From contig SGBB01000002.1 of assembly GCA_004195025.1 (NCBI GenBank), positions 124,001 through 188,000 of the forward strand: 64,000 nt of DNA, given 5' to 3'. The stretch comes from Candidatus Acidulidesulfobacter diazotrophicus (lineage in GTDB: Bacteria > SZUA-79 > Acidulodesulfobacterales > Acidulodesulfobacteraceae). Numbering within the stretch: the stretch's first letter is position 1; each line of letters begins with the position of its first letter. Shown here one piece after another: positions 1 to 64,000 of this stretch. The notes below the pieces were generated by a model. The model ran no database searches. It saw only the letters and a program-made list of their open reading frames with translations, and was not told the DNA's origin. The translations under genes and the position numbers were made by a program.

Positions 1-623
1 AGTCGGATCCTAAGCTGTTTGTTACTAAAGGAGAAAAAATTAAAGCCGCTATTATAAGTATTGAACCCGAGACCAGAAAAATGTCGTTAAGCATGAAGCA
101 ATTGACGGAAAATCCATGGGATAGTATTAAAAACAAATATCCAGTCGGAACAATAGTAGATACAAAAGTTAAAAATATATTTGAATTCGGCGTATCAGTC
201 GAATTAGAAGATAATTTTGACGGATTTATCAAACAAAGCGATATTTCATGGACTAAAAGACCTAAGCATCCTCAGGAAATATATAAAAAAAATGATGCCG
301 TTAAAGCTGCTGTTATTAGTATTGACGACGAAAGACAAAGAATTTATCTCGGAATTAAGCAGCTGACGGAAAATCCATGGAAAACCGTTAATGAAAGATA
401 TTCTATGGGATCAAAAGTGGAAGGTAAAATATCAAATATTACAGAATTCGGGGTTTTTGTTTGTCTTGAAGAAGGTATAGAAGGATTAATACATAATTCA
501 AAAATTCCTGAAAATTTTATTGAAGAAAATAATATTAAAATTGGGTCTAATATAGTTTCCGAAGTAATTTCAATAGAGCCTGAAGACCAAAAGATAGGAC
601 TATCGCTTGTTAACGTAAGCTAA
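1..623 (+). CDS. rpsA: 30S ribosomal protein S1, C-terminal part (5' end outside window)
   Basis: RNA-binding ribosomal protein that helps the 30S subunit hold mRNA. The reading frame is open from base 3, so the ATG at 81 is internal and the gene starts upstream of the window. The visible part holds the tail of one S1 (OB-fold) domain and two complete S1 repeats, each joined by the ISLGIKQL-TENPW-type linker typical of bacterial S1 (KQLTENPW occurs twice). The last repeat ends in a short tail after GLSLVNVS. Followed by sppA in the same direction, an order common in deltaproteobacteria. Family assignment is secure; total length cannot be judged. Confidence 0.93.
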   Translation, partial: SDPKLFVTKGEKIKAAIISIEPETRKMSLSMKQLTENPWDSIKNKYPVGTIVDTKVKNIFEFGVSVELEDNFDGFIKQSDISWTKRPKHPQEIYKKNDAVKAAVISIDDERQRIYLGIKQLTENPWKTVNERYSMGSKVEGKISNITEFGVFVCLEEGIEGLIHNSKIPENFIEENNIKIGSNIVSEVISIEPEDQKIGLSLVNVS

Positions 624-787
624 AATTAAATTATTTTAAATTTTCTATTTTTGGATAGATTAGGAATTTTGACGCGGAAAAATTAAAATTATTATTTAAA
701 ATATAAATATATATGATGGAATATATTATTGTAAAGCGCAGCTTATTATAAAATATATTCCATTTTTAATACACAGGTGTTTATAAT

Positions 788-1708
788 ATGAGTAATTCGA
801 AACATCCGTTTATTACGGGATTTGTATTTCTGATTGTTTTTGTTGCCGTCTTCGGTTTAGGAATATATTTTATTTTATTCAATTTTCAATCCAAGCCGGG
901 TTATAACGTAGTTCGCGGCACTTCGGCATATGCGATAGGCGTAATAAATTTAGACGGAGCTATAACATCTTCTTCTAATTTTATTGCATTATTAAATCAT
1001 TATAAACATGATTCTTATGTTAAAGCAATTGTTATAAAAGTAAATTCTCCGGGAGGGGCAGTCGCCCCCTCTCAGGCAATCTACGAACAGCTTACGAAGT
1101 TTAAAAAATATAAAAAAGTTGTTGTCTCTATGGGTTCGGTAGCTGCTTCTGGAGCATATTATATTTCATCTGCGGCAAATAAGATTGTGGCAGAACCAGG
1201 AACATTAACAGGTTCTATCGGCGTGATTATGGAAATGCCTAATGTTTATAAATTGTTTAAAAAAGTAGGCATATCTTATAATTATATAGTCAGCGGCCCC
1301 TATAAAGACATAGGCACTCCATTCAAAAAAATGACCCCTGCCCAAAGAAAGAAAATGCAAGGAGTTGTTATGAATGTATACGGTCAATTTGTTAAGGCTG
1401 TTGCTAAAGCAAGACATTTAAAAGTTTCTTATGTAAAAAAATATGCGAATGGAATGGTCTATTCAGGACAACAGGCTTTGAAACTGCATTTGATAGATAA
1501 ATTAGGAGATTTTCAGGATGCGGTTAAATTGGCGGCAAAATTATCCAATATTAAAGGCAAACCTACGATTATTTATCCTGTCAAAAAACAATCTCCTCTT
1601 TTTCAATCGTTTATCAAAAAAGCAATTGAAACATTTATTCGCAAAATTGGATCGGAAAGCAATTTGACGGGGTTAGATTCTATGACTTCATTAAGATTAA
1701 ATTTATAA
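788..1708 (+). CDS. sppA: Signal peptide peptidase SppA (short, 36K-type)
   Basis: Membrane-anchored serine protease that degrades cleaved signal peptides. A single N-terminal transmembrane segment (about residues 8-31) is followed by one ClpP/crotonase-like protease domain. The nucleophile is predicted as Ser121 in AASGAYY and the general base as Lys173 in GPYKDIG, matching the Ser/Lys dyad of short bacterial SppA; the GSIGV strand is at 142-146. The length of 306 aa is normal for the single-domain form. An AGGTG ribosome-binding site lies about 8 nt before the ATG. It follows rpsA at a 160-bp gap, so it may have its own promoter. Confidence 0.93.
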   Translation: MSNSKHPFITGFVFLIVFVAVFGLGIYFILFNFQSKPGYNVVRGTSAYAIGVINLDGAITSSSNFIALLNHYKHDSYVKAIVIKVNSPGGAVAPSQAIYEQLTKFKKYKKVVVSMGSVAASGAYYISSAANKIVAEPGTLTGSIGVIMEMPNVYKLFKKVGISYNYIVSGPYKDIGTPFKKMTPAQRKKMQGVVMNVYGQFVKAVAKARHLKVSYVKKYANGMVYSGQQALKLHLIDKLGDFQDAVKLAAKLSNIKGKPTIIYPVKKQSPLFQSFIKKAIETFIRKIGSESNLTGLDSMTSLRLNL

Positions 1709-1800
1709 TAATTTTTTTAGGAATTTTTTCATATTTTTATAAAGCATATCGTAATATATGTAATATATAATATTATAAATTGTCGTCTGCTCTATTAGAA

Positions 1801-2040
1801 TTAAACTTGAATCCTGCGATAGGATCTGTTTTAGATACTTCAATGCTAAATAACGCTGGATTCCCGCTTTCGCGGGAATGACACCCGAAGGGTGAAAGTT
1901 TAAATCGCCGCTAAGTCATTCCTGCGTATAATATAACTAAAGATGATTATGAGGCGATTAAAAAGTGAAAGTTTAAATCGCCGCTAAGTCATTCCTGCGT
2001 ACGCAGGAATCCAGAATATAAATTTCTATCGCAGGATTAA
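1801..2040. repeat. MITE-like interspersed repeat, copy a
   Basis: Fills most of the sppA-HIT gap. The left end reads ATCCTGCGATAG and the right end CTATCGCAGGAT, an inverted terminal pair. Inside are two dRS3-like palindromes (ATTCCCGCTTTCGCGGGAAT at 1860-1879; ATTCCTGCGTACGCAGGAAT at 1991-2010) and a 37-bp direct repeat (1892-1928 and 1965-2001). It lacks the conserved core seen in copies near 13.7, 26.9 and 47.4 kb. No coding capacity. Confidence 0.65.
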
Positions 2041-2198
2041 GGTTAAATTAGAAAATTTGCATTTTGTTATTTTTATTGTATAATTTATAATAACAATTAA
2101 ATTAAGCATCTTGATTTTTTTTCTATATAATTAAGGTATTAAATAAGTTATTAAAAATAAAAATCAATAAAAATGTATTTATAAATTTATTATAAATT

Positions 2199-2687
2199 AT
2201 GAAAATTATATATGCTCCATGGCGAATGGACTATCTTATGCAGGATAAATCTAAAATAAATGAATGTGTATTTTGCGTTGAAGATAAATCATTTGATAAT
2301 AAATATATGTTATATAGGGGTAAATATTCTTTTATTAAGTTAAATATGTTTCCCTATAATTGTGGACACACGCTTGTCATACCATATGTTCACACCAAAG
2401 AGCTGAATAATTTATCGTATGAAGCCGGCGCCGAGATTATGCTGCTTATCTCTAAATCTTGCGATATATTAACCGAAGTATATAAATGCGACGGCATTAA
2501 TGTAGGATTAAATTTAGGCAAGGCTGCAGGAGCAGGTATTGAAAAACATTTGCATTTTCACATAATTCCAAGATGGGAAGGTGATGTTAGTTTTTATTCT
2601 ACGTGTTCTGATTTAAGAGTTGTTTGCGAACTTCTTGACGATACATACGCAAAATTGATAAATCATTTTAAGGGGTTAGAAATTTAA
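2199..2687 (+). CDS. HIT family nucleotide hydrolase/phosphorylase
   Basis: Small histidine-triad protein acting on nucleoside phosphates such as Ap4A or AMP conjugates. The HIT motif HLHFH sits at residues 117-121 (His117, His119, His121; the last is the usual nucleophile region) followed by IIPRW. CVFC at 23-26 is the zinc-binding pair common in the Ap4A-phosphorylase/GalT-like branch, and GHTLVIP is the conserved strand. The length of 162 aa is typical. No clear ribosome-binding site precedes the ATG. The next gene starts 3 nt downstream, suggesting one transcript. The exact substrate cannot be told. Confidence 0.88.
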   Translation: MKIIYAPWRMDYLMQDKSKINECVFCVEDKSFDNKYMLYRGKYSFIKLNMFPYNCGHTLVIPYVHTKELNNLSYEAGAEIMLLISKSCDILTEVYKCDGINVGLNLGKAAGAGIEKHLHFHIIPRWEGDVSFYSTCSDLRVVCELLDDTYAKLINHFKGLEI

Positions 2688-2690
2688 TTT

Positions 2691-2945
2691 ATGTTAAAAA
2701 TTATTAATTTTATAATACTCGTTATATTTGTAATATTTGTTCTTATTTTTACAATATATAATCACACGCTCGTAAGAGTTACCTTTTTTAATTATGAATC
2801 TATAAAAATTCCATTGTCTGTTATCGTATTTGCATCTATTATAATTGGAATAATTATAGGTTTGATTTATCATTTCTATATTTTATTTAAAATAAAAAAA
2901 GAAAATAAAGAAAAAGAAGATGTTATTCGGAATAAAAATTCATGA
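2691..2945 (+). CDS. LapA-domain (DUF1049) small membrane protein
   Basis: 84-residue inner-membrane protein with two hydrophobic segments (about 4-22 and 40-66) and a lysine/glutamate-rich cytoplasmic tail. The stretch NHTLVRVTFF followed by IPLSVIVFASIIIGIIIG resembles the LapA/DUF1049 domain found in proteins linked to lipopolysaccharide assembly and YciM/LapB partners. It begins 3 nt after the HIT gene, so translation is probably coupled. Function is inferred from the family only. Confidence 0.7.
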   Translation: MLKIINFIILVIFVIFVLIFTIYNHTLVRVTFFNYESIKIPLSVIVFASIIIGIIIGLIYHFYILFKIKKENKEKEDVIRNKNS

Positions 2946-2988
2946 AGTAATTAATTTTAATCTTAATGTTGATTTTTAAATTATAAAT

Positions 2989-5850
2989 TTGCTTACCTCT
3001 TCTATTATTAAATCTAAAATTTCTTCAGAATTTAAATCGTTAAAGCAAGACCTGCTTAATTTCTCATCTTTTAATATTGCCGCTAAAATCTCCGCCGTCA
3101 TAGATAGTATAATCATAGATGTTTTTAATGAAAATATTTTTTCCGATGATGTTTGTATAATTGCCGCAGGAAGTTACTCCATTAATGAGTTGTGCCCTTT
3201 TTCAGACATAGATTTGATGATTCTCATCGGAAATGATGTAAATGAGACAGATCAAGAAATTTTAACTAAAAAATTAAAAATTTTTTTTTACCTGCTCTGG
3301 GATGCTGCCGTAGATCTTTCGCAAAGCGTGAGAACTGTCAGTGAGGCTATAGATTTAATGGGAAATGATTTAAATACTTATACTTCTTTCATAAATGCAA
3401 GATATATAACAGGAAATGTTAAGCTATATGATGATTTTAAATTAAAATTTAAAAATATTAATGCTAAAAATATATTTTTAACGGAAATAATGAAAAGTAT
3501 TCGTAAAAAAAGACTTGTTAACGTGATGGTTGACAATGATATTTTTCTTTTAGAGCCTGATGTAAAAGACGGAATCGGGGGTCTGCGCGATTATTCATGG
3601 TGTGAATGGATTTATTATATTTCCGGCAAACCTTTGAAATCATTAGAATTTTTGCATTATCATAATATTTACGGCGGCATGGTTGGAAACGAAGATTTAT
3701 ATGAAAATTCAAATTTAAACTTAAATGATATAAAATATTTTATCAAATCCAAGGATTTTATTTTAAAAACTAGAATAATGATGCATTTACTGACAGGAAA
3801 AAAAATTGACAGGCTAACTTTTGATATACAGGAAAAAGTTGCTTCGGCTTTTTTTTACAAAGATATTAAATTTTTAAATAAAATAGAATTATTTATGCAT
3901 GATTATTATTTGAACTCTAAAAATTTACATATAAATTCTAAAATTATTTTAAATGAATTAATAAAAAAACCTTTGTATTTAAATTCTAGATTAGAAATTA
4001 ATAATAAAAACATTAAAAGTCAAAATAAAAATATAAGAAAAAAAATAAATTCCGAATTTATCCCTACTGCCGCTGCTAACACTAATACGGATAATATATT
4101 AATAGAAAACGGATATATATATATTAAAAATAAAGAAAAGTTTTTATCTGATCTTGAAAATTCTTTTTTACTGCTAGAAATATTTTTAAATACAGGGCAG
4201 AGACTTGATATGGAATCTGTTAATATATTAAAAAAAGCTTATTTTCTGCATAAGAATAAGATTGTCAATAATAAAACGGCAATAAATTTTTTTATTAATT
4301 TATTAAAAAGCAGGAGAAGAGTATATGAAACTCTTTTATTAATGCATGAAACTAATTTGCTAAGCGCATTATTACCGGAGTTTAAAAAAATAGATTCTCT
4401 TTCAACTAATGATGTTTACCATATCTACACTGTAGACGCCCACTCTCTTAACGGTATACATATTCTGGAAAAATTTGTAAATTTTAAGATACATAAAGAT
4501 TTAAAAGATATAGCAATTGACCTAAACGAAGAAGATATGCTGGTTTTAAATTTATCTATGCTGCTGCATGATATAGGCAAAGGATATGCTCCGCATCACG
4601 AAAAGATAGGGTCTAAGATTGCTGTAAAGATAGCAAAAAGACTCGGTATTGAAGAAAAGTCTCACGGAATGGTATATTTTCTTATTTTAAATCATTTTTT
4701 AATGCCGCTTACTTCTGAAAGAAGAGATATGCATGACCCTGTAACTATCAAAACTATTGCGGATGTTTGCAAAGACATAAAGCACTTAAAATTTTTATTT
4801 ATTATAAGCCTGTGCGATTCAATAGCCGTGGCGCCGGGCAGGTTTAATTCATGGAGAAAAATGCTTCTTGTGGAATTATATAATAAAACATATTCTTATA
4901 TTGAGAATGAAAACAGTTTAAATTATTTTAGTCTGGACTTATCATATTATATTGATGAAATTTATAATAATATAATTTCAGAAATAAACAAAAATAAACC
5001 TGAATATTTTGATTTTATGCTGAATATTATAAAAGATAATGTCAATAATAATTTTAATAAAGATTTGCATTTTAATTTTAAATCAGATTTTGAAATCAAT
5101 AATATAAATAATACTAATAGTATAAAAGCAAAAGAATATATAAAAAACTACTTAAATTCTTTTTATTATCCTATTAAATATCTTCAAAGAAATTCTTCGG
5201 AAAAAATAGTATCTCATATTAAATTATTATCTGAAATAGATGATAAACATATATTTAATTATGCCGTTATACCAAATAAAGAAGCAAATTATTTTGAGTT
5301 TATTATTTGCGGCAAAGAACGGAAAAATATTTTTTCCGATATCACGGGAACATTGTCTTATTATGATTTTAATATTATGAGCGCCGATATCAACACAAGA
5401 AAAGACGGCAATTTTATTGATATATTTTTTATTAACCATATATATAAAGATATTGATTCAGAAATAGAATGGGATAAAATAGAAAATATTATCGGTCAAA
5501 TTTTTCAAGGAACATTGACAGTATCTATATCTGATATGTTTCATAAAAAGATTGAAAGTTATAAAATTTATAAAAAATTTACGCCGCACGTTTCTTCGGC
5601 ATGTAACGTTTATAATAACTTGAGCGAAGAATTTACGGTTATTGAAATTCAGGCGCCGGACAGAAAAGGTTTGCTCTATGATATTTCAAAAGTTTTTAAT
5701 AATTTTAACATTGATATATTTGAATCAAAGATAACCACTATGGGCAGCAAAGCTTTAGATACTTTTTATATAAAGGATGAAAAAGGCAGGAAGATTAAAA
5801 ATATTTTAGCCATAAAAAAAATTAAATCAGCGTTTATGAATATATTATGA
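2989..5850 (+). CDS. glnD: Bifunctional PII uridylyltransferase/uridylyl-removing enzyme
   Basis: Nitrogen-status sensor that uridylylates PII proteins when glutamine is low and removes UMP when it is high. Order of parts: nucleotidyltransferase domain with Gly61-Ser62 and the DID pair Asp73/Asp75; the GlnD signature GIGGLRD; an HD phosphohydrolase domain with His527-Asp528 in LLHDIGKG; and two C-terminal ACT domains (from about residues 767 and 884, the second with APDRKGLLYDIS). The length of 953 aa is slightly above the usual 850-900 because of Asn-rich stretches around 335-370. The start is TTG, since an in-frame stop lies 12 nt upstream and no ATG fits. No PII gene is seen nearby. Its 3' end runs into an 11-bp minisatellite that supplies the stop codon. 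Confidence 0.93.
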   Translation: MLTSSIIKSKISSEFKSLKQDLLNFSSFNIAAKISAVIDSIIIDVFNENIFSDDVCIIAAGSYSINELCPFSDIDLMILIGNDVNETDQEILTKKLKIFFYLLWDAAVDLSQSVRTVSEAIDLMGNDLNTYTSFINARYITGNVKLYDDFKLKFKNINAKNIFLTEIMKSIRKKRLVNVMVDNDIFLLEPDVKDGIGGLRDYSWCEWIYYISGKPLKSLEFLHYHNIYGGMVGNEDLYENSNLNLNDIKYFIKSKDFILKTRIMMHLLTGKKIDRLTFDIQEKVASAFFYKDIKFLNKIELFMHDYYLNSKNLHINSKIILNELIKKPLYLNSRLEINNKNIKSQNKNIRKKINSEFIPTAAANTNTDNILIENGYIYIKNKEKFLSDLENSFLLLEIFLNTGQRLDMESVNILKKAYFLHKNKIVNNKTAINFFINLLKSRRRVYETLLLMHETNLLSALLPEFKKIDSLSTNDVYHIYTVDAHSLNGIHILEKFVNFKIHKDLKDIAIDLNEEDMLVLNLSMLLHDIGKGYAPHHEKIGSKIAVKIAKRLGIEEKSHGMVYFLILNHFLMPLTSERRDMHDPVTIKTIADVCKDIKHLKFLFIISLCDSIAVAPGRFNSWRKMLLVELYNKTYSYIENENSLNYFSLDLSYYIDEIYNNIISEINKNKPEYFDFMLNIIKDNVNNNFNKDLHFNFKSDFEINNINNTNSIKAKEYIKNYLNSFYYPIKYLQRNSSEKIVSHIKLLSEIDDKHIFNYAVIPNKEANYFEFIICGKERKNIFSDITGTLSYYDFNIMSADINTRKDGNFIDIFFINHIYKDIDSEIEWDKIENIIGQIFQGTLTVSISDMFHKKIESYKIYKKFTPHVSSACNVYNNLSEEFTVIEIQAPDRKGLLYDISKVFNNFNIDIFESKITTMGSKALDTFYIKDEKGRKIKNILAIKKIKSAFMNIL

Positions 5851-5923
5851 ATATATTATGAATATATTATGAATATATTATGAATATATTATGAATATAT
5901 TATGAATATATTATGAATATATT
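5836..5923. repeat. 11-bp minisatellite at the 3' end of glnD
   Basis: Eight consecutive copies of ATGAATATATT. The first copies encode the last residues and TGA stop of GlnD; the rest are noncoding. The unit is not a multiple of three, but stops recur in the array, so copy-number change would barely alter the protein. Confidence 0.95.
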
Positions 5924-5972
5924 TAATTTTTAATATAATTTTCAATAAAAAAAGACGTATAAATATAACAAT

Positions 5973-6878
5973 ATGGTTGAAAATCAAGAAATATTAATAG
6001 ACAAATACATAACTTATTTAAAGATTGAAAAAGGTTATAGCCAGAACACATTTTATGCATATTATAAAGATTTAAAATTTTTTTTAAATTATCTGCAGCA
6101 AGAAAACAAAAATTTTTTTTCAATTACATCTCTGTCGGTTCAGGAGTTTCTTTCTTCTTTAACTGCTTTGAATCTATCCGCAAAAACACGCGCAAGATTT
6201 TATTCGTCAATAAAAGGATTTTATAAATTTTTATATAGAAATTCAGAAATAAATGAATTTCCTTTTAAAGATATAGAATATCCTTTTGTCCGCAGAAAAT
6301 TGCCTGAGTTCCTTACTAAAGACGAAATTAATAAGATGCTTGGGGTTAAATTTAAAAATAATTTTGAAGGTATAAGAAATAATGCTTTTATAGAACTTTT
6401 ATATGCCAGCGGCTTAAGAATATCCGAAATTGCCTCGGTTAAACTCGAAAATTTTAATTTTGAAATTAATTTTGTTAAAGTAATAGGCAAAGGCTCAAAG
6501 GAAAGAATAGTTCCATTTAATACGTCGGCGGCAAAATACATTAAAGAATATCTCAAAGAAAGAGAAAAAATAGAAAGAGGCATAGGCAATTATCTTTTTG
6601 TGACAAAAAAAGGCAGACCCATCACGAGGCAGGGTCTTTGGAAAATAATCAAAAAAATTGCGGTTAAATCAGGTATTGATAAAAATATTACGCCTCATAC
6701 TATACGCCACACATTTGCAACTCATCTTCTTGAAGGAGGCGCGGATTTACGGTCTATCCAGCAAATGCTGGGTCATTCAAATATTTCAACCACCGAGATT
6801 TATACTCATACCGATATAACACATTTAAAAGAACAGCATTTAAAGTATCATCCAAGAAATATAAAGGAAGAAAAATAA
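5973..6878 (+). CDS. xerD: Site-specific tyrosine recombinase XerD/XerC
   Basis: Chromosome-dimer resolvase acting at dif with its XerC/XerD partner and FtsK. N-terminal SAM-like core-binding domain (about 8-95) and C-terminal catalytic domain with all expected residues: Arg149 (GLRISE), Lys173 (GKGSKER), His242-x-x-Arg245 (HTIRH), His268 (LGHSNIS) and nucleophile Tyr277 (TEIYTH). The length of 301 aa is standard. Resemblance is slightly closer to XerD, but XerC versus XerD is not settled by inspection. No integrase-like neighbours, so a housekeeping role is likelier than a mobile-element role. The tail of the gene (6870-6902) is partly duplicated at 6949-6981. Confidence 0.88.
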   Translation: MVENQEILIDKYITYLKIEKGYSQNTFYAYYKDLKFFLNYLQQENKNFFSITSLSVQEFLSSLTALNLSAKTRARFYSSIKGFYKFLYRNSEINEFPFKDIEYPFVRRKLPEFLTKDEINKMLGVKFKNNFEGIRNNAFIELLYASGLRISEIASVKLENFNFEINFVKVIGKGSKERIVPFNTSAAKYIKEYLKEREKIERGIGNYLFVTKKGRPITRQGLWKIIKKIAVKSGIDKNITPHTIRHTFATHLLEGGADLRSIQQMLGHSNISTTEIYTHTDITHLKEQHLKYHPRNIKEEK

Positions 6879-6981
6879 AATAAAGAACAAAATATCATTT
6901 ATACAAAAAATAATAAATTACAATGTATATGTCAAGTGAAATAGTTGAGAAAAATAAAATAAAGAATGAAATATCATTTAT
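6870..6981. repeat. Duplicated xerD 3' tail (two 33-bp copies)
   Basis: A 33-bp A-rich sequence spanning the xerD stop (6870-6902) recurs at 6949-6981 with two mismatches, 79 bp apart start to start. Looks like a short local duplication. Confidence 0.7.
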
Positions 6982-7091
6982 GGAGTATAAAGACTTTTAT
7001 ATGTAAAGATGTAATTGTGAGTAAGCTTTATAAATTAAAAATTTATCATTTTAATAGTATAATATATATAAAAAATAATAAAATAATATAA

Positions 7092-8834
7092 ATGACGGCA
7101 TATTTAGATATAAATGATTTAAATAAAAATGTAAATAATCATATAAGTAATATAGATTTTTATAAAACTATAGGTAAAATTGCAAAAACGCATGGGTTTA
7201 AAATTTATATAATAGGCGGTTTTGTCCGAGATTTAATTATTTATAACATATATGGAATTTATAATATATCTGAAGATAAATCATTAGATATTGATATATG
7301 TGTGGAAGGAGACGCTACTATTTTTGCGGAAATGCTAAAGAATGAATTGCATAAATATAATAAAGCTGATTTTTATATTAATAATATAAAAATACATAAA
7401 CAGTTTAAAACTGCAGGTATTCTTTTTACTATAAAAGAAAATAATAATATTGATATTGTCAATAATATTGAAAAAACAGATAAAATAGATAAAACAGATA
7501 AAACAATTAATACTAAAATCAATATAGATTTTGCATCGGCTCGAGAGGAATCGTATTTTAAATCAGGAGCCCTTCCTTTAGTAAAATTTTCAGATTTAAA
7601 ACATGATGTAATAAGAAGAGATTTCTCAATAAATACATTAGCGCTTGATTTAAATCCCGACAATTTTTTTGAAATAATTGATTATTGTAACGGCGTTAAG
7701 GATATTTTGAATAAAAAAATCAGGGTTTTACATAATTTAAGTTTTATTGACGATCCTACAAGAATATTCAGGGCTGTAAGATTTGAAAAAAGGCTGAATT
7801 TTAAGATTGAAAAAATTACCAAAAATCTGTTATTAGATGCTTTATCAAAAGGAGTAATGAATAATATTTCAGGGAAGAGAATAAGTAATGAATTAAGTTT
7901 AGTTTTTAAAGAGAATTGCCCTGAAATTTATTTTGAAAGACTTGAAAAATTAGGCGCATTGAAAAGCATCGACGAAGATTTAAAATTTACGCCTGAAAAT
8001 AAAAAAGTTTTTAAAAATATACATAATTTTTATAAATTAAATAAAGAAAAAATTAATAATATTAAAGTTAAAAACGGGATAAAAATAAAAATTAATTTTG
8101 AATTATTTTACATAATTGAATTAATAATTAAATTAGAAGAAAAAAAGATAATTTCTATTCTTGAAAGATTAAATTTTGGCGAAAATATAAAAAAATTAAT
8201 TTTATCAGTTAAACAGGAAACGGAATTTATTGAAAACGGAGCTATTTTTGACAAATTAAATTTGAATGCAAATGAAAATAATATAAGAAAAAATAATATA
8301 AAAATAGATAATATCAAAAATAATAATAATATAAAAGAATATAATCATATTATAAAAGACGAAATGCTGTCTAATAATACAAATAATAAAGCATTGCAAA
8401 AAAGCGAGATATATTTAATTTTAAAATCGTTTAATTTATATTCGGTTATTTTTTTTATAGTAAGATATAATAATAAATGTGAGAAAAATAAAAAAGATAG
8501 TAAGAAGAGCGATAATAAAAGCAATGACAATAAGAACAGCTGCAAAAACTGCGATAATAATAATAAATATATTAAAGAATATCAGGATATTCAGGATAAC
8601 AAATATAAAAATATAATTAAATATTTAAATACTTATTTATTTGAAATAATAAATATTAATTTGAACATCTCAGGCGATGAGTTGAAAAAAATGGGCATAA
8701 AAGAAGGTCCGGAGCTGGGAGAAATTTTAAATAAATTAAAACTTTTAAAAATTGACGGTATAATTAAAAACAAAGAAGAAGAAATTGAATATATAAAAAA
8801 TAATTATTTAACCAATAATGTAAATATTCAATAA
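7092..8834 (+). CDS. cca: CCA-adding tRNA nucleotidyltransferase / poly(A) polymerase family
   Basis: Class II nucleotidyltransferase expected to add or repair the tRNA 3' CCA (or A only). Motifs: GGFVRD at 42-47, catalytic Asp66/Asp68 in LDIDICVEG, RRDFSIN near 174-180, and DPTRIFRAVRFE near 221-232 for nucleotide selection. The C-terminal half contains two Asn/Lys-rich low-complexity stretches (about 395-425 and 460-505) rich in short NN, KN and NK repeats that look like inserts, raising the length to 580 aa against about 400-480 usual. The helical tail resumes afterwards (SGDELKKMGIKEGPELGEIL, a conserved C-terminal motif), so the gene looks intact. CCA-, A- or CC-adding specificity cannot be told. 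Confidence 0.85.
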   Translation: MTAYLDINDLNKNVNNHISNIDFYKTIGKIAKTHGFKIYIIGGFVRDLIIYNIYGIYNISEDKSLDIDICVEGDATIFAEMLKNELHKYNKADFYINNIKIHKQFKTAGILFTIKENNNIDIVNNIEKTDKIDKTDKTINTKINIDFASAREESYFKSGALPLVKFSDLKHDVIRRDFSINTLALDLNPDNFFEIIDYCNGVKDILNKKIRVLHNLSFIDDPTRIFRAVRFEKRLNFKIEKITKNLLLDALSKGVMNNISGKRISNELSLVFKENCPEIYFERLEKLGALKSIDEDLKFTPENKKVFKNIHNFYKLNKEKINNIKVKNGIKIKINFELFYIIELIIKLEEKKIISILERLNFGENIKKLILSVKQETEFIENGAIFDKLNLNANENNIRKNNIKIDNIKNNNNIKEYNHIIKDEMLSNNTNNKALQKSEIYLILKSFNLYSVIFFIVRYNNKCEKNKKDSKKSDNKSNDNKNSCKNCDNNNKYIKEYQDIQDNKYKNIIKYLNTYLFEIININLNISGDELKKMGIKEGPELGEILNKLKLLKIDGIIKNKEEEIEYIKNNYLTNNVNIQ

Positions 8835-8880
8835 ATAAAATAGAAAAATTAAAATATATAATAAAATTTATTAAAAAAAT

Positions 8881-8899
8881 TTCTATTGGCAATTTTGAG
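8881..8899. repeat. Solo terminal repeat of the MITE-like family
   Basis: A 19-bp stretch ending in TTGGCAATTTTGAG closely matches the terminal repeat of copies c (26859-27088) and d (47273-47484). No second end is nearby, so it is probably a remnant, lying about 60 bp upstream of pgi. Confidence 0.45.
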
Positions 8900-8957
8900 C
8901 GATAATTTATTGCTGCAAAATTTTATTTAATTATAATATTATTTATCGGGGGTTTAT

Positions 8958-10316
8958 ATGATTAATTTTAATTTCAAGTTTGCGTTAAAACCTGCAATCG
9001 GGGAAAACGGCATTTCCTATGATGATATTAAACTATTAAAAGAAAAATTAACCGATGCCAAAAATAATTTAGATAAACTGAGAAAAGGCGGCGCAATCGG
9101 TTTATATGATGTTCCAGAAGATAAACAGATGATTCAGGATATTAAAAACATGGCCGAAATTTTTTTTTCCAAAGGCATAAAAACATTGTTTGTTTTCGGT
9201 ATGGGAGGTTCTTCTCTCGGCGCTATATTCTTACGTAATGCATTAAATCAAACGATAAATAAAACGGAAAATAAAAAAATGAACGTATTGTTTTCCGAAA
9301 ATATTGACCCTGCATATTTAAGCAGCAATCTTGAAAAATTAAATTTTGAAGAAACTTTATTTTGTTTTGTTTCTAAATCAGGGAGCACTATTGAAGTTGT
9401 GTCTCAATTTTTTATCGTGAAAGAAAAATTGGAAAATAAAATTAAAAATAAATATAAAGAACATCTTATGTTTATAACCGATAAAAAAAGCGGTTTTTTA
9501 AGACAGTTTGCAGATGATAACAATCTTTCCGTTTTAGATATTGCCGCAAATGTAGGCGGGAGATACTCAATAATAACTGCCGGCAGTTTATTTCCGGCAT
9601 ATTGTATGGGTTTAGACATAGATAAATTTTTAAACGGGGTAATTTCCGCTAGAGACGGCATATTAGGCAGAGGACCGTTAGATGCAAACCCCGTTTATAC
9701 TGCGGCATCTATAATATATCTTTATTACACTAAAAAAAACCGCAATATGTTTGTAATTAATACTTATAGCGATTATTTAAACGAATTTGGAAGATGGTTC
9801 AGACAATTATTTGCTGAAAGCCTTGGAAAAGATTTAAAATCTCCTACGCCTATAAAAGCGGCAGGAGCAACAGACCAGCATTCGCAATTACAGCTTTATA
9901 TGGATGGACCCCAGGATAAGCTGTCATGTTTTATATGTCTTAAAGATTATGGATTAGATTATAATATTAATTCAGAAGGTTATGAAAAGTATGATTATTT
10001 AAACGGTAAAAAACTATCGGAATTATTGCTGAATGAATTGAACGGCGTGGAATTGGCATTAGCAATGAAAGGCAGACCGTCTTTTAGAATTACCGTTGAT
10101 AAAATTGACGAATTTACAATGGGTGAATTATCTTTTATTTGTATGGAAATGGTTCCAGTGCTTGGAAATTTGCTTGGAATTAATCCTTTTGATCAGCCCG
10201 GGGTTGAAAAAGTCAAAAAATTCGCTTATCTTTTAATGGGCAGGTTAGACAGCTCTTTTGCTTCTGAAACGGAAGAGCTTAAAAGATTAGAAAAAATTGA
10301 AGATGTAGAATATTAA
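8958..10316 (+). CDS. pgi: Glucose-6-phosphate isomerase
   Basis: Interconverts glucose-6-P and fructose-6-P in glycolysis/gluconeogenesis. Two SIS domains are visible: GMGGSSLGA near residue 80 and SKSGSTIEVV near 140, with TDQHSQLQLYMDGP carrying the catalytic His region and the C-terminal signature FDQPGVEKVKKFAYLLMGR. The length of 452 aa matches the compact bacterial form. A GGGGG run 6-7 nt before the ATG is a plausible ribosome-binding site. It stands alone between AT-rich gaps. Confidence 0.95.
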   Translation: MINFNFKFALKPAIGENGISYDDIKLLKEKLTDAKNNLDKLRKGGAIGLYDVPEDKQMIQDIKNMAEIFFSKGIKTLFVFGMGGSSLGAIFLRNALNQTINKTENKKMNVLFSENIDPAYLSSNLEKLNFEETLFCFVSKSGSTIEVVSQFFIVKEKLENKIKNKYKEHLMFITDKKSGFLRQFADDNNLSVLDIAANVGGRYSIITAGSLFPAYCMGLDIDKFLNGVISARDGILGRGPLDANPVYTAASIIYLYYTKKNRNMFVINTYSDYLNEFGRWFRQLFAESLGKDLKSPTPIKAAGATDQHSQLQLYMDGPQDKLSCFICLKDYGLDYNINSEGYEKYDYLNGKKLSELLLNELNGVELALAMKGRPSFRITVDKIDEFTMGELSFICMEMVPVLGNLLGINPFDQPGVEKVKKFAYLLMGRLDSSFASETEELKRLEKIEDVEY

Positions 10317-10517
10317 CCCAACTTTACCATAATTACCGGCAGTATATTTATATTACTATATTTATGGGGACGATAAAAATGTCTATGGGGATTGCAAAAT
10401 AAAAAATAAAATGCAACAGTATCAATAAGTTATAATTTTATAATAATAAAAACGATGAAGTTGAGTTAAGCATTTTATCATTAAAACAAAAAATAAAATT
10501 TATTCTAACAATTTTTA

Positions 10518-11459
10518 ATGAGTGATAAAATACGGAAAATAGTAATTTTGGGTGGACCTACCTGTTCAGGAAAAACAGATATTTCTATTGCTTTATCTCA
10601 AATTTATCCTTTTGAAATAGTAAATTATGATTCATTGTGTTTTTATAAATATTTTGATATAGGCAGCGCTAAACCGGAGAAATCAGAAATTTTAAAAGTA
10701 AAGCATTATCTTATTGATATAAAATTTCCCGATGAAAGTTATAATGCTTTTAATTTTTCGGAAGATGCATCATCCGTGATTACAAACATTGAAACAGACG
10801 GTAAATTACCATTATTTGCAGGCGGAACAGGGTTGTATATAAAATCTTTGCTTTACGGATTGTCACCTGTTCCCGTGATATCGAGCGATGAAATAAGAAA
10901 AAAATTATCTGCGTCAATTGAAGAGAATGGTATAATCAATTTTTACAAAAAATTGCTGGAAGTTGACGAAGAATATGCTTTAAAAATTTCTTCTAATGAT
11001 AAAAGCAGAATAATTAGGGCTCTGGAAGTTTTTTATCATACAGGCAAGCCATTATCGTATTTTATTAGTTTAAATCCTTTTAAAGAACCTGCTTATAATT
11101 TCTTAAATATTATTTTTATACCTCCTAAAGAAATTTTAAAAAAAAAGATTGAGGAACGTACAAAAAACATAATACATAACGGTTTAGCCGATGAAACATA
11201 TAAAATTATCAATATGGGCTATAAGACAGATTTAAAACCCTTTAATTCTATCGGATATAAACAGTCTGTAATGTATTTAAGCGGCATTATAAAATCGGAA
11301 AGCGAACTTTATTCAGAAATAGTTAAGGCAACAACGCAATATGCAAAAAGACAAATTACTTGGTTTAGGAAGTCAAAAAATGCAATTTTTATTGAAACAA
11401 TAAATGAAAATGAAAGATTAAACATTATTAAGGAAAATATAGATAGGTTTTTAATTTAA
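10518..11459 (+). CDS. miaA: tRNA dimethylallyltransferase
   Basis: Transfers the dimethylallyl group to A37 of tRNAs reading UNN codons, the first step to ms2i6A. P-loop GPTCSGKT at residues 13-20; the tRNA/DMAPP motif DSLCFYKYFDIGSAKPE follows at about 37-53 (the usual DSxQVYKGMDIGTAKP is recognisable, with Cys-Phe replacing Gln-Val); the GTGLYIKSLLYGL motif is near 99-111. The length of 313 aa is typical. hflX follows 38 bp downstream, as in many bacteria (miaA-hflX with hfq often between; hfq is absent here). Confidence 0.94.
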   Translation: MSDKIRKIVILGGPTCSGKTDISIALSQIYPFEIVNYDSLCFYKYFDIGSAKPEKSEILKVKHYLIDIKFPDESYNAFNFSEDASSVITNIETDGKLPLFAGGTGLYIKSLLYGLSPVPVISSDEIRKKLSASIEENGIINFYKKLLEVDEEYALKISSNDKSRIIRALEVFYHTGKPLSYFISLNPFKEPAYNFLNIIFIPPKEILKKKIEERTKNIIHNGLADETYKIINMGYKTDLKPFNSIGYKQSVMYLSGIIKSESELYSEIVKATTQYAKRQITWFRKSKNAIFIETINENERLNIIKENIDRFLI

Positions 11460-11497
11460 TTTTTTTTATAATTTTAATTTAAACATTATATTATAAT

Positions 11498-12583
11498 ATG
11501 GAAAAGGCATTTTTAGTAGGAATTAACAGGGGTAAAAAAGAAATAAGTTTAGATTCTTTAGAAGAACTTGCTATGCTTTCAAAAACCGCAGGGGCGCTCA
11601 ATATAGGTCAGGTTCTAAAAAATATTAAAAAAATTGACCCTGCTTATTATATAACAAAAGGAATGGCTGATGAATTAAAAGAAGTAATACAATCTCATAA
11701 TGCGGATATTGTTTTATTTGATGTTGATCTGTCTCCGGCGCAAGAAAGAAATTTGGCGGATTATTTTGAAGTAAATGTTTTAGACAGAACAAGAGTTATT
11801 CTTGATATTTTCGCAACACATGCCAAAACAGCAGAAGGCAAGCTTCAGGTTGAATTGGCTTTACTCCAGTATATCTTGCCGCGGCTTAAAGGAAGCGCCG
11901 ATATGCTTTCGCGAACAGGAGCGGGCATAGGAACAAGAGGTCCGGGAGAGACTAAGCTGGAAACTGATAGAAGAAAAGTCAGGCTTAAAATAAAACATAT
12001 TAAAGATAAGCTTGAACTTACCAAAAAAACACGTTCTTTGCAGAGAGCAAGAAGAGAAAAACAAAGATTAGATACCGTTACGCTGGTAGGTTATACTAAT
12101 TCAGGAAAAACTACACTTTTGCAGGCATTGACGCATTCTAAAGAGCAAGGAGAAGACAAACTTTTTGCTACGCTTGGAACTAAAATGGAGTCGATTTATG
12201 ATAAAAACGGAGGCAAAAAAGTTATTGTATCCGATACAGTAGGTTTTATACAAAACTTGCCGCTTTTTTTAATAGAATCATTTAAATCAACACTTGAAGA
12301 AGCTGTGTTTTCTTCTCTCTTAGTTCATATTGTAGATCCTATGCAAAACGAAGCAATCGTAAAAGCTGAAGAAGTTATTAAAATTTTAGAAAAAATAGGC
12401 GCAGGAGAAAATAAAATTATAACGGTATTAAACAAAATAGACCTTATATCCAAAGAGCGGGCGGCTTATTTGCAAAATAAATTTGAACAGATTACGGGAG
12501 GAGCCGTCGTACCTGTATCGGCTAAAAATCATATTAATTTAGATTTGCTTAAAGATTCTATTTTTAAGTCTTTATTGTTATGA
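11498..12583 (+). CDS. hflX: GTPase HflX
   Basis: Ribosome-associated GTPase that splits stalled 70S ribosomes, notably under heat stress. N-terminal HflX domain with FDVDLSPAQERNL and DRTRVILDIFATHAKT; the glycine-rich SRTGAGIGTRGPGE linker at 138-151; a charged helix; then the G domain with G1 GYTNSGKT (198-205), DTVGF (G3, 246-250), NKID (G4) and SAK (G5). Canonical HflX has NAGKST at G1, so the Ser-Gly-Lys-Thr version is a mild variant. 361 aa. Co-directional with miaA and likely co-transcribed. Confidence 0.94.
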   Translation: MEKAFLVGINRGKKEISLDSLEELAMLSKTAGALNIGQVLKNIKKIDPAYYITKGMADELKEVIQSHNADIVLFDVDLSPAQERNLADYFEVNVLDRTRVILDIFATHAKTAEGKLQVELALLQYILPRLKGSADMLSRTGAGIGTRGPGETKLETDRRKVRLKIKHIKDKLELTKKTRSLQRARREKQRLDTVTLVGYTNSGKTTLLQALTHSKEQGEDKLFATLGTKMESIYDKNGGKKVIVSDTVGFIQNLPLFLIESFKSTLEEAVFSSLLVHIVDPMQNEAIVKAEEVIKILEKIGAGENKIITVLNKIDLISKERAAYLQNKFEQITGGAVVPVSAKNHINLDLLKDSIFKSLLL

Positions 12584-12720
12584 TATTATTTTTTATATTC
12601 TAATTAATTTAAGTATTTTTATTTATTTTATATTAAATTTTATAAAAATGCCGATGCTATAAGTTATAAGTATAGATATTATGAAAATTTTTTGATTAAA
12701 TTTTAATAAAAAATTATAAT

Positions 12721-13515
12721 TTAAGATTTATTAATAATTTGTTGTTTTTTTATGTTGATATAAATAATATTATTTTTACCCATATATTCTTTATATTTTA
12801 GAAATGTAGAGAGTTTTGATTTGATACTTTTCAAGAGTCTTAAAATTCCGCCTGCATATTTAATTTTTACGCCGACATAATCGTTGGAAAATGAAGATAC
12901 ATATATATTTTTTAATTTAGATGAATATTTTATCATCATTTTCATAAATTTATCTGCGTATCCATATTTAAAGTTCCCTACAAATCTCAGCCTATAAGTA
13001 TTATATGATATTTTCTCTTTATTTTTAATTTTCTTTACTTTAAAACCTAAATTCAGAAGTTCTTTTTTTAAATAATTTATATGAACATTACAGATAAGAT
13101 TTATATAAAAAAGATTTAAATAAGTTTCTGATTTTACAACTTTAAAAGAATATATGAACTTATTAGTTCCTGAATATATTTCTTTGTAGAGAATTATTTT
13201 ATTTTTTTTATTATTTGCAATATCTTTTCCTATCAGCAGGACTACAGTTTTTTGCAAAGCAATCGTTAAATCTTTTTTTATACCTATAGCCTGAATAAAC
13301 TGTTTATTTTTTTTATGAACGACGACAAATGTGTTGGCTTTAATACTAAATGCATAAATATTTTTTAAAAATAGTCCTGATAAAAACAAAAAAGCAAACA
13401 AAAATATTGTCAAAAAAATTAAATTCTGACGAATATTAATGTTGTATATATTAAAAATATTGCAATTAAGACAAGATATAAAATAAGAAAATTTTTTAAA
13501 ATTTTTATTCCGCAT
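12721..13515 (-). CDS. Exported protein of unknown function, weakly FlgT-N/LPP20-like
   Basis: 264-residue protein with a long basic N-terminus, one hydrophobic segment at about 33-55 ending in IYAFS (possible signal peptide or anchor), and a predicted extracytoplasmic domain. The middle part (a helix with LTIALQKTVVLLIG, then strands with YKEIYSG, YSFKVVKSE and a VHINYLKKELLNLGF end) follows the pattern of FlgT N-terminal-like domains, but similarity is weak. The start is supported by an AAAGGGAG ribosome-binding site about 11 nt upstream on the minus strand. It converges with hflX and diverges from the chaperone cluster. Not recognised with confidence. Confidence 0.55.
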   Translation of the reverse strand: MRNKNFKKFSYFISCLNCNIFNIYNINIRQNLIFLTIFLFAFLFLSGLFLKNIYAFSIKANTFVVVHKKNKQFIQAIGIKKDLTIALQKTVVLLIGKDIANNKKNKIILYKEIYSGTNKFIYSFKVVKSETYLNLFYINLICNVHINYLKKELLNLGFKVKKIKNKEKISYNTYRLRFVGNFKYGYADKFMKMMIKYSSKLKNIYVSSFSNDYVGVKIKYAGGILRLLKSIKSKLSTFLKYKEYMGKNNIIYINIKKQQIINKS

Positions 13516-13668
13516 TTTAAATCTGCTCCCTTTTTATATATTTTTTGCAAATAATTATTTTGCAAGTAAGCTTAAAAGTAAGCTTAATATTAATATTAAT
13601 ATTCATTTTATTATAATTTTAAAAATATTATATCATAATCCACAAATTATTAAACAACATTAAAGAAA

Positions 13669-13875
13669 GCTTTAATCCAGCGTTAGAAATTTTTTCATGA
13701 TGACCGTTTAGCTCTCGGTTTATAGCATAGCGAACAGAAACGGCATGCATTTCTATCTTCGGAACTTTCTTACTGCGCAGGAATGACTTAGCGGGGTGTC
13801 ATTCTTGCGTACGCGGGAATCCTGTATTGCTTATTATTGAAATACCATTGACAGTTTCTAACGCAGGATTAAAGC
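13669..13875. repeat. MITE-like interspersed repeat, copy b
   Basis: Terminal inverted repeats of about 21 bp: left GCTTTAATCCAGCGTTAG, right the near-exact complement ending CGCAGGATTAAAGC (one mismatch in this stretch). The 207-bp interior carries the conserved core (TGACCG...CTCTCGG...GAACAGAAACGGCATGC, 13699-13767) and a dRS3-like pair at 13801-13820. Lies in the divergent gap before hsp20; the rest of that 530-bp gap is plain AT-rich sequence. Confidence 0.75.
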
Positions 13876-14045
13876 AAAGATAAAAACTTTGTTTTTCAGC
13901 TTTTATTTGTTATAATGATATTAAATAAATATTTATTACATGGTATTACTTGGATAGATATTGCAATATTTTAAATTAAATTATTCATATAATATATTAT
14001 ATAAAAATTAAATATTAACCAAGAAATTTTAAAGGGAATTTTAAA

Positions 14046-14456
14046 ATGAGCTTTGAAGGGCAAAAAAAAAATAATTTAAAATTTATTATAAATGACGAAT
14101 ACAAAAAACGCCGCGACGATTCTTATTGTTTTAAGCCGTTTGCCGATATGTGCGAGTCTGCAGGGAAGATAGTTATACAGGTTGAATTATCAGGCGTAAA
14201 AAAAGAAAACCTGAATATAGAACTGTGTGACGGTTTTATTGAAATCAGCGGGGTTAAGACTAAAGATAAAGACATAGCTCAAGAAGAAGAAAATTATCAA
14301 AGAATGGAAAGATCATACGGTTTTTTTAAGAGGTCATTTAATTTGCCTAAAAATATAATAGCTGAAAGCATAAATGCTTCGTTTAAAGACGGAGTGCTGA
14401 ATATAATTATTCCAAAGAATGCGGATATAAATGCAAAAACAATCAAAATATATTAA
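14046..14456 (+). CDS. Small heat-shock protein, HSP20/alpha-crystallin family
   Basis: ATP-independent holdase. The alpha-crystallin domain runs from about 35 to 125: FADMCESAGKIVIQVELSGV, the ENLNIELCDGFIEISG strand pair, the FFKRSFNLP loop and the final conserved FKDGVLNIIIPK. A short C-terminal extension ends in an AKTIKIY tail resembling an I-x-I anchor. 136 aa. Good ribosome-binding site AAAGGGA before the ATG. Heads a tight run with clpA, a DUF1844 gene and clpB, which supports handing over captured clients to the disaggregase and protease unfoldase. Confidence 0.9.
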   Translation: MSFEGQKKNNLKFIINDEYKKRRDDSYCFKPFADMCESAGKIVIQVELSGVKKENLNIELCDGFIEISGVKTKDKDIAQEEENYQRMERSYGFFKRSFNLPKNIIAESINASFKDGVLNIIIPKNADINAKTIKIY

Positions 14457-14513
14457 AATAAGATATATTAATAATTTTTTATTAAAATTTAAAAACAGGC
14501 GGTATAAATTATT

Positions 14514-16856
14514 ATGTTTAATTTAGACAATTATGAAGACAAGCTGTCGGAAAGCGGATACAGAGTCCTTACTATTTCCATAGAAGAATCAAAAAAAAGA
14601 AAACATTACTATCTTGGATTGGAACACATATTTTATGCACTCACCATAGTTGATGAAGATTTAATGAATGATATATTCGAAGATCTTAAAATAGATAAGA
14701 AAAAATTACTAAAATTGTTTAACGATTATATGATGTCCCAAGAACAATATATAGGAGAAGGTCTTAAAATACCTCTTCAAACCAGAAATATTTTTAAGAG
14801 CGCTTATGATTATGCCCAGAGTTCTGGGAGAAATATGATAGACTCTACCGATTTTCTTATGGTAATGTTTCAAGAATCTGCTTCGGTTATTGCAAAAGTA
14901 TTTAATAGCATAGGAATTGATTCGGTTGTTATAGCAGACAAAGTATTTCAAAAAATTAGAGAAAGAAAAAACAGAAGCGATGAAAATAGAAGAAAATATG
15001 ATCTTCCTTATACTTTAAGACAGCATGCTATTAATTTAAGCAAATTGGCAGTTATGGATAAACTGTCTTTAGTTTTTGACAGAGATGCGGAAATTACTAA
15101 AGTCATGGAGATATTGTGCCATATAGACAGATCTAATTCCGTTATGATTGTCGGCGAACCTGGGGTAGGTAAAACCGCAGTAGTTGAGGGATTAGCCAGA
15201 AAAATAGAACTTGAACCTTACAATGTGCCGCCGAGGCTTAGAAATAAAGTTATAGTAAATCTTCAAATGAATTCTCTTATAGCAGGCACTGTTTTTAGAG
15301 GTATGTTTGAAGATAGGATGGAGAAAATAATAAATGAGATTAAATCAAGAAAAAACATTATTCTTTTTGTAGACGAAGTTCATTCAATTATAGGAGCAGG
15401 TTCTGCGATAGGGGTGCCCAGCGATGCGGCAAATATTTTAAAATCTTCTCTTTCCCGCGGCGACGTTCAGATAATAGGCGCTACGACTTTATCGGAATAC
15501 AAAGAATATATTGCAGACGATGAAGCTCTTGCAAGAAGATTCAGGCTCGTGTATGTTAAAGAGCCGTCAATTGAAAGCACTAAAAGAATTATGTACGGAT
15601 TAAAAAGAAGATTTGAAGACACATATAATGTTGAAATAACAAAAGAAGCAATAGACGAATCAATTCATCTTTCATCAAGATACAGCAGATCATTAAGACT
15701 TCCCGATAAAGTAATAGGCTGGTTAGATACAGGATGCGTCAAGGCGGAAATATATTCCGAAGATAAAACCGTGAGAAAAGAAAATATTTATCAGGTCGTA
15801 TCGCAGGAGACTAATATACCTATTGATTTGATTAAGCGCGATGTCCTCGAAAGATTTCAGGATATGGAAGATTTCTTTTCTAAAAGAATAGTCGGACAAA
15901 CCGAGGGAATAGAATCTCTTGCCAAACATATAAGGCTCAACAAGGGTCCGCTTAAAGAAAATTATGACAGACCTGACGGGGTACTTCTTTTTTTAGGTCC
16001 TACAGGTGTAGGAAAAACTGAAACAGCGAAAGCACTGGCAGAATATATGTTCGGTTCTCCAAAAAATTTGATAAGAGTAGATATGTCGGAGTATAAAGAC
16101 GGTTCTATTGCGGTAGATAAACTTATAGGAATGCCTCGCGGAATTGTCGGTTCTTCAAGGGGAGGTATTCTTTCCAATCAGGTAAAAGATAACCCTTTTT
16201 CAGTTATTTTATTAGATGAAATAGAAAAAGCGAGCGATATGGTTTTTAATTTGTTTCTGCAAGTTTTTGACGAAGGATTTTTAACCGACGGGAGAGGGAA
16301 GAGAGTATATTTTTCCGATTCTATAATTATTATGACTTCAAATCTTGGTTCGCATGAATTTTCTAGATTTACCAAACCGTTAGGATTTATTGAATCTTCC
16401 GATGTTATTAAGTCTATTAAATCTACAATTAACAAAGAAGTTGAGAACCATTTTTCGCCTGAGTTTATCAATAGAATAGATGACGTTGTAATTTTTTCTC
16501 CGCTAACGAAAGATGAAGTTAAAAAAATTGCGTTATTGCATATAGAAAACATCAATAAAAGCATGGCTAATTATGATAAATTATTAATTGTAGAAGATAA
16601 TGCATTGGATAAACTTGTAGAACTCGGTTTCAGCGCTAAATACGGAGCAAGATTTTTAAAAAGAACAATGGACGATATAATAAAAGTCCCCCTTACGTTA
16701 AAATGGAACGACGGATACAGGTTTATCGCCGAATTAAAAGACGGTAAAGTGTATGTTGAAGCTGATAAAAATTATAAATATAAAAAAGAAAAATTAAATA
16801 ATGATAAAAGCATACTAATTAAAGAAACCATTGGAGGAGAACCTGACTATGTTTGA
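14514..16856 (+). CDS. clpA: ATP-dependent Clp protease ATP-binding subunit ClpA
   Basis: Hexameric AAA+ unfoldase that would feed substrates to ClpP. Clp-N repeats occupy about 1-140. D1 has Walker A GEPGVGKT at 214-221 and Walker B ILFVDEVHS; D2 has Walker A GPTGVGKT at 495-502 and LLDEIEKA. There is no long coiled-coil middle domain between the AAA modules, unlike ClpB. A Leu623-Gly624-Phe625 tripeptide in the D2 loop after TSNLGS matches the IGF/IGL-type ClpP-docking loop, absent at the same place in the ClpB below. 780 aa. No clpP or clpS is seen in the window. Its last 8 nt overlap the next gene. Confidence 0.88.
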   Translation: MFNLDNYEDKLSESGYRVLTISIEESKKRKHYYLGLEHIFYALTIVDEDLMNDIFEDLKIDKKKLLKLFNDYMMSQEQYIGEGLKIPLQTRNIFKSAYDYAQSSGRNMIDSTDFLMVMFQESASVIAKVFNSIGIDSVVIADKVFQKIRERKNRSDENRRKYDLPYTLRQHAINLSKLAVMDKLSLVFDRDAEITKVMEILCHIDRSNSVMIVGEPGVGKTAVVEGLARKIELEPYNVPPRLRNKVIVNLQMNSLIAGTVFRGMFEDRMEKIINEIKSRKNIILFVDEVHSIIGAGSAIGVPSDAANILKSSLSRGDVQIIGATTLSEYKEYIADDEALARRFRLVYVKEPSIESTKRIMYGLKRRFEDTYNVEITKEAIDESIHLSSRYSRSLRLPDKVIGWLDTGCVKAEIYSEDKTVRKENIYQVVSQETNIPIDLIKRDVLERFQDMEDFFSKRIVGQTEGIESLAKHIRLNKGPLKENYDRPDGVLLFLGPTGVGKTETAKALAEYMFGSPKNLIRVDMSEYKDGSIAVDKLIGMPRGIVGSSRGGILSNQVKDNPFSVILLDEIEKASDMVFNLFLQVFDEGFLTDGRGKRVYFSDSIIIMTSNLGSHEFSRFTKPLGFIESSDVIKSIKSTINKEVENHFSPEFINRIDDVVIFSPLTKDEVKKIALLHIENINKSMANYDKLLIVEDNALDKLVELGFSAKYGARFLKRTMDDIIKVPLTLKWNDGYRFIAELKDGKVYVEADKNYKYKKEKLNNDKSILIKETIGGEPDYV

Positions 16857-17421
16857 AGAATCTAAAAATTATGACGATAAGGACAGAACTAATAATCATA
16901 CTGATAAGAATGATAATTCTGAAGGAAAAAGTTTTAAAGTTGTAGATAAAAGATTATTTTCAAAAGACGGCACGTCTAATAAAGATAGCGGGCAGGAAAT
17001 TCAAACTGAAAATGATACAGACAAATCTGAATCTGCGCATAGCATTAATATTAATGAAGAAAAAAATACGGATAGCGAAAAAACAAGAACAGAATTATAT
17101 GATAACGCCAAAAGTGAAATAATCGGCGATAATGAGAAAAGCGAATTTAGCGCAAGCGTTAATGATAATAATATGGATGAATTAAAAGCGGATTTTTCTA
17201 CTTTTGTTTATTCTCTTAATGCTCAAGCTTTGTTCTATCTTGGGAAACTTCCAAATCCTATGACCGGAAAATATGAAAAAGATTTAAAAACTGCAAGATA
17301 TTTGATTGATACGATAGATATGCTTTTTAATAAAACAAAAGGTAATCTTGATGAAAATGAGTCAAAATTAATTACAAATATATTATATGATTTAAAAATG
17401 TTTTACGTTAATGAAAAGTAA
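16849..17421 (+). CDS. DUF1844-domain protein
   Basis: The N-terminal 100 residues are Asp/Asn/Lys/Glu-rich and look disordered. The C-terminal 75 residues match the DUF1844 pattern: FSTFVYSLNAQALFYLGKLPNP, then DLKTARYLIDTIDMLFNKTKGNLDENE and a final helix with LYDLKMFYV. Molecular function unknown. I place the start at ATG 16849 because GGAGGAG at 16833-16839 is correctly spaced before it; a TTG at 16831 is the alternative. Its position between clpA (8-nt overlap) and clpB suggests a link to protein quality control, but this is inference from context. Confidence 0.82.
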   Translation: MFEESKNYDDKDRTNNHTDKNDNSEGKSFKVVDKRLFSKDGTSNKDSGQEIQTENDTDKSESAHSININEEKNTDSEKTRTELYDNAKSEIIGDNEKSEFSASVNDNNMDELKADFSTFVYSLNAQALFYLGKLPNPMTGKYEKDLKTARYLIDTIDMLFNKTKGNLDENESKLITNILYDLKMFYVNEK

Positions 17422-17435
17422 GAGGAGTTTTTCAA

Positions 17436-20033
17436 ATGAGATTAGACAATTTTACTATAAAGTCGCAAGAAGTTATAGAATTAACAATAAATTCCGCAAA
17501 AGAATCAAAAAATCCAGAAATTACCGATTTGCATTTGCTTTTTGCTATTTTAAGCTATGACGACAGTATGGCTGTTTCTTTATTTAAGAAAGTAGGGGCA
17601 GACACAAATAAAATATTAAGTGACGTTGAAAGCGCGCTATCGTCACTTGCTTCTGTTCAAGGAGGCGCTTTAGAACCTAATTTTTCTTCTTCAATGAGAT
17701 TAATATTGGATTTTGCCGATAAAGACAAAACAAGCATGAAAGACGATTATGTTTCCGTAGAGCATTTAATTCTTGCTCTTTTTGATGTAAGAGATACAAA
17801 ATCGTTTAATATTTTAAAAAATAACGGATTAAACAGAGACATTGTTCTTAAAGCACTCTTAGAGATAAGAGGCAATACGAGAGTATCCGACCAAAATCCA
17901 GAAGATAAATATCAGGCTTTAGAAAAATATACGGTAAACCTGACAAAAATGGCAAGAGCAGGAAAGATTGATCCTGTTATAGGCAGAGACGATGAAATCA
18001 GAAGACTCATGGAAGTTCTTTCAAGAAGGACTAAAAATAATCCCGTGCTGATAGGAGACCCTGGAGTGGGCAAAACAGCGATAGTAGAAGGGTTAGCGAG
18101 AAGAATAGCAGACGGGGACATTCCTGAAATTTTAAGAGACAAAACAGTATTATCGTTAGACTTAGGATTATTAATAGCAGGAGCTAAATATAGAGGCGAA
18201 TTTGAAGATAGGCTTAAAGCTGTTGTCAAGGAAATAACCTCTTCCGAAGGGAAAATTATAATATTCATTGATGAACTTCATACGCTTGTCGGCGCCGGCA
18301 AAACTGAAGGCGCTATGGACGCGTCTAATCTTTTAAAACCTGCTCTTGCAAGAGGCGAATTGCGGGCAATAGGAGCGACGACACTTGATGAATATAGAAA
18401 ATATATAGAAAAAGATGCCGCATTAGAGAGAAGATTTCAGCCTGTTTTTGTAGATGAGCCGTCAGTAGAAGATACAATAGCTATTTTAAGAGGACTCAAA
18501 GAGCGCTATGAGGCTTATCACGGTATAAGAATTAAGGATTCGGCCATAATTGCGGCTGCTACGCTTTCCCACAGGTATATAACTGACAGATTTTTGCCCG
18601 ACAAAGCAATAGATTTAATCGACGAATCCTCTGCTAAACTAAGGATAGAAATTGATTCTTTGCCTACAGAAATTGATGAAATACAAAGAAAAATCATTAA
18701 AATTAAAATAGAACAGGAAGCGCTAAAAAAAGAAAAAGATAAAGAATCCAAAAAAAGATTGAATGATTTAGATAAAGAACTTGCCGATTTAGACGAAGAA
18801 TTCAACGGAAAAAAAGCAAAATGGCAGAATGAAAAAGATTTAATTAAAAAGATAGGCGATGCTAAAAAAGAAATAGATTCAGTGAGAACATTGGAACAAA
18901 AATTCGAAAGAGAAGGTGATTACGAAAAAGTTGCCGAAATTAGATATGGTAAATTAAACGAATTAGAAAAAAAAATGGTTGAATATAATAATTCTTTAAT
19001 AGAACTTCAAAAAAACGGAGGAATATTAAAAGAAGAAGTTGATGCAGAAGATATAGCAAAAGTCGTTGCAAAATGGACTGGAATTCCTGTTACAAAATTA
19101 CTGGAAGGTGAAAAAGAAAAACTTTTATTAATAGAAGAACATCTGCATAAAAGAGTTATATCGCAAGATGAAGCTATAAGCAGTGTTGCTAATACTATAA
19201 GGCGGTCAAGGGCGGGTCTTTCGGATACTAAAAAGCCTATGGGGTCTTTTATATTTTTAGGACCTACAGGCGTCGGAAAAACTGAGCTTGCAAAAGCTTT
19301 AGCAGAATTTTTATTTGACGATGAAAATAATATCGTAAGAATTGATATGTCGGAATATATGGAAAAACATTCAGTATCAAGGTTAATTGGCGCTCCTCCC
19401 GGCTATGTGGGATACGAAGAGGGCGGGCAATTGACCGAAAGCGTCAGGAGGAGACCTTACAGCGTTATTTTATTTGATGAAATAGAAAAAGCGCATCCGG
19501 ATGTTTTTAATATTCTTCTGCAGCTGCTTGACGACGGACGTCTTACGGACGGACAGGGAAGAACCGTTGATTTTAAAAATACTATTATAATTATGACTTC
19601 CAATATAGGTTCCGATGTTATTCAAAATTATAGCGGAAGACAATATGAAGAAATGAAAAATAATGTAATAGGACTTTTGAAAAATTATTTTAAGCCCGAA
19701 TTTCTTAATAGATTAGACGATATTATAATATTTCATTCGCTTAAAGAAGAAGATATTATTAAAATAGTTGAAATTCAGCTTATTAATCTTTCTGCATTAT
19801 TAAAAGAAAAAAGTATTGATATCGAATTTACGGATAATTTGAAAAAATTTATTTCTATGGAAGGCTATGACCCGGTATTTGGCGCAAGACCATTAAAAAG
19901 AGCAATAAAAGCTTATATTGAAGATAAACTTGCATTAGAACTGCTTTCGTCTAAAATTGTCCAAAATGATTCAATAATTGTAGATTATGACGAAAATAAT
20001 AATGAAGTTATTTTTAGTAAAAAAAATATCTAA
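17436..20033 (+). CDS. clpB: Chaperone ClpB
   Basis: Hexameric AAA+ disaggregase working with DnaK and small heat-shock proteins. Clp-N domain (1-145); D1 Walker A GDPGVGKT 207-214 and [15 protein letters not shown]; a charged coiled-coil middle domain at about 400-535 (rich in [28 protein letters not shown]); D2 Walker A GPTGVGKT 609-616 and [14 protein letters not shown]. The middle domain plus the missing ClpP loop separate it from clpA. 865 aa is the normal length. AAGAGGAG precedes the ATG. Last gene of the hsp20-clpA-DUF1844-clpB run. Confidence 0.96.
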
Positions 20034-20070
20034 AGAAATAATAAAAAAGATATAAAAAAAATATTTAAAA

Positions 20071-20110
20071 AATAACTTTAATATTTTAATAAAAAAATAT
20101 TAAAGTTATT
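20071..20110. terminator. AT-rich hairpin downstream of clpB
   Basis: Perfect 16-bp inverted repeat (20071-20086 with 20095-20110) with an 8-nt loop, 37 bp after the clpB stop. It lacks a GC-rich stem and a clean T tract, so it is only a tentative terminator; it could also be an mRNA 3' stabiliser. Confidence 0.4.
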
Positions 20111-20156
20111 GTCAAAATGACAATAAAATACCAGTATCTTGTTGTCATTTTGACAA
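20109..20156. promoter_or_regulatory. Twin palindromic activator/operator sites upstream of degP
   Basis: TTGTCAAAATGACAA at 20109-20123 and TTGTCATTTTGACAA at 20142-20156. Each is a dyad of TTGTCA/TGACAA arms with a 3-nt centre, and the centres are 33 bp apart (about three helical turns, same face). They lie roughly 190-230 bp upstream of a sigma-54-type promoter, the usual distance for enhancer-binding-protein sites. Confidence 0.6.
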
Positions 20157-20272
20157 TTTTGTTTTAAATTATTATAATAAATTAATAAAATTAAATTTAT
20201 AAAAACCGATTTTAAAAATAAATAAAAGATTGCATTTATTAATAACTATTTGATTATACTATATTTTAGGCA

Positions 20273-20302
20273 AAAAGGGACAGATTTAAATCTATCCCTT
20301 TT
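20273..20302. repeat. REP-like 30-bp palindrome
   Basis: AAAAGGGA and TCCCTTTT arms around AGATTTAAATCT, with only a C/A mismatch pair. Sits between the twin sites and the sigma-54 promoter. Resembles GGGACAGATTT-type REP palindromes; it could also act as an attenuator or operator. Confidence 0.5.
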
Positions 20303-20337
20303 CGTAACAAATTTTTCAAAAAATATTTTATTTATTA

Positions 20338-20355
20338 TTGGCATAAAAAATGCAT
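20338..20355 (+). promoter_or_regulatory. Sigma-54 (-24/-12) promoter of degP
   Basis: TTGGCATAAAAAATGCAT fits the RpoN consensus: GG at 20340-20341 and GC at 20352-20353 with exactly 10 nt between, TTGGCA at -24 and TGCA at -12. Transcription would start near 20365, about 135 nt before the degP ATG. Confidence 0.65.
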
Positions 20356-20499
20356 ATTATATTAATATTGAATATCTAACAAAAAATGTTAATATAGAAA
20401 CTAAAAATACTACTAATTATGTTGCTGAATGTTATTTATGTTATTAAAAATTAATGTATGTTTTATTTTTAAATTAACTTTACGGAGGTCTTCAGAGTT

Positions 20500-21987
20500 A
20501 TGAAATTAAAGTTTAAATCCGATACTAAGATTATTGGTGCAGCCGTTGCGGTTTTTATTGGTTTAATAGCGGGGATTATTATTACGGCAAACTTGCATTT
20601 GCTTCAGAAATCAAATGCAGCGACAAATCCACCGTTGATTTATACTACAAAAAATTCTGAGATGCCTGCTCAAAACGGACCTAAAAATTTTATTGCTCTA
20701 ATAAAGCAAGATAAGCCTTTTGTGGTTAATATTAGGACAACGCAGCAAGTAAAGGGCGGACCGTTTGCTATGTATCAAAATCCGTTTGGAAATAAGCCAA
20801 ATCCGTTTGGCAAATTTTTTCATAATTTTTTTAATAATACTCAGCCTCAATCTTCATATACCGAAGAAAGTCTCGGTTCGGGGGTTATCATAAGCAAAAA
20901 TGGTTATATTATAACAAATAACCATGTTATAAAAGGGGCAACTAAAATATATGTTAAACTTTATAACGGCAGAACTTATAAAGCGCGTGTAATCGGCAAG
21001 GATCCGCAGGTTGACCTTGCTCTATTAAAAATTCATACAGGCAGACAGCTTCCTGCCGCAGTATTGGGCGATTCTTCAAAATCTCAAATAGGAGAATGGG
21101 TTCTTGCTATCGGAAATCCTTTCGGTCTCGGATGGACGGTAACCAATGGTATCATAAGTGCTAAAGGTCGTGCAATAGGCGGTCCGTATGAAGATTTTAT
21201 ACAAACAAACGCAGCTATTAATCCTGGTAATAGCGGAGGTCCGCTCATCAATATGAAAGGGCAGGTTGTAGGAATAAATACTGCAATAATAAAAGGGGCG
21301 CAGGGAATCGGGTTTTCTATTCCTATAAATGTAGTAAAACAAGTTCTGCCTGAACTTGAAACAGGGAAAATTACCAGAGGATGGCTCGGCATAGAAATTC
21401 AGCAGATAACCCCTTCTCTTAAAAAGGCGTTTAATTTAAATACTACTTACGGAGCATTAGTATCTTCGGTTTTACCGAACAGTCCTGCATCAAAAGCAGG
21501 ATTAAAGAGCGGAGATATTATAATTAAATATAATAATGTCAAAGTTAAAGAAATGTCTCAATTACCTTGGCTTGTGGGGAATACTAAACCTGGATCAACG
21601 GTTCCTATCGAAATTATAAGAAACGGAAAAAAAATAAATCTTAATATTACCGTCGGAAATTGGAAAAGTCCTAAAAATGTATTTAAAGAAAAAAAAGTTA
21701 TAACTGATAAATTTGGAATAGGCGTTGTTCCGTTAAATACAGTAAATATGCAAAAATATGGACTTAAAAATGTACATCACGGAGTTATAGTTACAAAAGT
21801 CACGCCGGGAAGCATTGCGCAAAAAATGGGATTAATGCCTGGCGATGTTATACAGGAAATAAATCATTCCGTATGCAGCAATATAATTGAATATAAACAG
21901 GAAATAAACAATGCAGAGAAAGAAAATCAGTATTTATTATTTGTCAGACGCGGAGCTATGAAATTATATTTAGCTTATTCGAAATAA
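20500..21987 (+). CDS. degP: Do/DegP-like periplasmic serine protease with two PDZ domains
   Basis: Envelope quality-control protease/chaperone. An N-terminal hydrophobic segment (about 12-32) is a signal peptide or anchor. The trypsin-like domain has His142 (TNNHVI), Asp172 (VDLALL) and Ser245 (NPGNSGGPL), the complete triad. A Phe/Pro/Asn-rich stretch around 85-115 is the LA-loop region. PDZ1 begins near 285 (RGWLGIEIQQI) and PDZ2 near 395 (FGIGVVPL, ending in YLLFVRRGAMKLYLAY). 495 aa. GGAGG lies upstream of the ATG. A sigma-54 promoter and paired palindromes suggest activation by an enhancer-binding protein, perhaps an envelope-stress two-component regulator (inference). A clear terminator follows. 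Confidence 0.93.
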   Translation: MKLKFKSDTKIIGAAVAVFIGLIAGIIITANLHLLQKSNAATNPPLIYTTKNSEMPAQNGPKNFIALIKQDKPFVVNIRTTQQVKGGPFAMYQNPFGNKPNPFGKFFHNFFNNTQPQSSYTEESLGSGVIISKNGYIITNNHVIKGATKIYVKLYNGRTYKARVIGKDPQVDLALLKIHTGRQLPAAVLGDSSKSQIGEWVLAIGNPFGLGWTVTNGIISAKGRAIGGPYEDFIQTNAAINPGNSGGPLINMKGQVVGINTAIIKGAQGIGFSIPINVVKQVLPELETGKITRGWLGIEIQQITPSLKKAFNLNTTYGALVSSVLPNSPASKAGLKSGDIIIKYNNVKVKEMSQLPWLVGNTKPGSTVPIEIIRNGKKINLNITVGNWKSPKNVFKEKKVITDKFGIGVVPLNTVNMQKYGLKNVHHGVIVTKVTPGSIAQKMGLMPGDVIQEINHSVCSNIIEYKQEINNAEKENQYLLFVRRGAMKLYLAYSK

Positions 21988-22036
21988 ATTAATAAAAACT
22001 AAAACTGTAAGCTTTTCCATCACTCCTCCTAAAGGT

Positions 22037-22070
22037 AATCCGGTCTCGAAAGGGACCGGATTATTTTTTT
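22037..22070 (+). terminator. Rho-independent terminator after degP
   Basis: Stem AATCCGGTC (22037-22045) with GACCGGATT (22054-22062), 8-nt loop, followed by ATTTTTTT. Classic intrinsic terminator. Confidence 0.88.
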
Positions 22071-22149
22071 ATCTTTTTTTATTCCATAAATATAAAATAG
22101 ACGATATAATATTACAACAAAAAATTATAAATTTTTATAAACAAATAAT

Positions 22150-24204
22150 ATGCAAAACAAATATATAATTATCGGTACCGCAGGTCATATAGACCATGGT
22201 AAGACTTCGCTTATAAAAGCGCTGACTGGCAAGGATACAGATAGGCTTATTGAAGAAAAAAAAAGAGGTATAAGCATAGTTTTAGGTTATGCGGATATCA
22301 TTTTGCCGTCAGGCATTCATGCCGGAATAGTTGATGTTCCCGGTCATGCTAAGTTTATAAAAACAATGGTCTCAGGCTCAACAGGAATGGATATAGTGAT
22401 ATTGCTTATTGCCGCCGATGACGGAATTATGGCGCAAACAATAGAACATTTTAATATTTTAAAAATATTGGGCGTCAATATCGTTATTCCTGTTCTTACA
22501 AAAATAGATACGGTAGATAATAATACTATTATTCAAAGAGAAAAAGAAATTATTGATTTTTATAACAATGAAGGATTTAATTTTAAGGACAATGATTTTA
22601 TAATTAAGGTTTCTTCAAAAACACGCGAAGGAATTAATGATTTAATTCAAAAATTAGATTATTATTCTTCTAATTTATTAAATTTAACAGATTTTAATAC
22701 AAATTTAAATATAAATAAAGAAAATATAAATAAAGAAAATATAAATAAAGATATTAATAAATTAGATTTAGCTTTATTTGCCGATGTAAATTTATTTATA
22801 AAAAAAAATTCTTTTACAAAACCGTTTTTACCGATAGACAGGATATTTACCATAAAAGGAATAGGCACAATTATTACGGGAACATTAAAATACGGTAAAT
22901 TTTCCGTTAACGATGAAATTGAAATAATGCCTGAAAAATTAATATCTAAGATTAAAAGCATTGAATCTCATAATGAAGTTCAAATTACTGTATCAAGTTC
23001 AACTAGAACTGCTTTGAATATTTCAGGCGTTGATAAAAAAGCTATAAATATGGGAGACGCAGTTTCTTTAAAAAACAGTTTAACGGTATCAGATAAAATT
23101 ATTGCAAAATTTTATTATTTGGAATCAAATAAAAAAGAATTAAAGAACTTATCAAGCTTTATTTTTATGACGGGAAGCTTAAATTTGTCCTCAAAAATTA
23201 TTATCCCATCCGGGGATAATAATAAAAAAATAATACCCGGTTCTTGGGCTTATATAGTAATTAAATTAGACAGAAAAATTTCTACCGTTTCAAAAGAAAG
23301 ATTTATTATTAGAGACAATAGTATTGCCGGAACATTAGGCGGTGGTATTATAATAGATCCGTTTATGGATTATAAATACGGCAGCTATCAAGAAAAATAT
23401 TTTGAACAAATCCTGTCGGATAATGATTTAGACGTTGTTAACGGTTTTATTGGATTATCAGGAGATTCGGCTGATATGGATAATATTTACAAAAAATTAT
23501 ATTTTTCCTATGAGGATTTTTTAAATAATATTCATAAATTAAAAGAAAAAGAGCTTATTATTACCGATTTGAAGAATAAATTTGCGGTTTTAAAAGAAAA
23601 GTATATTGATTTAAAAAAATCATTGAATGAGAATGTAAAATTATTAACAGAAAAAAAATCTTTACAGAGCGGGATTTCAAAAAAAGAATTATATCATATA
23701 TATGAAAACAGTATAGATATTTCAATATTTGATATTGCTTTAAATGAATTAATTAAAGAAAATTTGATTATTGCCGAAGACGGTAATATTTTTATAGCAG
23801 GGAGGGGGAAAAATGCAGAAAATGAATTATCGGAAGAATATAATAGACTGATAGCTAAAATTGAAAATATTATTAAATCTTCAGGTAACAGCGTTCCTTC
23901 TCCTGACGAAATAGAAAAAAAATTAGATATAAATAAAAAGCTGTTTAATTTTCTTATTAGCATTATGGTTAAGTCTAATAAATTAGTTAAAATAAAATTT
24001 GATTTATATTATTTAAAAGATCAAATTGATTTGATTCAAAGAGGATTGGACGATTTTTTTAAAATAAACGATAAACTTGAGCCTAAAGATATTAAAGATA
24101 TTGCAGGAGTGTCTCGGAAATATGCTATACCTTTGTTAGAATATTTTGACGGCATAGGATTTACCGTTAAAAAAGATAATTATAGAATAAAATCCCGCAA
24201 TTAA
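22150..24204 (+). CDS. selB: Selenocysteine-specific translation elongation factor SelB
   Basis: GTPase that delivers Sec-tRNA(Sec) to UGA codons followed by a SECIS hairpin. G1 GHIDHGKT at 12-19, switch-II DVPGH at 62-66 and LTKID as G4; then EF-Tu-like domain II (ITGTLKYGKFSVNDEIEIMP) and a long C-terminal winged-helix region (about 430-684) that binds SECIS RNA. 684 aa. A small repeated insert (NINKENINKENINKDIN, about 182-198) lies between G domain and domain II. SelB implies that the genome makes selenoproteins; selA, selC and selD are not in the window, and no in-frame UGA selenoprotein was recognised here. Confidence 0.93.
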   Translation: MQNKYIIIGTAGHIDHGKTSLIKALTGKDTDRLIEEKKRGISIVLGYADIILPSGIHAGIVDVPGHAKFIKTMVSGSTGMDIVILLIAADDGIMAQTIEHFNILKILGVNIVIPVLTKIDTVDNNTIIQREKEIIDFYNNEGFNFKDNDFIIKVSSKTREGINDLIQKLDYYSSNLLNLTDFNTNLNINKENINKENINKDINKLDLALFADVNLFIKKNSFTKPFLPIDRIFTIKGIGTIITGTLKYGKFSVNDEIEIMPEKLISKIKSIESHNEVQITVSSSTRTALNISGVDKKAINMGDAVSLKNSLTVSDKIIAKFYYLESNKKELKNLSSFIFMTGSLNLSSKIIIPSGDNNKKIIPGSWAYIVIKLDRKISTVSKERFIIRDNSIAGTLGGGIIIDPFMDYKYGSYQEKYFEQILSDNDLDVVNGFIGLSGDSADMDNIYKKLYFSYEDFLNNIHKLKEKELIITDLKNKFAVLKEKYIDLKKSLNENVKLLTEKKSLQSGISKKELYHIYENSIDISIFDIALNELIKENLIIAEDGNIFIAGRGKNAENELSEEYNRLIAKIENIIKSSGNSVPSPDEIEKKLDINKKLFNFLISIMVKSNKLVKIKFDLYYLKDQIDLIQRGLDDFFKINDKLEPKDIKDIAGVSRKYAIPLLEYFDGIGFTVKKDNYRIKSRN

Positions 24205-24362
24205 GAATAAAATAAGGATTAAGGTATTTTTATTTAGTTGAGTTAAAAAATAAATTAGTATATAATATATATAATTTATCTCTTGTATAGTTTATTATGT
24301 AGTTTATTAGTTAAGAGACTGCTTAAATTGTAAAAAATATAATATATATAATTTACATATAC

Positions 24363-24405
24363 TTGCCGTAAATCTCCTTGCTTTAGCTATGGGGATATAA
24401 GGTAA
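24363..24405. repeat. IS200/IS605-like end hairpin (remnant)
   Basis: Imperfect 15-bp arms (24363-24377 and 24391-24405, 11 of 15 paired) around GCTTTAGC, the CTTTAG-centred hairpin typical of IS200/IS605 or TnpB-transposon ends. No tnpA or tnpB reading frame is adjacent, so it is a solo remnant in the selB-ubiD gap. Family call is by resemblance only. Confidence 0.4.
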
Positions 24406-24440
24406 TAATTTTTATAAAAAAATAATATTAAAAATCAAAA

Positions 24441-25886
24441 ATGTCTTATAAAGACCTGCACGATTTTGTCAATTTTCTTGATAAAAACAATGATTTAAAA
24501 AGAATTAGCATACCTGTTGACAGAATTTTAGAAATTCCCGAGATAGCCGACAGAATTGTTAAACAGGAAGGACCTGCATTATTATTTGAAAATGTTAAAG
24601 GATTTAAATTTCCAGTATTAATTAATATGTTTGGCTCTCATAAAAGAATTTTGCAGGCTTTTGAAGTTGAAAGTCTTGACGATGTCGGAAAGCGCGTCTC
24701 TGAAATTATTGATCCTGAAATACCCACAAATTTTTTTGAAAAAATCAAATCTTTATCAAAATTAAAAAAATTGGCGGATTATATGCCAAAAATAGTCAAA
24801 ACAGGTAAATGCAAGGAAGTTATAATAAAAAATCCCCCGCTGCTTGATATTCTGCCTGTTCTCAAAACATGGCCCGAAGACGGCGGTCCTTTTATCACAT
24901 TGCCGTTAGTTTTTACTAAAGATCCCGAATCTAATGCCGTAAATGTCGGTATGTACAGAATGCAGGTTTATGACGACGCTACTTGCGGAATGCACTGGCA
25001 TATTCATAAAGACGGTGCGAGACATTTTAGAAAATATAAAGAGCTTGGCAAAAAGATTCCTGTTTCCGTTGTTTTAGGATCTGATCCTGCCGTTATTTAT
25101 TCTGCTACGGCTCCGCTTCCTCCCGATATTGAAGAAATGATGTTTGCCGGTTTTTTGAGAGAAGAAGCGGTAGAATTAGTAAAATGCGAAACTAATGATT
25201 TACATGTTCCTGCTAATGCGGAATTTGTTATTGAAGGATATATTGATCCTGAAGAAGATTTAAAAATTGAAGGTCCTTTCGGCGATCATACGGGTTATTA
25301 TTCATTAGAAGATTATTATCCTGTTTTTCATGTAACATTAATATCTCATAGAAAAGATGCTATTTATCCTGCTACTATCGTCGGAAAACCTCCTATGGAA
25401 GATTGCTATATAGGCAAGGCAACCGAACGATTCTTTTTGCCGGCGATCAAAAAAATATTTCCTGAAATTGTTGATATTAATTTGCCTTTTGAAGGTATTT
25501 TTCATGACCTCGCTTTTATAAGCATTAAAAAAAGCTATCCCGGACATGCAAAAAAAATAATGCACGGCATCTGGGGATTAGGTCTTATGATGTTCACAAA
25601 AATTATAGTTGTTCTTGACGAAGATGTTGATGTGCAAAATAAAGGTGAAGTAATATGGAGGCTTTGCAATAATATAGACCCTAAACGCGATGTTTCTTTT
25701 GTTGAAGGACCTATTGACGTTTTAGAACATGCCTCGGATATTCCTAATTACGGTTCTAAAATGGGAATAGACGCAACAAAAAAATGGGCATCCGAAGGAT
25801 ATAAGAGGGAATGGCCTAATGATATAGTTATGTCTGCGGAAATTAAAAAATTAGTCGACGATAAATGGAAAGAATATGGATTTTAA
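24441..25886 (+). CDS. ubiD: UbiD-family prenylated-FMN decarboxylase
   Basis: Decarboxylase using prenylated FMN made by the UbiX protein. Recognised by the N-terminal LHDFVNFLDKNNDLKRI, the TWPEDGGPFITLPLV and CGMHWHIHKDGARH regions, the catalytic-loop stretch EGPFGDHTGYYSLEDYYPVFHV and DWxxR-type downstream blocks. 481 aa is normal. In a genome with mqnE and neighbouring ubiA/ubiX homologues, the likely substrate is a naphthoate intermediate of the futalosine menaquinone pathway rather than an octaprenyl-hydroxybenzoate; this is inference from context. ubiA follows after 39 bp. Confidence 0.9.
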   Translation: MSYKDLHDFVNFLDKNNDLKRISIPVDRILEIPEIADRIVKQEGPALLFENVKGFKFPVLINMFGSHKRILQAFEVESLDDVGKRVSEIIDPEIPTNFFEKIKSLSKLKKLADYMPKIVKTGKCKEVIIKNPPLLDILPVLKTWPEDGGPFITLPLVFTKDPESNAVNVGMYRMQVYDDATCGMHWHIHKDGARHFRKYKELGKKIPVSVVLGSDPAVIYSATAPLPPDIEEMMFAGFLREEAVELVKCETNDLHVPANAEFVIEGYIDPEEDLKIEGPFGDHTGYYSLEDYYPVFHVTLISHRKDAIYPATIVGKPPMEDCYIGKATERFFLPAIKKIFPEIVDINLPFEGIFHDLAFISIKKSYPGHAKKIMHGIWGLGLMMFTKIIVVLDEDVDVQNKGEVIWRLCNNIDPKRDVSFVEGPIDVLEHASDIPNYGSKMGIDATKKWASEGYKREWPNDIVMSAEIKKLVDDKWKEYGF

Positions 25887-25925
25887 TAATATTATTATTT
25901 ATTATATTTTATTCTTATACTTTTT

Positions 25926-26816
25926 ATGATATCAAAAAAAATTAAAAGTACATTAGAACTCGTAAAATTTTCCCATACAATATTTGTTCTTCCGTTTGCT
26001 TTAAGCGCATTTTTACTTGCTTTTTATATAAAATTTCCGTTAGAAATAAATACAGGTTTTTTTTATGATAAAATATTGTGGGTTGTGATCGCTATGGCAT
26101 CTGCAAGGAGCGGAGCAATGGCTTTTAACCGCATTATAGATGCTAAAATAGACGCTCTTAACGATAGAACTAAGTCAAGGACAATCCCAAAAGGCGAACT
26201 TTCGGCAGCATACAGTATAATTTTTGGATTATTGTCTTATGCAGTACTAATATTTTCTGCGTATGAGCTTAATTTCTTATGTTTAGTTTTATCGCCCTTT
26301 GTAATTCTTTTTATTACTTTTTATTCATTTACTAAGAGGTTTACTTTTTTTTCGCATTTTGTTCTTGGAGCCAGCATGGCGTTTGGTCCTATAGGCGCAT
26401 GGATTGCGGTAACGGGCAGCATTGATTATAAAATTATAATACTTGGAACTGCGGTATTACTGTGGGGAGCAGGTTTTGATATATTATACGCTACAATGGA
26501 TTATGATTTTGATGTTTCTCACGGTCTTTTTTCCGTGCCGGCTAAATTTGGAATTAAAAATTCGGTTATAATTGCAAGAGCTCTTCATTTAATAACACTT
26601 TGTCTGCTTGTTTATATTTATTTTATATTTAATTTAAATTATTTATATATTATAGGATTATTTATTATTGCAGGATTTTTTATTTATGAACATTATTTAA
26701 TTTATAAAAGTTTAAAAAATATAGATATGGCATTTTTTAATATGAACGGGTATATTTCATTAAGCTTTTTTTTGTTTATAACCATGAGCGTTTTTAGTAA
26801 AATATTTTTTCAATGA
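25926..26816 (+). CDS. ubiA: UbiA-family prenyltransferase
   Basis: Integral-membrane enzyme that attaches a polyprenyl chain to an aromatic acid. About eight or nine transmembrane helices; the first Asp-rich motif is NRIIDAKIDALNDRT (N-x-x-x-D-x-x-x-D type) near 80-94 and the second is YATMDYDFDVSHGLFSVP near 188-205. 296 aa is typical. Placed between the ubiD and ubiX homologues and upstream of mqnE, so it is the probable prenyltransferase of menaquinone synthesis. An interspersed repeat fills the space after it. Confidence 0.9.
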   Translation: MISKKIKSTLELVKFSHTIFVLPFALSAFLLAFYIKFPLEINTGFFYDKILWVVIAMASARSGAMAFNRIIDAKIDALNDRTKSRTIPKGELSAAYSIIFGLLSYAVLIFSAYELNFLCLVLSPFVILFITFYSFTKRFTFFSHFVLGASMAFGPIGAWIAVTGSIDYKIIILGTAVLLWGAGFDILYATMDYDFDVSHGLFSVPAKFGIKNSVIIARALHLITLCLLVYIYFIFNLNYLYIIGLFIIAGFFIYEHYLIYKSLKNIDMAFFNMNGYISLSFFLFITMSVFSKIFFQ

Positions 26817-26858
26817 ATTAAAAATTATTGAGTAAATATAAATTATTAAATATATTCT

Positions 26859-27088
26859 CAAAATTGCCGATAGAAAAGTTTATTCTGGATGACCGCTTCG
26901 CTCTCGTGCCTAACGACACTCGTGAACAGAAACGGCATGCGTTTCTATCTTCGGAACTTTCCCGCCTACGCGGGAATGACGTTGAGGAATTTTAAAAGTT
27001 CACCCATTGGGTGTCATTCCTGCGAAAGCAGGAATCCAGCGTTATTAATGCATTGCGGTATATTTAACAATCTCTATCGGCAATTTTG
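26859..27088. repeat. MITE-like interspersed repeat, copy c
   Basis: 230 bp bounded by CAAAATTGCCGATAGA and its complement TCTATCGGCAATTTTG. Contains the conserved core (TGACCGCTTCGCTCTCG...GAACAGAAACGGCATGCG...TATCTTCGGAACTTT) and two dRS3-like palindromes (near 26960-26977 and 27015-27034). Occupies most of the 444-bp ubiA-ubiX gap. Confidence 0.75.
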
Positions 27089-27260
27089 GGATATTGTATT
27101 GTATTGTATTAAATTTATAATTATTGATACTTAATTTATAAGCAGTATAAGTAATTTAGAATTCACAAGTAATTAATGCAGCTATATTTGATAAAATTGA
27201 TAAGTGTGAATGTGTAAAATGCAAACAATCAATAATAATTTTAAAATTTAAATTTTAAAT

Positions 27261-27920
27261 ATGAAAAAAAAATCGTATATAGTAGCAATTACAGGAGCGT
27301 CAGGCTCGATATACGGTTTTAGACTTTTAGAAGAATTAATAAATCATAATTATTATGTTTATCTGATTATTTCAAAGCCTGCTTTTAAAGTTATAAAAGA
27401 TGAATTAAATATGTTTAGCTGTATAAATTTAAATAATAATGAAAATGGCGCAACGAATACAAACTATATATATAATAATATATATAGCGAGATTAAATCA
27501 AAATTTAATATAGACGATAAAGATAATTATGAATATTTAGACGAAATGTTTATTGAAGCAAAAATATCCAGCGGTTCTGCTTCGGGTATTAGAGGAATGG
27601 CTGTTATTCCTTGTTCTATGGGCAGTTTATCAAGAATTGCAAACGGGAGCTCAGGAAATTTAATTGAAAGAGCATCGGATGTTATGCTTAAAGAGCGTAA
27701 AAAGTTGATTGTCTCCCCTAGAGAAACGCCTTTAAACGATATACATCTAAAAAATATGCTTTCTTTAAGCAGATCTGGAGCTATAATATTACCTCCGATA
27801 CCTGCTTTTTATAATAAACCTAAAAGTATTGACGATATGGTTAATTTTATTATAGGAAAAATAATGGATTCATTTGGAATTGAAAATAATATATATAAAA
27901 GATGGGAGACTAATAACTAA
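27261..27920 (+). CDS. ubiX: UbiX-family flavin prenyltransferase
   Basis: Makes prenylated FMN, the cofactor of UbiD. Rossmann-like flavoprotein: N-terminal AITGASGSIYGFRLLEEL FMN loop, SGSASGIRGMAVIPCSMGSLSRIANGSSGNLIERASDVMLKE (split here for brevity: SGSxS, then IPCSMGS, then NLIERASD), and the RETPLNDIHLKNM motif near 155-167. 219 aa, slightly longer than the usual 190-200 because of an Asn-rich insert at about 53-90. Physically linked to ubiD/ubiA and mqnE. Confidence 0.92.
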   Translation: MKKKSYIVAITGASGSIYGFRLLEELINHNYYVYLIISKPAFKVIKDELNMFSCINLNNNENGATNTNYIYNNIYSEIKSKFNIDDKDNYEYLDEMFIEAKISSGSASGIRGMAVIPCSMGSLSRIANGSSGNLIERASDVMLKERKKLIVSPRETPLNDIHLKNMLSLSRSGAIILPPIPAFYNKPKSIDDMVNFIIGKIMDSFGIENNIYKRWETNN

Positions 27921-28056
27921 CTAATATAATATTATTATAAATAAATATAAAACTAACTAATAAAAATAAATAGCTAATAAAATAAAATAAATCAAATAAC
28001 TAATATATTTATAAAATAATAAATAAAATATTAATAAAAAAAATAGTAAAATAATA

Positions 28057-29130
28057 ATGACAAACTTTGAAATTATTAAAAATAAAGTTTATAATAATAT
28101 AAGGCTTAGTGATGAAGACGGTTTATTTTTATTTTCCTCGAATGATATTTTGACGACAGGGGAACTCGCAGGTTATAAAAATTTTAAAATAAATGGCGAT
28201 AATGTATATTATGTTGTAAATATTCATATTAATTATACTAATATTTGTGTTAATCAATGCGCTTTTTGCGCTTTTTACAGAAAAGAGAATCAGAAAGACG
28301 CATATGCTTTTAATATAGATGAAATAATTAATTTTATAAGATCTTATTCTAAGGAAAATAATTTTAAAGAAATACACATCGTCGGGGGTCTTCATCCGTC
28401 TTTGCCTTATGAGTATTATCTTGAAATGGTTTCAAGAATAAAAGAAAATTTTCCTTATGCCAATATTCAAGCCTTTACCGCAGTTGAAATAGATTATCTA
28501 TCTAAAATTTCAGGATTATCTATTGAAAATGTTCTGACTGATTTGAAAAATAATGGATTAGGAAGTCTTCCAGGAGGAGGAGCCGAAATCTTTAATAATA
28601 ATTTAAGAAAAAAATTATGTCCGCAGAAAATAAATGCGGAAAAATGGATAGAAATTCATAAAACAGCCCATAATCTTAGTATATGGTCAAATGCATCAAT
28701 GCTTTACGGAGTGAAAGAATCTTATATGGATAGAATTAACCATTTGAAAATCTTAAGAGACGCCCAGGATATTACAGGAGGATTTCAATCTTTCATTCCA
28801 TTCGCTTTCCAGCCTAAAAATACCGCAATAAAAAATTCTAATAAAACTTCAGGTTATGATGATTTAAAAGTTATAGCCGTATCTCGACTTTATTTAGATA
28901 ATTTTAAACATATAAAAACATTTTTTGTTAATTTAGGTATAAATTTAGCTCAGGTTTCTTTGTCTTTTGGGGCAGACGATATTGACGGAACTCTCATAAA
29001 AGAAAATATATCTCATAGCGCAGGAGCCGATACGGAGGATGGCTTGAGCGTCAAAAGGCTAAGGAAAATTATTGAAGAAACCGGAAAAATTCCTATAGAA
29101 CGGGATACTTTTTATAATATTATAGTTTGA
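28057..29130 (+). CDS. mqnE: Aminofutalosine synthase MqnE (radical SAM)
   Basis: Radical-SAM enzyme that builds aminofutalosine from 3-[(1-carboxyvinyl)oxy]benzoate and SAM in the futalosine pathway. Cluster cysteines Cys64, Cys68 and Cys71 (CVNQCAFC). GSLPGGGAEIF, the AHNLSIWSNASMLYG strand, LRDAQDITGGFQSFIPFAFQP and FGADDIDGTLIKE are diagnostic of the MqnE/MqnC family; the GLGSLPGGGAE form and the long FIPFAFQP block favour MqnE over MqnC. 357 aa. Last gene of the ubiD-ubiA-ubiX-mqnE set. mqnA, B, C and D are not in the window. Confidence 0.88.
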   Translation: MTNFEIIKNKVYNNIRLSDEDGLFLFSSNDILTTGELAGYKNFKINGDNVYYVVNIHINYTNICVNQCAFCAFYRKENQKDAYAFNIDEIINFIRSYSKENNFKEIHIVGGLHPSLPYEYYLEMVSRIKENFPYANIQAFTAVEIDYLSKISGLSIENVLTDLKNNGLGSLPGGGAEIFNNNLRKKLCPQKINAEKWIEIHKTAHNLSIWSNASMLYGVKESYMDRINHLKILRDAQDITGGFQSFIPFAFQPKNTAIKNSNKTSGYDDLKVIAVSRLYLDNFKHIKTFFVNLGINLAQVSLSFGADDIDGTLIKENISHSAGADTEDGLSVKRLRKIIEETGKIPIERDTFYNIIV

Positions 29131-29358
29131 TTAGTCTGTTTCAAGCTTTAAAACGCAAATTAAAGAGCATATATTTTATAGTTTAATTTATTTAAATATT
29201 AAACTTTTTGTATTTGCTAATATAATTTAAAAATTTTTAAAAAGTATTATTTTGGATTTATTAGATATTATCATATTAAATAAAATTATGCTTATAAATT
29301 TCAATTAAGAAATATAAGATTATTTGTATAATTAATTTAATAAATTAGGAGGTAAGTC

Positions 29359-29850
29359 ATGTTTAAAACAAATGAATTTATTTTTTATCCCGGTTATGGG
29401 GTAGGAATTATTAAGGAGACCACTGTTCAAAAAGTAGGGTCGGTTGAAATTTCATTTTATAATATTGTTGTAATTGAGAACAATATGAAAATTATGGTTC
29501 CGGTGAAAAATTCCGACGAAGTAGGTTTAAGACCGTTAATTACCATGGAAGATATTAAAAAAGTGTTTGATGTTCTTGAATGCAAAGAAGACAAACATTC
29601 TTTCGCTAAAAAAGAATCATGGAACAAAAGGTATAATGGATATAATATTAAATTGTGTTCTTCGTGCCTATTCGAAGTAGCCGAAGTCTTAAGAGACCTT
29701 TATATACTAAAAGCCGTAAAAGATCTTTCTTTCGCTGAAAAGAAAATGTTTGAAAAGGCAAAACATTTAATAGTTACAGAAATATCTACAGTTACCCAGA
29801 GACCGTTCAGTTATATTGAAGACCAGATTAAAAGAATTTTTATACAATAA
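29359..29850 (+). CDS. carD: CarD/CdnL-family transcription regulator
   Basis: RNA-polymerase-binding factor that stabilises open complexes at housekeeping promoters. The N-terminal Tudor-like RNAP-interaction domain (FYPGYGVGIIKET...ISFYNIVVIENNMKIMVPV, with the D/NEVGLRPLI turn) and a C-terminal helical domain (about 65-163) match CdnL/CarD architecture. 163 aa. A strong ribosome-binding site (AGGAGG) sits 8 nt before the ATG, one of the best in the window, consistent with abundant expression. Confidence 0.9.
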   Translation: MFKTNEFIFYPGYGVGIIKETTVQKVGSVEISFYNIVVIENNMKIMVPVKNSDEVGLRPLITMEDIKKVFDVLECKEDKHSFAKKESWNKRYNGYNIKLCSSCLFEVAEVLRDLYILKAVKDLSFAEKKMFEKAKHLIVTEISTVTQRPFSYIEDQIKRIFIQ

Positions 29851-30081
29851 AAATTTTAGAAATATGAAATATTGGGTTCTGAAATATGCATTATTATTTA
29901 AATTTTTATATGCCATATAAATTTAAAAATAATAATAACAATAATAATAAATATTAAAAAAACTTAAATTAAATTATATAAACATTATTAAATAACTTAC
30001 ATAATTACATAATTAATCAGTTTACTAACTAATTTACTAACTAACTAACTAATTAAATTAATGAATTAATTTAATACTGAC

Positions 30082-31143
30082 ATGAATTTTATAAAAAAGA
30101 AACCTATTTTTTTCGTCAGATTGTTGCTTATTTTAATATCTTCTGTTTTGGGTTTTTTAATAGGTAAAGAATATTGGCATAATGATTTTTTGGCTTACGT
30201 TGGACTCTTATTTGGGTTTACAATAGGATTTATAGTTGTTACGTTGGAAAAAAGTATGGAAAATATTTCTACAAGAAAGATATTAAGCGGGGGCATAGGA
30301 TTATTTATTTCTCTTTACGTAGTTAATTATTTAACTTATAAATTATTTAAAACTTTTTTTACAAGCGGCTTATTAGGATATGCATCTTACGCATTTATAA
30401 ATTTTGTTGCAGGCTATATCGGATTGATTATAGGACTCAGGGCTAACGAAGAAATTGCGGCATTGGCTGCTAAATCTTATGTTGGCGAGTCTTTAAACGG
30501 TTTATCCAAAAGAGAATTAAATTCAAATCAATCTGACGAAATTAAAATAATAGACACTAGTTCTTTAATTGACGGACGCATATTAGACGTAGCGAAGACT
30601 AAATTTATAGAAGGTACGTTCGTCATTCCGACATTTGTTCTGCACGAACTTCAGCATATAGCAGACTCCCAGGATCCTCTCAAAAGAGTTAAAGGCAGAA
30701 GAGGTCTTGATATGTTAAATGAAATGAGGGAAGATAAAAATATTAATATAGAATTTATAGATAAAGATTATCCAAAAATTAGAGAAGTAGATATAAAATT
30801 GATGGCTCTTGCAAAAGAAATGGATGCGAAAATTATTACGAATGATTTTAATTTAAACAAAGTAGCTCAGGTTCAAAATATTCAGGTGTTAAATATTAAC
30901 GACCTTGTAAAAGCTCTCCGTCCTATTTTGCTTCCAGGAGAGACTATGAATATTCTCATTGCAAAAGAAGGAAGAGAAAAAAATCAAGGAATCGGTTATA
31001 TGGATGACGGTACAATGATAGTCGTCGAAGATGCTATGAGATTAGTTGGCACCGAATTAGAAGTTATGGTCACCAGTATTTTGCAAACTTCAAGCGGAAG
31101 AATGATTTTCGCTAAAATAAATTATGACAGAGAAAGAGTTTAG
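30082..31143 (+). CDS. PIN-TRAM domain membrane protein (YacL type)
   Basis: Four N-terminal transmembrane helices (about 8-28, 37-55, 70-90 and 97-119), then a PIN ribonuclease-fold domain starting KIIDTSSLIDGRILD (Asp158 and Asp164), with HELQHIAD, GRRGLDML and KIITNDFNLNKVA (acidic site residues), and a C-terminal TRAM domain at about 280-345 (GYMDDGTMIVVEDA...GTELEVMVTSILQT). 353 aa is the usual size. Usually found near ispD/ispF, carD and gltX in many bacteria, as here. RNA substrate unknown. Stop is 9 nt before gltX. Confidence 0.9.
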   Translation: MNFIKKKPIFFVRLLLILISSVLGFLIGKEYWHNDFLAYVGLLFGFTIGFIVVTLEKSMENISTRKILSGGIGLFISLYVVNYLTYKLFKTFFTSGLLGYASYAFINFVAGYIGLIIGLRANEEIAALAAKSYVGESLNGLSKRELNSNQSDEIKIIDTSSLIDGRILDVAKTKFIEGTFVIPTFVLHELQHIADSQDPLKRVKGRRGLDMLNEMREDKNINIEFIDKDYPKIREVDIKLMALAKEMDAKIITNDFNLNKVAQVQNIQVLNINDLVKALRPILLPGETMNILIAKEGREKNQGIGYMDDGTMIVVEDAMRLVGTELEVMVTSILQTSSGRMIFAKINYDRERV

Positions 31144-31152
31144 GTAAAAACA

Positions 31153-32973
31153 ATGCATAATAATATAGACAACGATAATAATATTAATAGCAGCGTCAAT
31201 AATAATATTGACAACGAAGGTAATATTAGAGTGCGGTTTGCTCCTAGTCCTACCGGGCATTTGCATATAGGCGGTTTAAGGACAGCCCTATTTAATTATC
31301 TGTTCGCTAAAAAAAATAACGGTAAACTCATTTTAAGAATTGACGATACCGATATTGCAAGAAGTAAAAAAGAATATGAAGACTCAATCATAAGCGATAT
31401 GAAATGGTTTGATATAAAATATGACGAATTTTATAGACAATCCGAAAGAAAAGATGTATATAGAAAATATTTAAAAATCCTTGAAGAAAAAGGTTATATT
31501 TATGAATGTTTTTGCACAGAAGAAGAACTTTTAAGATCAAAAGAATTGTCTATTAATCTTAAAAAGCCTTATATTTATAACGGCAGATGCCTTCATCTTA
31601 ATAATTCCGAAAAAGAAAATTTAAGAAAAAAATTGGCGGATGCAGGATTATCTCCGTCAATAAGGTTAAATATGCTGAAGTTAGGTTTGGAACAGATAGA
31701 GTTTGAAGATATTGTTCACGGAAGAGTTGCTTTTCACGTTAAACTTCTCGGAGATTTTGTTTTAAAAACTTCCGATAACAGATTTACGTATAATTTTGCT
31801 TCAATAATTGATGATATTGATTTAGGTATATCGCATATAATAAGGGGAGAGGACCATATTTCAAATACCCCGAGGCAAATATTGCTATGCAAGGCATTGG
31901 GAAAATCCAACCCTGTTTTTGCCCATATTTCTCTTTTATACGGAAAAGACGGCAAACTTATGTCAAAAAGGGATTTTAATGCTAATTTAGAATATTACAA
32001 AAAGGAAGGCTATTTGCCGCAAGCTATTCTTAATTATCTTGCTATAACGGGCAATACTTTTGTCGTGAATAATAATAGCAATGGAATATATAATAGCAAC
32101 AATACTGATTTTAATCAAACGATACTGCCGATTATTGACGATAATAATGAAAATAATGGAATACATAATGATGAAAATTTGTTAGATAAAGATAAAGATA
32201 AAGTTAAAGATAAGGAAATTTTTAGTTCTATTAATGAAATGGCTCAATATTTTGACATAAAAAGAGCTAAAAATTCAGGCGCTATATTTAGCGAAGACAA
32301 ATTAAAATTTGTTAATGAAAAATGGCTTCAGCATTTAAATGCGGAGACTTTAATTTCTATAATAAAAGAAAAATTTATGCTGACGAGTCATATATTATTA
32401 TCCGATATAGATAGTAATACAGATAGTAATAATAAAAATAAAAACATTGATATTATGGATTGCGCAGAAAAAGAATACGGAAAAGAAGGGCTAATCCTTA
32501 TTATAGATTTTTTAAAAAATGAATACAAAACGGTTAAAGAAATTATTTTAGAGCTTAATAATGTTTTTTTAAATAAAGAAAATCCAGATTTTATTAATTG
32601 CGACAAGGAAATATTACAATTATTGTATATAAATTTTAATGAAATAGGCAGCAGCAGCAATAATATAAATATTAATACAAAGAAAAACGGCAATGAATTT
32701 TGCTCTGAAATTGATAAATATAGTGATAGCAGAAATGTTAATAATAATATTAATAATAAAGAAGCAATTAATAAGAATTTTTTGGATTTTAATGAAACAG
32801 CCGTTAAAAATGTAATACAAAAAATATCTAAAGAAAATAAAAAAAATATTAAAGATATTTATGAAAATTTTAGAATGGCTTTAACAGGAAGGACCATTGG
32901 TCCTTCAATAATAAAAATTGCTTCATTGCTCGGTAAAGAAAGGGTTTTGAAGAAATTAAATAATTATTTATAA
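31153..32973 (+). CDS. gltX: Glutamyl-tRNA synthetase with Asn-rich inserts
   Basis: Class I aminoacyl-tRNA synthetase charging tRNA-Glu. The HIGH-type motif HLHIGG is at residues 36-41 in FAPSPTGHLHIGGLRTALFNY, and the KMSKR loop is LMSKR at 269-273. The usual length is about 465-510 aa; this one has 606. The extra length comes from Asn-rich stretches at the N-terminus (1-24), about 305-350, 415-432 and 520-560, none of which interrupt a catalytic motif. They may be hydrophilic surface loops. Translation seems coupled to the PIN-TRAM gene. An additional GluRS paralogue elsewhere cannot be excluded. Confidence 0.93.
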   Translation: MHNNIDNDNNINSSVNNNIDNEGNIRVRFAPSPTGHLHIGGLRTALFNYLFAKKNNGKLILRIDDTDIARSKKEYEDSIISDMKWFDIKYDEFYRQSERKDVYRKYLKILEEKGYIYECFCTEEELLRSKELSINLKKPYIYNGRCLHLNNSEKENLRKKLADAGLSPSIRLNMLKLGLEQIEFEDIVHGRVAFHVKLLGDFVLKTSDNRFTYNFASIIDDIDLGISHIIRGEDHISNTPRQILLCKALGKSNPVFAHISLLYGKDGKLMSKRDFNANLEYYKKEGYLPQAILNYLAITGNTFVVNNNSNGIYNSNNTDFNQTILPIIDDNNENNGIHNDENLLDKDKDKVKDKEIFSSINEMAQYFDIKRAKNSGAIFSEDKLKFVNEKWLQHLNAETLISIIKEKFMLTSHILLSDIDSNTDSNNKNKNIDIMDCAEKEYGKEGLILIIDFLKNEYKTVKEIILELNNVFLNKENPDFINCDKEILQLLYINFNEIGSSSNNININTKKNGNEFCSEIDKYSDSRNVNNNINNKEAINKNFLDFNETAVKNVIQKISKENKKNIKDIYENFRMALTGRTIGPSIIKIASLLGKERVLKKLNNYL

Positions 32974-33276
32974 TTTATTATGAATAGACTATATTGTACG
33001 TTTAGAAATTATTGATATATTACAAATTAAATATAATAATATATAATTAATTATAATTTAATTATATAGGATTGACACAGAATTTTGACCGGTCCCAATA
33101 ATACCGATCTTCTGTTACCAATTTAGATACCCTCCTTTTTGAGATTAATTAAGGTTTAAAATTACACAAGGTATTAATTGTATCAAGACAGTATTTTATT
33201 GCAACATAGCGACTTCACTTTTTAATCGGCGTTTTCTTTAATTTTAGTTCGGTGTTTTCTTTATTATACATTCGGT

Positions 33277-33354
33277 GACGATAATTGGTATAAAAAAGCT
33301 ACAGTTCAAGGAAATGCTCAAGCTGAAAATGATTTAGGTTCATATTATTATTAA
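33277..33354 (+). pseudogene. Remnant of a Sel1-repeat (TPR-like) protein C-terminus
   Basis: An open stretch of 25 codons ending in TAA reads WYKKATVQGNAQAENDLGSY, the Sel1-repeat consensus (WYxKAAxQGxAxAQxxLGxxY). No start codon or upstream reading frame accompanies it. It is a scar of a larger gene, just before the methyltransferase and inside the direct-repeat-bounded module. Confidence 0.55.
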
Positions 33355-33433
33355 TAATACATTATGAGAAATAAATAATTTTTATGATATAATAATTTCT
33401 TAGATAAATTTTAACAATAAAGGGGGTTCAATT

Positions 33434-34750
33434 GTGGTTAAAACCCGTCATAAGATAATTATCGGAGACTCAAGAATAATGAAAGAGTCTGAAGACGAAA
33501 GCGTTCACCTTGTTGTTACATCCCCTCCTTACTGGCAATTAAAAGACTATGGAATAGCCGAACAGATAGGTTTTAACGATAGTTACGAAAGTTATATTAA
33601 TAATCTTAATCTTGTTTGGAAGGAATGCTACAGGGTTTTACATAATGGCTGCAGATTATGCATAAATATAGGCGACCAGTTTGCAAGGGCAGTTTATTAC
33701 GGACGGTATAAGGTAATCCCTATCAGGACGGAAATTATCAAGTTCTGCGAAACTATTGGATTTGATTATATGGGGGCCATTATATGGCAAAAGGTTACTA
33801 CGTCGAATACCACAGGCGGGGCAACAATAATGGGGTCATTTCCTTATCCGAGGAACGGTATTTTAAAATTAGACTACGAATTCATTTTAATATTTAAAAA
33901 AGAAGGTATTCCTCCGAAACCTACAAAAGAGAATAAAGAATCGTCAAGACTTACGAAAGAAGAATGGAATTATTATTTTCAAGGACACTGGAATTTTGCT
34001 GGAGCAAAGCAAGATGCCCACATAGCAATGTTTCCTGAAGAATTACCTAAAAGATTAATAAAAATGTTTTCTTTTGTCGGAGATACCGTTATAGACCCAT
34101 TTCTTGGAAGCGGAACTACATCCCTATCGGCGAAAAACTTAAATCGCAATTCAGTCGGATATGAAATTAATCATAATTTTATAGATACGATAAAAAATAA
34201 ACTTGGCATTGATTATTCAGCCATAAAACAAGTTGATAACGCCGCCGATTTCAATATTATCAATGGCAGCCATAATGACCCCTCTGTTTATCAGGAAATG
34301 ATAAATAGACTGCCCTATATTTTTAAAGACCCGCACAAATTCAATAAAAAGGTTGACCCTAAAAAGTTACAATTCGGTTCCAAGATAGATGAAAATAGTG
34401 GGGCGCGTGAGGAATATTTTACGGTAAAAGAGGTAATAAGCCCTGAATTTATAAAGCTAAGTAAAGGATTAACGATAAAGCTGCTTGGCATCAAACAAAA
34501 TCCGATTGTTAACGGTAAGGCTTTGGCATACCTTATAGATAAATTAAAAGGGCAAAAGGTTTTTTTGAGATACGATAGCTTAAAGTATGATAATGAAAAT
34601 AATCTACTATGTTATCTTTACCTGCAAAATAAAACCTTTATTAACGCCCATTTAATAAAAGAAGGATTGGTTGCCGTGGATACAGAGACCGATTTTAAAT
34701 ATAAAGAAAGGTTTATTAACCTAAATAGGGGCGGTTATGCCGAAAAATAA
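33434..34750 (+). CDS. DNA methyltransferase (beta class) with C-terminal nuclease-fold-like extension
   Basis: Type II modification enzyme, amino-methyltransferase of the beta order: motif IV SPPY at 30-33 precedes motif I (AdoMet site) DPFLGSGTT at 221-229. SPPY is usual for N4-cytosine enzymes, though N6-adenine is possible. Residues about 345-432 (KLLGIKQNP, LAYLIDKLKGQKVFLRYD, LCYLYLQNKTFINAHLIKEGLV) look like a thermonuclease (SNase) fold, but the arginine/glutamate catalytic positions seem replaced, so it may be a DNA-binding relic. Starts at GTG with AGGGGG upstream. Overlaps the nuclease gene by 14 nt. Confidence 0.87.
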   Translation: MVKTRHKIIIGDSRIMKESEDESVHLVVTSPPYWQLKDYGIAEQIGFNDSYESYINNLNLVWKECYRVLHNGCRLCINIGDQFARAVYYGRYKVIPIRTEIIKFCETIGFDYMGAIIWQKVTTSNTTGGATIMGSFPYPRNGILKLDYEFILIFKKEGIPPKPTKENKESSRLTKEEWNYYFQGHWNFAGAKQDAHIAMFPEELPKRLIKMFSFVGDTVIDPFLGSGTTSLSAKNLNRNSVGYEINHNFIDTIKNKLGIDYSAIKQVDNAADFNIINGSHNDPSVYQEMINRLPYIFKDPHKFNKKVDPKKLQFGSKIDENSGAREEYFTVKEVISPEFIKLSKGLTIKLLGIKQNPIVNGKALAYLIDKLKGQKVFLRYDSLKYDNENNLLCYLYLQNKTFINAHLIKEGLVAVDTETDFKYKERFINLNRGGYAEK

Positions 34751-35459
34751 AAAAGAAAAATATTCGAAAGAATTTGGCAAAAAAGAAAAAGTTCTTAATT
34801 ATACCTGCCAGACTTATCAGTTATCAAGACCGGATAAAGTCGGAGCGGTTATGGCACTAATAAGGGAATGCCAGCCTAAATCTTTTGAAGATTGGGAACG
34901 CTGGTATTTTGAAAATGCTTATACGGAAAGCAGGAGTAAGAGTAAGACAAGAACCAAAATCACGAAAGAGGAACTTATAGAGCTTGGCGAAAGATTATAT
35001 GTTAAAATTAAAGAAATTGTTATACCTGAATGGGAAGAAGCATTCAGACAATTAACCCTTCAGGATTGCACCGACTATATTTATAATCTGACAATATGCA
35101 GGACATATGACGGCTTTTTGACGGAAAAGTCCGTAATAAACGATAACTTAGCTAAAAGATTTCCGGACGTTAATTTTCTTGAATCCGATCCCCAGCTTGA
35201 CCATGCAGGGGATATAGATTACCTAGGTTGGATTGGAGATAAAGCTTTTGGCATACAGATAAAACCAGTAACGGCCAGAGCAAACTTTGGTAACTATTCC
35301 GCTTCGGAAAGAATGAAAGCAAGTTTCGAAGAATTTGAGGAAAAATTCGGCGGTAAGGTTTTTATCGTCTTCAGCGTTGACGATAAAGTTGAGAATAAGG
35401 AAATTCTATCTGAAATAGAGGATGAAATCTCAAGACTAAAAGCAGGGAGAAAAATATAG
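34737..35459 (+). CDS. Type II restriction endonuclease, MjaI-like
   Basis: 240-residue protein partnered with the upstream methyltransferase by a 14-nt overlap. The N-terminal block (LSRPDKVGAVMALIRECQPKS split as RPDKVGAVM and IRECQPKSFEDW) recalls the MjaI family, and a PD-(D/E)xK-type site is likely: Asp in GDIDYLGW followed by the GIQIKP strand (Gln-Ile-Lys in place of Glu-x-Lys). MjaI cuts CTAG; whether this enzyme shares that site is untested, and CTAG is present in several places in the window. Family call rests on recollection of motifs, so moderate. Confidence 0.65.
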   Translation: MPKNKKEKYSKEFGKKEKVLNYTCQTYQLSRPDKVGAVMALIRECQPKSFEDWERWYFENAYTESRSKSKTRTKITKEELIELGERLYVKIKEIVIPEWEEAFRQLTLQDCTDYIYNLTICRTYDGFLTEKSVINDNLAKRFPDVNFLESDPQLDHAGDIDYLGWIGDKAFGIQIKPVTARANFGNYSASERMKASFEEFEEKFGGKVFIVFSVDDKVENKEILSEIEDEISRLKAGRKI

Positions 35460-35529
35460 TTTTAATTTATTAATAATTTAATTATACAGGATTGACACAG
35501 AATTTTGAACAGTCCCCTGAAGATTAAAT

Positions 35530-36018
35530 TTAATAAATTTTTTCAATTAAACAAACGGAAAAACATTCTATTGCTTCGCCTTTACCCACGCTATCTATAC
35601 CTTCTTTAGTTTTGCCTTTAATATTAATGCATGATTGAGGTATATCTAATGCCCCAGAAATTGCAAAAATCATTTCCTCTTTGTAATCTTTTATTTTTGG
35701 TGTCTGCGTTATTATCGTAATGTCAATATTAATTATGCTGCAGCCTTTACCCTTAATTATTAAATATGCTTCTTTCAACATAAAAACGCTGCCGATATTC
35801 TTAGTTGATTCGATATTATCGGGGAATAATGTTCCTATATCGCTTAAACCTGCTGCTCCTAGCAAAGCATCGGTCAAAGAGTGCAGGACGACATCCCCGT
35901 CTGAATGGGCAACCGTTCCAATATGATTTTCAATTAAAATTCCGCCTAAATACAGAGGTTTTGTTTTATCGCCGAACCTGTGCAAGTCATAACCGTGTCC
36001 TATTTTTAAATTTGACAT
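35530..36018 (-). CDS. ispF: 2-C-methyl-D-erythritol 2,4-cyclodiphosphate synthase
   Basis: Non-mevalonate (MEP) pathway cyclase that forms the cyclic diphosphate. Zinc ligands Asp11, His13 (GYDLHRF) and His46 (in GDVVLHSLTDALLGA); the HSDGD loop at 38-42; GTLFPD; and CINIKGKTKEGIDSVGKGEAIE at the C-terminus (the family KATTxEGLGFxGRxEGI block). 162 aa. Second gene of the reverse-strand ispD-ispF pair, 21 nt after ispD. Feeds isoprenoid supply, including the quinone side chain made by UbiA. Confidence 0.95.
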   Translation of the reverse strand: MSNLKIGHGYDLHRFGDKTKPLYLGGILIENHIGTVAHSDGDVVLHSLTDALLGAAGLSDIGTLFPDNIESTKNIGSVFMLKEAYLIIKGKGCSIINIDITIITQTPKIKDYKEEMIFAISGALDIPQSCINIKGKTKEGIDSVGKGEAIECFSVCLIEKIY

Positions 36019-36039
36019 AATTAGTATTTAATGATTTTA

Positions 36040-37068
36040 TTATTTATTGTTTATTTTTTTATTGTTCGTATTATTTGTATTCATTTTATTAAATTTATTT
36101 ATTAAAAATTCTGCCAGCTCCATGTCAAAAGACGATGTTATTTTTATATTAAATTCATTAGAAATAATAGGTTTAACGGGGTATCCGTAATTTTCTGCAA
36201 ATGATATATCGTCTGTAAATTTTTCAATGTTTTCATCATTTTTAAAGACGGCATCCATAGCTTTTTTTATTAAATTAAATTTAAAAACCTGAGGAGTTTT
36301 AGCTGCAATCAAATTATTTCTGTTTAATGTGCTTAGATATTTTAATTCAGAATTTGCTGAATCTAATTTGTTTTTATTATTTTTATCATTATTATTTATG
36401 TCTTTGATATTTTCAATATTTTTAACAGTGTTATTATTATTATTATTTATCTTTGAATCTTTAAATGTTTTAATTGTATCAGATAAAGGACTATATAAAA
36501 AAGAAGCTCCAAATTCAACTGCTGCCTTATATAAGAGGCTAATTTCATCGTTTGTCACAAAAGGTCTTGCGGCATCGTGAATAAACACTATGCTATCATT
36601 GGAATAAATAATTTTTTTTTCAATATATTCAATATAATTTAAAGCGTTATAAACTGATTTTTGTCTTAAATCTCCGCCCTCAATTATTTTTATTTTATCA
36701 ATTATATTTGTATGTATATTTGCATAATCTGTTTTACGGTAATTTTTTTTTATTGCATCGGTATTAGCGTCAATATCGTCAATGTCGTTAATATCATTAT
36801 TATTAGCATTATTAATATTATTATATTCATTAAATATCAGTTTTTTATTGATAAATTTTTCCCAATCAAATTTAAAAACATTTTGAGGCGGAACCGTTAT
36901 AATTATGTTATCAAAGTTTATAGGCAGGTATTGGTTTGTAAAAATTTCAATGCTTCTGATTAACAATTCTTTTCCGCTTATTTTAATTAATTGTTTAGGG
37001 ATATCAAATCCAGTTCTTTTGCCTGTTCCCGATGCGAGAATAACGGCATAAGTTTTTGTAGTTTGCAA
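36040..37068 (-). CDS. ispD: 2-C-methyl-D-erythritol 4-phosphate cytidylyltransferase with Asn-rich inserts
   Basis: Transfers CMP to MEP in the MEP pathway. Nucleotide-binding loop ASGTGKRTG...PKQ near the N-terminus, FIHDAARPF in the centre, and TPQVFKFNLIKKAM followed by DDISFAENYG in the second half. About 343-350 aa against about 230 usual; the excess is low-complexity Asn/Asp (about 95-125 and 220-245, plus an Asn-rich tail). I prefer the TTG at 37068 because GGGGAGGA ends 5 nt before it; an ATG at 37092 (8 residues longer) has poorer spacing. Confidence 0.9.
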   Translation of the reverse strand: MQTTKTYAVILASGTGKRTGFDIPKQLIKISGKELLIRSIEIFTNQYLPINFDNIIITVPPQNVFKFDWEKFINKKLIFNEYNNINNANNNDINDIDDIDANTDAIKKNYRKTDYANIHTNIIDKIKIIEGGDLRQKSVYNALNYIEYIEKKIIYSNDSIVFIHDAARPFVTNDEISLLYKAAVEFGASFLYSPLSDTIKTFKDSKINNNNNNTVKNIENIKDINNNDKNNKNKLDSANSELKYLSTLNRNNLIAAKTPQVFKFNLIKKAMDAVFKNDENIEKFTDDISFAENYGYPVKPIISNEFNIKITSSFDMELAEFLINKFNKMNTNNTNNKKINNK

Positions 37069-37403
37069 AGAGTCCTCCCCAATTCCTCTCATTCCTCTTA
37101 TTATTTAATTTGTCGTATATAATAATATAGTTATATAATTTAAACATATATTTATATAAATATATATTATATGTTTAAATAGCGTGAATAATATATTATA
37201 TATAATTAAATTATAAATTATTTAATAATTTTTTTAAATGTTTTTAATTATAAAGTGTAAAAAAAAAGTAACAAAAATTTAATACAACCGTCATAAAATT
37301 GTAATAAATATATGTTATATATAATATAAGTAATTTTAACCAAAAATATTTATATAAATATATTATATAAATATATATTAGTTATTTAAGCATAAAAAAT
37401 AAA

Positions 37404-37432
37404 TTGACATTAATTATTAAAAAATATATATA
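37404..37432 (+). promoter_or_regulatory. Sigma-70-type promoter candidate
   Basis: TTGACA (37404-37409), 17-nt spacer, TATATA (37427-37432). Best consensus match in the 609-bp gap before the zinc-ribbon membrane gene; the rest of the gap is A/T-rich with a degraded MITE-like copy at about 37553-37637. Confidence 0.4.
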
Positions 37433-37552
37433 CTAAGTATAAAATTAAATTTTGAATTTAAATTTAAAATCAAAATTGTTAAACATTATATATTAATATA
37501 ATTTAAATAAACATTATGTATTAATATAATTAAATGAACTATATATAAGTAC

Positions 37553-37637
37553 ATTAATCCTGTAATGGAGACTATCAATGTATTTCAATGGTAAATCATA
37601 TGGGAATCCAGAAAATAAATTTCTATTAAAGGATTAA
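37553..37637. repeat. Degraded MITE-like repeat
   Basis: Ends TTAATCCTG and AAAGGATTAA, and an internal GGGAATCCAGAA...AAATTTCTAT track copy a. The palindromic interior is mostly lost. Confidence 0.4.
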
Positions 37638-37701
37638 AGAAGTAATAAAAAATACTTAAATATTATATTTATATTTTTTTAATTATTCTTTAGGAGGAAT
37701 T

Positions 37702-39051
37702 ATGGAAAATATTGAGAAGGAATCTGTCTTTAAATTTGCAATCTTAATCAAGTCTTTTGAAGCCTTCAAGCAAATAAAAGCAATTATACTTTTACTTATT
37801 ACAATTATAATTTCAGCCGCTATTTTTGAAGGCACAATTAGAGTAACGGCAGAGATAGCGTTGAAATCCGCTGTATTATCAATTTTTGTTTTTCTTATCG
37901 GCGCTGCAATAAGTCTAATTATTTTTTTGATTGGATATACAGCGACCGGTAAAATTCTAATGGAGTTTGCCAAGCATAAATCTTCAATAAAAGTTTCCAA
38001 TGCAATTATATTTTCAATTTTTTCATTTTATAAAATAATTATTTCTGAAATTATTTTATTCATCATTCCTTTTGTAGTAGCCTTAGTTGTCCTCATATAT
38101 TTTTTAATAGCAAAAATTCCGGCAATAGGTTCGTTATTAGCTTTTATTGGAATTCCTGCATTTACCATAGTTTACGCAATTATTCTTTTAGGTATCGTAT
38201 TGATGTCTTTTGTAATTATACCTATGGTATTTGAAGGAAATAATATAAAAGAAATATTTGTTAAAACATATACATTATTTAAAAAACATAACACATTAAT
38301 TTTTGGATATTTTATATTTATTAATCTTGTGTCGTTCATGATAGGCATTATATTTTTTGCTTTATTAACAGGCTCGTTAAGTTTGACGACAGGAATTTTA
38401 ATGGTGACTCATCCGACATATTTATTTAATATGGGCGGAATAGGAGGAGGATTTTCGCCGTATTCTTCAGGGTTTGGATATGAAAATCCAATGAGCAGTT
38501 TTATGGGAATGGGAGCTTTTCAATCAATTATGATGTACGGCGCATTTGTCGGATTTGGAATTGCCATAATATATATGCTTTTACTTGTTTTGCAGATGGT
38601 GTATATGATGTTAGGTCAATCTTATATCTATCTTGATATTATTAAAGATATGAATTTTAAAGATGCAGAAGCTCAGTTTAGTTCCGCAGCTTCAAAAGTA
38701 AAATCTAATATAGATAAGTACAAAGAAAAGGCAGCCGATATTAGCCAGAAAAGCAGCCGTGCACACAGCGGCGCGGATAATAATAATAGTAATAACAACA
38801 ATGATAACAACGATGAAGGCGTCAATACTAATTATAGTAATTATTCTAATTCCAATGATGACCTCGGCAGCTTAAACGGCAACACGACTGAAAACCGGAA
38901 TAATAAAAATATAAATGCAAACAATACAAATAACATCATAAATGACAATAACAATAATAACAATAATAGTGAAAAAATTTGCCCTAATTGCGGAACAAAA
39001 AATAAACCCGATGCAAATTTTTGTGAAAGCTGCGGCGAGAAATTAAATTAA
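37702..39051 (+). CDS. Multi-pass membrane protein with C-terminal zinc ribbon
   Basis: About six transmembrane segments in residues 20-310, a Gly/Phe/Met-rich loop (about 247-270), a charged helix (320-355), a long Asn/Ser-rich linker (356-425) and a double-CxxC zinc ribbon at the C-terminus: CPNCGTKNKPDANFCESCGE. 449 aa. A strong AGGAGG sits before the ATG. The next gene begins 19 bp downstream with a zinc ribbon at its N-terminus, so the two may pair. No enzymatic motif; family not recognised. Likely cytoplasmic-side ribbon. Confidence 0.75.
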   Translation: MENIEKESVFKFAILIKSFEAFKQIKAIILLLITIIISAAIFEGTIRVTAEIALKSAVLSIFVFLIGAAISLIIFLIGYTATGKILMEFAKHKSSIKVSNAIIFSIFSFYKIIISEIILFIIPFVVALVVLIYFLIAKIPAIGSLLAFIGIPAFTIVYAIILLGIVLMSFVIIPMVFEGNNIKEIFVKTYTLFKKHNTLIFGYFIFINLVSFMIGIIFFALLTGSLSLTTGILMVTHPTYLFNMGGIGGGFSPYSSGFGYENPMSSFMGMGAFQSIMMYGAFVGFGIAIIYMLLLVLQMVYMMLGQSYIYLDIIKDMNFKDAEAQFSSAASKVKSNIDKYKEKAADISQKSSRAHSGADNNNSNNNNDNNDEGVNTNYSNYSNSNDDLGSLNGNTTENRNNKNINANNTNNIINDNNNNNNNSEKICPNCGTKNKPDANFCESCGEKLN

Positions 39052-39070
39052 AATTAAGGGAGCAGAAAAG

Positions 39071-40300
39071 ATGTTTTGCAATAAATGCGGCGCTAAAATA
39101 GAAAATGAGAATGCTAAATTTTGTCCTAAATGCGGTAGCAAATTTGATAAACAAGTTAACGAACTTAATGAAGTTAATGAAAAATCCGTCGAAAAAAATC
39201 AAGAAGTGTTAAATACATCTTTAAAATTAAATAATTCAGAATCTAAAGTTGCCGAAGCAGGTAATATTAATAATAATCAAAATACAGATAATAACAAAAA
39301 CTACAATAATAGCAGCAGCAAGAATAACAGTAACAACAACAATAATAATAACTACAATAAGAATGACAATAAGAATGATAATATCGGTAAGTTTAATAAT
39401 AACAATAGTAAGAATGATAAAAATAAAATTAATGTAAATTATAAACAAAAAAGTGAAAGCGGTAATAAAAAAAATAAAGGTTTATTGATAGCCTTAATAA
39501 GTTTTATTTTTATTGTTGTTATTAGCGGAAGCGCGATTTTGTATTTAAATCAAACAGGAAAACTAAAAATTCCCGGGATGCCGCATTTAAATTTTTTGAC
39601 TTTTATGAAAAAAACTGAAACATCATCAAAAAATTCTAAGAATAAAAAATCATCTAAATTAAAAAAGTCAAAGTCAATATCTGTAAAGAAAACAAGCAAA
39701 AATAAAAAAAATCCTAGCGTTGTTTCGCCAATCAGCAATAATGTTTCAAGTAATTCAAGCGCTGCTGCTGCTACTGCAGGTTCTTCTCCAACCTATGTTT
39801 ACAGCAATAATAGCAACCAATCTACACCGGCGCCGGCATCGCATCCAAATTTAAATAGCAATAATAATTCACGTTCGCAGTCTCAAAGCGCTTATCCAAT
39901 ATTTAGAGATTCGCTTGGATTAGCTCATGCGTCTATAACGGGAATAAGTCCGGATATGTCATTGCAAAGCAATGTTCCTGCAGTAATAATAACTGAAGTC
40001 TTAACCGATGGTGCAAGCGCTTCAGACGGAAAAAATGCCACCTTAAATTCATCATTTTATGTTAAAATGCCCTCTGATTTATCATCTCAACGTATTAAAT
40101 TAATTTATAAAATAACAGGAAACGGTCTCGTTGCGTATAATTATTCTTATGTAAATGTAAATAAACCGGGTATTTACAATATTGGTTTAGCGCTTAACAT
40201 TCCTTCCAATTTTCCTGCAGGAACATTTACCTACACATTAACGGCGGAGTCTCCTGCTACAATTGAAGAATCTACGGCAGCAGTTTTTAAAGTTCAATAA
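39071..40300 (+). CDS. Zinc-ribbon single-pass membrane protein with extracytoplasmic beta domain
   Basis: The N-terminal double-CxxC ribbon (MFCNKCGAKI...AKFCPKCGSKF) is followed by an Asn/Lys-rich stretch (about 50-130), one transmembrane helix (about 137-157), a Lys/Ser-rich segment, a Ser/Asn/Pro linker and a C-terminal domain (about 285-409) with Ig-like strand spacing (NSSFYVKMP, IKLIYKITGNG, GIYNIGLALNIP, GTFTYTLTAES). 409 aa. Topology: ribbon inside, beta domain outside. Function unknown; partners the preceding gene by position and motif. Confidence 0.7.
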   Translation: MFCNKCGAKIENENAKFCPKCGSKFDKQVNELNEVNEKSVEKNQEVLNTSLKLNNSESKVAEAGNINNNQNTDNNKNYNNSSSKNNSNNNNNNNYNKNDNKNDNIGKFNNNNSKNDKNKINVNYKQKSESGNKKNKGLLIALISFIFIVVISGSAILYLNQTGKLKIPGMPHLNFLTFMKKTETSSKNSKNKKSSKLKKSKSISVKKTSKNKKNPSVVSPISNNVSSNSSAAAATAGSSPTYVYSNNSNQSTPAPASHPNLNSNNNSRSQSQSAYPIFRDSLGLAHASITGISPDMSLQSNVPAVIITEVLTDGASASDGKNATLNSSFYVKMPSDLSSQRIKLIYKITGNGLVAYNYSYVNVNKPGIYNIGLALNIPSNFPAGTFTYTLTAESPATIEESTAAVFKVQ

Positions 40301-40689
40301 ATTTTTAATGTAATAAAAACTAAAAATTAATTATTGATAAAAAATTTAAATTAACATTGACAGTATATGAATATCGCATCCAATGTATTATATAATGTGT
40401 ATAATTATTTTTTATAAACAGGTTAAAATGTAATTACCGCAGTTATTAGTGTTTACAAATATTATATAAAAGTTTTTACAAGTTTTGTCGGCAATTATGA
40501 GAACAACAATATGATATATAATTAATAAGATGTCTATTATATATATGCAACACAATAATATAACTAAAAAATTTGTGTATATATTTTATTGTTGTAATAA
40601 AAGAAAAAGATAAAAAGAAAAATTATTTATGATTTATGATTTATGATTTATTAATTATTTTTTAATTAATTTTATAGGAGGATGTAACT

Positions 40690-41424
40690 ATGAAGAAATC
40701 GTATTTAATAGTATTTTTTTTAATAATTTCTATTTTCTCGGCAAGTTTTATGCTGTCAGGATGTTCTAATATAGGCAGTTCTATAAACGGAACGTATTAT
40801 TCTACTACTCTTGGTAAAACAAGTTATATCGAATTATTTAAAAAAGGGCGTTGTTATATTCATACAAATTATATAGATTCAATGGGGAAATGGATAATGC
40901 ATAAAAACAGGATAACTATGCAGGTAAGTTCTGCAGTTCTGCATTTTAAATATTTAAACGGAGCATTGTATCAGGTGGTTAAAGGAAAATATAAACATTT
41001 TGTTGTTATTCACAAAATACCATTTGAATCGACAAGTGAATTTGTAAAAAAATCGGGTTACCAGGCTCTTTCCAATCAAAATCATAGCAATATTGTAGGA
41101 AATTATAAAGGCTATTTTTCTTTATCTCAGAAAAAAATGACATCAGGTTTTTTTGGCAGTTATTTGCAATGGGTTGCCGCTAAAACGCCGGTTGATTTAA
41201 AGATAAAAGGCAAAAATAAAGTAATATTGTCAGGTAAAAAATTGTTCAGTCCTGTTACTTACCGTTATACTGTTTCAGGTGATGTCGTTTCTATAAACGG
41301 GAGCGCCGATGTGTTTAATTATAGCGCTAATACGTTAAAAGGAAAATATTTAATTTTAAGGCATAAAAATAAAATAGCTTTAGTTTCCTCACAAAATAAA
41401 AGCATTTATTTTATAAAACAATAA
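40690..41424 (+). CDS. Lipoprotein of unknown function
   Basis: Type II signal peptide with lipobox LSGC (Cys near residue 25). The mature part seems to hold two similar small beta units, each opening with a G-x-Y-x-(S/G) strand (INGTYYSTTLGKTSYIELF and VGNYKGYFSLS) and later GKW / YRYTVSGDVVSING, as in lipocalin-like or DUF-type solute-response domains; no exact family recognised. AGGAGG precedes the ATG. Forms part of the 37.7-42.0 kb locus, but is separated from the previous gene by 389 bp of AT-rich sequence in which I see no gene. Confidence 0.7.
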   Translation: MKKSYLIVFFLIISIFSASFMLSGCSNIGSSINGTYYSTTLGKTSYIELFKKGRCYIHTNYIDSMGKWIMHKNRITMQVSSAVLHFKYLNGALYQVVKGKYKHFVVIHKIPFESTSEFVKKSGYQALSNQNHSNIVGNYKGYFSLSQKKMTSGFFGSYLQWVAAKTPVDLKIKGKNKVILSGKKLFSPVTYRYTVSGDVVSINGSADVFNYSANTLKGKYLILRHKNKIALVSSQNKSIYFIKQ

Positions 41425-41693
41425 CGGAAAAAGAAGAATAATAAAGCAATCAGTTAAATTTTTCTATTTTAAAAAAATTAATTAATGCTAAAGTATTGTA
41501 ATCGGCTATGAATATAGCGTATGTCAATGGAGTGTGTTAAAACTAATTAATGCTAATATATTAACCCCCCATTAGTCAAGATATTTATCGCATAATGTAG
41601 TTAGAACCCAATTTTAGTTTACGGGAATTAGTTTTATTTAATATTGTAATTTAAATTAATTTTAAATTAAATTGTCTTCAGGGAGGTTTTATT

Positions 41694-42044
41694 ATGGGTG
41701 ATGATTTAGATTTATCAGCGGTTCAAAACGCATCAAACGGTAACTCGGATAGTCAAAAGATGATGACTTATACGACGCAAAAAAAAAGTGAGGCGCTTGC
41801 CGTTGTTTTATCATTTTTTATTCCAGGGCTAGGACAAATGGTCACTGGATATTTTGGTAAAGGTATAATATTTTTTTTAGTTGAATTTGTTTTGGCTGTT
41901 ATGGCATTTATTTTATCCTTTATTTTTATAGGATTGTTATTATGGCCAGTATGGTTTGGAATTTGGATATGGAATTTAATAGATGCTTATTTAACTATTA
42001 AAAAATTTAATACTAATCTAATGCTGAAATTACAAAATGATTAA
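41694..42044 (+). CDS. Small TM2-like membrane protein
   Basis: 116 residues: hydrophilic N-terminus, then VVLSFFIPGLGQMVTGYFGKG and two hydrophobic segments ending WPVWFGIWIWNLIDAYLTIKKFN. The GLGQxxxGyxxkGi motif with a terminal D-A-Y-x-x-x-K is typical of TM2-like proteins. GGGAGG precedes the ATG. Terminates the locus; a strong hairpin follows 28 bp later. Function unknown. Confidence 0.72.
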   Translation: MGDDLDLSAVQNASNGNSDSQKMMTYTTQKKSEALAVVLSFFIPGLGQMVTGYFGKGIIFFLVEFVLAVMAFILSFIFIGLLLWPVWFGIWIWNLIDAYLTIKKFNTNLMLKLQND

Positions 42045-42071
42045 AAAATAACTATAATAACCAAATTGTCA

Positions 42072-42101
42072 ACTGCCCCGTCTTATAGAAGACGGGGCAG
42101 T
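42072..42101. terminator. GC-rich hairpin terminator
   Basis: Perfect 13-bp stem ACTGCCCCGTCTT / AAGACGGGGCAGT with a 4-nt loop, 28 bp after the TM2-like gene. No immediate T tract, but the unusually strong stem between convergent genes suggests bidirectional termination. Confidence 0.65.
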
Positions 42102-42239
42102 CAAACTATAAATTTTTGATGAAATTCTTTGTTAATTCTCTAAAATATAATATGGAAATATGATATAACAATATTTTTTATTAAATTAATAACATGATAT
42201 ATTATATATCTTTTATTTATTTAATATGGCAAAAATTTT

Positions 42240-42643
42240 CTAATGAAAAAATTGAAAAAGAGTAAAAATTATAGAAATAAGTATTGCGGTATAAGGCAGC
42301 ATAACTTTAATAAACCATTTAGTAAGTCTTAATTCAAGCTGGTCAATTTTAGCATCAAATGCTATTACGATATGCTCTATATTTATTCCTAAATTTTCAG
42401 AATTTTTTTTCAGTTCAGTTTTAACGCCGTCAATTTTGGTGTCAAGTGTTTCAAACTTATTCAATAATTCTTTTTGATTCTCTTCAATTTTTCTTCAAAC
42501 TGCACTGTTATTTCGCCGCTAAAAACGCTGCTTTTTATTGCTTCTGTTAAAGCAACAGCTTGAGTTTCAGCTTGTTCCTGAGTAAATCCGCCGCCCATTA
42601 ATTTTTTAGAATATTGCAGTGTGTCAAAAAATATAGCGTCCAT
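42240..42643 (-). pseudogene. DUF1640-type coiled-coil membrane protein, frameshifted
   Basis: Two overlapping reverse-strand frames together form one DUF1640-like protein. The first (42461-42643) gives FFDTLQYSKKLMGGGFTQEQAETQA and stops after EEKLKRIKKNY. The second (from 42464 to 42240) continues with a heptad-rich coiled coil (LNKFETLDTKIDGVK) and a C-terminal transmembrane helix. Adding one A to the A5 run (T5 at 42488-42492 on the plus strand) joins them in frame as EEKIEENQKELL. Either a real slippage-prone allele or an assembly error. Confidence 0.7.
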
Positions 42644-42702
42644 AATAAAATGCCGTCAAATTTTATTAATAATTTTGATATTATTTTTATTGATTATATT
42701 AT

Positions 42703-42728
42703 ATTTATGGTATAATTATACCATAAAT
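42703..42728. promoter_or_regulatory. 26-bp perfect palindrome upstream of the DUF1640 gene
   Basis: Arms meet at TATAATTATA; the core TATGGTATAATTATACCATA (42706-42725) plus three more paired bases each side. About 60 bp upstream of the reverse-strand DUF1640 start, in a 453-bp AT-rich gap otherwise without recognisable features. Possible operator. Confidence 0.45.
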
Positions 42729-43096
42729 TGAGTTAAAATTTTAATAAATTATTTTTAATTTCATATTTTTTAAATTAAATAACTGCAAAAAAATTACTTA
42801 TATGATTTTAATCTATATTTAGTAATATATTTAGTGGATTAATTATCAAAATTAGTTATAAAGTAATTAATTAACAGGAACTAAATTAAAAAACTTGTTA
42901 TATCTCGTAAAAATAATTATAAAAAATAACTTATTTTAATACAAGTTAAATATAGTTAAACTTTTATTACAATTAGATTAAATATTTATTTCAATTTAAT
43001 TTAAAAAATTAATTTAAAAAATTTGATTTAAATTATATATTTTAATATATAGCAATATTTTATTTATTAAAAACTTATTAATTAAAATTTTTTATT

Positions 43097-43702
43097 ATGC
43101 TTTTAAAGCTCTTTAACAATAAAAAAGGCTTTAGTTTATTGGAAATCGTTATAACAATTATAATATTAGGCATATCTTTAAGCGCTATTCTTGAGAGTTT
43201 CATTGTAGGTTCCGCTTCAAGCGTTCGAATAGCAAATGAAGTTACGGCAACGAATTTAGCTAAACAGTATATGGCTGATATATATTACTGCAGCGAAGCG
43301 GGAGGTCCTAGCTCAGGCGGCACAATTTGCAATAATTTTAACAGCGCTAACGGAAGCAGCGCTAACGGAAGCAGACATAGCATTTGGAATATCGGTTTAT
43401 CAGGTTTTAATCAATTTATTATTTCGCCGCAAGGTCCCATGCCTTTAAATAATTATTGTTTTTATACGACTATTACGCCGACTTATTACTCAGCGATAAA
43501 TAGCGCTAACGGAAATGCGAGTATATATATTAACGGGCAGCTTAATTGGACGCCAAATAATAATTCTTCAGCCGCTGCTATTGCCATTGTTGTTAATACA
43601 GGCTGGTATAATTCAATTTTGACGAACGGGACGCCTACCTGCTCTGCGCCGCCGACAGCGTATCCAAGCGTCTCATTAAGCACAATTTTTACAAAATATT
43701 GA
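43097..43702 (+). CDS. Type IV minor pilin (PilV/PulG-like prepilin)
   Basis: Class III prepilin signal: basic leader NNKKG cut before FSLLEIVITIIILGISLSAI, with Glu5 of the mature helix. The hydrophobic alpha helix is followed by a globular part with two Ser/Asn/Gly-rich stretches (SSANGSRHSIW region) and several cysteines (CSEAGG...GTIC; FNNYCFY; TPTCSAPP) that may form disulfides. 201 aa. Opens a minor pilin cluster that continues after an inserted toxin-antitoxin pair. No ribosome-binding site is obvious. Confidence 0.82.
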   Translation: MLLKLFNNKKGFSLLEIVITIIILGISLSAILESFIVGSASSVRIANEVTATNLAKQYMADIYYCSEAGGPSSGGTICNNFNSANGSSANGSRHSIWNIGLSGFNQFIISPQGPMPLNNYCFYTTITPTYYSAINSANGNASIYINGQLNWTPNNNSSAAAIAIVVNTGWYNSILTNGTPTCSAPPTAYPSVSLSTIFTKY

Positions 43703-43882
43703 TATTTATATTTAAAAAAAGTATAAGTAAAAAAGTATAAGTAAATTAATAAATATAAGTAAAAATTAAAAATTAAGGAAAAACTGAATATTTTTTATTT
43801 AATAATACAATATATATAAATATATAAATGCAAGATATATATAAATATATAAATAAAATATTAAAAAAGTATTTCAAGAGGT

Positions 43883-43929
43883 TATTGTATTGTATTGATA
43901 TATTGTATTGTATTGATATATTGTATTGT
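43883..43929. repeat. 18-bp AT-rich tandem repeat
   Basis: TATTGTATTGTATTGATA repeated twice plus a partial copy, just upstream of the nucleotidyltransferase gene. Confidence 0.6.
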
Positions 43930-43971
43930 TAGTTTAAAAAATACCATTCATAAGATATAATAAATATTATT

Positions 43972-44319
43972 ATGAAGTCATTAAAAACATTAAACTTAAA
44001 AGATAACGAAGTACAAGCTATAACCGAACTAAAGAAAAGGATTTTACAGCTATATCCGGATGCAGCAATAGTCTTGTTTGGTTCAAAGGCGAGAGGGGAT
44101 TTTAATAAAGATTCCGATATTGATTTATTAATTTTGCTTGATGCAGCTGTAAATTCCAAAGTAGAAAGCAATATTATAAGTAATGCATTGTCAAATGTTT
44201 ATTTAAAATACCCCGACAATGTTTTTAATATATTAATAAAAAATGAAAATGAGTGGAATCATTATAAAGGCAATCCTTTTTTAAAAGAAAATATCAATAA
44301 AGAAGGAATATATATATGA
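43972..44319 (+). CDS. MNT-type nucleotidyltransferase (antitoxin of MNT/HEPN pair)
   Basis: 115-residue minimal nucleotidyltransferase: VLFGSKARGDFNKDSDIDLLILLD gives the GSxxRG motif and the DSDID metal site. Such MntA-like proteins AMPylate and silence the adjacent HEPN ribonuclease. Stop overlaps the HEPN start by 4 nt (ATGA), the usual arrangement. The pair lies inside a minor-pilin cluster. Because the partner is interrupted, its antitoxin function may be lost. Confidence 0.85.
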   Translation: MKSLKTLNLKDNEVQAITELKKRILQLYPDAAIVLFGSKARGDFNKDSDIDLLILLDAAVNSKVESNIISNALSNVYLKYPDNVFNILIKNENEWNHYKGNPFLKENINKEGIYI

Positions 44320-44776
44320 AACAAGAAATAATAGACTATGCAAAATTTCAATTAGAAAAATCAAAAAATACATTAAAAGACGCTGAATTATTATATGAAA
44401 ACGACCGATTAACAAGTGCTGTTAATAGAATTTATTACGCAATATTTTATTCTGTAACCGCTATTATGAGCCTCTATGGATTATCAACATCAAAACACTC
44501 TGGGATGCTGTCAAATTTTAATAAAGAAATTGCAAATAGAGGTTTGATTAATAGAGAACTTAAAGATTTTTATTATGACGGACAGAACCCCGTGTCTTTA
44601 GACATGGGGAGGTTCAGATGTTTAATAAACGGCAGAAAGGAGATTACGAAATATATCAGTTTAATAATCAAGATGTAAAAGAATGGCTTGATAAGGCAAA
44701 AGATTTTATAGAGAAAATTGAAGAACTGACACTTAAAATTATTAAAGAAGAAAAAGAACCTGCAAATGAAAAATGA
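44316..44776 (+). pseudogene. HEPN-domain toxin, interrupted by a small hairpin insertion
   Basis: Residues 1-90 fit the HEPN family (FQLEKSKNTLKDAELL, then the NRIYYAIFYSVTAIMSLYGL helix and the KHSGMLSNFNKEI loop). After ELKDFYY the frame enters a 31-nt hairpin (44585-44615, CCCCGTGTC-TTTA-GACATGGGG) and runs to a stop at 44678 with foreign-looking sequence. The expected HEPN tail (FNKRQKGDYEIYQFNNQ, then DKAKDFIEKIEEL) resumes in the other frame from 44618 to 44776. About 38 nt appear inserted, breaking the reading frame in the region that normally carries the R-x4-6-H catalytic site. Confidence 0.75.
44585..44615 (+). mobile_element. IS200/IS605-type end hairpin inserted in the HEPN gene
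   Basis: GAACCCCGTGTC, loop TTTA, GACATGGGGAGGTTC. The CCCC...CTTTAG...GGGGAGGTTC form is that of right-end hairpins in TnpB-carrying IS605 elements. No transposase is nearby, so it is a solo remnant or a very small non-autonomous element. Confidence 0.5.
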
Positions 44777-45305
44777 CTTATTTAAGAATAATAAAGGATT
44801 TACGCTTCTTGAATTGGTAATGACGATTATATTGATTGGAATAATGTCGGTTGGGCTGTATCAGGTTATTATATTTGGAATTAATGACTATATGCTTAAC
44901 GAGAATGCACTTCATCAGGTAAATTCCATGAGTTATGCAAGCTCCGTGATTAGAAGGAATTTAGAAGAAGCCGCTATGCCGCCGACATCGCAGATTAATG
45001 GAAAAAACAACGGTCAAATTTGTTATATTAAAAATGCGATCAATCCTTCAAAGTTGTCTAACAGTCAGCCGATTGTTGTATTTAATTTAGCTTCTCAATC
45101 AACATCCTGCGGCAGCGTCACGGAACCCTGCAATGCCATTGCATTTTATAAATATATATATATAAGTGGAACGGCTCAAGAAGAAGAATTAGTTGTTTTT
45201 TGCGTTAACAATAATAATGTATTATATAAGCAGGTAACAACAACAAGCAATGGAACGACAACGGCATATCCTATTTCGGATAATATTAGCGGTATTAGTT
45301 TTTAG
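44766..45305 (+). CDS. Type IV minor pilin (PilW-like), 3' end probably frameshifted
   Basis: Class III leader NNKG before FTLLELVMTIILIGIMSVGLY, then a PilW-like body (SSVIRRNLEEAAMPP, NAIAFYKYIYISG, VLYKQVTTTS). It ends abruptly at ISDNISGISF, a strand pilins normally continue. Removing one T from the T5 run at 45299-45303 extends it through the overlapping frame to 45492, adding a Cys-bearing beta tail ending VSVIVANPQ. Start overlaps the broken HEPN tail, so the pilin may once have been coupled to a different upstream gene. Confidence 0.78.
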   Translation: MKNDLFKNNKGFTLLELVMTIILIGIMSVGLYQVIIFGINDYMLNENALHQVNSMSYASSVIRRNLEEAAMPPTSQINGKNNGQICYIKNAINPSKLSNSQPIVVFNLASQSTSCGSVTEPCNAIAFYKYIYISGTAQEEELVVFCVNNNNVLYKQVTTTSNGTTTAYPISDNISGISF

Positions 45306-45492
45306 TTTTGCGGGTTTTTTAAGCGGCTGCCAAAGCGGGACCCACAACGCCCCGCCGCCGGCTGTTTCAAGCAATTGCGCGCAAAACGCAACAACTAAGA
45401 TGTATTCTTGCGGAATTCAATTTACGGTAAGTTCTACATCGGGAAATACTCAAACAAGCGGAGTTTCCGTAATTGTTGCTAATCCGCAATAG
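45250..45492 (+). CDS. Overlapping frame: pilin C-terminus or small lipoprotein
   Basis: Two readings. As a continuation of the PilW-like pilin after a one-base frameshift, it supplies the missing C-terminal strand (YSCGIQFTVSSTSGN...VSVIVANPQ). As a separate 80-aa gene, it begins MERQRHILFRIILAVLVF with a credible lipobox LSGC. No ribosome-binding site precedes the ATG, and the upstream frame encodes pilin sequence, so I favour the frameshift. Confidence 0.45.
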   Translation: MERQRHILFRIILAVLVFSFAGFLSGCQSGTHNAPPPAVSSNCAQNATTKMYSCGIQFTVSSTSGNTQTSGVSVIVANPQ

Positions 45493-45565
45493 ATTCATGT
45501 AATTTATATTCGTTCGTCTTACTTTTAGATGAATATATAAAATAAGGAATGACAAACTAATAATT

Positions 45566-46144
45566 ATGATAAAATTTTTTAAAAACAGAGTTATTAAATC
45601 AAACAAAGGAATTTCAATTATATTTGCCATTATTATAATTGTTTTAATGGGACTGGCAGGTTCCGTATTTGCTTACCTTATGGCTTCAAGCAGTATAACA
45701 TCAAGGCAAAATTTGTTAAGCGCCGAAGCAAAATATGCGGCTAAGTCGGGTATTGAAATTGCTATGTATCAATTAAAGAACAGCAGCAACGGCAACAGCA
45801 ATTTTAGCAGCAGCGTTCCTGCGGACGTAAGCTGCCCAACTACTCCTGTTATTCCGCAGGGAGTTACTTTATCTCTAAGCACAAACTATCAATATATTTA
45901 TGGAAATTTAGCACCGAATTATTCAATAGATAATTACACTCCTTCATTTTGCGCTTTGGTTGCCCAACAAAGCAACGACAACAATACATCTTGTTATATC
46001 ATAACCGCAAACGGACAGGCAGGCGGAACTACAAGAGAAATCAGCGCAGAAGTCGGCATAAAAACAAGCGCAAGCGGCAACTGCGCAAGCGGAGGCAATA
46101 ATATTATTTTTGTTGAAAATGAGCTTCCAAATTCTAATAATTAA
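45566..46144 (+). CDS. PilX-like minor pilin/assembly protein
   Basis: 192 residues with a basic leader (NRVIKSNKG) before ISIIFAIIIIVLMGLAGSVFAYL, matching PilX N-terminal domains, which lack the strict Phe-Glu prepilin signature. The body (AKYAAKSGIEIAMYQLKN, typical of PilX after the helix) is Ser/Asn-rich with three or four cysteines (VSCP, FCAL, CYII, NCASG). Third component of the minor pilin set (V/W/X-like). It may lie in one transcript with the previous gene. Confidence 0.78.
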   Translation: MIKFFKNRVIKSNKGISIIFAIIIIVLMGLAGSVFAYLMASSSITSRQNLLSAEAKYAAKSGIEIAMYQLKNSSNGNSNFSSSVPADVSCPTTPVIPQGVTLSLSTNYQYIYGNLAPNYSIDNYTPSFCALVAQQSNDNNTSCYIITANGQAGGTTREISAEVGIKTSASGNCASGGNNIIFVENELPNSNN

Positions 46145-46253
46145 CTTATACATTATCAACATCATTAATTAACATTTAACTAAATGAATTTAACTAAATA
46201 AATTTAACTAAATTATATTTTAACTAAATAAATAAAATATTCATAAGGCCAAT

Positions 46254-47183
46254 ATGCTAAATACAGCCCTTTATTCTATAAATTTTGGGGAATTTTTTTT
46301 TGAAAACTTAGATTGTTTTGCCAATCTTGCAAAAATAGGTCTGAAAGAAATTGTATTAATTCATGTTATAGATATAAATAAATTACAACACAGTTTATAT
46401 TCCCGCTATAATAAAGAAGATGAAGAAAAAATACGAAAATTTTCCAAAATAAAGCTTGAAGATATTAAAAATAATTTAGAAAAATACGGCTTTGGAGTCA
46501 GCTATGTTATCAGAACGGGAAATATTGCCGATGAAATAGTGGGCGAAGCCGAAAAAGAAGATGTTGATTTTATAATTTTAGACAAAAAGGCTGTAGGTAA
46601 AAGTAAAACTAATGCTTTTTTTGCTTTTTACGATTCCCCTCTTTATGAAATTATCGCTAAATCAAAAAAGCCTGTTTTAATAACCAAACGAATTTTAATG
46701 CATTCGTCAAGTTTAATAAAAAACGATGAAAAAGATGATTTAGATTGCAAAAATACTTTTACCGATGTTATGTTTGCTACTGATTTCTCGGAATCATCTC
46801 TTAAAGCAATTTATGTTTTAGACAAAATACCTGCCGATATTATTAAAACTATGACATTATTTACAGTTTTAGATGAAAAATATATTAGAAATTTAGACCA
46901 AAACGCCATGAAAAAGCTTGAATTAGATATCGCAGGCAAATTTGAAGGTATAATTGAAGATTTGCGTTATAGATATTCTAAAGAAAAAAATAATCTTAAT
47001 ATTGCCGTCAGAAAAGGGACTCCCTGCAAGGAAATAATCAGCTTTATATTACAAACCGATAAAAAACTTCTTATCATAGGATATAAAGGTGAAGATAAAG
47101 AAAAACTAAAAGAAATATTTCTTGGAAGCACGGCTCAAAGACTGATTGGAGCATTGCCCTGTTCTATTCTTGTCGTAAAGTAA
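46254..47183 (+). CDS. Universal stress protein, tandem UspA domains
   Basis: Two Usp domains (about 1-145 and 165-309). The second starts FTDVMFATDFSESSLKAI and ends LLIIGYKGEDKEKLKEIFLGSTAQRL, an ATP-binding-type loop with wider spacing than the canonical G-x2-G-x9-G-S, then CSILVVK. The first has DFIILDKKA and PVLITKR. 309 aa is the usual tandem size. No ribosome-binding site. Role in stress survival is inferred from family. An interspersed repeat follows. Confidence 0.88.
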   Translation: MLNTALYSINFGEFFFENLDCFANLAKIGLKEIVLIHVIDINKLQHSLYSRYNKEDEEKIRKFSKIKLEDIKNNLEKYGFGVSYVIRTGNIADEIVGEAEKEDVDFIILDKKAVGKSKTNAFFAFYDSPLYEIIAKSKKPVLITKRILMHSSSLIKNDEKDDLDCKNTFTDVMFATDFSESSLKAIYVLDKIPADIIKTMTLFTVLDEKYIRNLDQNAMKKLELDIAGKFEGIIEDLRYRYSKEKNNLNIAVRKGTPCKEIISFILQTDKKLLIIGYKGEDKEKLKEIFLGSTAQRLIGALPCSILVVK

Positions 47184-47272
47184 AATAGTAAAAAAATATT
47201 CCGGATATACTAATATAATGCACAGTATTTTTTATTTATTTAATTTAACTATAAAAACACATATTTATTAGA

Positions 47273-47484
47273 TCTCAAATTTGCCGATAAAAAATTTTAA
47301 TTGTGGATTCCCGCTTTCGCGAGAATGACACCCGTTTGGTGAAAAGGTTAAATTCCAGCAAAGTCATTCCTGCAAAAGCAGAAAAGTTCCGAAGATAGAA
47401 ACGCACGCCGTTTCTGTTCACGAGGCTATAAGCCGAGAGCGAAGCGGTCATCCTGAAAAGAAATTTCTAACGGCGATTTAAGGA
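47273..47484. repeat. MITE-like interspersed repeat, copy d (inverted)
   Basis: Left end CTCAAATTTGCCGATA, right end TTTCTAACGGCGATTTAAGG. The conserved core is present in opposite orientation to copies b and c (GTTCCGAAGATAGAAACG...ACGCCGTTTCTGTTCACG...GCCGAGAGCGAAGCGGTCA). Contains one degenerate dRS3-like hairpin (TTCCCGCTTTCGCGAGAA). Fills part of a 533-bp gap whose remainder is AT-rich with short tandem tracts at about 47550-47660. Confidence 0.7.
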
Positions 47485-47716
47485 TTTAATATAAATTTAT
47501 TTTATTTATATTTAAACAAATTTAATACGGCTATTAATATATAATATAGTTATCTTCATATCATATATGTCATATATGTATCCGATTTATTTATTTTATA
47601 CCATATATACCATATATGTATCTGATTTATTTATTTAATTTATTTAATTTATTTAATTTATTATTTTAATATAATTTAATATAGATTTATTTTGTTCCTA
47701 TTTTAAAAAATTAAAT

Positions 47717-48433
47717 ATGACGACGGACCCTTTAAAAAAATTTCATAATGAAGATTGGCATACTCCTGAAGGAAGACTTGTAAGAGAATTTGTATTCGGC
47801 ATTAACGACGGGCTTGTAACAACCATCGGTTTTGTTGCAGGCGTTACAGGGGCATTGGTAAATACAAAAATTGTTCTTATGTCCGGTATGGCGGAAGTTG
47901 TTGCGGGCACGATATCAATGTTTTTCGGAGCTTATCTTGCAACAAAATCGCAAAATGAATTTTATATGAAAGAAATAAATAGGGAAAAAAGAGAAATAAA
48001 AGAAGATCCTGCGCATGAAGAAGAAGAGATATATGAAATATACCGCGATAAAGGTTTTACCGATGAAGAAATAAAACCGATTGTGAAAAGATTAATGTCG
48101 GATAGAAAGCTGCTTCTTAATTTTATGGTAAAAGATGAGCTTGGAATAGGAAATAATTCTCATGAAAATCCGATAAAATTAGCCGCTTATACCGGCGTTT
48201 CCTTTTTAGCGGGAGGCATCCCTCCTTTAATTCCTTATTTTTTTATAAAAAATTCAACTATTGCCGTAATTATTTCTATTTTGTTTTCAATTTTAGTGCT
48301 TATTTTTACAGGTCTTGCAAAATCAAAAATAACAAAAACCAATCCGTTTAAAAGTGCTTTAGAAGTTGTTATTATTGGCGGTATCGCCGCTGCTATAGGG
48401 TTTATTGCAGGCAGATTTATTGCTTACGTTTGA
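47717..48433 (+). CDS. VIT1/CCC1-family Fe(II)/Mn(II) transporter
   Basis: Membrane transporter likely exporting or storing Fe2+/Mn2+. N-terminal REFVFGINDGLVTTIGFVAGVTGA is the family signature TM1; TM2 MAEVVAGTISMFFGAYLATKSQNEF; a cytoplasmic metal-binding helix segment (KEDPAHEEEEIYEIYRDKGF split as EEEEIYEIYRDKGF, with Glu-rich ligands); then three TM helices, ending in IAAAIGFIAGRF. 238 aa. With the ferritin-like fusion and rubrerythrin downstream it supports iron handling as a theme. Confidence 0.9.
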   Translation: MTTDPLKKFHNEDWHTPEGRLVREFVFGINDGLVTTIGFVAGVTGALVNTKIVLMSGMAEVVAGTISMFFGAYLATKSQNEFYMKEINREKREIKEDPAHEEEEIYEIYRDKGFTDEEIKPIVKRLMSDRKLLLNFMVKDELGIGNNSHENPIKLAAYTGVSFLAGGIPPLIPYFFIKNSTIAVIISILFSILVLIFTGLAKSKITKTNPFKSALEVVIIGGIAAAIGFIAGRFIAYV

Positions 48434-48476
48434 TAATATAAATTATTGATTAATTTGTTCCTGCGTATTGCATTGT

Positions 48477-48605
48477 AATCCGGAAAGTTACGGAGTAGAA
48501 ACGCACGCCGTTTCTGTTTACGAGGCTATAAGCCGAGAGTGAGGCAGGAATCCAGCATTGCTTATTATTGAAATATCATTGACATTTTCTATACAAGGAT
48601 TAAGG
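48477..48605. repeat. Partial MITE-like interspersed repeat, copy e
   Basis: Retains the inverted core (AGAAACGCACGCCGTTTCTG, GAGGCTATAAGCCGAGAG) and the right end TTTCTATACAAGGATTAAGGC; the left terminal repeat is degraded. Confidence 0.6.
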
Positions 48606-48688
48606 CATAAACATTGACTTTTATATAAATATATAATACATTATATTAGCATTAAAAAATAATAAATAATTTAAAGGAAAAATTGAAA

Positions 48689-48991
48689 ATGCCGTCAACC
48701 GAAAATATTAAAGAGAATGCTATAAGGAAGCTTATCCAAGAACTTATTGTCCCTGATTTAAGCGAGATTAAGAGTGAACAAAAAGTAATTAAAGAAAGGA
48801 TAAATTCGCTTGAAGAAAAGATAGATTCCGTAGATAGTAAGCTTGATTATAAAATAGATGCCGTAAACGACAAAATAGATTCTCTTAAAAATGAAATAAA
48901 CAGTAAAATAGATTTTCTTAACGACAAAATAGATTTAATGAATAAATATAACGAGAGACTGCTTGATATTATACATCCTTCACAAAAATAA
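48689..48991 (+). CDS. Small coiled-coil protein of unknown function
   Basis: About 100 residues. After a basic head (NAIRKLIQELIVPDL) comes a long heptad-rich helix with repeated K-I-D-S/K-L-D units (EEKIDSVDSKLDYKIDAV, NDKIDSLKNEIN, SKIDFLNDKIDL), predicted coiled coil, probably oligomeric. Similar in style to the DUF1640 protein at 42.4 kb but without a membrane helix. AAAGGA at 48673-48678 is 10 nt before ATG 48689; a TTG at 48683 is closer (4 nt). No further function can be read. Confidence 0.6.
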   Translation: MPSTENIKENAIRKLIQELIVPDLSEIKSEQKVIKERINSLEEKIDSVDSKLDYKIDAVNDKIDSLKNEINSKIDFLNDKIDLMNKYNERLLDIIHPSQK

Positions 48992-49180
48992 TATATACTT
49001 TGTTCGCATTACGGAAAACTTAAAATTTCTTAAATAAATTTTTTTTGATAGTTAAATTTTATGATAAAATATAAAATTATGATAAAATTGTTAAAAAAAG
49101 GAATAAAAAAAGATAAATTAAAAAGGTTATAAAATATAGAAAGTAAGCAGTAAAGCCGTTATTTTACTTAATTTAATTTT

Positions 49181-49260
49181 TTATATTAATTGCATTCGCT
49201 TTATATTAATTGCATTCGCATGGCGTAGGCCGCTGGTTCGATTCCCATACTCTCCATCAC
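49181..49260 (+). other. tRNA 3'-end-like fragment beside a 20-bp tandem repeat
   Basis: TTATATTAATTGCATTCGC occurs twice in tandem (49181 and 49201), followed by GGTTCGATTCCC and CTCTCCATCA (49235-49259), which resemble a T-loop and the 3' acceptor end of a tRNA. The T-stem does not pair properly and there is no 5' half, so it is not a functional gene; it could be an integration scar. Confidence 0.35.
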
Positions 49261-49311
49261 CTATTTACCGGTATAAATTAGCAATTCTTGCTGTTGTTTA
49301 TTTTATTATAT

Positions 49312-50745
49312 TTAATATTTTTTCGCAAATGCGCCAAATAAAATAGCTGCCGCAATTAGCATTGCCGCGACGACGGAATAAGCCGCAATATAATTATAAT
49401 AACTAAAAGCAACACCTATAATAACAGGTCCTAATATAAACCCTAAATCGCTCAATGTTCTGTATATCCCTATTGCTTCTTCATAATGATTTTTATCAAC
49501 GCTGTCCATTAAATATAAATTTCTTGCAGGACCGGAAAATCCTCCTCCGGCGCTTAAAAGTATAATAGAAGCAATAAAACCGTCTAAATTTTTAAATATT
49601 ATAAACCATAACATACCTGATGCCGAAATAGCAAAGGATATAACTATTGACCTTTTAATGCCTAATTTATTAATTACTCTGTCGGAGTAATATGTCAATG
49701 CAACTCCGATAAGACCGGATACAGACACAAGCAAGCCTATATAAAACTGATTAATATGTATTATACTTATACCTACTAACGGCACAAGTTCCCTTCTTGA
49801 ACCGATTCTTGAAAAGAAAAAAGAAAAAGTTAAAAAGCATAAAAGCATAAAACTTAGATTTGCAATTAAATTGATGTATTTTTCTTTTTTATATTCTTTT
49901 ATTTTTTTGTCGTGATTTTCAGTTTCAGTATTGATATGTTTAGCGCTTGCTATACCTGTATTATAGCTATTATCTGTACTGATGTTCTTTTTTGTATTTC
50001 CGTTTCCGTCATTAATATTGTTCTTATCGTTAAGCTTATCAACATTAATATTATTATTCTTAACATCATTAATATCAACCTCAATGTCAATATCTTCCTT
50101 ATTCTCAATCGTGCTTTCATCATCGGTATTATTATTGTAAATTTTTTTTAATAATTTTCTGTTATATATTGATATTGAAAAGCCTATAAACATTATAACA
50201 GCATAAAGCAAAAAGGCGCTTTTAAAATGAAATTGAAAAGCTACGGCAGCGCCAATAAAAGGGGCTATCCCCATAGATAGTCTTCTTGCTATCATATACT
50301 TACTTAAAACCTTTGCTCTTTTCTTATCTTGATAAAGATGTTTGGTAAGCATTATCATTGAAGATGTATTTATAATGCCTGAACCAAACCCTTCTAACAA
50401 TCTAAAAATAAATAATTCGTTATAAAAAGTGGAAAAATAATAACCTATTGCCCCTAAAAAAATCAAAAACATACCTACATGCATAAATTGCATTTTAAAT
50501 TTTTTACTTAGAATACTTACGGGAATGTTAATCAAAATGCGGGCTAACCCGAAAGATGCAATTATTAATCCTATAGTAATTATGCTTGCGCCCAAACTTT
50601 TAGCATATAAAGGTAAAACGACGGTGTTCAACCCAAGTCCAAAATCGGCTAACGCAATTGTAGAAAGTATAGCTATTAATAAAGATTTCGTGGATTTATC
50701 TGAATTGCTGATTAAAGTATTATTTTTTGGTATTTTTTTATTCAA
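49312..50745 (-). CDS. Major facilitator superfamily transporter
   Basis: Twelve predicted transmembrane helices in two bundles joined by a long hydrophilic central loop (about 205-290) that is strikingly Asn/Asp/Lys-rich. The first bundle has LGASIITIGLIIASFGLARI and the motif-A-like SILSKKFKMQF; the second has YSDRVINKLGIKR as motif A and GGFSGPARNLYL. 477 aa, above the usual 390-420 because of the loop. Substrate unknown (drug/sugar efflux-type). Alone on the minus strand. The 653-bp gap beyond its start holds only AT-rich microsatellites. Confidence 0.88.
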   Translation of the reverse strand: MNKKIPKNNTLISNSDKSTKSLLIAILSTIALADFGLGLNTVVLPLYAKSLGASIITIGLIIASFGLARILINIPVSILSKKFKMQFMHVGMFLIFLGAIGYYFSTFYNELFIFRLLEGFGSGIINTSSMIMLTKHLYQDKKRAKVLSKYMIARRLSMGIAPFIGAAVAFQFHFKSAFLLYAVIMFIGFSISIYNRKLLKKIYNNNTDDESTIENKEDIDIEVDINDVKNNNINVDKLNDKNNINDGNGNTKKNISTDNSYNTGIASAKHINTETENHDKKIKEYKKEKYINLIANLSFMLLCFLTFSFFFSRIGSRRELVPLVGISIIHINQFYIGLLVSVSGLIGVALTYYSDRVINKLGIKRSIVISFAISASGMLWFIIFKNLDGFIASIILLSAGGGFSGPARNLYLMDSVDKNHYEEAIGIYRTLSDLGFILGPVIIGVAFSYYNYIAAYSVVAAMLIAAAILFGAFAKKY

Positions 50746-51398
50746 TTTTTATTTGTGAGATTATGAGCGAAATAGCAATATATTTTAAATTAAGCAATAT
50801 ATTTTAAATTAAATTAATAGATTAATATGATTAATACTTTATTAGTTTAAATTGAATAATATTGAATATTGAATTAAAATATATATATGATATCATTATA
50901 TTATTAGATTAATATTAATATAATGTAATATTTAATATAATTTCTACCAAATATATATGCAATATTTACCTAATATTTATATTATAACTACATAATAACA
51001 ATGAACTATTTACATTTAATAACGTTTAAATAATTTATAAAAAAGTTTATAAAAATAATATACTAAAATGACTTAAAAGTCAATCAAAGATAATTTCTTA
51101 TTATATTTGCGAAGCAGAAATGTTATAAATTTTGGGAAATCATAAAGTATTTAGAATCACTTGAATTACAATTTTTATGTGATACAATAAAAAAAGGTTT
51201 AGAGATATAGAGTTTATATTACATTTATTATTTATTATTTATTATTTATTATTTATTTATTTATTTATAGATATTTAATATAGAGATATAGCCATTTAAC
51301 AAAAATTATTTAATATTTTTATTCTGTTTATTCTCTGTTTATTCTGTTTATTTTATTCTATCAGTTTTAATTTAATTTATGGAAATTTATAGAAAATT

Positions 51399-52766
51399 AT
51401 GGAAAATAGAAACACCTTAAACAAGGAACAAATAATTAAAATACTGCAAAAATTTTTAGATGCCGAAATTGCCGGACGAGACCTTTATCTTCAGCAATCA
51501 AAAAATATTAACGACCCGTCGCTTATTCAAACATTAAAATCATTTGCATCTACGGAAAGCGGTCATATTATCAATATAAGAGATAAAATAACCGAGCTTG
51601 GAGGGAAGCCTCACTCCGTCAGCGAAGTTAGCGACATTCAAAAAGGACTGAGCGATGCATCTCATCAAGTTTCAGCTCCTTTAGATATGCTTAGAATAGA
51701 TTTAAAAATTGAAGAAACTGCGATTAACGATTATACCGCTGCTACTGAAATCATTGACGATGAAGGTGTTAAAACATTAATAGAAAATAATCTTGCCGAA
51801 GAAATTCACCATTCTTTATATTTATCTAAAAAAATAAATGAGATATTAGAAAAAACAAGAAATAAAATTGGCGCTATTAGCAGGATTGAAAAGCCCGGCG
51901 GGAAGGAACCTTCCGAAATATTTAAGGCATCTGTTGAAGTTGGATTATTAAGGCTAAACAGAAGCTGGCTTGAAATGTTTATGTCGGGTTTAATCGCAGG
52001 TATGAATGTCACTTTCGGCATTATTGCTTCTTCTTACGTTGCCGGAGCAACGGAACCTTTAGTCGGAGGACCGACTTCTAAGATATTTGGGGCTTTATTC
52101 TTTCCGATAGGCTTTATGTTTTTGCTAATAGGAAAAAGCGAACTTTTTACAGAAAATTTTTTACTTCCGGTTACTACCGTTTTAGCAAAAAAAACTAAAA
52201 TACGGAGGTTATTTAAATTATGGGGATTAACTTTAGCCGGAAATATGGGAGGTATTTTTCTATTTGCCTTGATTATTGCAAGTTCTTTAGGATTACTATT
52301 GCCTGTATTTGTTATTAATCATATTCATACCGTAGCGCATAGTTATATGTCAAAGTCTCCTTATATTATGGTGCTTAGCGGTGTTTTTGCCGGGTGGCTT
52401 ATTACCCTTATGACCTGGCTTTTAATTGCTTCAAGCGGAACATTGGCTCGAATAATTATAATATGGGCAGTTGGTTTTATGATTTATCTCGGTTCTTTCA
52501 GCCACATAGTTGTCGCCTCTTCAGAAATATTAATATCTATAAATTCAAGTTCGGGAATGTCATATATTCCATGGTTGACAAAATTTGTTCCGTTGACTAT
52601 TATCGGAAATATGATAGGCGGTTTAGTCTTTGTTACAGTATTCCAATATTTGCAGATATTGCATGCAGGCGGAAAGACGGAGATGAGTTTATATTCGTCA
52701 AGCGAACTTGATATGCTTAGCAAAGCAGTTGACCGAAGAATTGAAGATGCTGAAGATACATTATAA
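51399..52766 (+). CDS. Ferritin-like diiron domain fused to a formate/nitrite-transporter (FNT) channel
   Basis: Residues 1-150 form a four-helix ferritin-like/rubrerythrin domain with a full ligand set in sequence: Glu23, Glu53-x-x-His56, Glu105 or Glu106, Glu134/135 and His137/138. From about 185 to 430 follows a six-helix FNT module (MFMSGLIAGMNVTFGI, LIGKSELFTENFLLPV, NMGGIFLFALI, MSYIPWLTKFVPLTIIGNMIGGLVFVTVF), YfdC-like. The FNT is a pentameric channel for small monoanions. The fusion is uncommon; the diiron domain may gate or detoxify at the membrane (inference). 455 aa. Confidence 0.87.
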   Translation: MENRNTLNKEQIIKILQKFLDAEIAGRDLYLQQSKNINDPSLIQTLKSFASTESGHIINIRDKITELGGKPHSVSEVSDIQKGLSDASHQVSAPLDMLRIDLKIEETAINDYTAATEIIDDEGVKTLIENNLAEEIHHSLYLSKKINEILEKTRNKIGAISRIEKPGGKEPSEIFKASVEVGLLRLNRSWLEMFMSGLIAGMNVTFGIIASSYVAGATEPLVGGPTSKIFGALFFPIGFMFLLIGKSELFTENFLLPVTTVLAKKTKIRRLFKLWGLTLAGNMGGIFLFALIIASSLGLLLPVFVINHIHTVAHSYMSKSPYIMVLSGVFAGWLITLMTWLLIASSGTLARIIIIWAVGFMIYLGSFSHIVVASSEILISINSSSGMSYIPWLTKFVPLTIIGNMIGGLVFVTVFQYLQILHAGGKTEMSLYSSSELDMLSKAVDRRIEDAEDTL

Positions 52767-52985
52767 ATTAATAATTTTTTAAATAGAAATTTTTTTAAAA
52801 AAATGATATATTATAAAAATATATTATAAAAATATAATATAAAAATTATAGATATAATATAAAATAGATATAAATAATATTAATATAAAATCAAAACTTT
52901 GTTTCTGATAGCGGCAGTTTGATTAACAAATTTTAAATCGTGAATTAAATTTATTATTTCTATTAAATAAGGAGGACAATAAATA

Positions 52986-53663
52986 ATGGAATATGATGAA
53001 AACGGAGTTAGTATTGTCTCTAATGAATTCAAAAAAGAAATTTTTGAAGAAGCAAAAAAAGATTTTAGATATGAAGAGTATGTAAAAGGATGTCTTAATT
53101 GCGGAGTGTGTACGGGAGGTTGCCCTCCTCACAGGTTTTTTGATTTTTCTCCGAGAATGGTTCTTCAAAATTGCAAATCAAATGACCCTGAACTTGTATG
53201 GGGAATGATGGACGAGTATGTCTGGGCTTGTTTTCAGTGTTTTACATGCGCTATGATTTGTCCTTTTTTAAATAATCCTGGCGGCGTTATTGCAATATTA
53301 AGAGAAATTTCTGTAAGGAGAGGGTTCGAATCTGCAAAAAAAGTTTTAAAACCATACTCCCGCGTTCTTTTGAAATTAACCGCTTATGGAAATCAATTAT
53401 CTCCGGATATGATTCAGCCTGATTTTTTTCCTGATTGGGGACCGCATATAGGATATGCCTCTCAGGATTTGCCGTTAAAAAGAAAAGCTATTCCGATGCC
53501 CACGCTTCAAGTTACAAATCTTGCATGGGATGTCGCTCCAGAAGCAATGAAAGAACTTTATACTATTTTTGAAGAAGCGGGCGTGTTTAAAATTATAGAA
53601 GTGGTAGACCCTGCATTATATGAAATAATTCAGGATATTGTTGATGATGTTAGAAGCGAATAA
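52986..53663 (+). CDS. shdrC1: sHdr complex iron-sulfur subunit C1
   Basis: HdrC-like ferredoxin subunit of the sulfur-oxidising heterodisulfide reductase-like complex. Two 4Fe-4S motifs: CLNCGVCTGGCP (Cys36, 39, 42, 46) and CFQCFTCAMICP (Cys82, 85, 88, 92). 225 aa is the size expected for this subunit. Strong GGAGG before the ATG. First gene of the locus C1-B1-A-H-C2-B2, whose order matches the sHdr clusters known from acidophilic and other sulfur oxidisers (family knowledge). Cytoplasmic; likely passes electrons from sulfane oxidation. Confidence 0.88.
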   Translation: MEYDENGVSIVSNEFKKEIFEEAKKDFRYEEYVKGCLNCGVCTGGCPPHRFFDFSPRMVLQNCKSNDPELVWGMMDEYVWACFQCFTCAMICPFLNNPGGVIAILREISVRRGFESAKKVLKPYSRVLLKLTAYGNQLSPDMIQPDFFPDWGPHIGYASQDLPLKRKAIPMPTLQVTNLAWDVAPEAMKELYTIFEEAGVFKIIEVVDPALYEIIQDIVDDVRSE

Positions 53664-53799
53664 GTGTGAAAAAGATTAATTTTTTAGATACAATATTTAT
53701 TATATAAACATTGTAAACTTAAACTGACATATAATAATAGTATTACCGTATTATTTTATTGAAATACTATTTTACTTTAATTAATCGGGAGAACATAAT

Positions 53800-54996
53800 A
53801 TGGCTATTGAAATCAGAAACAGATTGGGACTTGCCGATGTTAAATCAGATTTTAGACATATTGCAGGCAGAAAAATTGAAAATATTCATGAGGAGCTTTT
53901 AGAACTGGAAGCAAAAGGAGAAATAAAAGTAATTCACATTACTGATGCAAACAAACCGATTGAAGCCGAAACCTTATTCGGACGGAAAAAGAAGATACCT
54001 ACAACTAAATTGTGGCATCATAAATCTTGCGGTCAATGCGGAAATATTCCCGGTTATCCGGTATCTCTTTTATGGTTTATGAATAAATTTGGCACCGAAT
54101 ATATAGATGAAAGAAATCAAACATCCTGTACGGCATGGAACTACCACGGGTCTGCTACTTCTAATCCTGTCGGTCTTGCCGCCGTTGCCGTCAGAAATTT
54201 TCACAGGGCTTACGAGTTAGGGTTATTTCCGTTGATACATTGCGCAACTTCTTTTGGCGATTATAAAGAAATGCGCAACCTTCTTGTTGAAAATAAAGAA
54301 TTAAGGGATGAAGTAAGAAGAATAATGCATAAAATAGGCAGAGAGCTTGTACTTCCTGAAGAAATTGTTCATTATAGCGAATGGGTTCACGTTATGAGAT
54401 TTGAAATTGCAAAATTAAAAAAATATGATTTAAGTAATATCATTACGACGGTTCATCCTGCTTGCCACTGCTATAAGATGATTCCTGAAGATTGTATTTA
54501 CGACAAAAACATTTACGCAGGAAAAAGGACTGCCGTTTCGACGGGCGTTGCCCTTGCTCTAGGCGCTCAAGTTGCCGATTACTCTACATGGTATGATTGC
54601 TGCGGGTTTGGATTCAGACATATTTTAACGGAGAGAGAAGCTTCCAGATCGTTTGTAATGGACAGAAAAATAAGACCTATGGTACGAGAAGCTAATTCCG
54701 ATGTTTGCATAACGCAAGATACGGGATGCACCACAACTCTTGATAAAAATCAATGGATAGGAAAAGCTATGGGTTATACCGAACAGGTTCCCGTTATGGC
54801 AGATGTTATGTTTGCTGCGCTTGCCTGCGGAGCGGACGTCTATAAAATAGTGCAGCTTCAATGGCATACGACAGATTGGAGACCGTTATGCGAAAAAATG
54901 GGAATTGACTGGAAAAAGTCAGAAGAAGAATATAAAGCTTATTTAGAACAGTTGAGATCGGGCGGAAAACCGGAAAATTTATATGAATACGCATAA
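53800..54996 (+). CDS. shdrB1: sHdr complex cysteine-rich subunit B1
   Basis: HdrB-like subunit with atypical CCG-type domains. Cysteine positions: Cys77, Cys80, Cys110 and Cys148 in the N-terminal half; Cys222, Cys224, Cys267-Cys268 (YDCCGFGF), Cys303 and Cys310 in the C-terminal half, a layout that can bind a noncubane Fe-S cluster. 398 aa. Shares gene order with other sHdr loci. A CCG signature with a modified last motif (C-x6-C rather than CxxC) is what I see; cluster type is inferred. Confidence 0.85.
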   Translation: MAIEIRNRLGLADVKSDFRHIAGRKIENIHEELLELEAKGEIKVIHITDANKPIEAETLFGRKKKIPTTKLWHHKSCGQCGNIPGYPVSLLWFMNKFGTEYIDERNQTSCTAWNYHGSATSNPVGLAAVAVRNFHRAYELGLFPLIHCATSFGDYKEMRNLLVENKELRDEVRRIMHKIGRELVLPEEIVHYSEWVHVMRFEIAKLKKYDLSNIITTVHPACHCYKMIPEDCIYDKNIYAGKRTAVSTGVALALGAQVADYSTWYDCCGFGFRHILTEREASRSFVMDRKIRPMVREANSDVCITQDTGCTTTLDKNQWIGKAMGYTEQVPVMADVMFAALACGADVYKIVQLQWHTTDWRPLCEKMGIDWKKSEEEYKAYLEQLRSGGKPENLYEYA

Positions 54997-55205
54997 TTAA
55001 TTACGATTTAATAATTAAATTTAACAACATATAAATTAATGCTACCATAATAGGCTAATACTATTATAATTTGTATGATAAATTAAGAAATATAGTAATT
55101 AAGCAATACAAAATAATTAAACAATATATATAATAGTTTATTATTAATTATAACTATTTATTTACATTTTAAATATAATTTATATTTAAAAAAAGGAGGC
55201 ATTAT

Positions 55206-56249
55206 ATGGCTGAAAATATTCTTGTTATCGGCGGCGGTCCTGCAGGGCTTCATGCCGCTATTGAACTTGCTGAGTTAGGCGTTAATGTCAGCTTAGTAGA
55301 AAGAGATACGTTCTTAGGAGGAAATCCAAAAAAATTTAAATATAAGTATTTATTCCCTGACCTTCAGCCTGCCGACGATGTTATAGGCGAATTAATCAGA
55401 CGTACGGAATCCAACGGCAATATAAAAAAATACTTTTCGGCAAATATAGAAAGCTTTAAAGAAGAAGGTAAAAAATTTAATGCCGTGATAAAATCAGATT
55501 CGGGTTCCGAAACTAAAACATTTGATTCTATAATAGTCGCAACGGGTTTTGAGCATTTTGACCCTGCGAAAGATTCTAAATATTCTTATCAATTATTTGA
55601 TGATGTTATAGACATTAAAGACTTAGAAAGAATGATGGGTGAAGGAAATTTTACCAGACCTTCAAACGGAAAAACTCCTAAGAATGTGGCTTTCATTTTA
55701 TGTGTCGGTTCAAGAGACAGGCATGTAGGCAATCAATATTGTTCAAGAGTATGCTGTACCGTGTCGGTTAAACAAGCAATAGAACTAAGGGAACATTTTC
55801 CTGAAACAGAGGTTTATATATTTTATATGGATATAAGAACCTACGGTTTTTATGAAGATTTATACTGGAAAGCTATGGAAGAGCACGATGTTCAGATAGT
55901 AAAAGGCAGAGTTGCCGAAATTACCTCAGGACCTGATAATACGGTAATATGTAAAGGCGAAGATACTCTATTAAGAGGACCTTTTGAAATACCTTTTGAT
56001 ATGGTAGTTTTAGCTTCAGGAATGGAAGGCGGACCTCAATCACCTGAAATGGCAAATAAATTAGGCATAGAACTTGACGAGCATGGATTTTTAAAATACG
56101 CGAATGTAACTCTTTCGCCGTGCAAATCAAATAAAGACGGAATTTTTCTTGCGGGAGCATGCACTGGACCTAAGGCAATTGCAGATGCAATAATTGAAGG
56201 CGGAGCTGCCGCTATGAATGCTTATATATATGCTAAGAAAAATTCTTAA
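55206..56249 (+). CDS. shdrA: sHdr complex flavoprotein subunit A
   Basis: FAD-binding HdrA-like subunit: GGGPAG at 9-14, VERDTFLGGN, VATGFEHFDP, a Cys motif C166-VGSRD...C179SRVCC184, and the terminal FLAGACTGPKAIADAI helix. 347 aa: it lacks the N- and C-terminal ferredoxin domains of methanogen HdrA, which is the mark of the sHdr branch. Strong GGAGG before the ATG. Preceded by a 209-bp AT-rich gap, so internal promoters are possible. Core electron-accepting subunit (inference from the family). Confidence 0.88.
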   Translation: MAENILVIGGGPAGLHAAIELAELGVNVSLVERDTFLGGNPKKFKYKYLFPDLQPADDVIGELIRRTESNGNIKKYFSANIESFKEEGKKFNAVIKSDSGSETKTFDSIIVATGFEHFDPAKDSKYSYQLFDDVIDIKDLERMMGEGNFTRPSNGKTPKNVAFILCVGSRDRHVGNQYCSRVCCTVSVKQAIELREHFPETEVYIFYMDIRTYGFYEDLYWKAMEEHDVQIVKGRVAEITSGPDNTVICKGEDTLLRGPFEIPFDMVVLASGMEGGPQSPEMANKLGIELDEHGFLKYANVTLSPCKSNKDGIFLAGACTGPKAIADAIIEGGAAAMNAYIYAKKNS

Positions 56250-56465
56250 GTTTATAATTTATTAAGTTTATATATGATTATATTAAAAAAATATTTTTAT
56301 TGTTTAGATTTTGTTTAAATTATATTAAATTATATTAAATTATATTAAATTAACCGCAGGTTTAAACAAGGTTTAAAGGTATATAGCTAATAGCGGCGAT
56401 TTAAAAAATTTTCATTATTATTTGTTATTTCATTTTTTAGATTTTATAAATTTTATTAAAACTCT

Positions 56466-57194
56466 ATGCCGTATATATTAAAGAATAATAAAATAGATTC
56501 AAGATATGAAATTAAATTTTTTGAAATAATCAGAGAAAATTTAAATAATGAAAAATTAGATGAGCTTTATACGCTTTTAGACAAAAAGTCTAATATAGTA
56601 AAAGATTTTATTAATACCTTAAACTTAAATAATCCGGATTTTGAATATATTTTATCTTTAGTATTTTCAATACGAAGACATAAGAAAAAAATATTAGATA
56701 CGATAAGCGATAAAAATTTAATTTCGGCATTTAATGTTTTTAAGGGGAAAAAATCTCAAGAAATAAAAGTGGGGAAATTTCTTGAGATTTTAGACTACGA
56801 TGATGTGATAGTCAAGAGAGATCTTGCGTTTGAAATTTTGCATTTTCTTGAACCTGAAAATAATATTTTATGGACGACATGGATTTATAAACAGGATAGC
56901 GGAACAGGTTCACTGCCGTATATGGCTGATTTTTTAAAAAGGACATGGGACGGAAATGCATATATAATGCCGTTTACATTTAGGGAAATGCGGGATGAAA
57001 TAGATTATCTGTATGAGCTTGCATATAAAAACGGATTTAACATTAAACCTCCGTTCGGAACTGATATTTTGCTGGCTTATATGTATGCAGACTATGTTTT
57101 TAAAATGGTTTATGCCGAATCTAAATCTTTATCGGTAGGTGTTCCAGACGGGTATACTTTGATGAAAAAATTATTAGGAATTGAAAAAATATAA
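56466..57194 (+). CDS. shdrH: sHdr-associated conserved protein H
   Basis: 242-residue protein without recognised cofactor motifs, predicted mostly alpha-helical and soluble. Recognised by position between shdrA and shdrC2 and by size, as in sHdr loci elsewhere. Features: an acidic/Asn N-terminal helix region, central FEILHFLEPENNILWTTWIY and C-terminal GTDILLAYMYADYVFKMVYAESKSLSVGVPDG. No cysteine-rich motif, so a structural or assembly role is likelier than redox (inference). No ribosome-binding site evident. Confidence 0.72.
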   Translation: MPYILKNNKIDSRYEIKFFEIIRENLNNEKLDELYTLLDKKSNIVKDFINTLNLNNPDFEYILSLVFSIRRHKKKILDTISDKNLISAFNVFKGKKSQEIKVGKFLEILDYDDVIVKRDLAFEILHFLEPENNILWTTWIYKQDSGTGSLPYMADFLKRTWDGNAYIMPFTFREMRDEIDYLYELAYKNGFNIKPPFGTDILLAYMYADYVFKMVYAESKSLSVGVPDGYTLMKKLLGIEKI

Positions 57195-57253
57195 TGCAAA
57201 TAATGCAAATGTTTTATTAAACCTAAATCCAGATTCAGAATATAATATTCTGG

Positions 57254-57273
57254 ATTCCCGCCTGCGCGGGAAT
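57254..57273. repeat. dRS3-like palindrome (MITE remnant)
   Basis: ATTCCCGCCTGCGCGGGAAT, the palindrome used in all copies of the repeat family, here joined to a 65-bp tandem repeat downstream. Confidence 0.8.
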
Positions 57274-57422
57274 GACTTAGTATAAATTTAATAAAACTCA
57301 AAATTGTAGTTGTATTATCTATTGACAATGAGCGGAATGACTAAGTATAAATTTAATAAAACTCAAAATTGTAGTTGTATTATCTATTGACAATGAGCGG
57401 AATGACTTAGTGTAAATTTAAT
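57271..57422. repeat. 65-bp tandem repeat (2.3 copies)
   Basis: Units begin at 57271, 57336 and 57401, each starting AATGACTTAG or AATGACTAAG. Each contains ACTCAAAATTGTAG and TATTGACAATGAG, which look like degraded terminal repeats of the MITE-like family. Lies in the 360-bp gap between shdrH and shdrC2. Confidence 0.85.
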
Positions 57423-57554
57423 ATATTAATCAATTTAATTTTTATCAGATTTATAATTTATAAGTTGCGGTATTAAGTAAGTTTGCCGTATAAATTCAAT
57501 ATATTAATCAATTTAATTTAATTAATTTAATTTTGCAATCAGATTGGAGGCATT

Positions 57555-58337
57555 ATGGCTGAAGAGCATAATAAAAATAGCGTAAGACCTGTTGCTGAAA
57601 AAGGCGAACATATAATAGCAAGGCATCTGATAGATGACGATGCAATTAAAGAAGAAAAAAATCTTGTTATTGACGGCGTGGATGTTTCTGGCAGATGGAA
57701 TACATTTATTGAAACAAGAGTCGATTCTGAATATGACAGAAGTTTTTTTGATGAAATTCAAAAAACAGTTGTCGGTTCGAGAATTAACAGATGCTGGCAA
57801 TGCGGAATGTGTACGGCAAGCTGCACTGTAACTCCGTTATATAGAAGATTTAACCCTCGCTCCTTTATATATATGATGCAGCTCGGCAATTTAAAGCAAT
57901 TAAAAAAATATGTAGATGTTGCATGGCGCTGCGTAGGATGCTATAAATGTTCACAAAGGTGCCCCAAACAGGTTAATCCGGCAGAAATGATGGAAGCGCT
58001 CGCTCTTTTAATAAAAAAATATTTTCCCGAAGAGATTAAATCTAAACATCAATTAACAATTGATGAAGAAGTTAAAAAAATATATGAAGGTATGATATTA
58101 GGACATGGCAGATTAGATCTTGCAAATCTTCATACTTCTGCTATGAGAAAAATGGGTAAAACTTCTGAACTATTGAGCGATAAAGATGAAAGAGGCGCTA
58201 TTTTTAAAATGATGAAAGACGGTAGGGCATTGTCCGTTTTAAGGCTCGGAAAACCCCACAAATGGCATAAATCAAAAGACGCTATTGATAAATATCTACA
58301 AAATACGGGAACTCTTGAGCAGGAAAGCCAAGTATAA
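57555..58337 (+). CDS. shdrC2: sHdr complex iron-sulfur subunit C2
   Basis: Second HdrC-like subunit: 4Fe-4S motifs CWQCGMCTASC (Cys80, 83, 86, 90) and CVGCYKCSQRC (Cys126, 129, 132, 136), with an extended N-terminal part (1-75) not found in C1. 260 aa. A GGAGG (in TTGGAGGCATT) precedes the ATG. The tandem-repeat-laden gap before it and a 41-bp tandem repeat after it break the tight spacing usual in this operon. Confidence 0.88.
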   Translation: MAEEHNKNSVRPVAEKGEHIIARHLIDDDAIKEEKNLVIDGVDVSGRWNTFIETRVDSEYDRSFFDEIQKTVVGSRINRCWQCGMCTASCTVTPLYRRFNPRSFIYMMQLGNLKQLKKYVDVAWRCVGCYKCSQRCPKQVNPAEMMEALALLIKKYFPEEIKSKHQLTIDEEVKKIYEGMILGHGRLDLANLHTSAMRKMGKTSELLSDKDERGAIFKMMKDGRALSVLRLGKPHKWHKSKDAIDKYLQNTGTLEQESQV

Positions 58338-58420
58338 TAATGCATAACAACAAGTATTAAAATTTTATAGAATTATAATTATTTTATAAATATATCAACA
58401 TAAATAAATAATTAATATAA

Positions 58421-58502
58421 CGATATAACAATATCAATAAATAATTAATGTAACGATAAAACGATATAACAATATCAATAAATAATTAATGTAACGATAA
58501 AA
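58421..58502. repeat. 41-bp tandem repeat
   Basis: Two copies (58421-58461, 58462-58502) beginning CGATATAACAATATC, preceded by a partial unit. In the 292-bp shdrC2-shdrB2 gap. Confidence 0.85.
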
Positions 58503-58629
58503 CAGTAAGACGGTATGTAATTTTGTATTTGTATTAGATTATTATTGGATTATTATGGAGTTAGATTAAAAATAATATAATATAATATAATAATAAAATT
58601 AACAATAAAACAATGAGGTGATATATAAT

Positions 58630-59553
58630 ATGGAAACTTTAAAAGAAAATCAGGCTGCGTATTATCCCGGATGCGCGTTATTAACTATTGACAGAGCTTA
58701 TAACAATAGTTCTAAATTGGTTTCTAAAAAAATGGGCATAGAATTGGTGGAAATACCGGATTATAATTGCTGCGGTATCGGAGAAATGAAATCTAAAGGC
58801 GCTGTGTCTTTATATTTGCCGCTTAGAAATATGACGATTGCTAAATCTAAACTCGGGAGCAAAGATCTTGTTATGGCATGCTCCGTCTGCTACCATGAAT
58901 TTACAAGGTCTATTACAAAAGTAAAGGAAAATAAAAAACTTCTTGATGAGGTTAATTTAATTTTGAAAGATGCAGACGAGGAAGAATATGCTCCAGAAGG
59001 TGAAGCGCGTCATATTCTGGAGTTTTTATATAATGAAAAAGGTCCCGACGAAGTTAAAAAAAACACGGTTAAACCATTAAAGGGGATAAAGGTTGCTCCG
59101 TATTACGGCTGTTTATATACAAGACCTTCAATGTATACTTTTGCTGATAAAAAACCAAACTTGGATAATTCCGAAAAACCGCATTTTATGCATGATTTTC
59201 TTGAAAGCATGGGTGCCGAAGTTGTTAGTTATGGAAACGAAGTTCAATGCTGCGGAGGCAGAAATGTAGTTCAGGACGAAGAAACTTCATTTACTTTATG
59301 TTCTCAAACACTTTCAAAAGCAAAGAAAGCCGGAGCCGATTTTCTGGTAGTTATTTGTCCAAAATGCGCAGGAGCATTAGACGTAAATCAGCCGAAAATT
59401 GTTGAAAAATATGGAGAAGATTCAGAACTTCCCGTTGTATATCTTACCCAGCTGATGGCATTGGCTTTCGGTTTTTCCGAAAAAGACGCTCAATTTAGCG
59501 ATATGATATCAAATCCATTAAAAGTATTAAAAGAAAAAGGAGGTTTTATTTAA
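58630..59553 (+). CDS. shdrB2: sHdr complex cysteine-rich subunit B2
   Basis: HdrB-like subunit with two canonical CCG domains. First: YPGC..., CCGIGEM, then CSVCYHEF. Second: YYGC, QCCGGRN, then CPKCAG. Each fits C-x(n)-CC-x(n)-CxxC that binds a noncubane 4Fe-4S cluster; this is the likely active site for sulfur-substrate handling (family knowledge). Start at ATG 58630 rather than GTG 58618, because GAGGTG lies 9-10 nt upstream; 308 aa. A rubrerythrin gene follows 2 nt later. Confidence 0.88.
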   Translation: METLKENQAAYYPGCALLTIDRAYNNSSKLVSKKMGIELVEIPDYNCCGIGEMKSKGAVSLYLPLRNMTIAKSKLGSKDLVMACSVCYHEFTRSITKVKENKKLLDEVNLILKDADEEEYAPEGEARHILEFLYNEKGPDEVKKNTVKPLKGIKVAPYYGCLYTRPSMYTFADKKPNLDNSEKPHFMHDFLESMGAEVVSYGNEVQCCGGRNVVQDEETSFTLCSQTLSKAKKAGADFLVVICPKCAGALDVNQPKIVEKYGEDSELPVVYLTQLMALAFGFSEKDAQFSDMISNPLKVLKEKGGFI

Positions 59554-59555
59554 TT

Positions 59556-59930
59556 ATGACAAAGACTGAAAAAAACTTGGCGGAAGCTTTTGCAGGCGAA
59601 TCGCAGGCGAACAGAAGATATACTGCATGGGCAAGGCAGGCGGATGCAGAAGGCTATCCTGAAGCAGCAGAACTTTTCAGGTCTGTTGCCGAAGGCGAAA
59701 CAGCTCATGCTTTAGGTCATTTTAATCATATGAAAGGCGTAAAAACTACGGCAGAAAATTTAAAAAAAGCTGCGGAAGGAGAAAGGTACGAAGTAAACGA
59801 AATGTATCCGCGTATGGCAAAAGAGGCGCGTGAAGAAGGGTTAGAAGAAATTGCAAAATGGTTTGAAATGGTAGGAAAGGCAGAGAATTCCCATATGAAA
59901 GCTTTTGAAAAAATTTTATCTGAATTATAA
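59556..59930 (+). CDS. Rubrerythrin-type diiron protein (no rubredoxin domain)
   Basis: Ferritin-like oxidative-stress protein of the rubrerythrin family. Ligand pattern: GESQANRRYTAWARQ (Glu of first helix), GETAHALGHF (Glu-x-x-His), EGERYEVNEMYPRMA and KAENSHMKAF (Glu-x-x-His). The C-terminal rubredoxin is missing, 124 aa. Start only 2 nt past shdrB2, so co-expressed with the sHdr complex; it might protect the oxygen-sensitive clusters (inference). Confidence 0.9.
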   Translation: MTKTEKNLAEAFAGESQANRRYTAWARQADAEGYPEAAELFRSVAEGETAHALGHFNHMKGVKTTAENLKKAAEGERYEVNEMYPRMAKEAREEGLEEIAKWFEMVGKAENSHMKAFEKILSEL

Positions 59931-59971
59931 TAATAAACGCATATAAAATTAATAGAAAAATTAGGTAATTA

Positions 59972-60006
59972 ACTATATACTATATACTATATACTATATA
60001 CTATAT
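59972..60006. repeat. 7-bp microsatellite
   Basis: ACTATAT repeated five times between rubrerythrin and the convergent glycosyltransferase. Confidence 0.9.
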
Positions 60007-60060
60007 AACGCTTTATGCAATTTTATAAAATAAAACAATTTTAGTTCTTAAATTTAGTTC

Positions 60061-61617
60061 TTAAAATTGTTTTGAGGCAAATTTTTTAAATAAATATTTA
60101 TTTTTATATAGAAAATCATATAAACCGTATATCTTTATTGTTCTAACTTTATGTCCGCTATGACGAATTGTTAATTTTTTTATCAGTTTATATTTTTTAA
60201 AATTTTGTGATAATTCTTTCTCTATATGTTTGCCGAATTTTGTATCTATGATATAGAGAAAGTTTTGCCCTTTTTTTGTCTTAAAATTATTCCACAAAGA
60301 ATATTCGTTATTTCTTTTAAAGTAATTAAAAGAATATGTTTGCGGTTTCCCTTTTACATAATAGGCAAGTTCGCTTGCTATTTGAAATCTTCTCGCAGAA
60401 ATTAAAAATTTGTCTTTTTTGTTCGCAGCGATAATTTTGTCAACTGCATAACCTAATTTTTTCCACCCTAAAATATCTCTTATCGGGCTTTTATCTAATT
60501 TAAAGTTTATTATCGGATGAGACGGTTCAATAAAAATCAGTACCGAAAATACAAGTCCTACAATTATAGAAATAGATAATGCAGAGGCGGCAAGTTTTTT
60601 TGAAATACCTTTTTTTAGTTTATTGTTCTTATTATTATAATATTGAAAAAATAGCAAGCTTGCCAGAATATAAGCCGGAAAATATAAAAAAACAGGCCAG
60701 TTAGGCTGTACTTCCGTTTTTGCGCATTGATATACAAAATATACAAACGGTACCATTGCAGAAATAGAAAGAGCTAAATATATATCGTTTCTATTTTTTA
60801 TTCCTTTATATAACCCGTAAAACATAGAAAATATTAAGATAATAAAAATAAACGGGGAAAGAATACCTGCTTGAGAGATTATAAATAAAAACAAATTATA
60901 AATAAATGTATTAAAATTTACATAATTACCTGATAAAGCGAATAAATGCCTTAAGGATACATAATTATTTAAATAATTCCATATAATAACGGGAGAGAAT
61001 AGAATTAAAGATATTAAAAAAGCAATATACGGTTCTTTTTTAAATAAATATTTTCTATAATTATTGCTAAGCAGGAAGAATAGAAAAACGACAGGATATA
61101 AAAAAACAGCGGTATATTTACTGAGAAGAGCAAATCCTACAGACATTCCTATTAAGTAAATATAGTAATCTTTTTTAGATATAATTAAATAAATTAAAAA
61201 AAAAATTGAAAGAGAAAAAAATAAAAGCTGCGCATTTCCATAAACAATAAGAATAGATCCTATATTAAATATAGGTATAACATTAATAAGAACAGCAGCA
61301 CCCAAACTGTATATCTTATTAGACGTTAATTTTTTCAAAATGAAATAGACAAATAAAGAAATAAACAATGAAATTATGGGGGCGCCTAATCTGACAAAAA
61401 ATTGAGAATTAAGCCTGCCGAAAAAAGTTGTTAATGCAATTATATATGCAATCATTGGGGACATATCGTAATATGAAAGCGAAAGATGGCGCGACCATTG
61501 CCAGTAGTATGTTTCTTCCGGAATAAGGTCTATTTGATTAATAAAAATTATTCTAAAAATAAATAAAACAATTAAGAAACCAAATAAAATGTTTGTTATT
61601 AATCTATTTTTGCTCAT
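60061..61617 (-). CDS. PMT/ArnT-type membrane glycosyltransferase
   Basis: Polytopic transferase using a polyprenyl-phosphate sugar donor. First periplasmic loop has EETYYWQWSRHLSLSYYDMSPM (acidic Glu-Glu pair and YYDMSP in place of YFDHPP), followed by about ten to twelve TM helices and a C-terminal soluble part (about 380-518) with YAVDKIIAANKKDKFLISARR. 518 aa is in the family range. Substrate unknown; candidates are lipid A, pilin or S-layer proteins. Reverse strand, divergent from pilM. Confidence 0.87.
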   Translation of the reverse strand: MSKNRLITNILFGFLIVLFIFRIIFINQIDLIPEETYYWQWSRHLSLSYYDMSPMIAYIIALTTFFGRLNSQFFVRLGAPIISLFISLFVYFILKKLTSNKIYSLGAAVLINVIPIFNIGSILIVYGNAQLLFFSLSIFFLIYLIISKKDYYIYLIGMSVGFALLSKYTAVFLYPVVFLFFLLSNNYRKYLFKKEPYIAFLISLILFSPVIIWNYLNNYVSLRHLFALSGNYVNFNTFIYNLFLFIISQAGILSPFIFIILIFSMFYGLYKGIKNRNDIYLALSISAMVPFVYFVYQCAKTEVQPNWPVFLYFPAYILASLLFFQYYNNKNNKLKKGISKKLAASALSISIIVGLVFSVLIFIEPSHPIINFKLDKSPIRDILGWKKLGYAVDKIIAANKKDKFLISARRFQIASELAYYVKGKPQTYSFNYFKRNNEYSLWNNFKTKKGQNFLYIIDTKFGKHIEKELSQNFKKYKLIKKLTIRHSGHKVRTIKIYGLYDFLYKNKYLFKKFASKQF

Positions 61618-61733
61618 GAATATAATATTTAATAAATAAATTATTTAGATATATTTATAAATAATTAAAATAAATATCATATATGATTTTAGTTTAAAAT
61701 TCAAAATAAAAATATAATTAATTTTAAATTAGA

Positions 61734-61791
61734 TTATTTTTGTTATTTTTTATTAATATTTAATAATATTAATAAAAAATAACAAAAATAA
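61734..61791. promoter_or_regulatory. 58-bp near-perfect AT palindrome
   Basis: Arms of 27 bp (61734-61760 and 61765-61791), 4-nt loop TAAT, all paired; arms begin TTATTTTTGTTATTTTTT. Sits directly upstream of the pilM promoter, in the divergent gap with the glycosyltransferase. Could be an operator or a cruciform-prone element. Confidence 0.7.
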
Positions 61792-61792
61792 C

Positions 61793-61821
61793 TTGACAAT
61801 TGTTTAATCTTATTTTATCTT
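61793..61821 (+). promoter_or_regulatory. Sigma-70-type promoter of pilM
   Basis: TTGACA (61793-61798), 17-nt spacer, TATCTT (61816-61821). Two bases after the palindrome and 64 bp before the pilM ATG. Confidence 0.55.
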
Positions 61822-61885
61822 TTAATTATCAGCTCATGTTATATTAATTTACATTATTATAATTATTATTATCGGGTAAATACCT

Positions 61886-62956
61886 ATGGCTTTTAAATTT
61901 AATTTATCTTTAAAAAAAATAGTGGGTATAGATATAGGATATAGTTCTATAAAAATATTGGAATTATCTAAATCCGGCAGCAAATACACATTGGATTCTA
62001 TTGATCTAATCGACCTTCCCGGCGGAATTGTTGCCGATGGTTTTATAAAAGATCATGCGTCGGCAGTTTCGTATATTAAAAGTTCTTTTGCAAACCATGA
62101 TATTAAAGATAAAAATATTATAATATCAATTCCATGCAAATATGTCATTATAAAAAACATTGATATGCCTAAAATGAAAGAATCAGAGCTTGATCCAGCT
62201 ATTTTTTATGAAGCTCAGCAGTACATAACTTATGATATTAAGGAAGTATCGTTTGACTATATGATATTAGGAGATTCCGCTACAGATGCCGGCAGTAATT
62301 TGATAATGATTATTGCAGGCAAAGAAGATATTATAAATGACAGAGTTAATTTAATAAATGAGTGCGGATTACATTCTCCTATAGTGGATGTTGATTGTAT
62401 AGCGACGGAAAATATGTTTAATTTCAATTATCCGGAAGAGACCGATCAGATAGCAGGAATTATTAAAGTAGGCGCAACTGAAACAAATGTCCACATAGTA
62501 AATAAAGGCTTTAATCTATTCAGAAGAGATATACCTATCGGAGGGGTTAATATTACCGAAGAAATAGCAAAAAAATTTCAGATGGATTTTAATGAAGCTG
62601 AAAACATTAAAACAGGCGGCATTGAAAAAAGAGATGCAAATTTTAAAACTAATTATATGATATTTGCAAATATGATTGTTACAAGAATAACAACCGAGAT
62701 ACAAAGAACTATAGACTATTTTGCCGCCAATAATGATAAACAATATCCTAAAAAAATATTTCTTACGGGAGGTTCGGCCTTGCTTTCCGGGCTTTCAGGA
62801 GATATAGAAACCAAACTGAATATTCCTGTTACAATTATTAATCCATTTAGAAAAATAGTGTTTAATCACAATATAAGCAATACTAATTTTATAGAAACAA
62901 AATCTTCTTTGTTTGGAGTAGCGGCAGGTTTAGCAATTAGAGGATTACAGCCATGA
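61886..62956 (+). CDS. pilM: Type IV pilus assembly protein PilM
   Basis: Cytoplasmic actin-like protein that binds PilN and links to the pilus motor. Actin/FtsA-like fold visible as VGIDIGYSSIKILEL (phosphate-1 motif, about 14-28), IISIPCKYVIIKNI, a central ATPase part with GIIKVGATETNVHIV (phosphate-2 region) and ILTGGSALLSGLS-type motif FLTGGSALLSGL (adenosine site) near 290. 356 aa is typical. Heads the pilMNO platform operon, overlapping pilN by 4 nt (ATGA). Confidence 0.92.
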   Translation: MAFKFNLSLKKIVGIDIGYSSIKILELSKSGSKYTLDSIDLIDLPGGIVADGFIKDHASAVSYIKSSFANHDIKDKNIIISIPCKYVIIKNIDMPKMKESELDPAIFYEAQQYITYDIKEVSFDYMILGDSATDAGSNLIMIIAGKEDIINDRVNLINECGLHSPIVDVDCIATENMFNFNYPEETDQIAGIIKVGATETNVHIVNKGFNLFRRDIPIGGVNITEEIAKKFQMDFNEAENIKTGGIEKRDANFKTNYMIFANMIVTRITTEIQRTIDYFAANNDKQYPKKIFLTGGSALLSGLSGDIETKLNIPVTIINPFRKIVFNHNISNTNFIETKSSLFGVAAGLAIRGLQP

Positions 62957-63558
62957 TTATAAAAATAAATCTCAATAAAAAACAAAAATCAAAAAAAATT
63001 AAAGTGCATATTGAAAAAAGTAACATTATTTCTTTTATTCCTTATGTAATAGTTCCAATAGTAGCCGCCGTCGCAGTAATTTATTTTATGCAGTCTTTTG
63101 TGCAAAATAAAATAAATAATGTTATGAATAATATTTCCTCATACAATTCAAAAATTTCCGTTTTAATGCCTAAAGTTCAGAAAGTCGTTGAAATTAGAAA
63201 AGTGCAAAGCCAGATGCTCCAAAAAGTTAATATAATAAAGACTTTAAAAAAGGAACAGCAAGGTCCGATAGGCTATACTTTTTCTCTTACAAGCGCTATA
63301 CCAAAATTTGCATGGTTAAGCTCTTTAAAATCTGATAACGGAAATATAAGCATTAGCGGAGTTGCATTGGATGGTCAGGTTGTATCAATGTTTATGAAAA
63401 AAATAAAAAAAACAGGTTTTTTCCATTCTATAAATTTAGTACAAACTGCGGAAACTAAAAAACAGGATTTAAAGCTCCAAAATTTTAGTTTTACGATGAA
63501 AAGCAAGTATAAAAAACCTAAAAATATAATAAAAAAACCGATTGCAAAACGGCCTTAA
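62953..63558 (+). CDS. pilN: Type IV pilus assembly protein PilN
   Basis: Bitopic membrane protein of the alignment subcomplex. Basic cytoplasmic N-terminus that should contact PilM (IIKINLNKKQKSKK), one TM helix (about 29-48), coiled-coil (NNVMNNISSYNSKISVL) and a small periplasmic alpha-beta domain (about 110-185) with SGVALDGQVVSMFMKKI and LKLQNFSFTMKSKY. 201 aa. Ends in a Lys/Pro/Arg tail. The 3' end (about 63505-63560) is partly duplicated at 63703-63757, before pilO. Confidence 0.78.
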   Translation: MIIKINLNKKQKSKKIKVHIEKSNIISFIPYVIVPIVAAVAVIYFMQSFVQNKINNVMNNISSYNSKISVLMPKVQKVVEIRKVQSQMLQKVNIIKTLKKEQQGPIGYTFSLTSAIPKFAWLSSLKSDNGNISISGVALDGQVVSMFMKKIKKTGFFHSINLVQTAETKKQDLKLQNFSFTMKSKYKKPKNIIKKPIAKRP

Positions 63559-63757
63559 GAATTTACTAAAACTATACTAATATATTAAATGAAATACTAA
63601 TATTATAAATGCAATTAAAGATATAATTAAAAAAACAAATTATCGAACGGTCACGGTATTAATTATTATAAATTAATTATTATAAAATAGATTAAGTGAA
63701 TCTAAAATATAATAAAAAACAAAACCTATCGTAAAACATGTAAAACGGCCTTAAGAC
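63546..63757. repeat. Diverged duplication of the pilN 3' end
   Basis: AAAACGGCCTTAAGA occurs at 63546-63560 (pilN stop) and 63743-63757, with similar A-rich sequence upstream of each. This explains the 200-bp gap before pilO. Confidence 0.55.
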
Positions 63758-63761
63758 TATC

Positions 63762-64000
63762 ATGAATTTAAATATGAAAAATATAAATTTTAAAAATCCG
63801 ATATTTATTGGAGTTGTTATTGGTGCGGTTATTTTTATTGCTATAACAGCAATATATTATTTTGTGTTTTTCACAGCTTTACAGACCTCTTTAAACCAAA
63901 AACAGTCTTCGCTTAATATCATTAAAACAAGATACACTTCATATCTGTCGGAAGTCAGAGCTTACCCTGCTTTAGTAAAAAAACAGAAAAAACTAGATAC
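63762..64000 (+). CDS. pilO: Type IV pilus assembly protein PilO, N-terminal part (3' end outside window)
   Basis: Partial frame of 79 codons open to the window edge: a short basic head (NLNMKNINFKNP), one TM helix (IFIGVVIGAVIFIAITAIYYF region, about 13-35), then a coiled coil (TALQTSLNQKQSSLNIIK) and VRAYPALVKKQKKL. TM-plus-coiled-coil layout and position after pilN identify PilO; the globular domain is not seen. Confidence 0.68.
   Translation, partial: MNLNMKNINFKNPIFIGVVIGAVIFIAITAIYYFVFFTALQTSLNQKQSSLNIIKTRYTSYLSEVRAYPALVKKQKKLD

Follow-up and report, generated by a model that had tools for sequence, protein, structure and literature searches.

FocA, the formate channel of Escherichia coli, has a cytoplasmic N-terminal domain that engages the vestibule and gates transport (PMC8914244; PMC12559229). 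The FNT family also includes hydrosulfide channels and the YfdC-type proteins, to which no substrate or function has been assigned (PMC5525234). In FocA numbering, the latter are marked by a Glu after the Omega-loop Thr (followed in YfdC-alpha by an Asn), Gly at Asn172, and Val at Ala212; the residue at Gly86 is basic in most of them, and their N-terminal segments, at 42-55 residues on average, are the longest (PMC5525234). Among proteins that couple a ferritin-like domain to transport, the nearest functional parallel to the protein described below is MbfA, whose N-terminal cytoplasmic ferritin-like domain is active as a ferroxidase; the VIT1 domain joined to it depends on that domain for transport (PMC7762939).

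The window analyzed here, a stretch of DNA of 64,000 nucleotides, encodes a protein in which a ferritin-like domain precedes an FNT domain:

51399..52766 (+): ferritin-like/FNT fusion gene, 455 amino acids, ATG start, single open frame
51435..51848 (+): ferritin-like four-helix domain, residues 13-150 (Pfam Ferritin; AlphaFold and Foldseek; invariant ligands in 25 fusions)
51849..51914 (+): linker, residues 151-172, with low model confidence at 156-167
51915..52649 (+): FNT channel domain, residues 173-417, with YfdC-type marks

The fusion shares with FocA the FNT fold, the conserved Omega-loop Thr and central His, and an N-terminal part that is probably cytoplasmic; whereas this part in FocA is a short helix that gates transport, the fusion has a folded domain of metal-binding type instead, and the pore and vestibule residues differ between the two. 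With YfdC-alpha and YfdC-beta it has more in common, namely the FNT fold, the Omega-loop Glu-Asn, Gly for Asn172, Val for Ala212, a charged or polar residue for Gly86, the central His, and a long N-terminal segment. In the fusion, however, the first transmembrane helix is preceded by about 170 residues that include a folded ferritin-like domain, compared to the YfdC average of 42-55, and the central constriction reads F-I/M/L-H-V among fusions rather than the YIHV of YfdC.

One reading frame encodes both domains

The 455 codons of the gene run from the ATG without interruption. Pfam Ferritin matched residues 13-148 of the product with an E-value of 2e-9, which exceeds the curated cut-off, and Form_Nir_trans (PF01226) matched residues 173-417 with an E-value of 5.5e-47 over profile positions 1-239 of 240; both families were likewise matched in all 22 fusions scanned. 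No NCBIfam model, the one for MbfA included, scored above its cut-off. Residues 1-165 are devoid of a strongly hydrophobic segment, several of which occur in the FNT part, and the linker between the domains varies in length and sequence among fusions, being shorter by about 11 residues in those of other lineages. In comparison with near relatives, third codon positions account for most substitutions, and this holds for both domains as well as for the linker, which argues for one continuous selected frame across the junction. An earlier note on this DNA had described the ferritin-like domain as joined directly to the FNT and had named a frame error between two separate genes as what would undo that description; such an error is ruled out by the open frame, the third-position substitutions, and the conservation of the fusion in relatives. 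We thus confirmed that a ferritin-like domain of the iron-binding type, for which metal binding is predicted, and a small-anion channel domain form one protein.

Predicted diiron site and YfdC-type pore

AlphaFold modeled the ferritin part as a four-helix bundle spanning residues 9-158 (pLDDT 89.9, pTM 0.85), with helices at 9-36, 40-66, 94-118, and 122-158 and an additional short helix at 74-88. When this model was searched with Foldseek, it matched Dps-like proteins, mini-bacterioferritin, and bacterioferritin with TM-scores of about 0.7-0.8 and mostly 16-24% identity. The bundle contains two Glu/ExxH half-sites (E/ExxH/E/ExxH), as in the ferritin-like superfamily, and the predicted diiron ligands E23, E53, H56, E105, E135, and H138 are kept in 25 of the 25 fusions compared, as are Y30 and Y112. 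The full Glu/His ligand set read earlier from the letters is therefore both complete and invariant. In total, 18 positions of the domain are invariant, the six predicted ligands among them. Because the ligands persist although this half is only 24-29% identical between lineages, the diiron site is predicted to be functional, and this conservation is the strongest argument for it. A chance match to ferritins is ruled out by the score above the Pfam cut-off, the confident fold, and the invariant ligands.

The best fold matches, Bacterioferritin/Dps-like (DPSL) ferritins, share the four-helix bundle and the E/ExxH/E/ExxH set with the fusion domain, which differs from them in being tethered to a membrane channel, in its 16-24% identity, and in that cage formation is not expected. 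Thioferritin, a DPSL protein, is defined by a conserved pair of cysteines close to its metal site; the window protein has no cysteine in residues 1-160, and this identity was rejected. Since each chain has one complete four-helix bundle in the AlphaFold model, a pentamer would carry five bundles and five diiron sites, not the ten bundles suggested previously.

The FNT half is 38-40% identical between lineages. AlphaFold modeled the full chain less well than the ferritin part (pLDDT 76.9, pTM 0.54, with values below 50 at residues 156-167); the C-terminal part of that model matches the folds of PfFNT, HSC, FocA, and LciA. The profile match covers the whole length of the family, and the Omega-loop Thr (T251) and central pore His (H369) are invariant in 25 fusions. 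The Omega-loop of the window protein reads LFTEN (249-253, with E252 and N253), and G332, V372, and K246 complete the YfdC marks, the last being Lys within the organism's own family and Arg, Gln, or His in the fusions of other lineages. As all these marks are present with H369 retained, comparison with the marks listed in PMC5525234 places the FNT half in the YfdC type, as the earlier note had supposed, and not the HSC type. The assignment is well supported by sequence and is made at the level of YfdC, our small FNT tree having weak support as regards clustering with YfdC-alpha or YfdC-beta. By our own alignment, the central constriction is formed by F235-I362-H369-V372, a pattern that PMC5525234 lists for an unclassified FNT.

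Distribution and genomic neighborhood

The same architecture, which the earlier note had recommended seeking elsewhere, was found as full-length fusions in three lineages. Within the window organism's own family, probably Ca. Acidulodesulfobacterales to judge from its isolated position, its dsr and sHdr content, and PMC6776010, 23 of 30 genomes carry it. So do 8 of 9 genomes belonging to another, small phylum. In a third phylum, that of genome G392, carriers number 4 of 395, a rate that is not an unbiased estimate, three of the four having entered through the first search. Among the 356 non-family genomes of the broad sample, only three contain a fusion, all of the small phylum, and some other carriers are recorded as Thermodesulfobacteriota or Aquificota. 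Apart from fragments at contig ends, the relatives found in public genomes have the fusion over its full length. In one copy, in genome G049 (L070, G049:C10:89708-90984), a frameshift close to the H56 codon divides the gene into two frames; this may be an assembly error, and the copy was left out of the counts. Phage records gave no match to the ferritin part. In plasmid records, the matches were partial and mostly to FNTs without the fusion, and none of them reached 80% coverage of the query. The domain trees are weakly supported and do not separate a single origin of the fusion from repeated ones. Given its presence in three distant bacterial lineages with all predicted ligands kept, the fusion is probably a working unit.

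The surroundings of the gene in the window are as follows:

47717-48433: VIT1/CCC1-family membrane protein (Pfam VIT1, 2e-70)
49312..50745 (-): MFS transporter, divergent, the conserved upstream neighbor in the family (context only)
52986..59553 (+): sHdr type I cluster hdrC1-B1-A-hyp-C2-B2, by gene order and Hdr families, with hdrC1 at 52986, hdrB1 at 53800, hdrA at 55206, hyp at 56466, hdrC2 at 57555, and hdrB2 at 58618
59556-59930: rubrerythrin-type protein of 124 amino acids, after the sHdr cluster

Type I sulfur-oxidizing sHdr clusters are defined by syntenic shdrC1B1AHC2B2 (PMC11582611). The neighboring cluster has this order, including an sHdrA-type flavoprotein and a Hyp protein that is equated with sHdrH from its position. 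The best solved-structure match of HdrA is 6tjr (E=2.3e-78), the HdrA-like subunit of Hyphomicrobium denitrificans. The genome also contains several GcvH/LbpA-like genes, as well as dsrA. As a separate observation, G002, a 99% complete genome of the window genus, gave no dsrA match, and all nine other family genomes tested, the window's included, have one.

Where the flanks suffice, the family order is the divergent MFS gene, the fusion, and then hdrC1-B1-A-hyp-C2-B2. The fusion lies on the same strand as hdrC1, directly upstream, with a gap of about 110-420 bp in most family genomes, and no terminator-like site was found between the two in the window. This arrangement, together with the hydrosulfide channels of the FNT family (PMC5525234), is what would be expected if the protein served the sHdr pathway by conducting a sulfur anion (HS- or bisulfite/sulfite), the ferritin-like domain being accessory to it, but we regard that role as improbable. 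The FNT part is of YfdC and not HSC type, and synteny within one family may reflect simple inheritance, the MFS, PMT, and PilM genes being equally conserved there. Moreover, three genera (g2, g3, and g5; 95-100% complete) retain sHdr while the fusion is cleanly absent between MFS and hdrC1. In G011, the contig stops at hdrC1 and the fusion was not found elsewhere in the genome. No other FNT was detected in these genomes. They fall among carriers in the sHdr-protein tree, which suggests several losses, repeated gains being formally possible. Carriers from the other two lineages, where tested, gave no hit for the sHdr Hyp protein, by a query that had no positive control outside the family, and none for dsrA above the cut-off; no neighbor gene is common between lineages. 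Because sHdr is kept without the fusion and the other lineages' carriers tested lack detectable sHdr-Hyp and dsrA, a dedicated role through sHdr is weakened and a general sulfur role is unlikely. As synteny, the association with sHdr is real; it is not general, however, and we do not base the function on it.

The VIT1 gene lies about 3 kb from the fusion in the window genus, and the family inhabits iron-rich acid mine drainage (PMC6776010). These observations and the architecture, which parallels MbfA, would suit an iron handler in which the ferritin-like domain captures or oxidizes iron while the FNT mainly anchors it to the membrane or carries a counter-anion. MbfA, like the fusion, has an N-terminal ferritin-like domain (placed in the cytoplasm in the fusion by inference) and a C-terminal membrane transporter (PMC7762939), but its transporter half is a VIT1/CCC1 cation exporter, whereas the C-terminal domain of the fusion is an FNT anion channel with no VIT1 match. 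The VIT1 neighbor was seen only in the window genus, and the retained pore residues speak against a mere anchor. FNTs are channels for anions and weak acids and are not known to transport metal cations. We consider the iron-handling alternative improbable. The architecture is also paralleled by an MbfA-like protein with a ferritin-like domain and an apparent VIT1 domain, encoded by a 417-aa ORF at L089 1387-2640 (genome G252).

Proposed function and other features of the window

We assign a probability of roughly 40% to the reading that the fusion is a weak-acid or anion channel whose N-terminal gate has been replaced by a diiron sensor; here we infer metal occupancy, pentameric assembly, gating, and substrate. 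The computed support comprises one protein with both folds, invariant ligands, and intact pore residues including the central His, in three lineages. As the ligands and the pore residues (Omega-loop Thr and central His) are all invariant, both halves appear to be under selection together. In the proposed mechanism, a YfdC-group channel, pentameric by homology, would conduct a small weak acid or anion, and every protomer would have a cytoplasmic ferritin-like diiron domain of its own where a short N-terminal segment or gate is usually found. The diiron site would sense cytoplasmic Fe(II), O2, or peroxide by being diferrous as opposed to oxidized or empty, and the linker would relay its state to the N-terminal helix at the cytoplasmic pore mouth, so that the pore opens or closes. 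The earlier note had suggested gating or local redox chemistry at the membrane, and both are treated here as proposals. The narrower proposition, that a non-heme diiron site sensing iron, oxygen, or peroxide gates a small-anion channel directly, is tentative. The linker, which differs among fusions in both length and sequence and is modeled with low confidence, speaks against assuming a rigid mechanical coupling. Also counting against this reading, several genera have dispensed with the gene.

A catalytic role would fit the ligands equally well because ordinary ferroxidases of the ferritin-like type, standalone ones among them, share this set. The domain could then be an enzyme of ferroxidase, peroxidase, or oxidase type held at the channel mouth, producing, consuming, or protecting whatever the channel transports, without gating. 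The complete Bfr/rubrerythrin-type set is the catalytic set of ferroxidases, the closest folds are Dps-like proteins and bacterioferritins, the MbfA domain has ferroxidase activity (PMC7762939), and in the window genus the rubrerythrin gene is close by. Yet no reductase or electron-transfer domain is fused to the protein, no conserved redox partner adjoins the gene outside the family, and the rubrerythrin is missing in most family genomes beyond the window genus; we judge an anchored enzyme doubtful.

Both halves of the fusion are members of known families, and no description of their combination was found in the open-licence literature searched, nor any documented function, which bears out the earlier remark that the pairing was not obviously described. 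Diiron gating of FNT channels, should the tentative gating proposition hold, would be a regulatory principle not described in that literature. With its conserved predicted metal site, this natural YfdC-FNT fusion offers a handle on what controls YfdC-type FNTs and would allow metal- or redox-gated anion transport to be tested directly, and it carries the idea of a ferritin plus a transporter, known from MbfA, over to an anion channel.

Elsewhere in the window, two further groups of genes were noted by eye. At 33434-35459, a DNA methylase-like ORF overlaps a restriction endonuclease-like ORF, a possible restriction-modification pair, and at 14046-20033, a small heat-shock-like gene precedes two large genes for Clp-type ATPases (14514-16856 and 17436-20033).

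Follow-up and report, generated by a model that had tools for sequence, protein, structure and literature searches.

Can a set of shdr genes with no lbpA beside it be a sulfur oxidation system, and if so, from where are its lipoate partners supplied? This question is raised by a cluster in a 64,000-nucleotide stretch of DNA (the window) from an uncultured, acid-mine bacterium of the SZUA-79/Ca. Acidulodesulfobacterales phylum. In a 2018 survey lbpA was linked to the hdr cluster in all cases (PMC6067878).

All six shdr frames are intact, in the order C1-B1-A-H-C2-B2 (window positions 52986-59553), and the genes, their order and their sizes are those given in a preliminary description of the window:

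52986..53663, + strand: shdrC1, 225 aa, two 4Fe-4S motifs
53800..54996, + strand: shdrB1, 398 aa, CCG protein with Asp307 replacing the first Cys of CXXC
55206..56249, + strand: shdrA, 347 aa, FAD protein that lacks ferredoxin domains
56466..57194, + strand: shdrH, 242 aa, all-helical
57555..58337, + strand: shdrC2, 260 aa, two 4Fe-4S motifs
58618..59553, + strand: shdrB2, 311 aa, two CCG motifs

The shdrB2 product has 311 aa when read from the GTG start, and 307 aa from an ATG four codons downstream. The Fe-S and CCG motifs claimed earlier were recovered by domain search, which identified C1 and C2 as 4Fe-4S dicluster proteins and gave one CCG domain match in B1 and two in B2. Eight Cys of C1 are invariant in an alignment of 70 homologues, and ten Cys of B2 are retained. 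HdrA, as previously noted, carries no ferredoxin domain, and its best PDB match is 6tjr (E 2.3e-78), the sHdrA of Hyphomicrobium denitrificans. Sequence searches of Pfam, NCBIfam and PDB returned no match for HdrH. Its homologues were aligned from 32 loci (18–97% identity), and its structure model (pLDDT 88.8) had no PDB match by Foldseek at E<=0.001.

A type I sHdr is defined by shdrC1B1AHC2B2 in one syntenic cluster (PMC11582611), and the window cluster has this arrangement. The order is far beyond chance, because it recurs in 18 other SZUA-79 loci, and also among archaea, Bacillota and Proteobacteria. The replacement of Cys by Asp in the second CCG motif of B1 was found in all 19 SZUA-79 proteins and in all 60 type I proteins from elsewhere (79/79 including the window); as a type I mark it is an empirical criterion from the present comparison, and the Asp is also found in type II sHdr. 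The group III or type II systems (C1B1AH-B3-EtfBA; L235, L236) resemble the window cluster in having C1, A, H and an Asp-bearing B1, and lbpA lies elsewhere in the cluster. The window, however, does not have the type II arrangement (shdrC1B1AHB3 with etfAB): C2 and B2 are separate, and no etfAB lies in or beside the cluster.

Type I systems also have LbpA and dedicated lipoylation genes in the genome, and both were found here. Among five GcvH-like proteins of the same genome, two score as true GcvH and three are LbpA-like; LipS1, LipS2 and an sLpl ligase are also encoded. The preliminary description, correct that no lbpA adjoins the window cluster, had proposed a search for lbpA and a lipoate ligase elsewhere and held that a genome without a lipoate partner would speak against its reading; absence of LbpA from the genome is rejected by our search. 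The genes lbpA1-lbpA2-lipS1-slpl-lipS2 form a cassette on another contig (C10), lbpA3 is solitary, and the lipoylation Lys of LbpA is conserved. The lbpA-lipS-lpl cassette occurs across the phylum, including species with window-type sHdr only, and LipS2 was found in 26 of 30 phylum genomes.

No lbpA adjoins shdr in any of the 17 SZUA-79 loci with downstream sequence; outside this phylum, 39 of 41 loci have lbpA after B2. The shdr and lbpA genes are unlinked in the SZUA-79 phylum, and the partners are not absent. The lbpA-hdr linkage, not seen here, is an arrangement feature that lies outside the operational definition (PMC11582611). Relative to the type I sHdr-LbpA systems of H. denitrificans, Acidithiobacillus and Sulfobacillus (PMC6067878, PMC11582611), the order C1-B1-A-H-C2-B2, the Fe-S, CCG and Asp motifs, and the presence of LbpA, LipS1, LipS2 and sLpl in the genome are the same; the differences are that lbpA and the lipoylation genes lie on other contigs or far off, not beside B2, and that the window genes are separated by AT-rich spacers of 136–360 nt. 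In Sulfolobaceae (group II), hdr, lbpA and maturation genes are likewise distributed across several operons (PMC6067878), but within one wider region, whereas here the cassette is on a different contig. Since the linkage can be absent, screens based on it can misjudge the lipoate partner.

The remaining sulfur genes fit a sulfur path that we read from gene content. SoxB scored over the cut-off, SoxY, SoxZ and a YeeE/TsuA-like transporter are present, the SoxA match fell below the cut-off, and SoxX was not identified in this genome. Seven TusA over the cut-off, DsrEFH and AprA were also detected, as was a reductive-type dsrA-B-D-L operon in which DsrD and DsrL were recognised from their size, position and similarity; both dsrAB and tusA, suggested earlier as a check, are in the genome. 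Given the observed gene content, intactness, motifs and phylogeny, and the conservation of both unlinked loci, we consider it highly probable that sHdrC1B1AHC2B2 is a complete type I system oxidising sulfur, with LbpA and the lipoylation enzymes supplied in trans; sulfur oxidation is likely to be the function of the cluster. The direction and substrates of the reaction, its electron acceptor, and which LbpA pairs with which Hdr are putative. Thiosulfate (through SoxB and SoxYZ) or polysulfide would provide sulfane sulfur that enters via the YeeE/TsuA-like transporter, and TusA and DsrE-type carriers would relay it to lipoylated LbpA. The sHdr complex would then oxidise LbpA-bound sulfur to sulfite, electrons leaving through the C1/C2 Fe-S clusters and the HdrA flavin, and sulfite may be oxidised via AprAB or exported. 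The cassette and the solitary lbpA3 would serve sHdr in trans.

Four other explanations were weighed. The window genes could encode a methanogen-type HdrABC with an unrelated role, e.g. ferredoxin- or hydrogen-linked bifurcation, and the NCBIfam HdrA, HdrB and HdrC models do match, but all far below cut-off (HdrA2 261/1100 bits, HdrB 114/450, HdrC 79/350). Classical HdrABC (L234; PDB 5odc, 7bkb) shares common ancestry of the A, B and C subunits with the window cluster; it differs in the extra ferredoxin domains of its HdrA, in an HdrB that keeps CXXC, and in lacking H, a second B/C pair and LbpA. In our trees B1 and A fall inside the sHdr clade, apart from classical HdrB/HdrA, and the window cluster is nested within sequences of established sulfur oxidisers, e.g. 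Sulfobacillus and Acidithiobacillus; the preliminary description had named grouping with methanogen-type Hdr as evidence against it, and the opposite was found. The methanogen-type reading is thus rejected by phylogeny, domain content and the NCBIfam cut-offs, and we give it practically no weight. Motifs, subunit order and phylogeny mark the window cluster as a genuine type I sHdr and not a methanogen-type Hdr. A binning or assembly artefact is conceivable in a draft genome of 47 contigs. The contig that carries the cluster, however, is 217 kb long, the genome is 98.3% complete and 0% contaminated, and an artefact is refuted because the same two loci recur in independent genomes (B1 is 99% identical in L013, and the same-genus genome G001 is in 5 contigs); its probability is negligible.

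The two readings that accept the cluster as sHdr bear on its use. If it were a relic or lipoate-independent, with the LbpA proteins belonging to a second Hdr set of the same genome, both the 0/17 count of adjoining lbpA and the position of the lbpA pair, directly after that second set, would be expected. On the other side, genomes without the second set keep the cassette intact, the window cluster has the wider distribution (H in 27/30 phylum genomes vs. second-set B1 in 13/30), all window subunits are intact, and the solitary LbpA3 groups with Sulfobacillus LbpA encoded right after B2 (tree support 87); this reading is very unlikely. Slightly less improbable, though still unlikely, is that the complex runs reductively, e.g. 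as an LbpA-dependent persulfide/sulfite reductase partner of Dsr in an anaerobe. The gene dsrD is a marker of reduction, and it accompanies dsrAB and dsrL in this genome; net sulfur reduction may therefore be possible under some conditions. Sulfate reduction has also been proposed for the order (PMC6776010). Reductive use is weakened, however, because sHdrH, LbpA and aprA are retained in five same-genus genomes (90–99% complete) where no dsrA was matched; the sHdr-specific Asp in B1, the position among sulfur oxidisers and the Sox genes also argue against it. Of the function first proposed for this locus, sulfur oxidation or a reverse reductive use in a deltaproteobacterium-like anaerobe, the former thus stands as likely for a type I sHdr and the latter is weakened; the lineage was first described as deltaproteobacterial.

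The cluster would bring a complete lipoate-dependent sulfur oxidation system to a phylum whose members are best known for sulfate reduction in acid habitats. It may also explain the high transcription of hdrB2, hdrC2 and gcvH reported for the phylum: in metatranscriptomes of the order, hdrB2, hdrC2, gcvH, sirA-like and sqr were among the top transcripts, with sHdr not named (PMC6776010). Same-genus genomes with and without dsrA make the coexistence of sHdr and reductive Dsr in one cell testable.

The second Hdr set is the most novel element of the genome; it was absent from the preliminary description because it lies outside the window. This hdrC1B1AC2B2 set (x-type) is on contig C10, directly upstream of lbpA1-lbpA2-lipS1-slpl-lipS2, and has no H gene between A and C2. 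Its B1 keeps the ancestral Cys (CTGC in 13/13 x-type B1 proteins), so that it lacks both marks of type I and type II sHdr, H and the Asp in B1, and in the tree it branches outside both. A recent duplication of the window cluster is disfavoured: joint grouping costs 18 log units (p-AU 0.039), which is moderate evidence, since long branches are in play. Two partly overlapping searches covered several hundred genomes of other families, a sample and not proof of absence; the strong matches examined were type II sHdr or classical Hdr, and none was a close relative. We tentatively suggest that the H-less set may be a third, early-branching lipoate-linked Hdr kind, with type I and type II together as its sister group. 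It would perhaps use the same LbpA carriers for another reaction, possibly a reductive one, giving an oxidising and a reducing LbpA-Hdr pair in one cell. This paralogue, with its canonical B1 motif, makes the roles of H and of the B1 Asp testable.

The repeats earlier reported between the genes were confirmed in the AT-rich spacers (also bounded more narrowly, at 57269-57423 and 58390-58504), as was a rubrerythrin 2 nt past B2. A ferritin-FNT gene lies upstream of the cluster:

51399..52766, + strand: channel of the formate/nitrite transporter family (FNT) with a fused ferritin-like domain (Pfam FNT 5.5e-47, ferritin 2e-9)
57269..57463, + strand: tandem repeat in the H-C2 spacer, a 65-nt unit present three times (98% and 62% identity)
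58390..58507, + strand: AT-rich array of tandem 33/41-nt units in the C2-B2 spacer
59556..59930, + strand: rubrerythrin-like ferritin domain, 124 aa (Pfam E 4e-25)

An Rfam search of 50–62 kb gave no matches, the terminator scan returned a count at chance level, and the promoter scan found 52 vs. 38.2 ± 6.1 in AT-rich DNA. Rubrerythrin follows B2 in 5 of 17 SZUA-79 loci, and we reject it as a component of the system; it is a sporadic neighbour. Most SZUA-79 loci have the ferritin-FNT gene ahead of shdrC1, which makes it a conserved upstream neighbour in the phylum.

The six-gene order C1-B1-A-H-C2-B2 given in the preliminary description was confirmed, with all six shdr genes intact on the + strand of the window at 52986-59553. 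The absence of ferredoxin domains from HdrA and the rubrerythrin-like gene 2 nt past shdrB2 were likewise borne out, and B2 measured 311 aa instead of about 308 aa.

shdrC1, + strand, 225 aa, 4Fe-4S dicluster protein
shdrB1, + strand, 398 aa, CCG-domain protein
shdrA, + strand, 347 aa, short FAD protein lacking ferredoxin domains
56466-57194, + strand, shdrH, 242 aa
shdrC2, + strand, 260 aa, 4Fe-4S dicluster protein
shdrB2, + strand, 311 aa, CCG-domain protein
2 nt past shdrB2, + strand, rubrerythrin-like gene, 124 aa

The window proteins scored far under the cut-offs of all NCBIfam HdrA, HdrB and HdrC models. In alignments they retain the Fe-S and CCG cysteines shared without exception by other type I sHdr subunits, and the top PDB match of HdrA was 6tjr (E 2.3e-78), which is sHdrA of Hyphomicrobium denitrificans. 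The window B1 is 99% identical to its counterpart in one MAG and 87% to that of isolate SZUA-79. A methanogen-type origin was weighed by phylogeny of A and B1. In the HdrA tree the window and SZUA-79 sequences grouped with those of Thermoplasmata, Sulfobacillus, Proteobacteria and 6tjr, and methanogen HdrA stood apart; in the B1 tree they were sister to Sulfobacillus (support 93/96). Because of these placements the methanogen-type reading is not upheld. A record titled Klebsiella pneumoniae (MAG) (L085) has an sHdr cluster whose sequences fall among environmental proteobacterial ones, and is probably a mislabelled or mixed MAG.

The window HdrH had no sequence match in Pfam, NCBIfam or PDB. 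Its AlphaFold2 model is all-helical (pLDDT 88.8, pTM 0.88), and matched no PDB structure at E 0.001. Among 32 aligned sequences the invariant residues include D119, H126, W139, G148 and Y207, and E123 is nearly invariant; their spacing would put D119, E123 and H126 on the same side of helix 114-128.

Type I sHdr is already well known; the unlinked arrangement of the window locus is unusual. The lack of lbpA next to the cluster, already pointed out, extends to 0/17 SZUA-79 loci having sequence past B2; in other lineages lbpA follows B2 in 39/41 loci (exceptions L030 and L076). The unlinked arrangement is thus a trait of phylum SZUA-79. A literature search covering open-access papers, with subscription papers and supplements outside it, found no description of sHdr in this phylum.

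The host genome G000 (2.46 Mb, 98.3% complete; the window is G000:C2:124001-188000) was searched for lipoate-binding partners, lipoate ligase-like genes, tusA and dsrAB. Five full-length GcvH-domain proteins were found. Two score as true GcvH, above the curated cut-off; three are LbpA-like, falling under the GcvH equivalog cut-off and retaining the lipoylation lysine. The genome is therefore not devoid of a lipoate-binding partner, and it also encodes LipS1, an sLpl-like ligase and LipS2, in one cassette with the tandem LbpA1 and LbpA2 on contig C10. The solitary LbpA3 lies on the same contig as the window cluster, ~160 kb away.

L009, true GcvH within a gcvT-gcvH-gcvP operon
L011, true GcvH near an LplA-like gene
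G000:C2:13465-13911 (L010:9466-9915), LbpA3, beside a thioredoxin-like gene
L008:3395-14535 (C10), H-less Hdr set and cassette, hdrC1B1AC2B2-lbpA1-lbpA2-lipS1-slpl-lipS2-osmC, with an ArsR-family gene upstream

LbpA3 occurs at >80% identity in 25/30 SZUA-79 genomes, LipS2 in 26/30 and the window-type H in 27/30. In the LbpA tree, built on few columns, LbpA3 pairs with the Sulfobacillus LbpA located right after B2 (support 87), and the cassette LbpAs join the proteobacterial LbpA2 clade and a second Sulfobacillus LbpA (support 95). A simple, tentative reading of these few columns is an ancestral Sulfobacillus-kind cluster whose linkage was later lost.

The H-less set is the second Hdr set of the genome. 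Its B1, of a different kind from the window B1 (x-type), was found in 13/30 SZUA-79 genomes, G000 included, and in the four loci seen in full (G000, G001, G007 and G012) the set reads C1-B1-A-C2-B2 immediately 5′ of lbpA1. The cassette lbpA1-lbpA2-lipS1-slpl-lipS2 is also intact in five genomes without the second set (G011, G016, G027, G028 and G029; an ArsR-family gene is immediately 5′ of it in G028 and G029); its most likely user in these genomes is therefore the window-type sHdr. Proteins of the H-less set are 34-48% identical to those of the window set. Its B1 carries the motif CTGC in 13/13 genomes. At this site every window-type B1, and every other type I or type II B1 examined, reads DTGC; in classical HdrB the motif is CPGC. 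In the B1 tree its branch lies outside type I plus type II (support 95/94). A constraint joining it with the window set was rejected only moderately (p-AU 0.039). Several hundred genomes sampled across other families yielded no close relative. The H-less set may represent a third LbpA-linked kind of Hdr; a reductive role for it is only a guess.

The search for sulfur genes returned seven TusA proteins and a dsr operon ordered dsrN-A-B-D-L-C-M-K-E-F-H, in which dsrA was called by TIGR02064 and the remaining genes by size, order and similarity. The DsrL encoded there has YNK at the position of YRR in others of the same DsrL type; YNK has been reported from Ca. Acidulodesulfobacterium and Ca. Acididesulfobacter alone (PMC7596348). 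The genome accordingly belongs to Ca. Acidulodesulfobacterales (phylum SZUA-79). G000 also encodes SoxB (above cut-off), SoxY, SoxZ, a SoxA-like cytochrome, rhodanese, a TauE-like protein and aprA; TusA and DsrE-like genes flank its YeeE/TsuA-like transporter gene.

L231:5059-13746 (C16), candidate sulfur import/relay locus: TusA, YeeE/TsuA-like, DsrE-like, rhodanese and TauE-like genes
window 24441-29130, futalosine-route menaquinone genes: decarboxylase and MqnE above cut-off, MqnP- and UbiX-like genes

Five same-genus genomes (G001-G005, 90-99% complete) gave no dsrA match, and despite this retain sHdrH, LbpA and aprA; dsrAB is present in G000 and the same-genus G006, which likewise keep aprA and sHdrH. 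Losing dsr while keeping sHdr fits oxidation of sulfane sulfur to sulfite, then to sulfate via Apr. Given the futalosine-route genes, menaquinone is a possible electron acceptor of the pathway. A metatranscriptome of the order listed hdrB2, hdrC2, gcvH, sirA-like and sqr among the top transcripts, assigned to methane and glyoxylate metabolism (PMC6776010); present gene identities suggest that its hdr and gcvH transcripts are candidate sHdr and LbpA.

Further features in and around the cluster:

51399-52766, + strand, fusion of a ferritin-like domain with an FNT channel, a conserved neighbour 5′ of shdrC1
57269-57463 and 58390-58507, tandem repeats within the H-C2 and C2-B2 spacers

The ferritin-FNT fusion lies 5′ of shdrC1 in most SZUA-79 loci, and rubrerythrin follows B2 in only 5/17. 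Since formate, nitrite and hydrosulfide are all possible substrates of FNT channels, the fusion may transport an anion of sulfur or nitrogen. The repeats noticed earlier between the shdr genes are present. Spacers between the shdr genes are 136-360 nt in the window; in relatives several gene pairs are separated by as little as 0-50 nt, and even the nearest relative's locus (L013, B1 99% identical) has H-C2 and C2-B2 spacers of other lengths. The repeats therefore look like recent AT-rich expansions, not conserved elements. Elsewhere the window encodes a SelB-like selenocysteine elongation factor above the NCBIfam cut-off (22150-24204) and, at 14514-20033, a canonical ClpB (865 aa) immediately preceded by a second, divergent ClpA/ClpB-like ATPase (780 aa).
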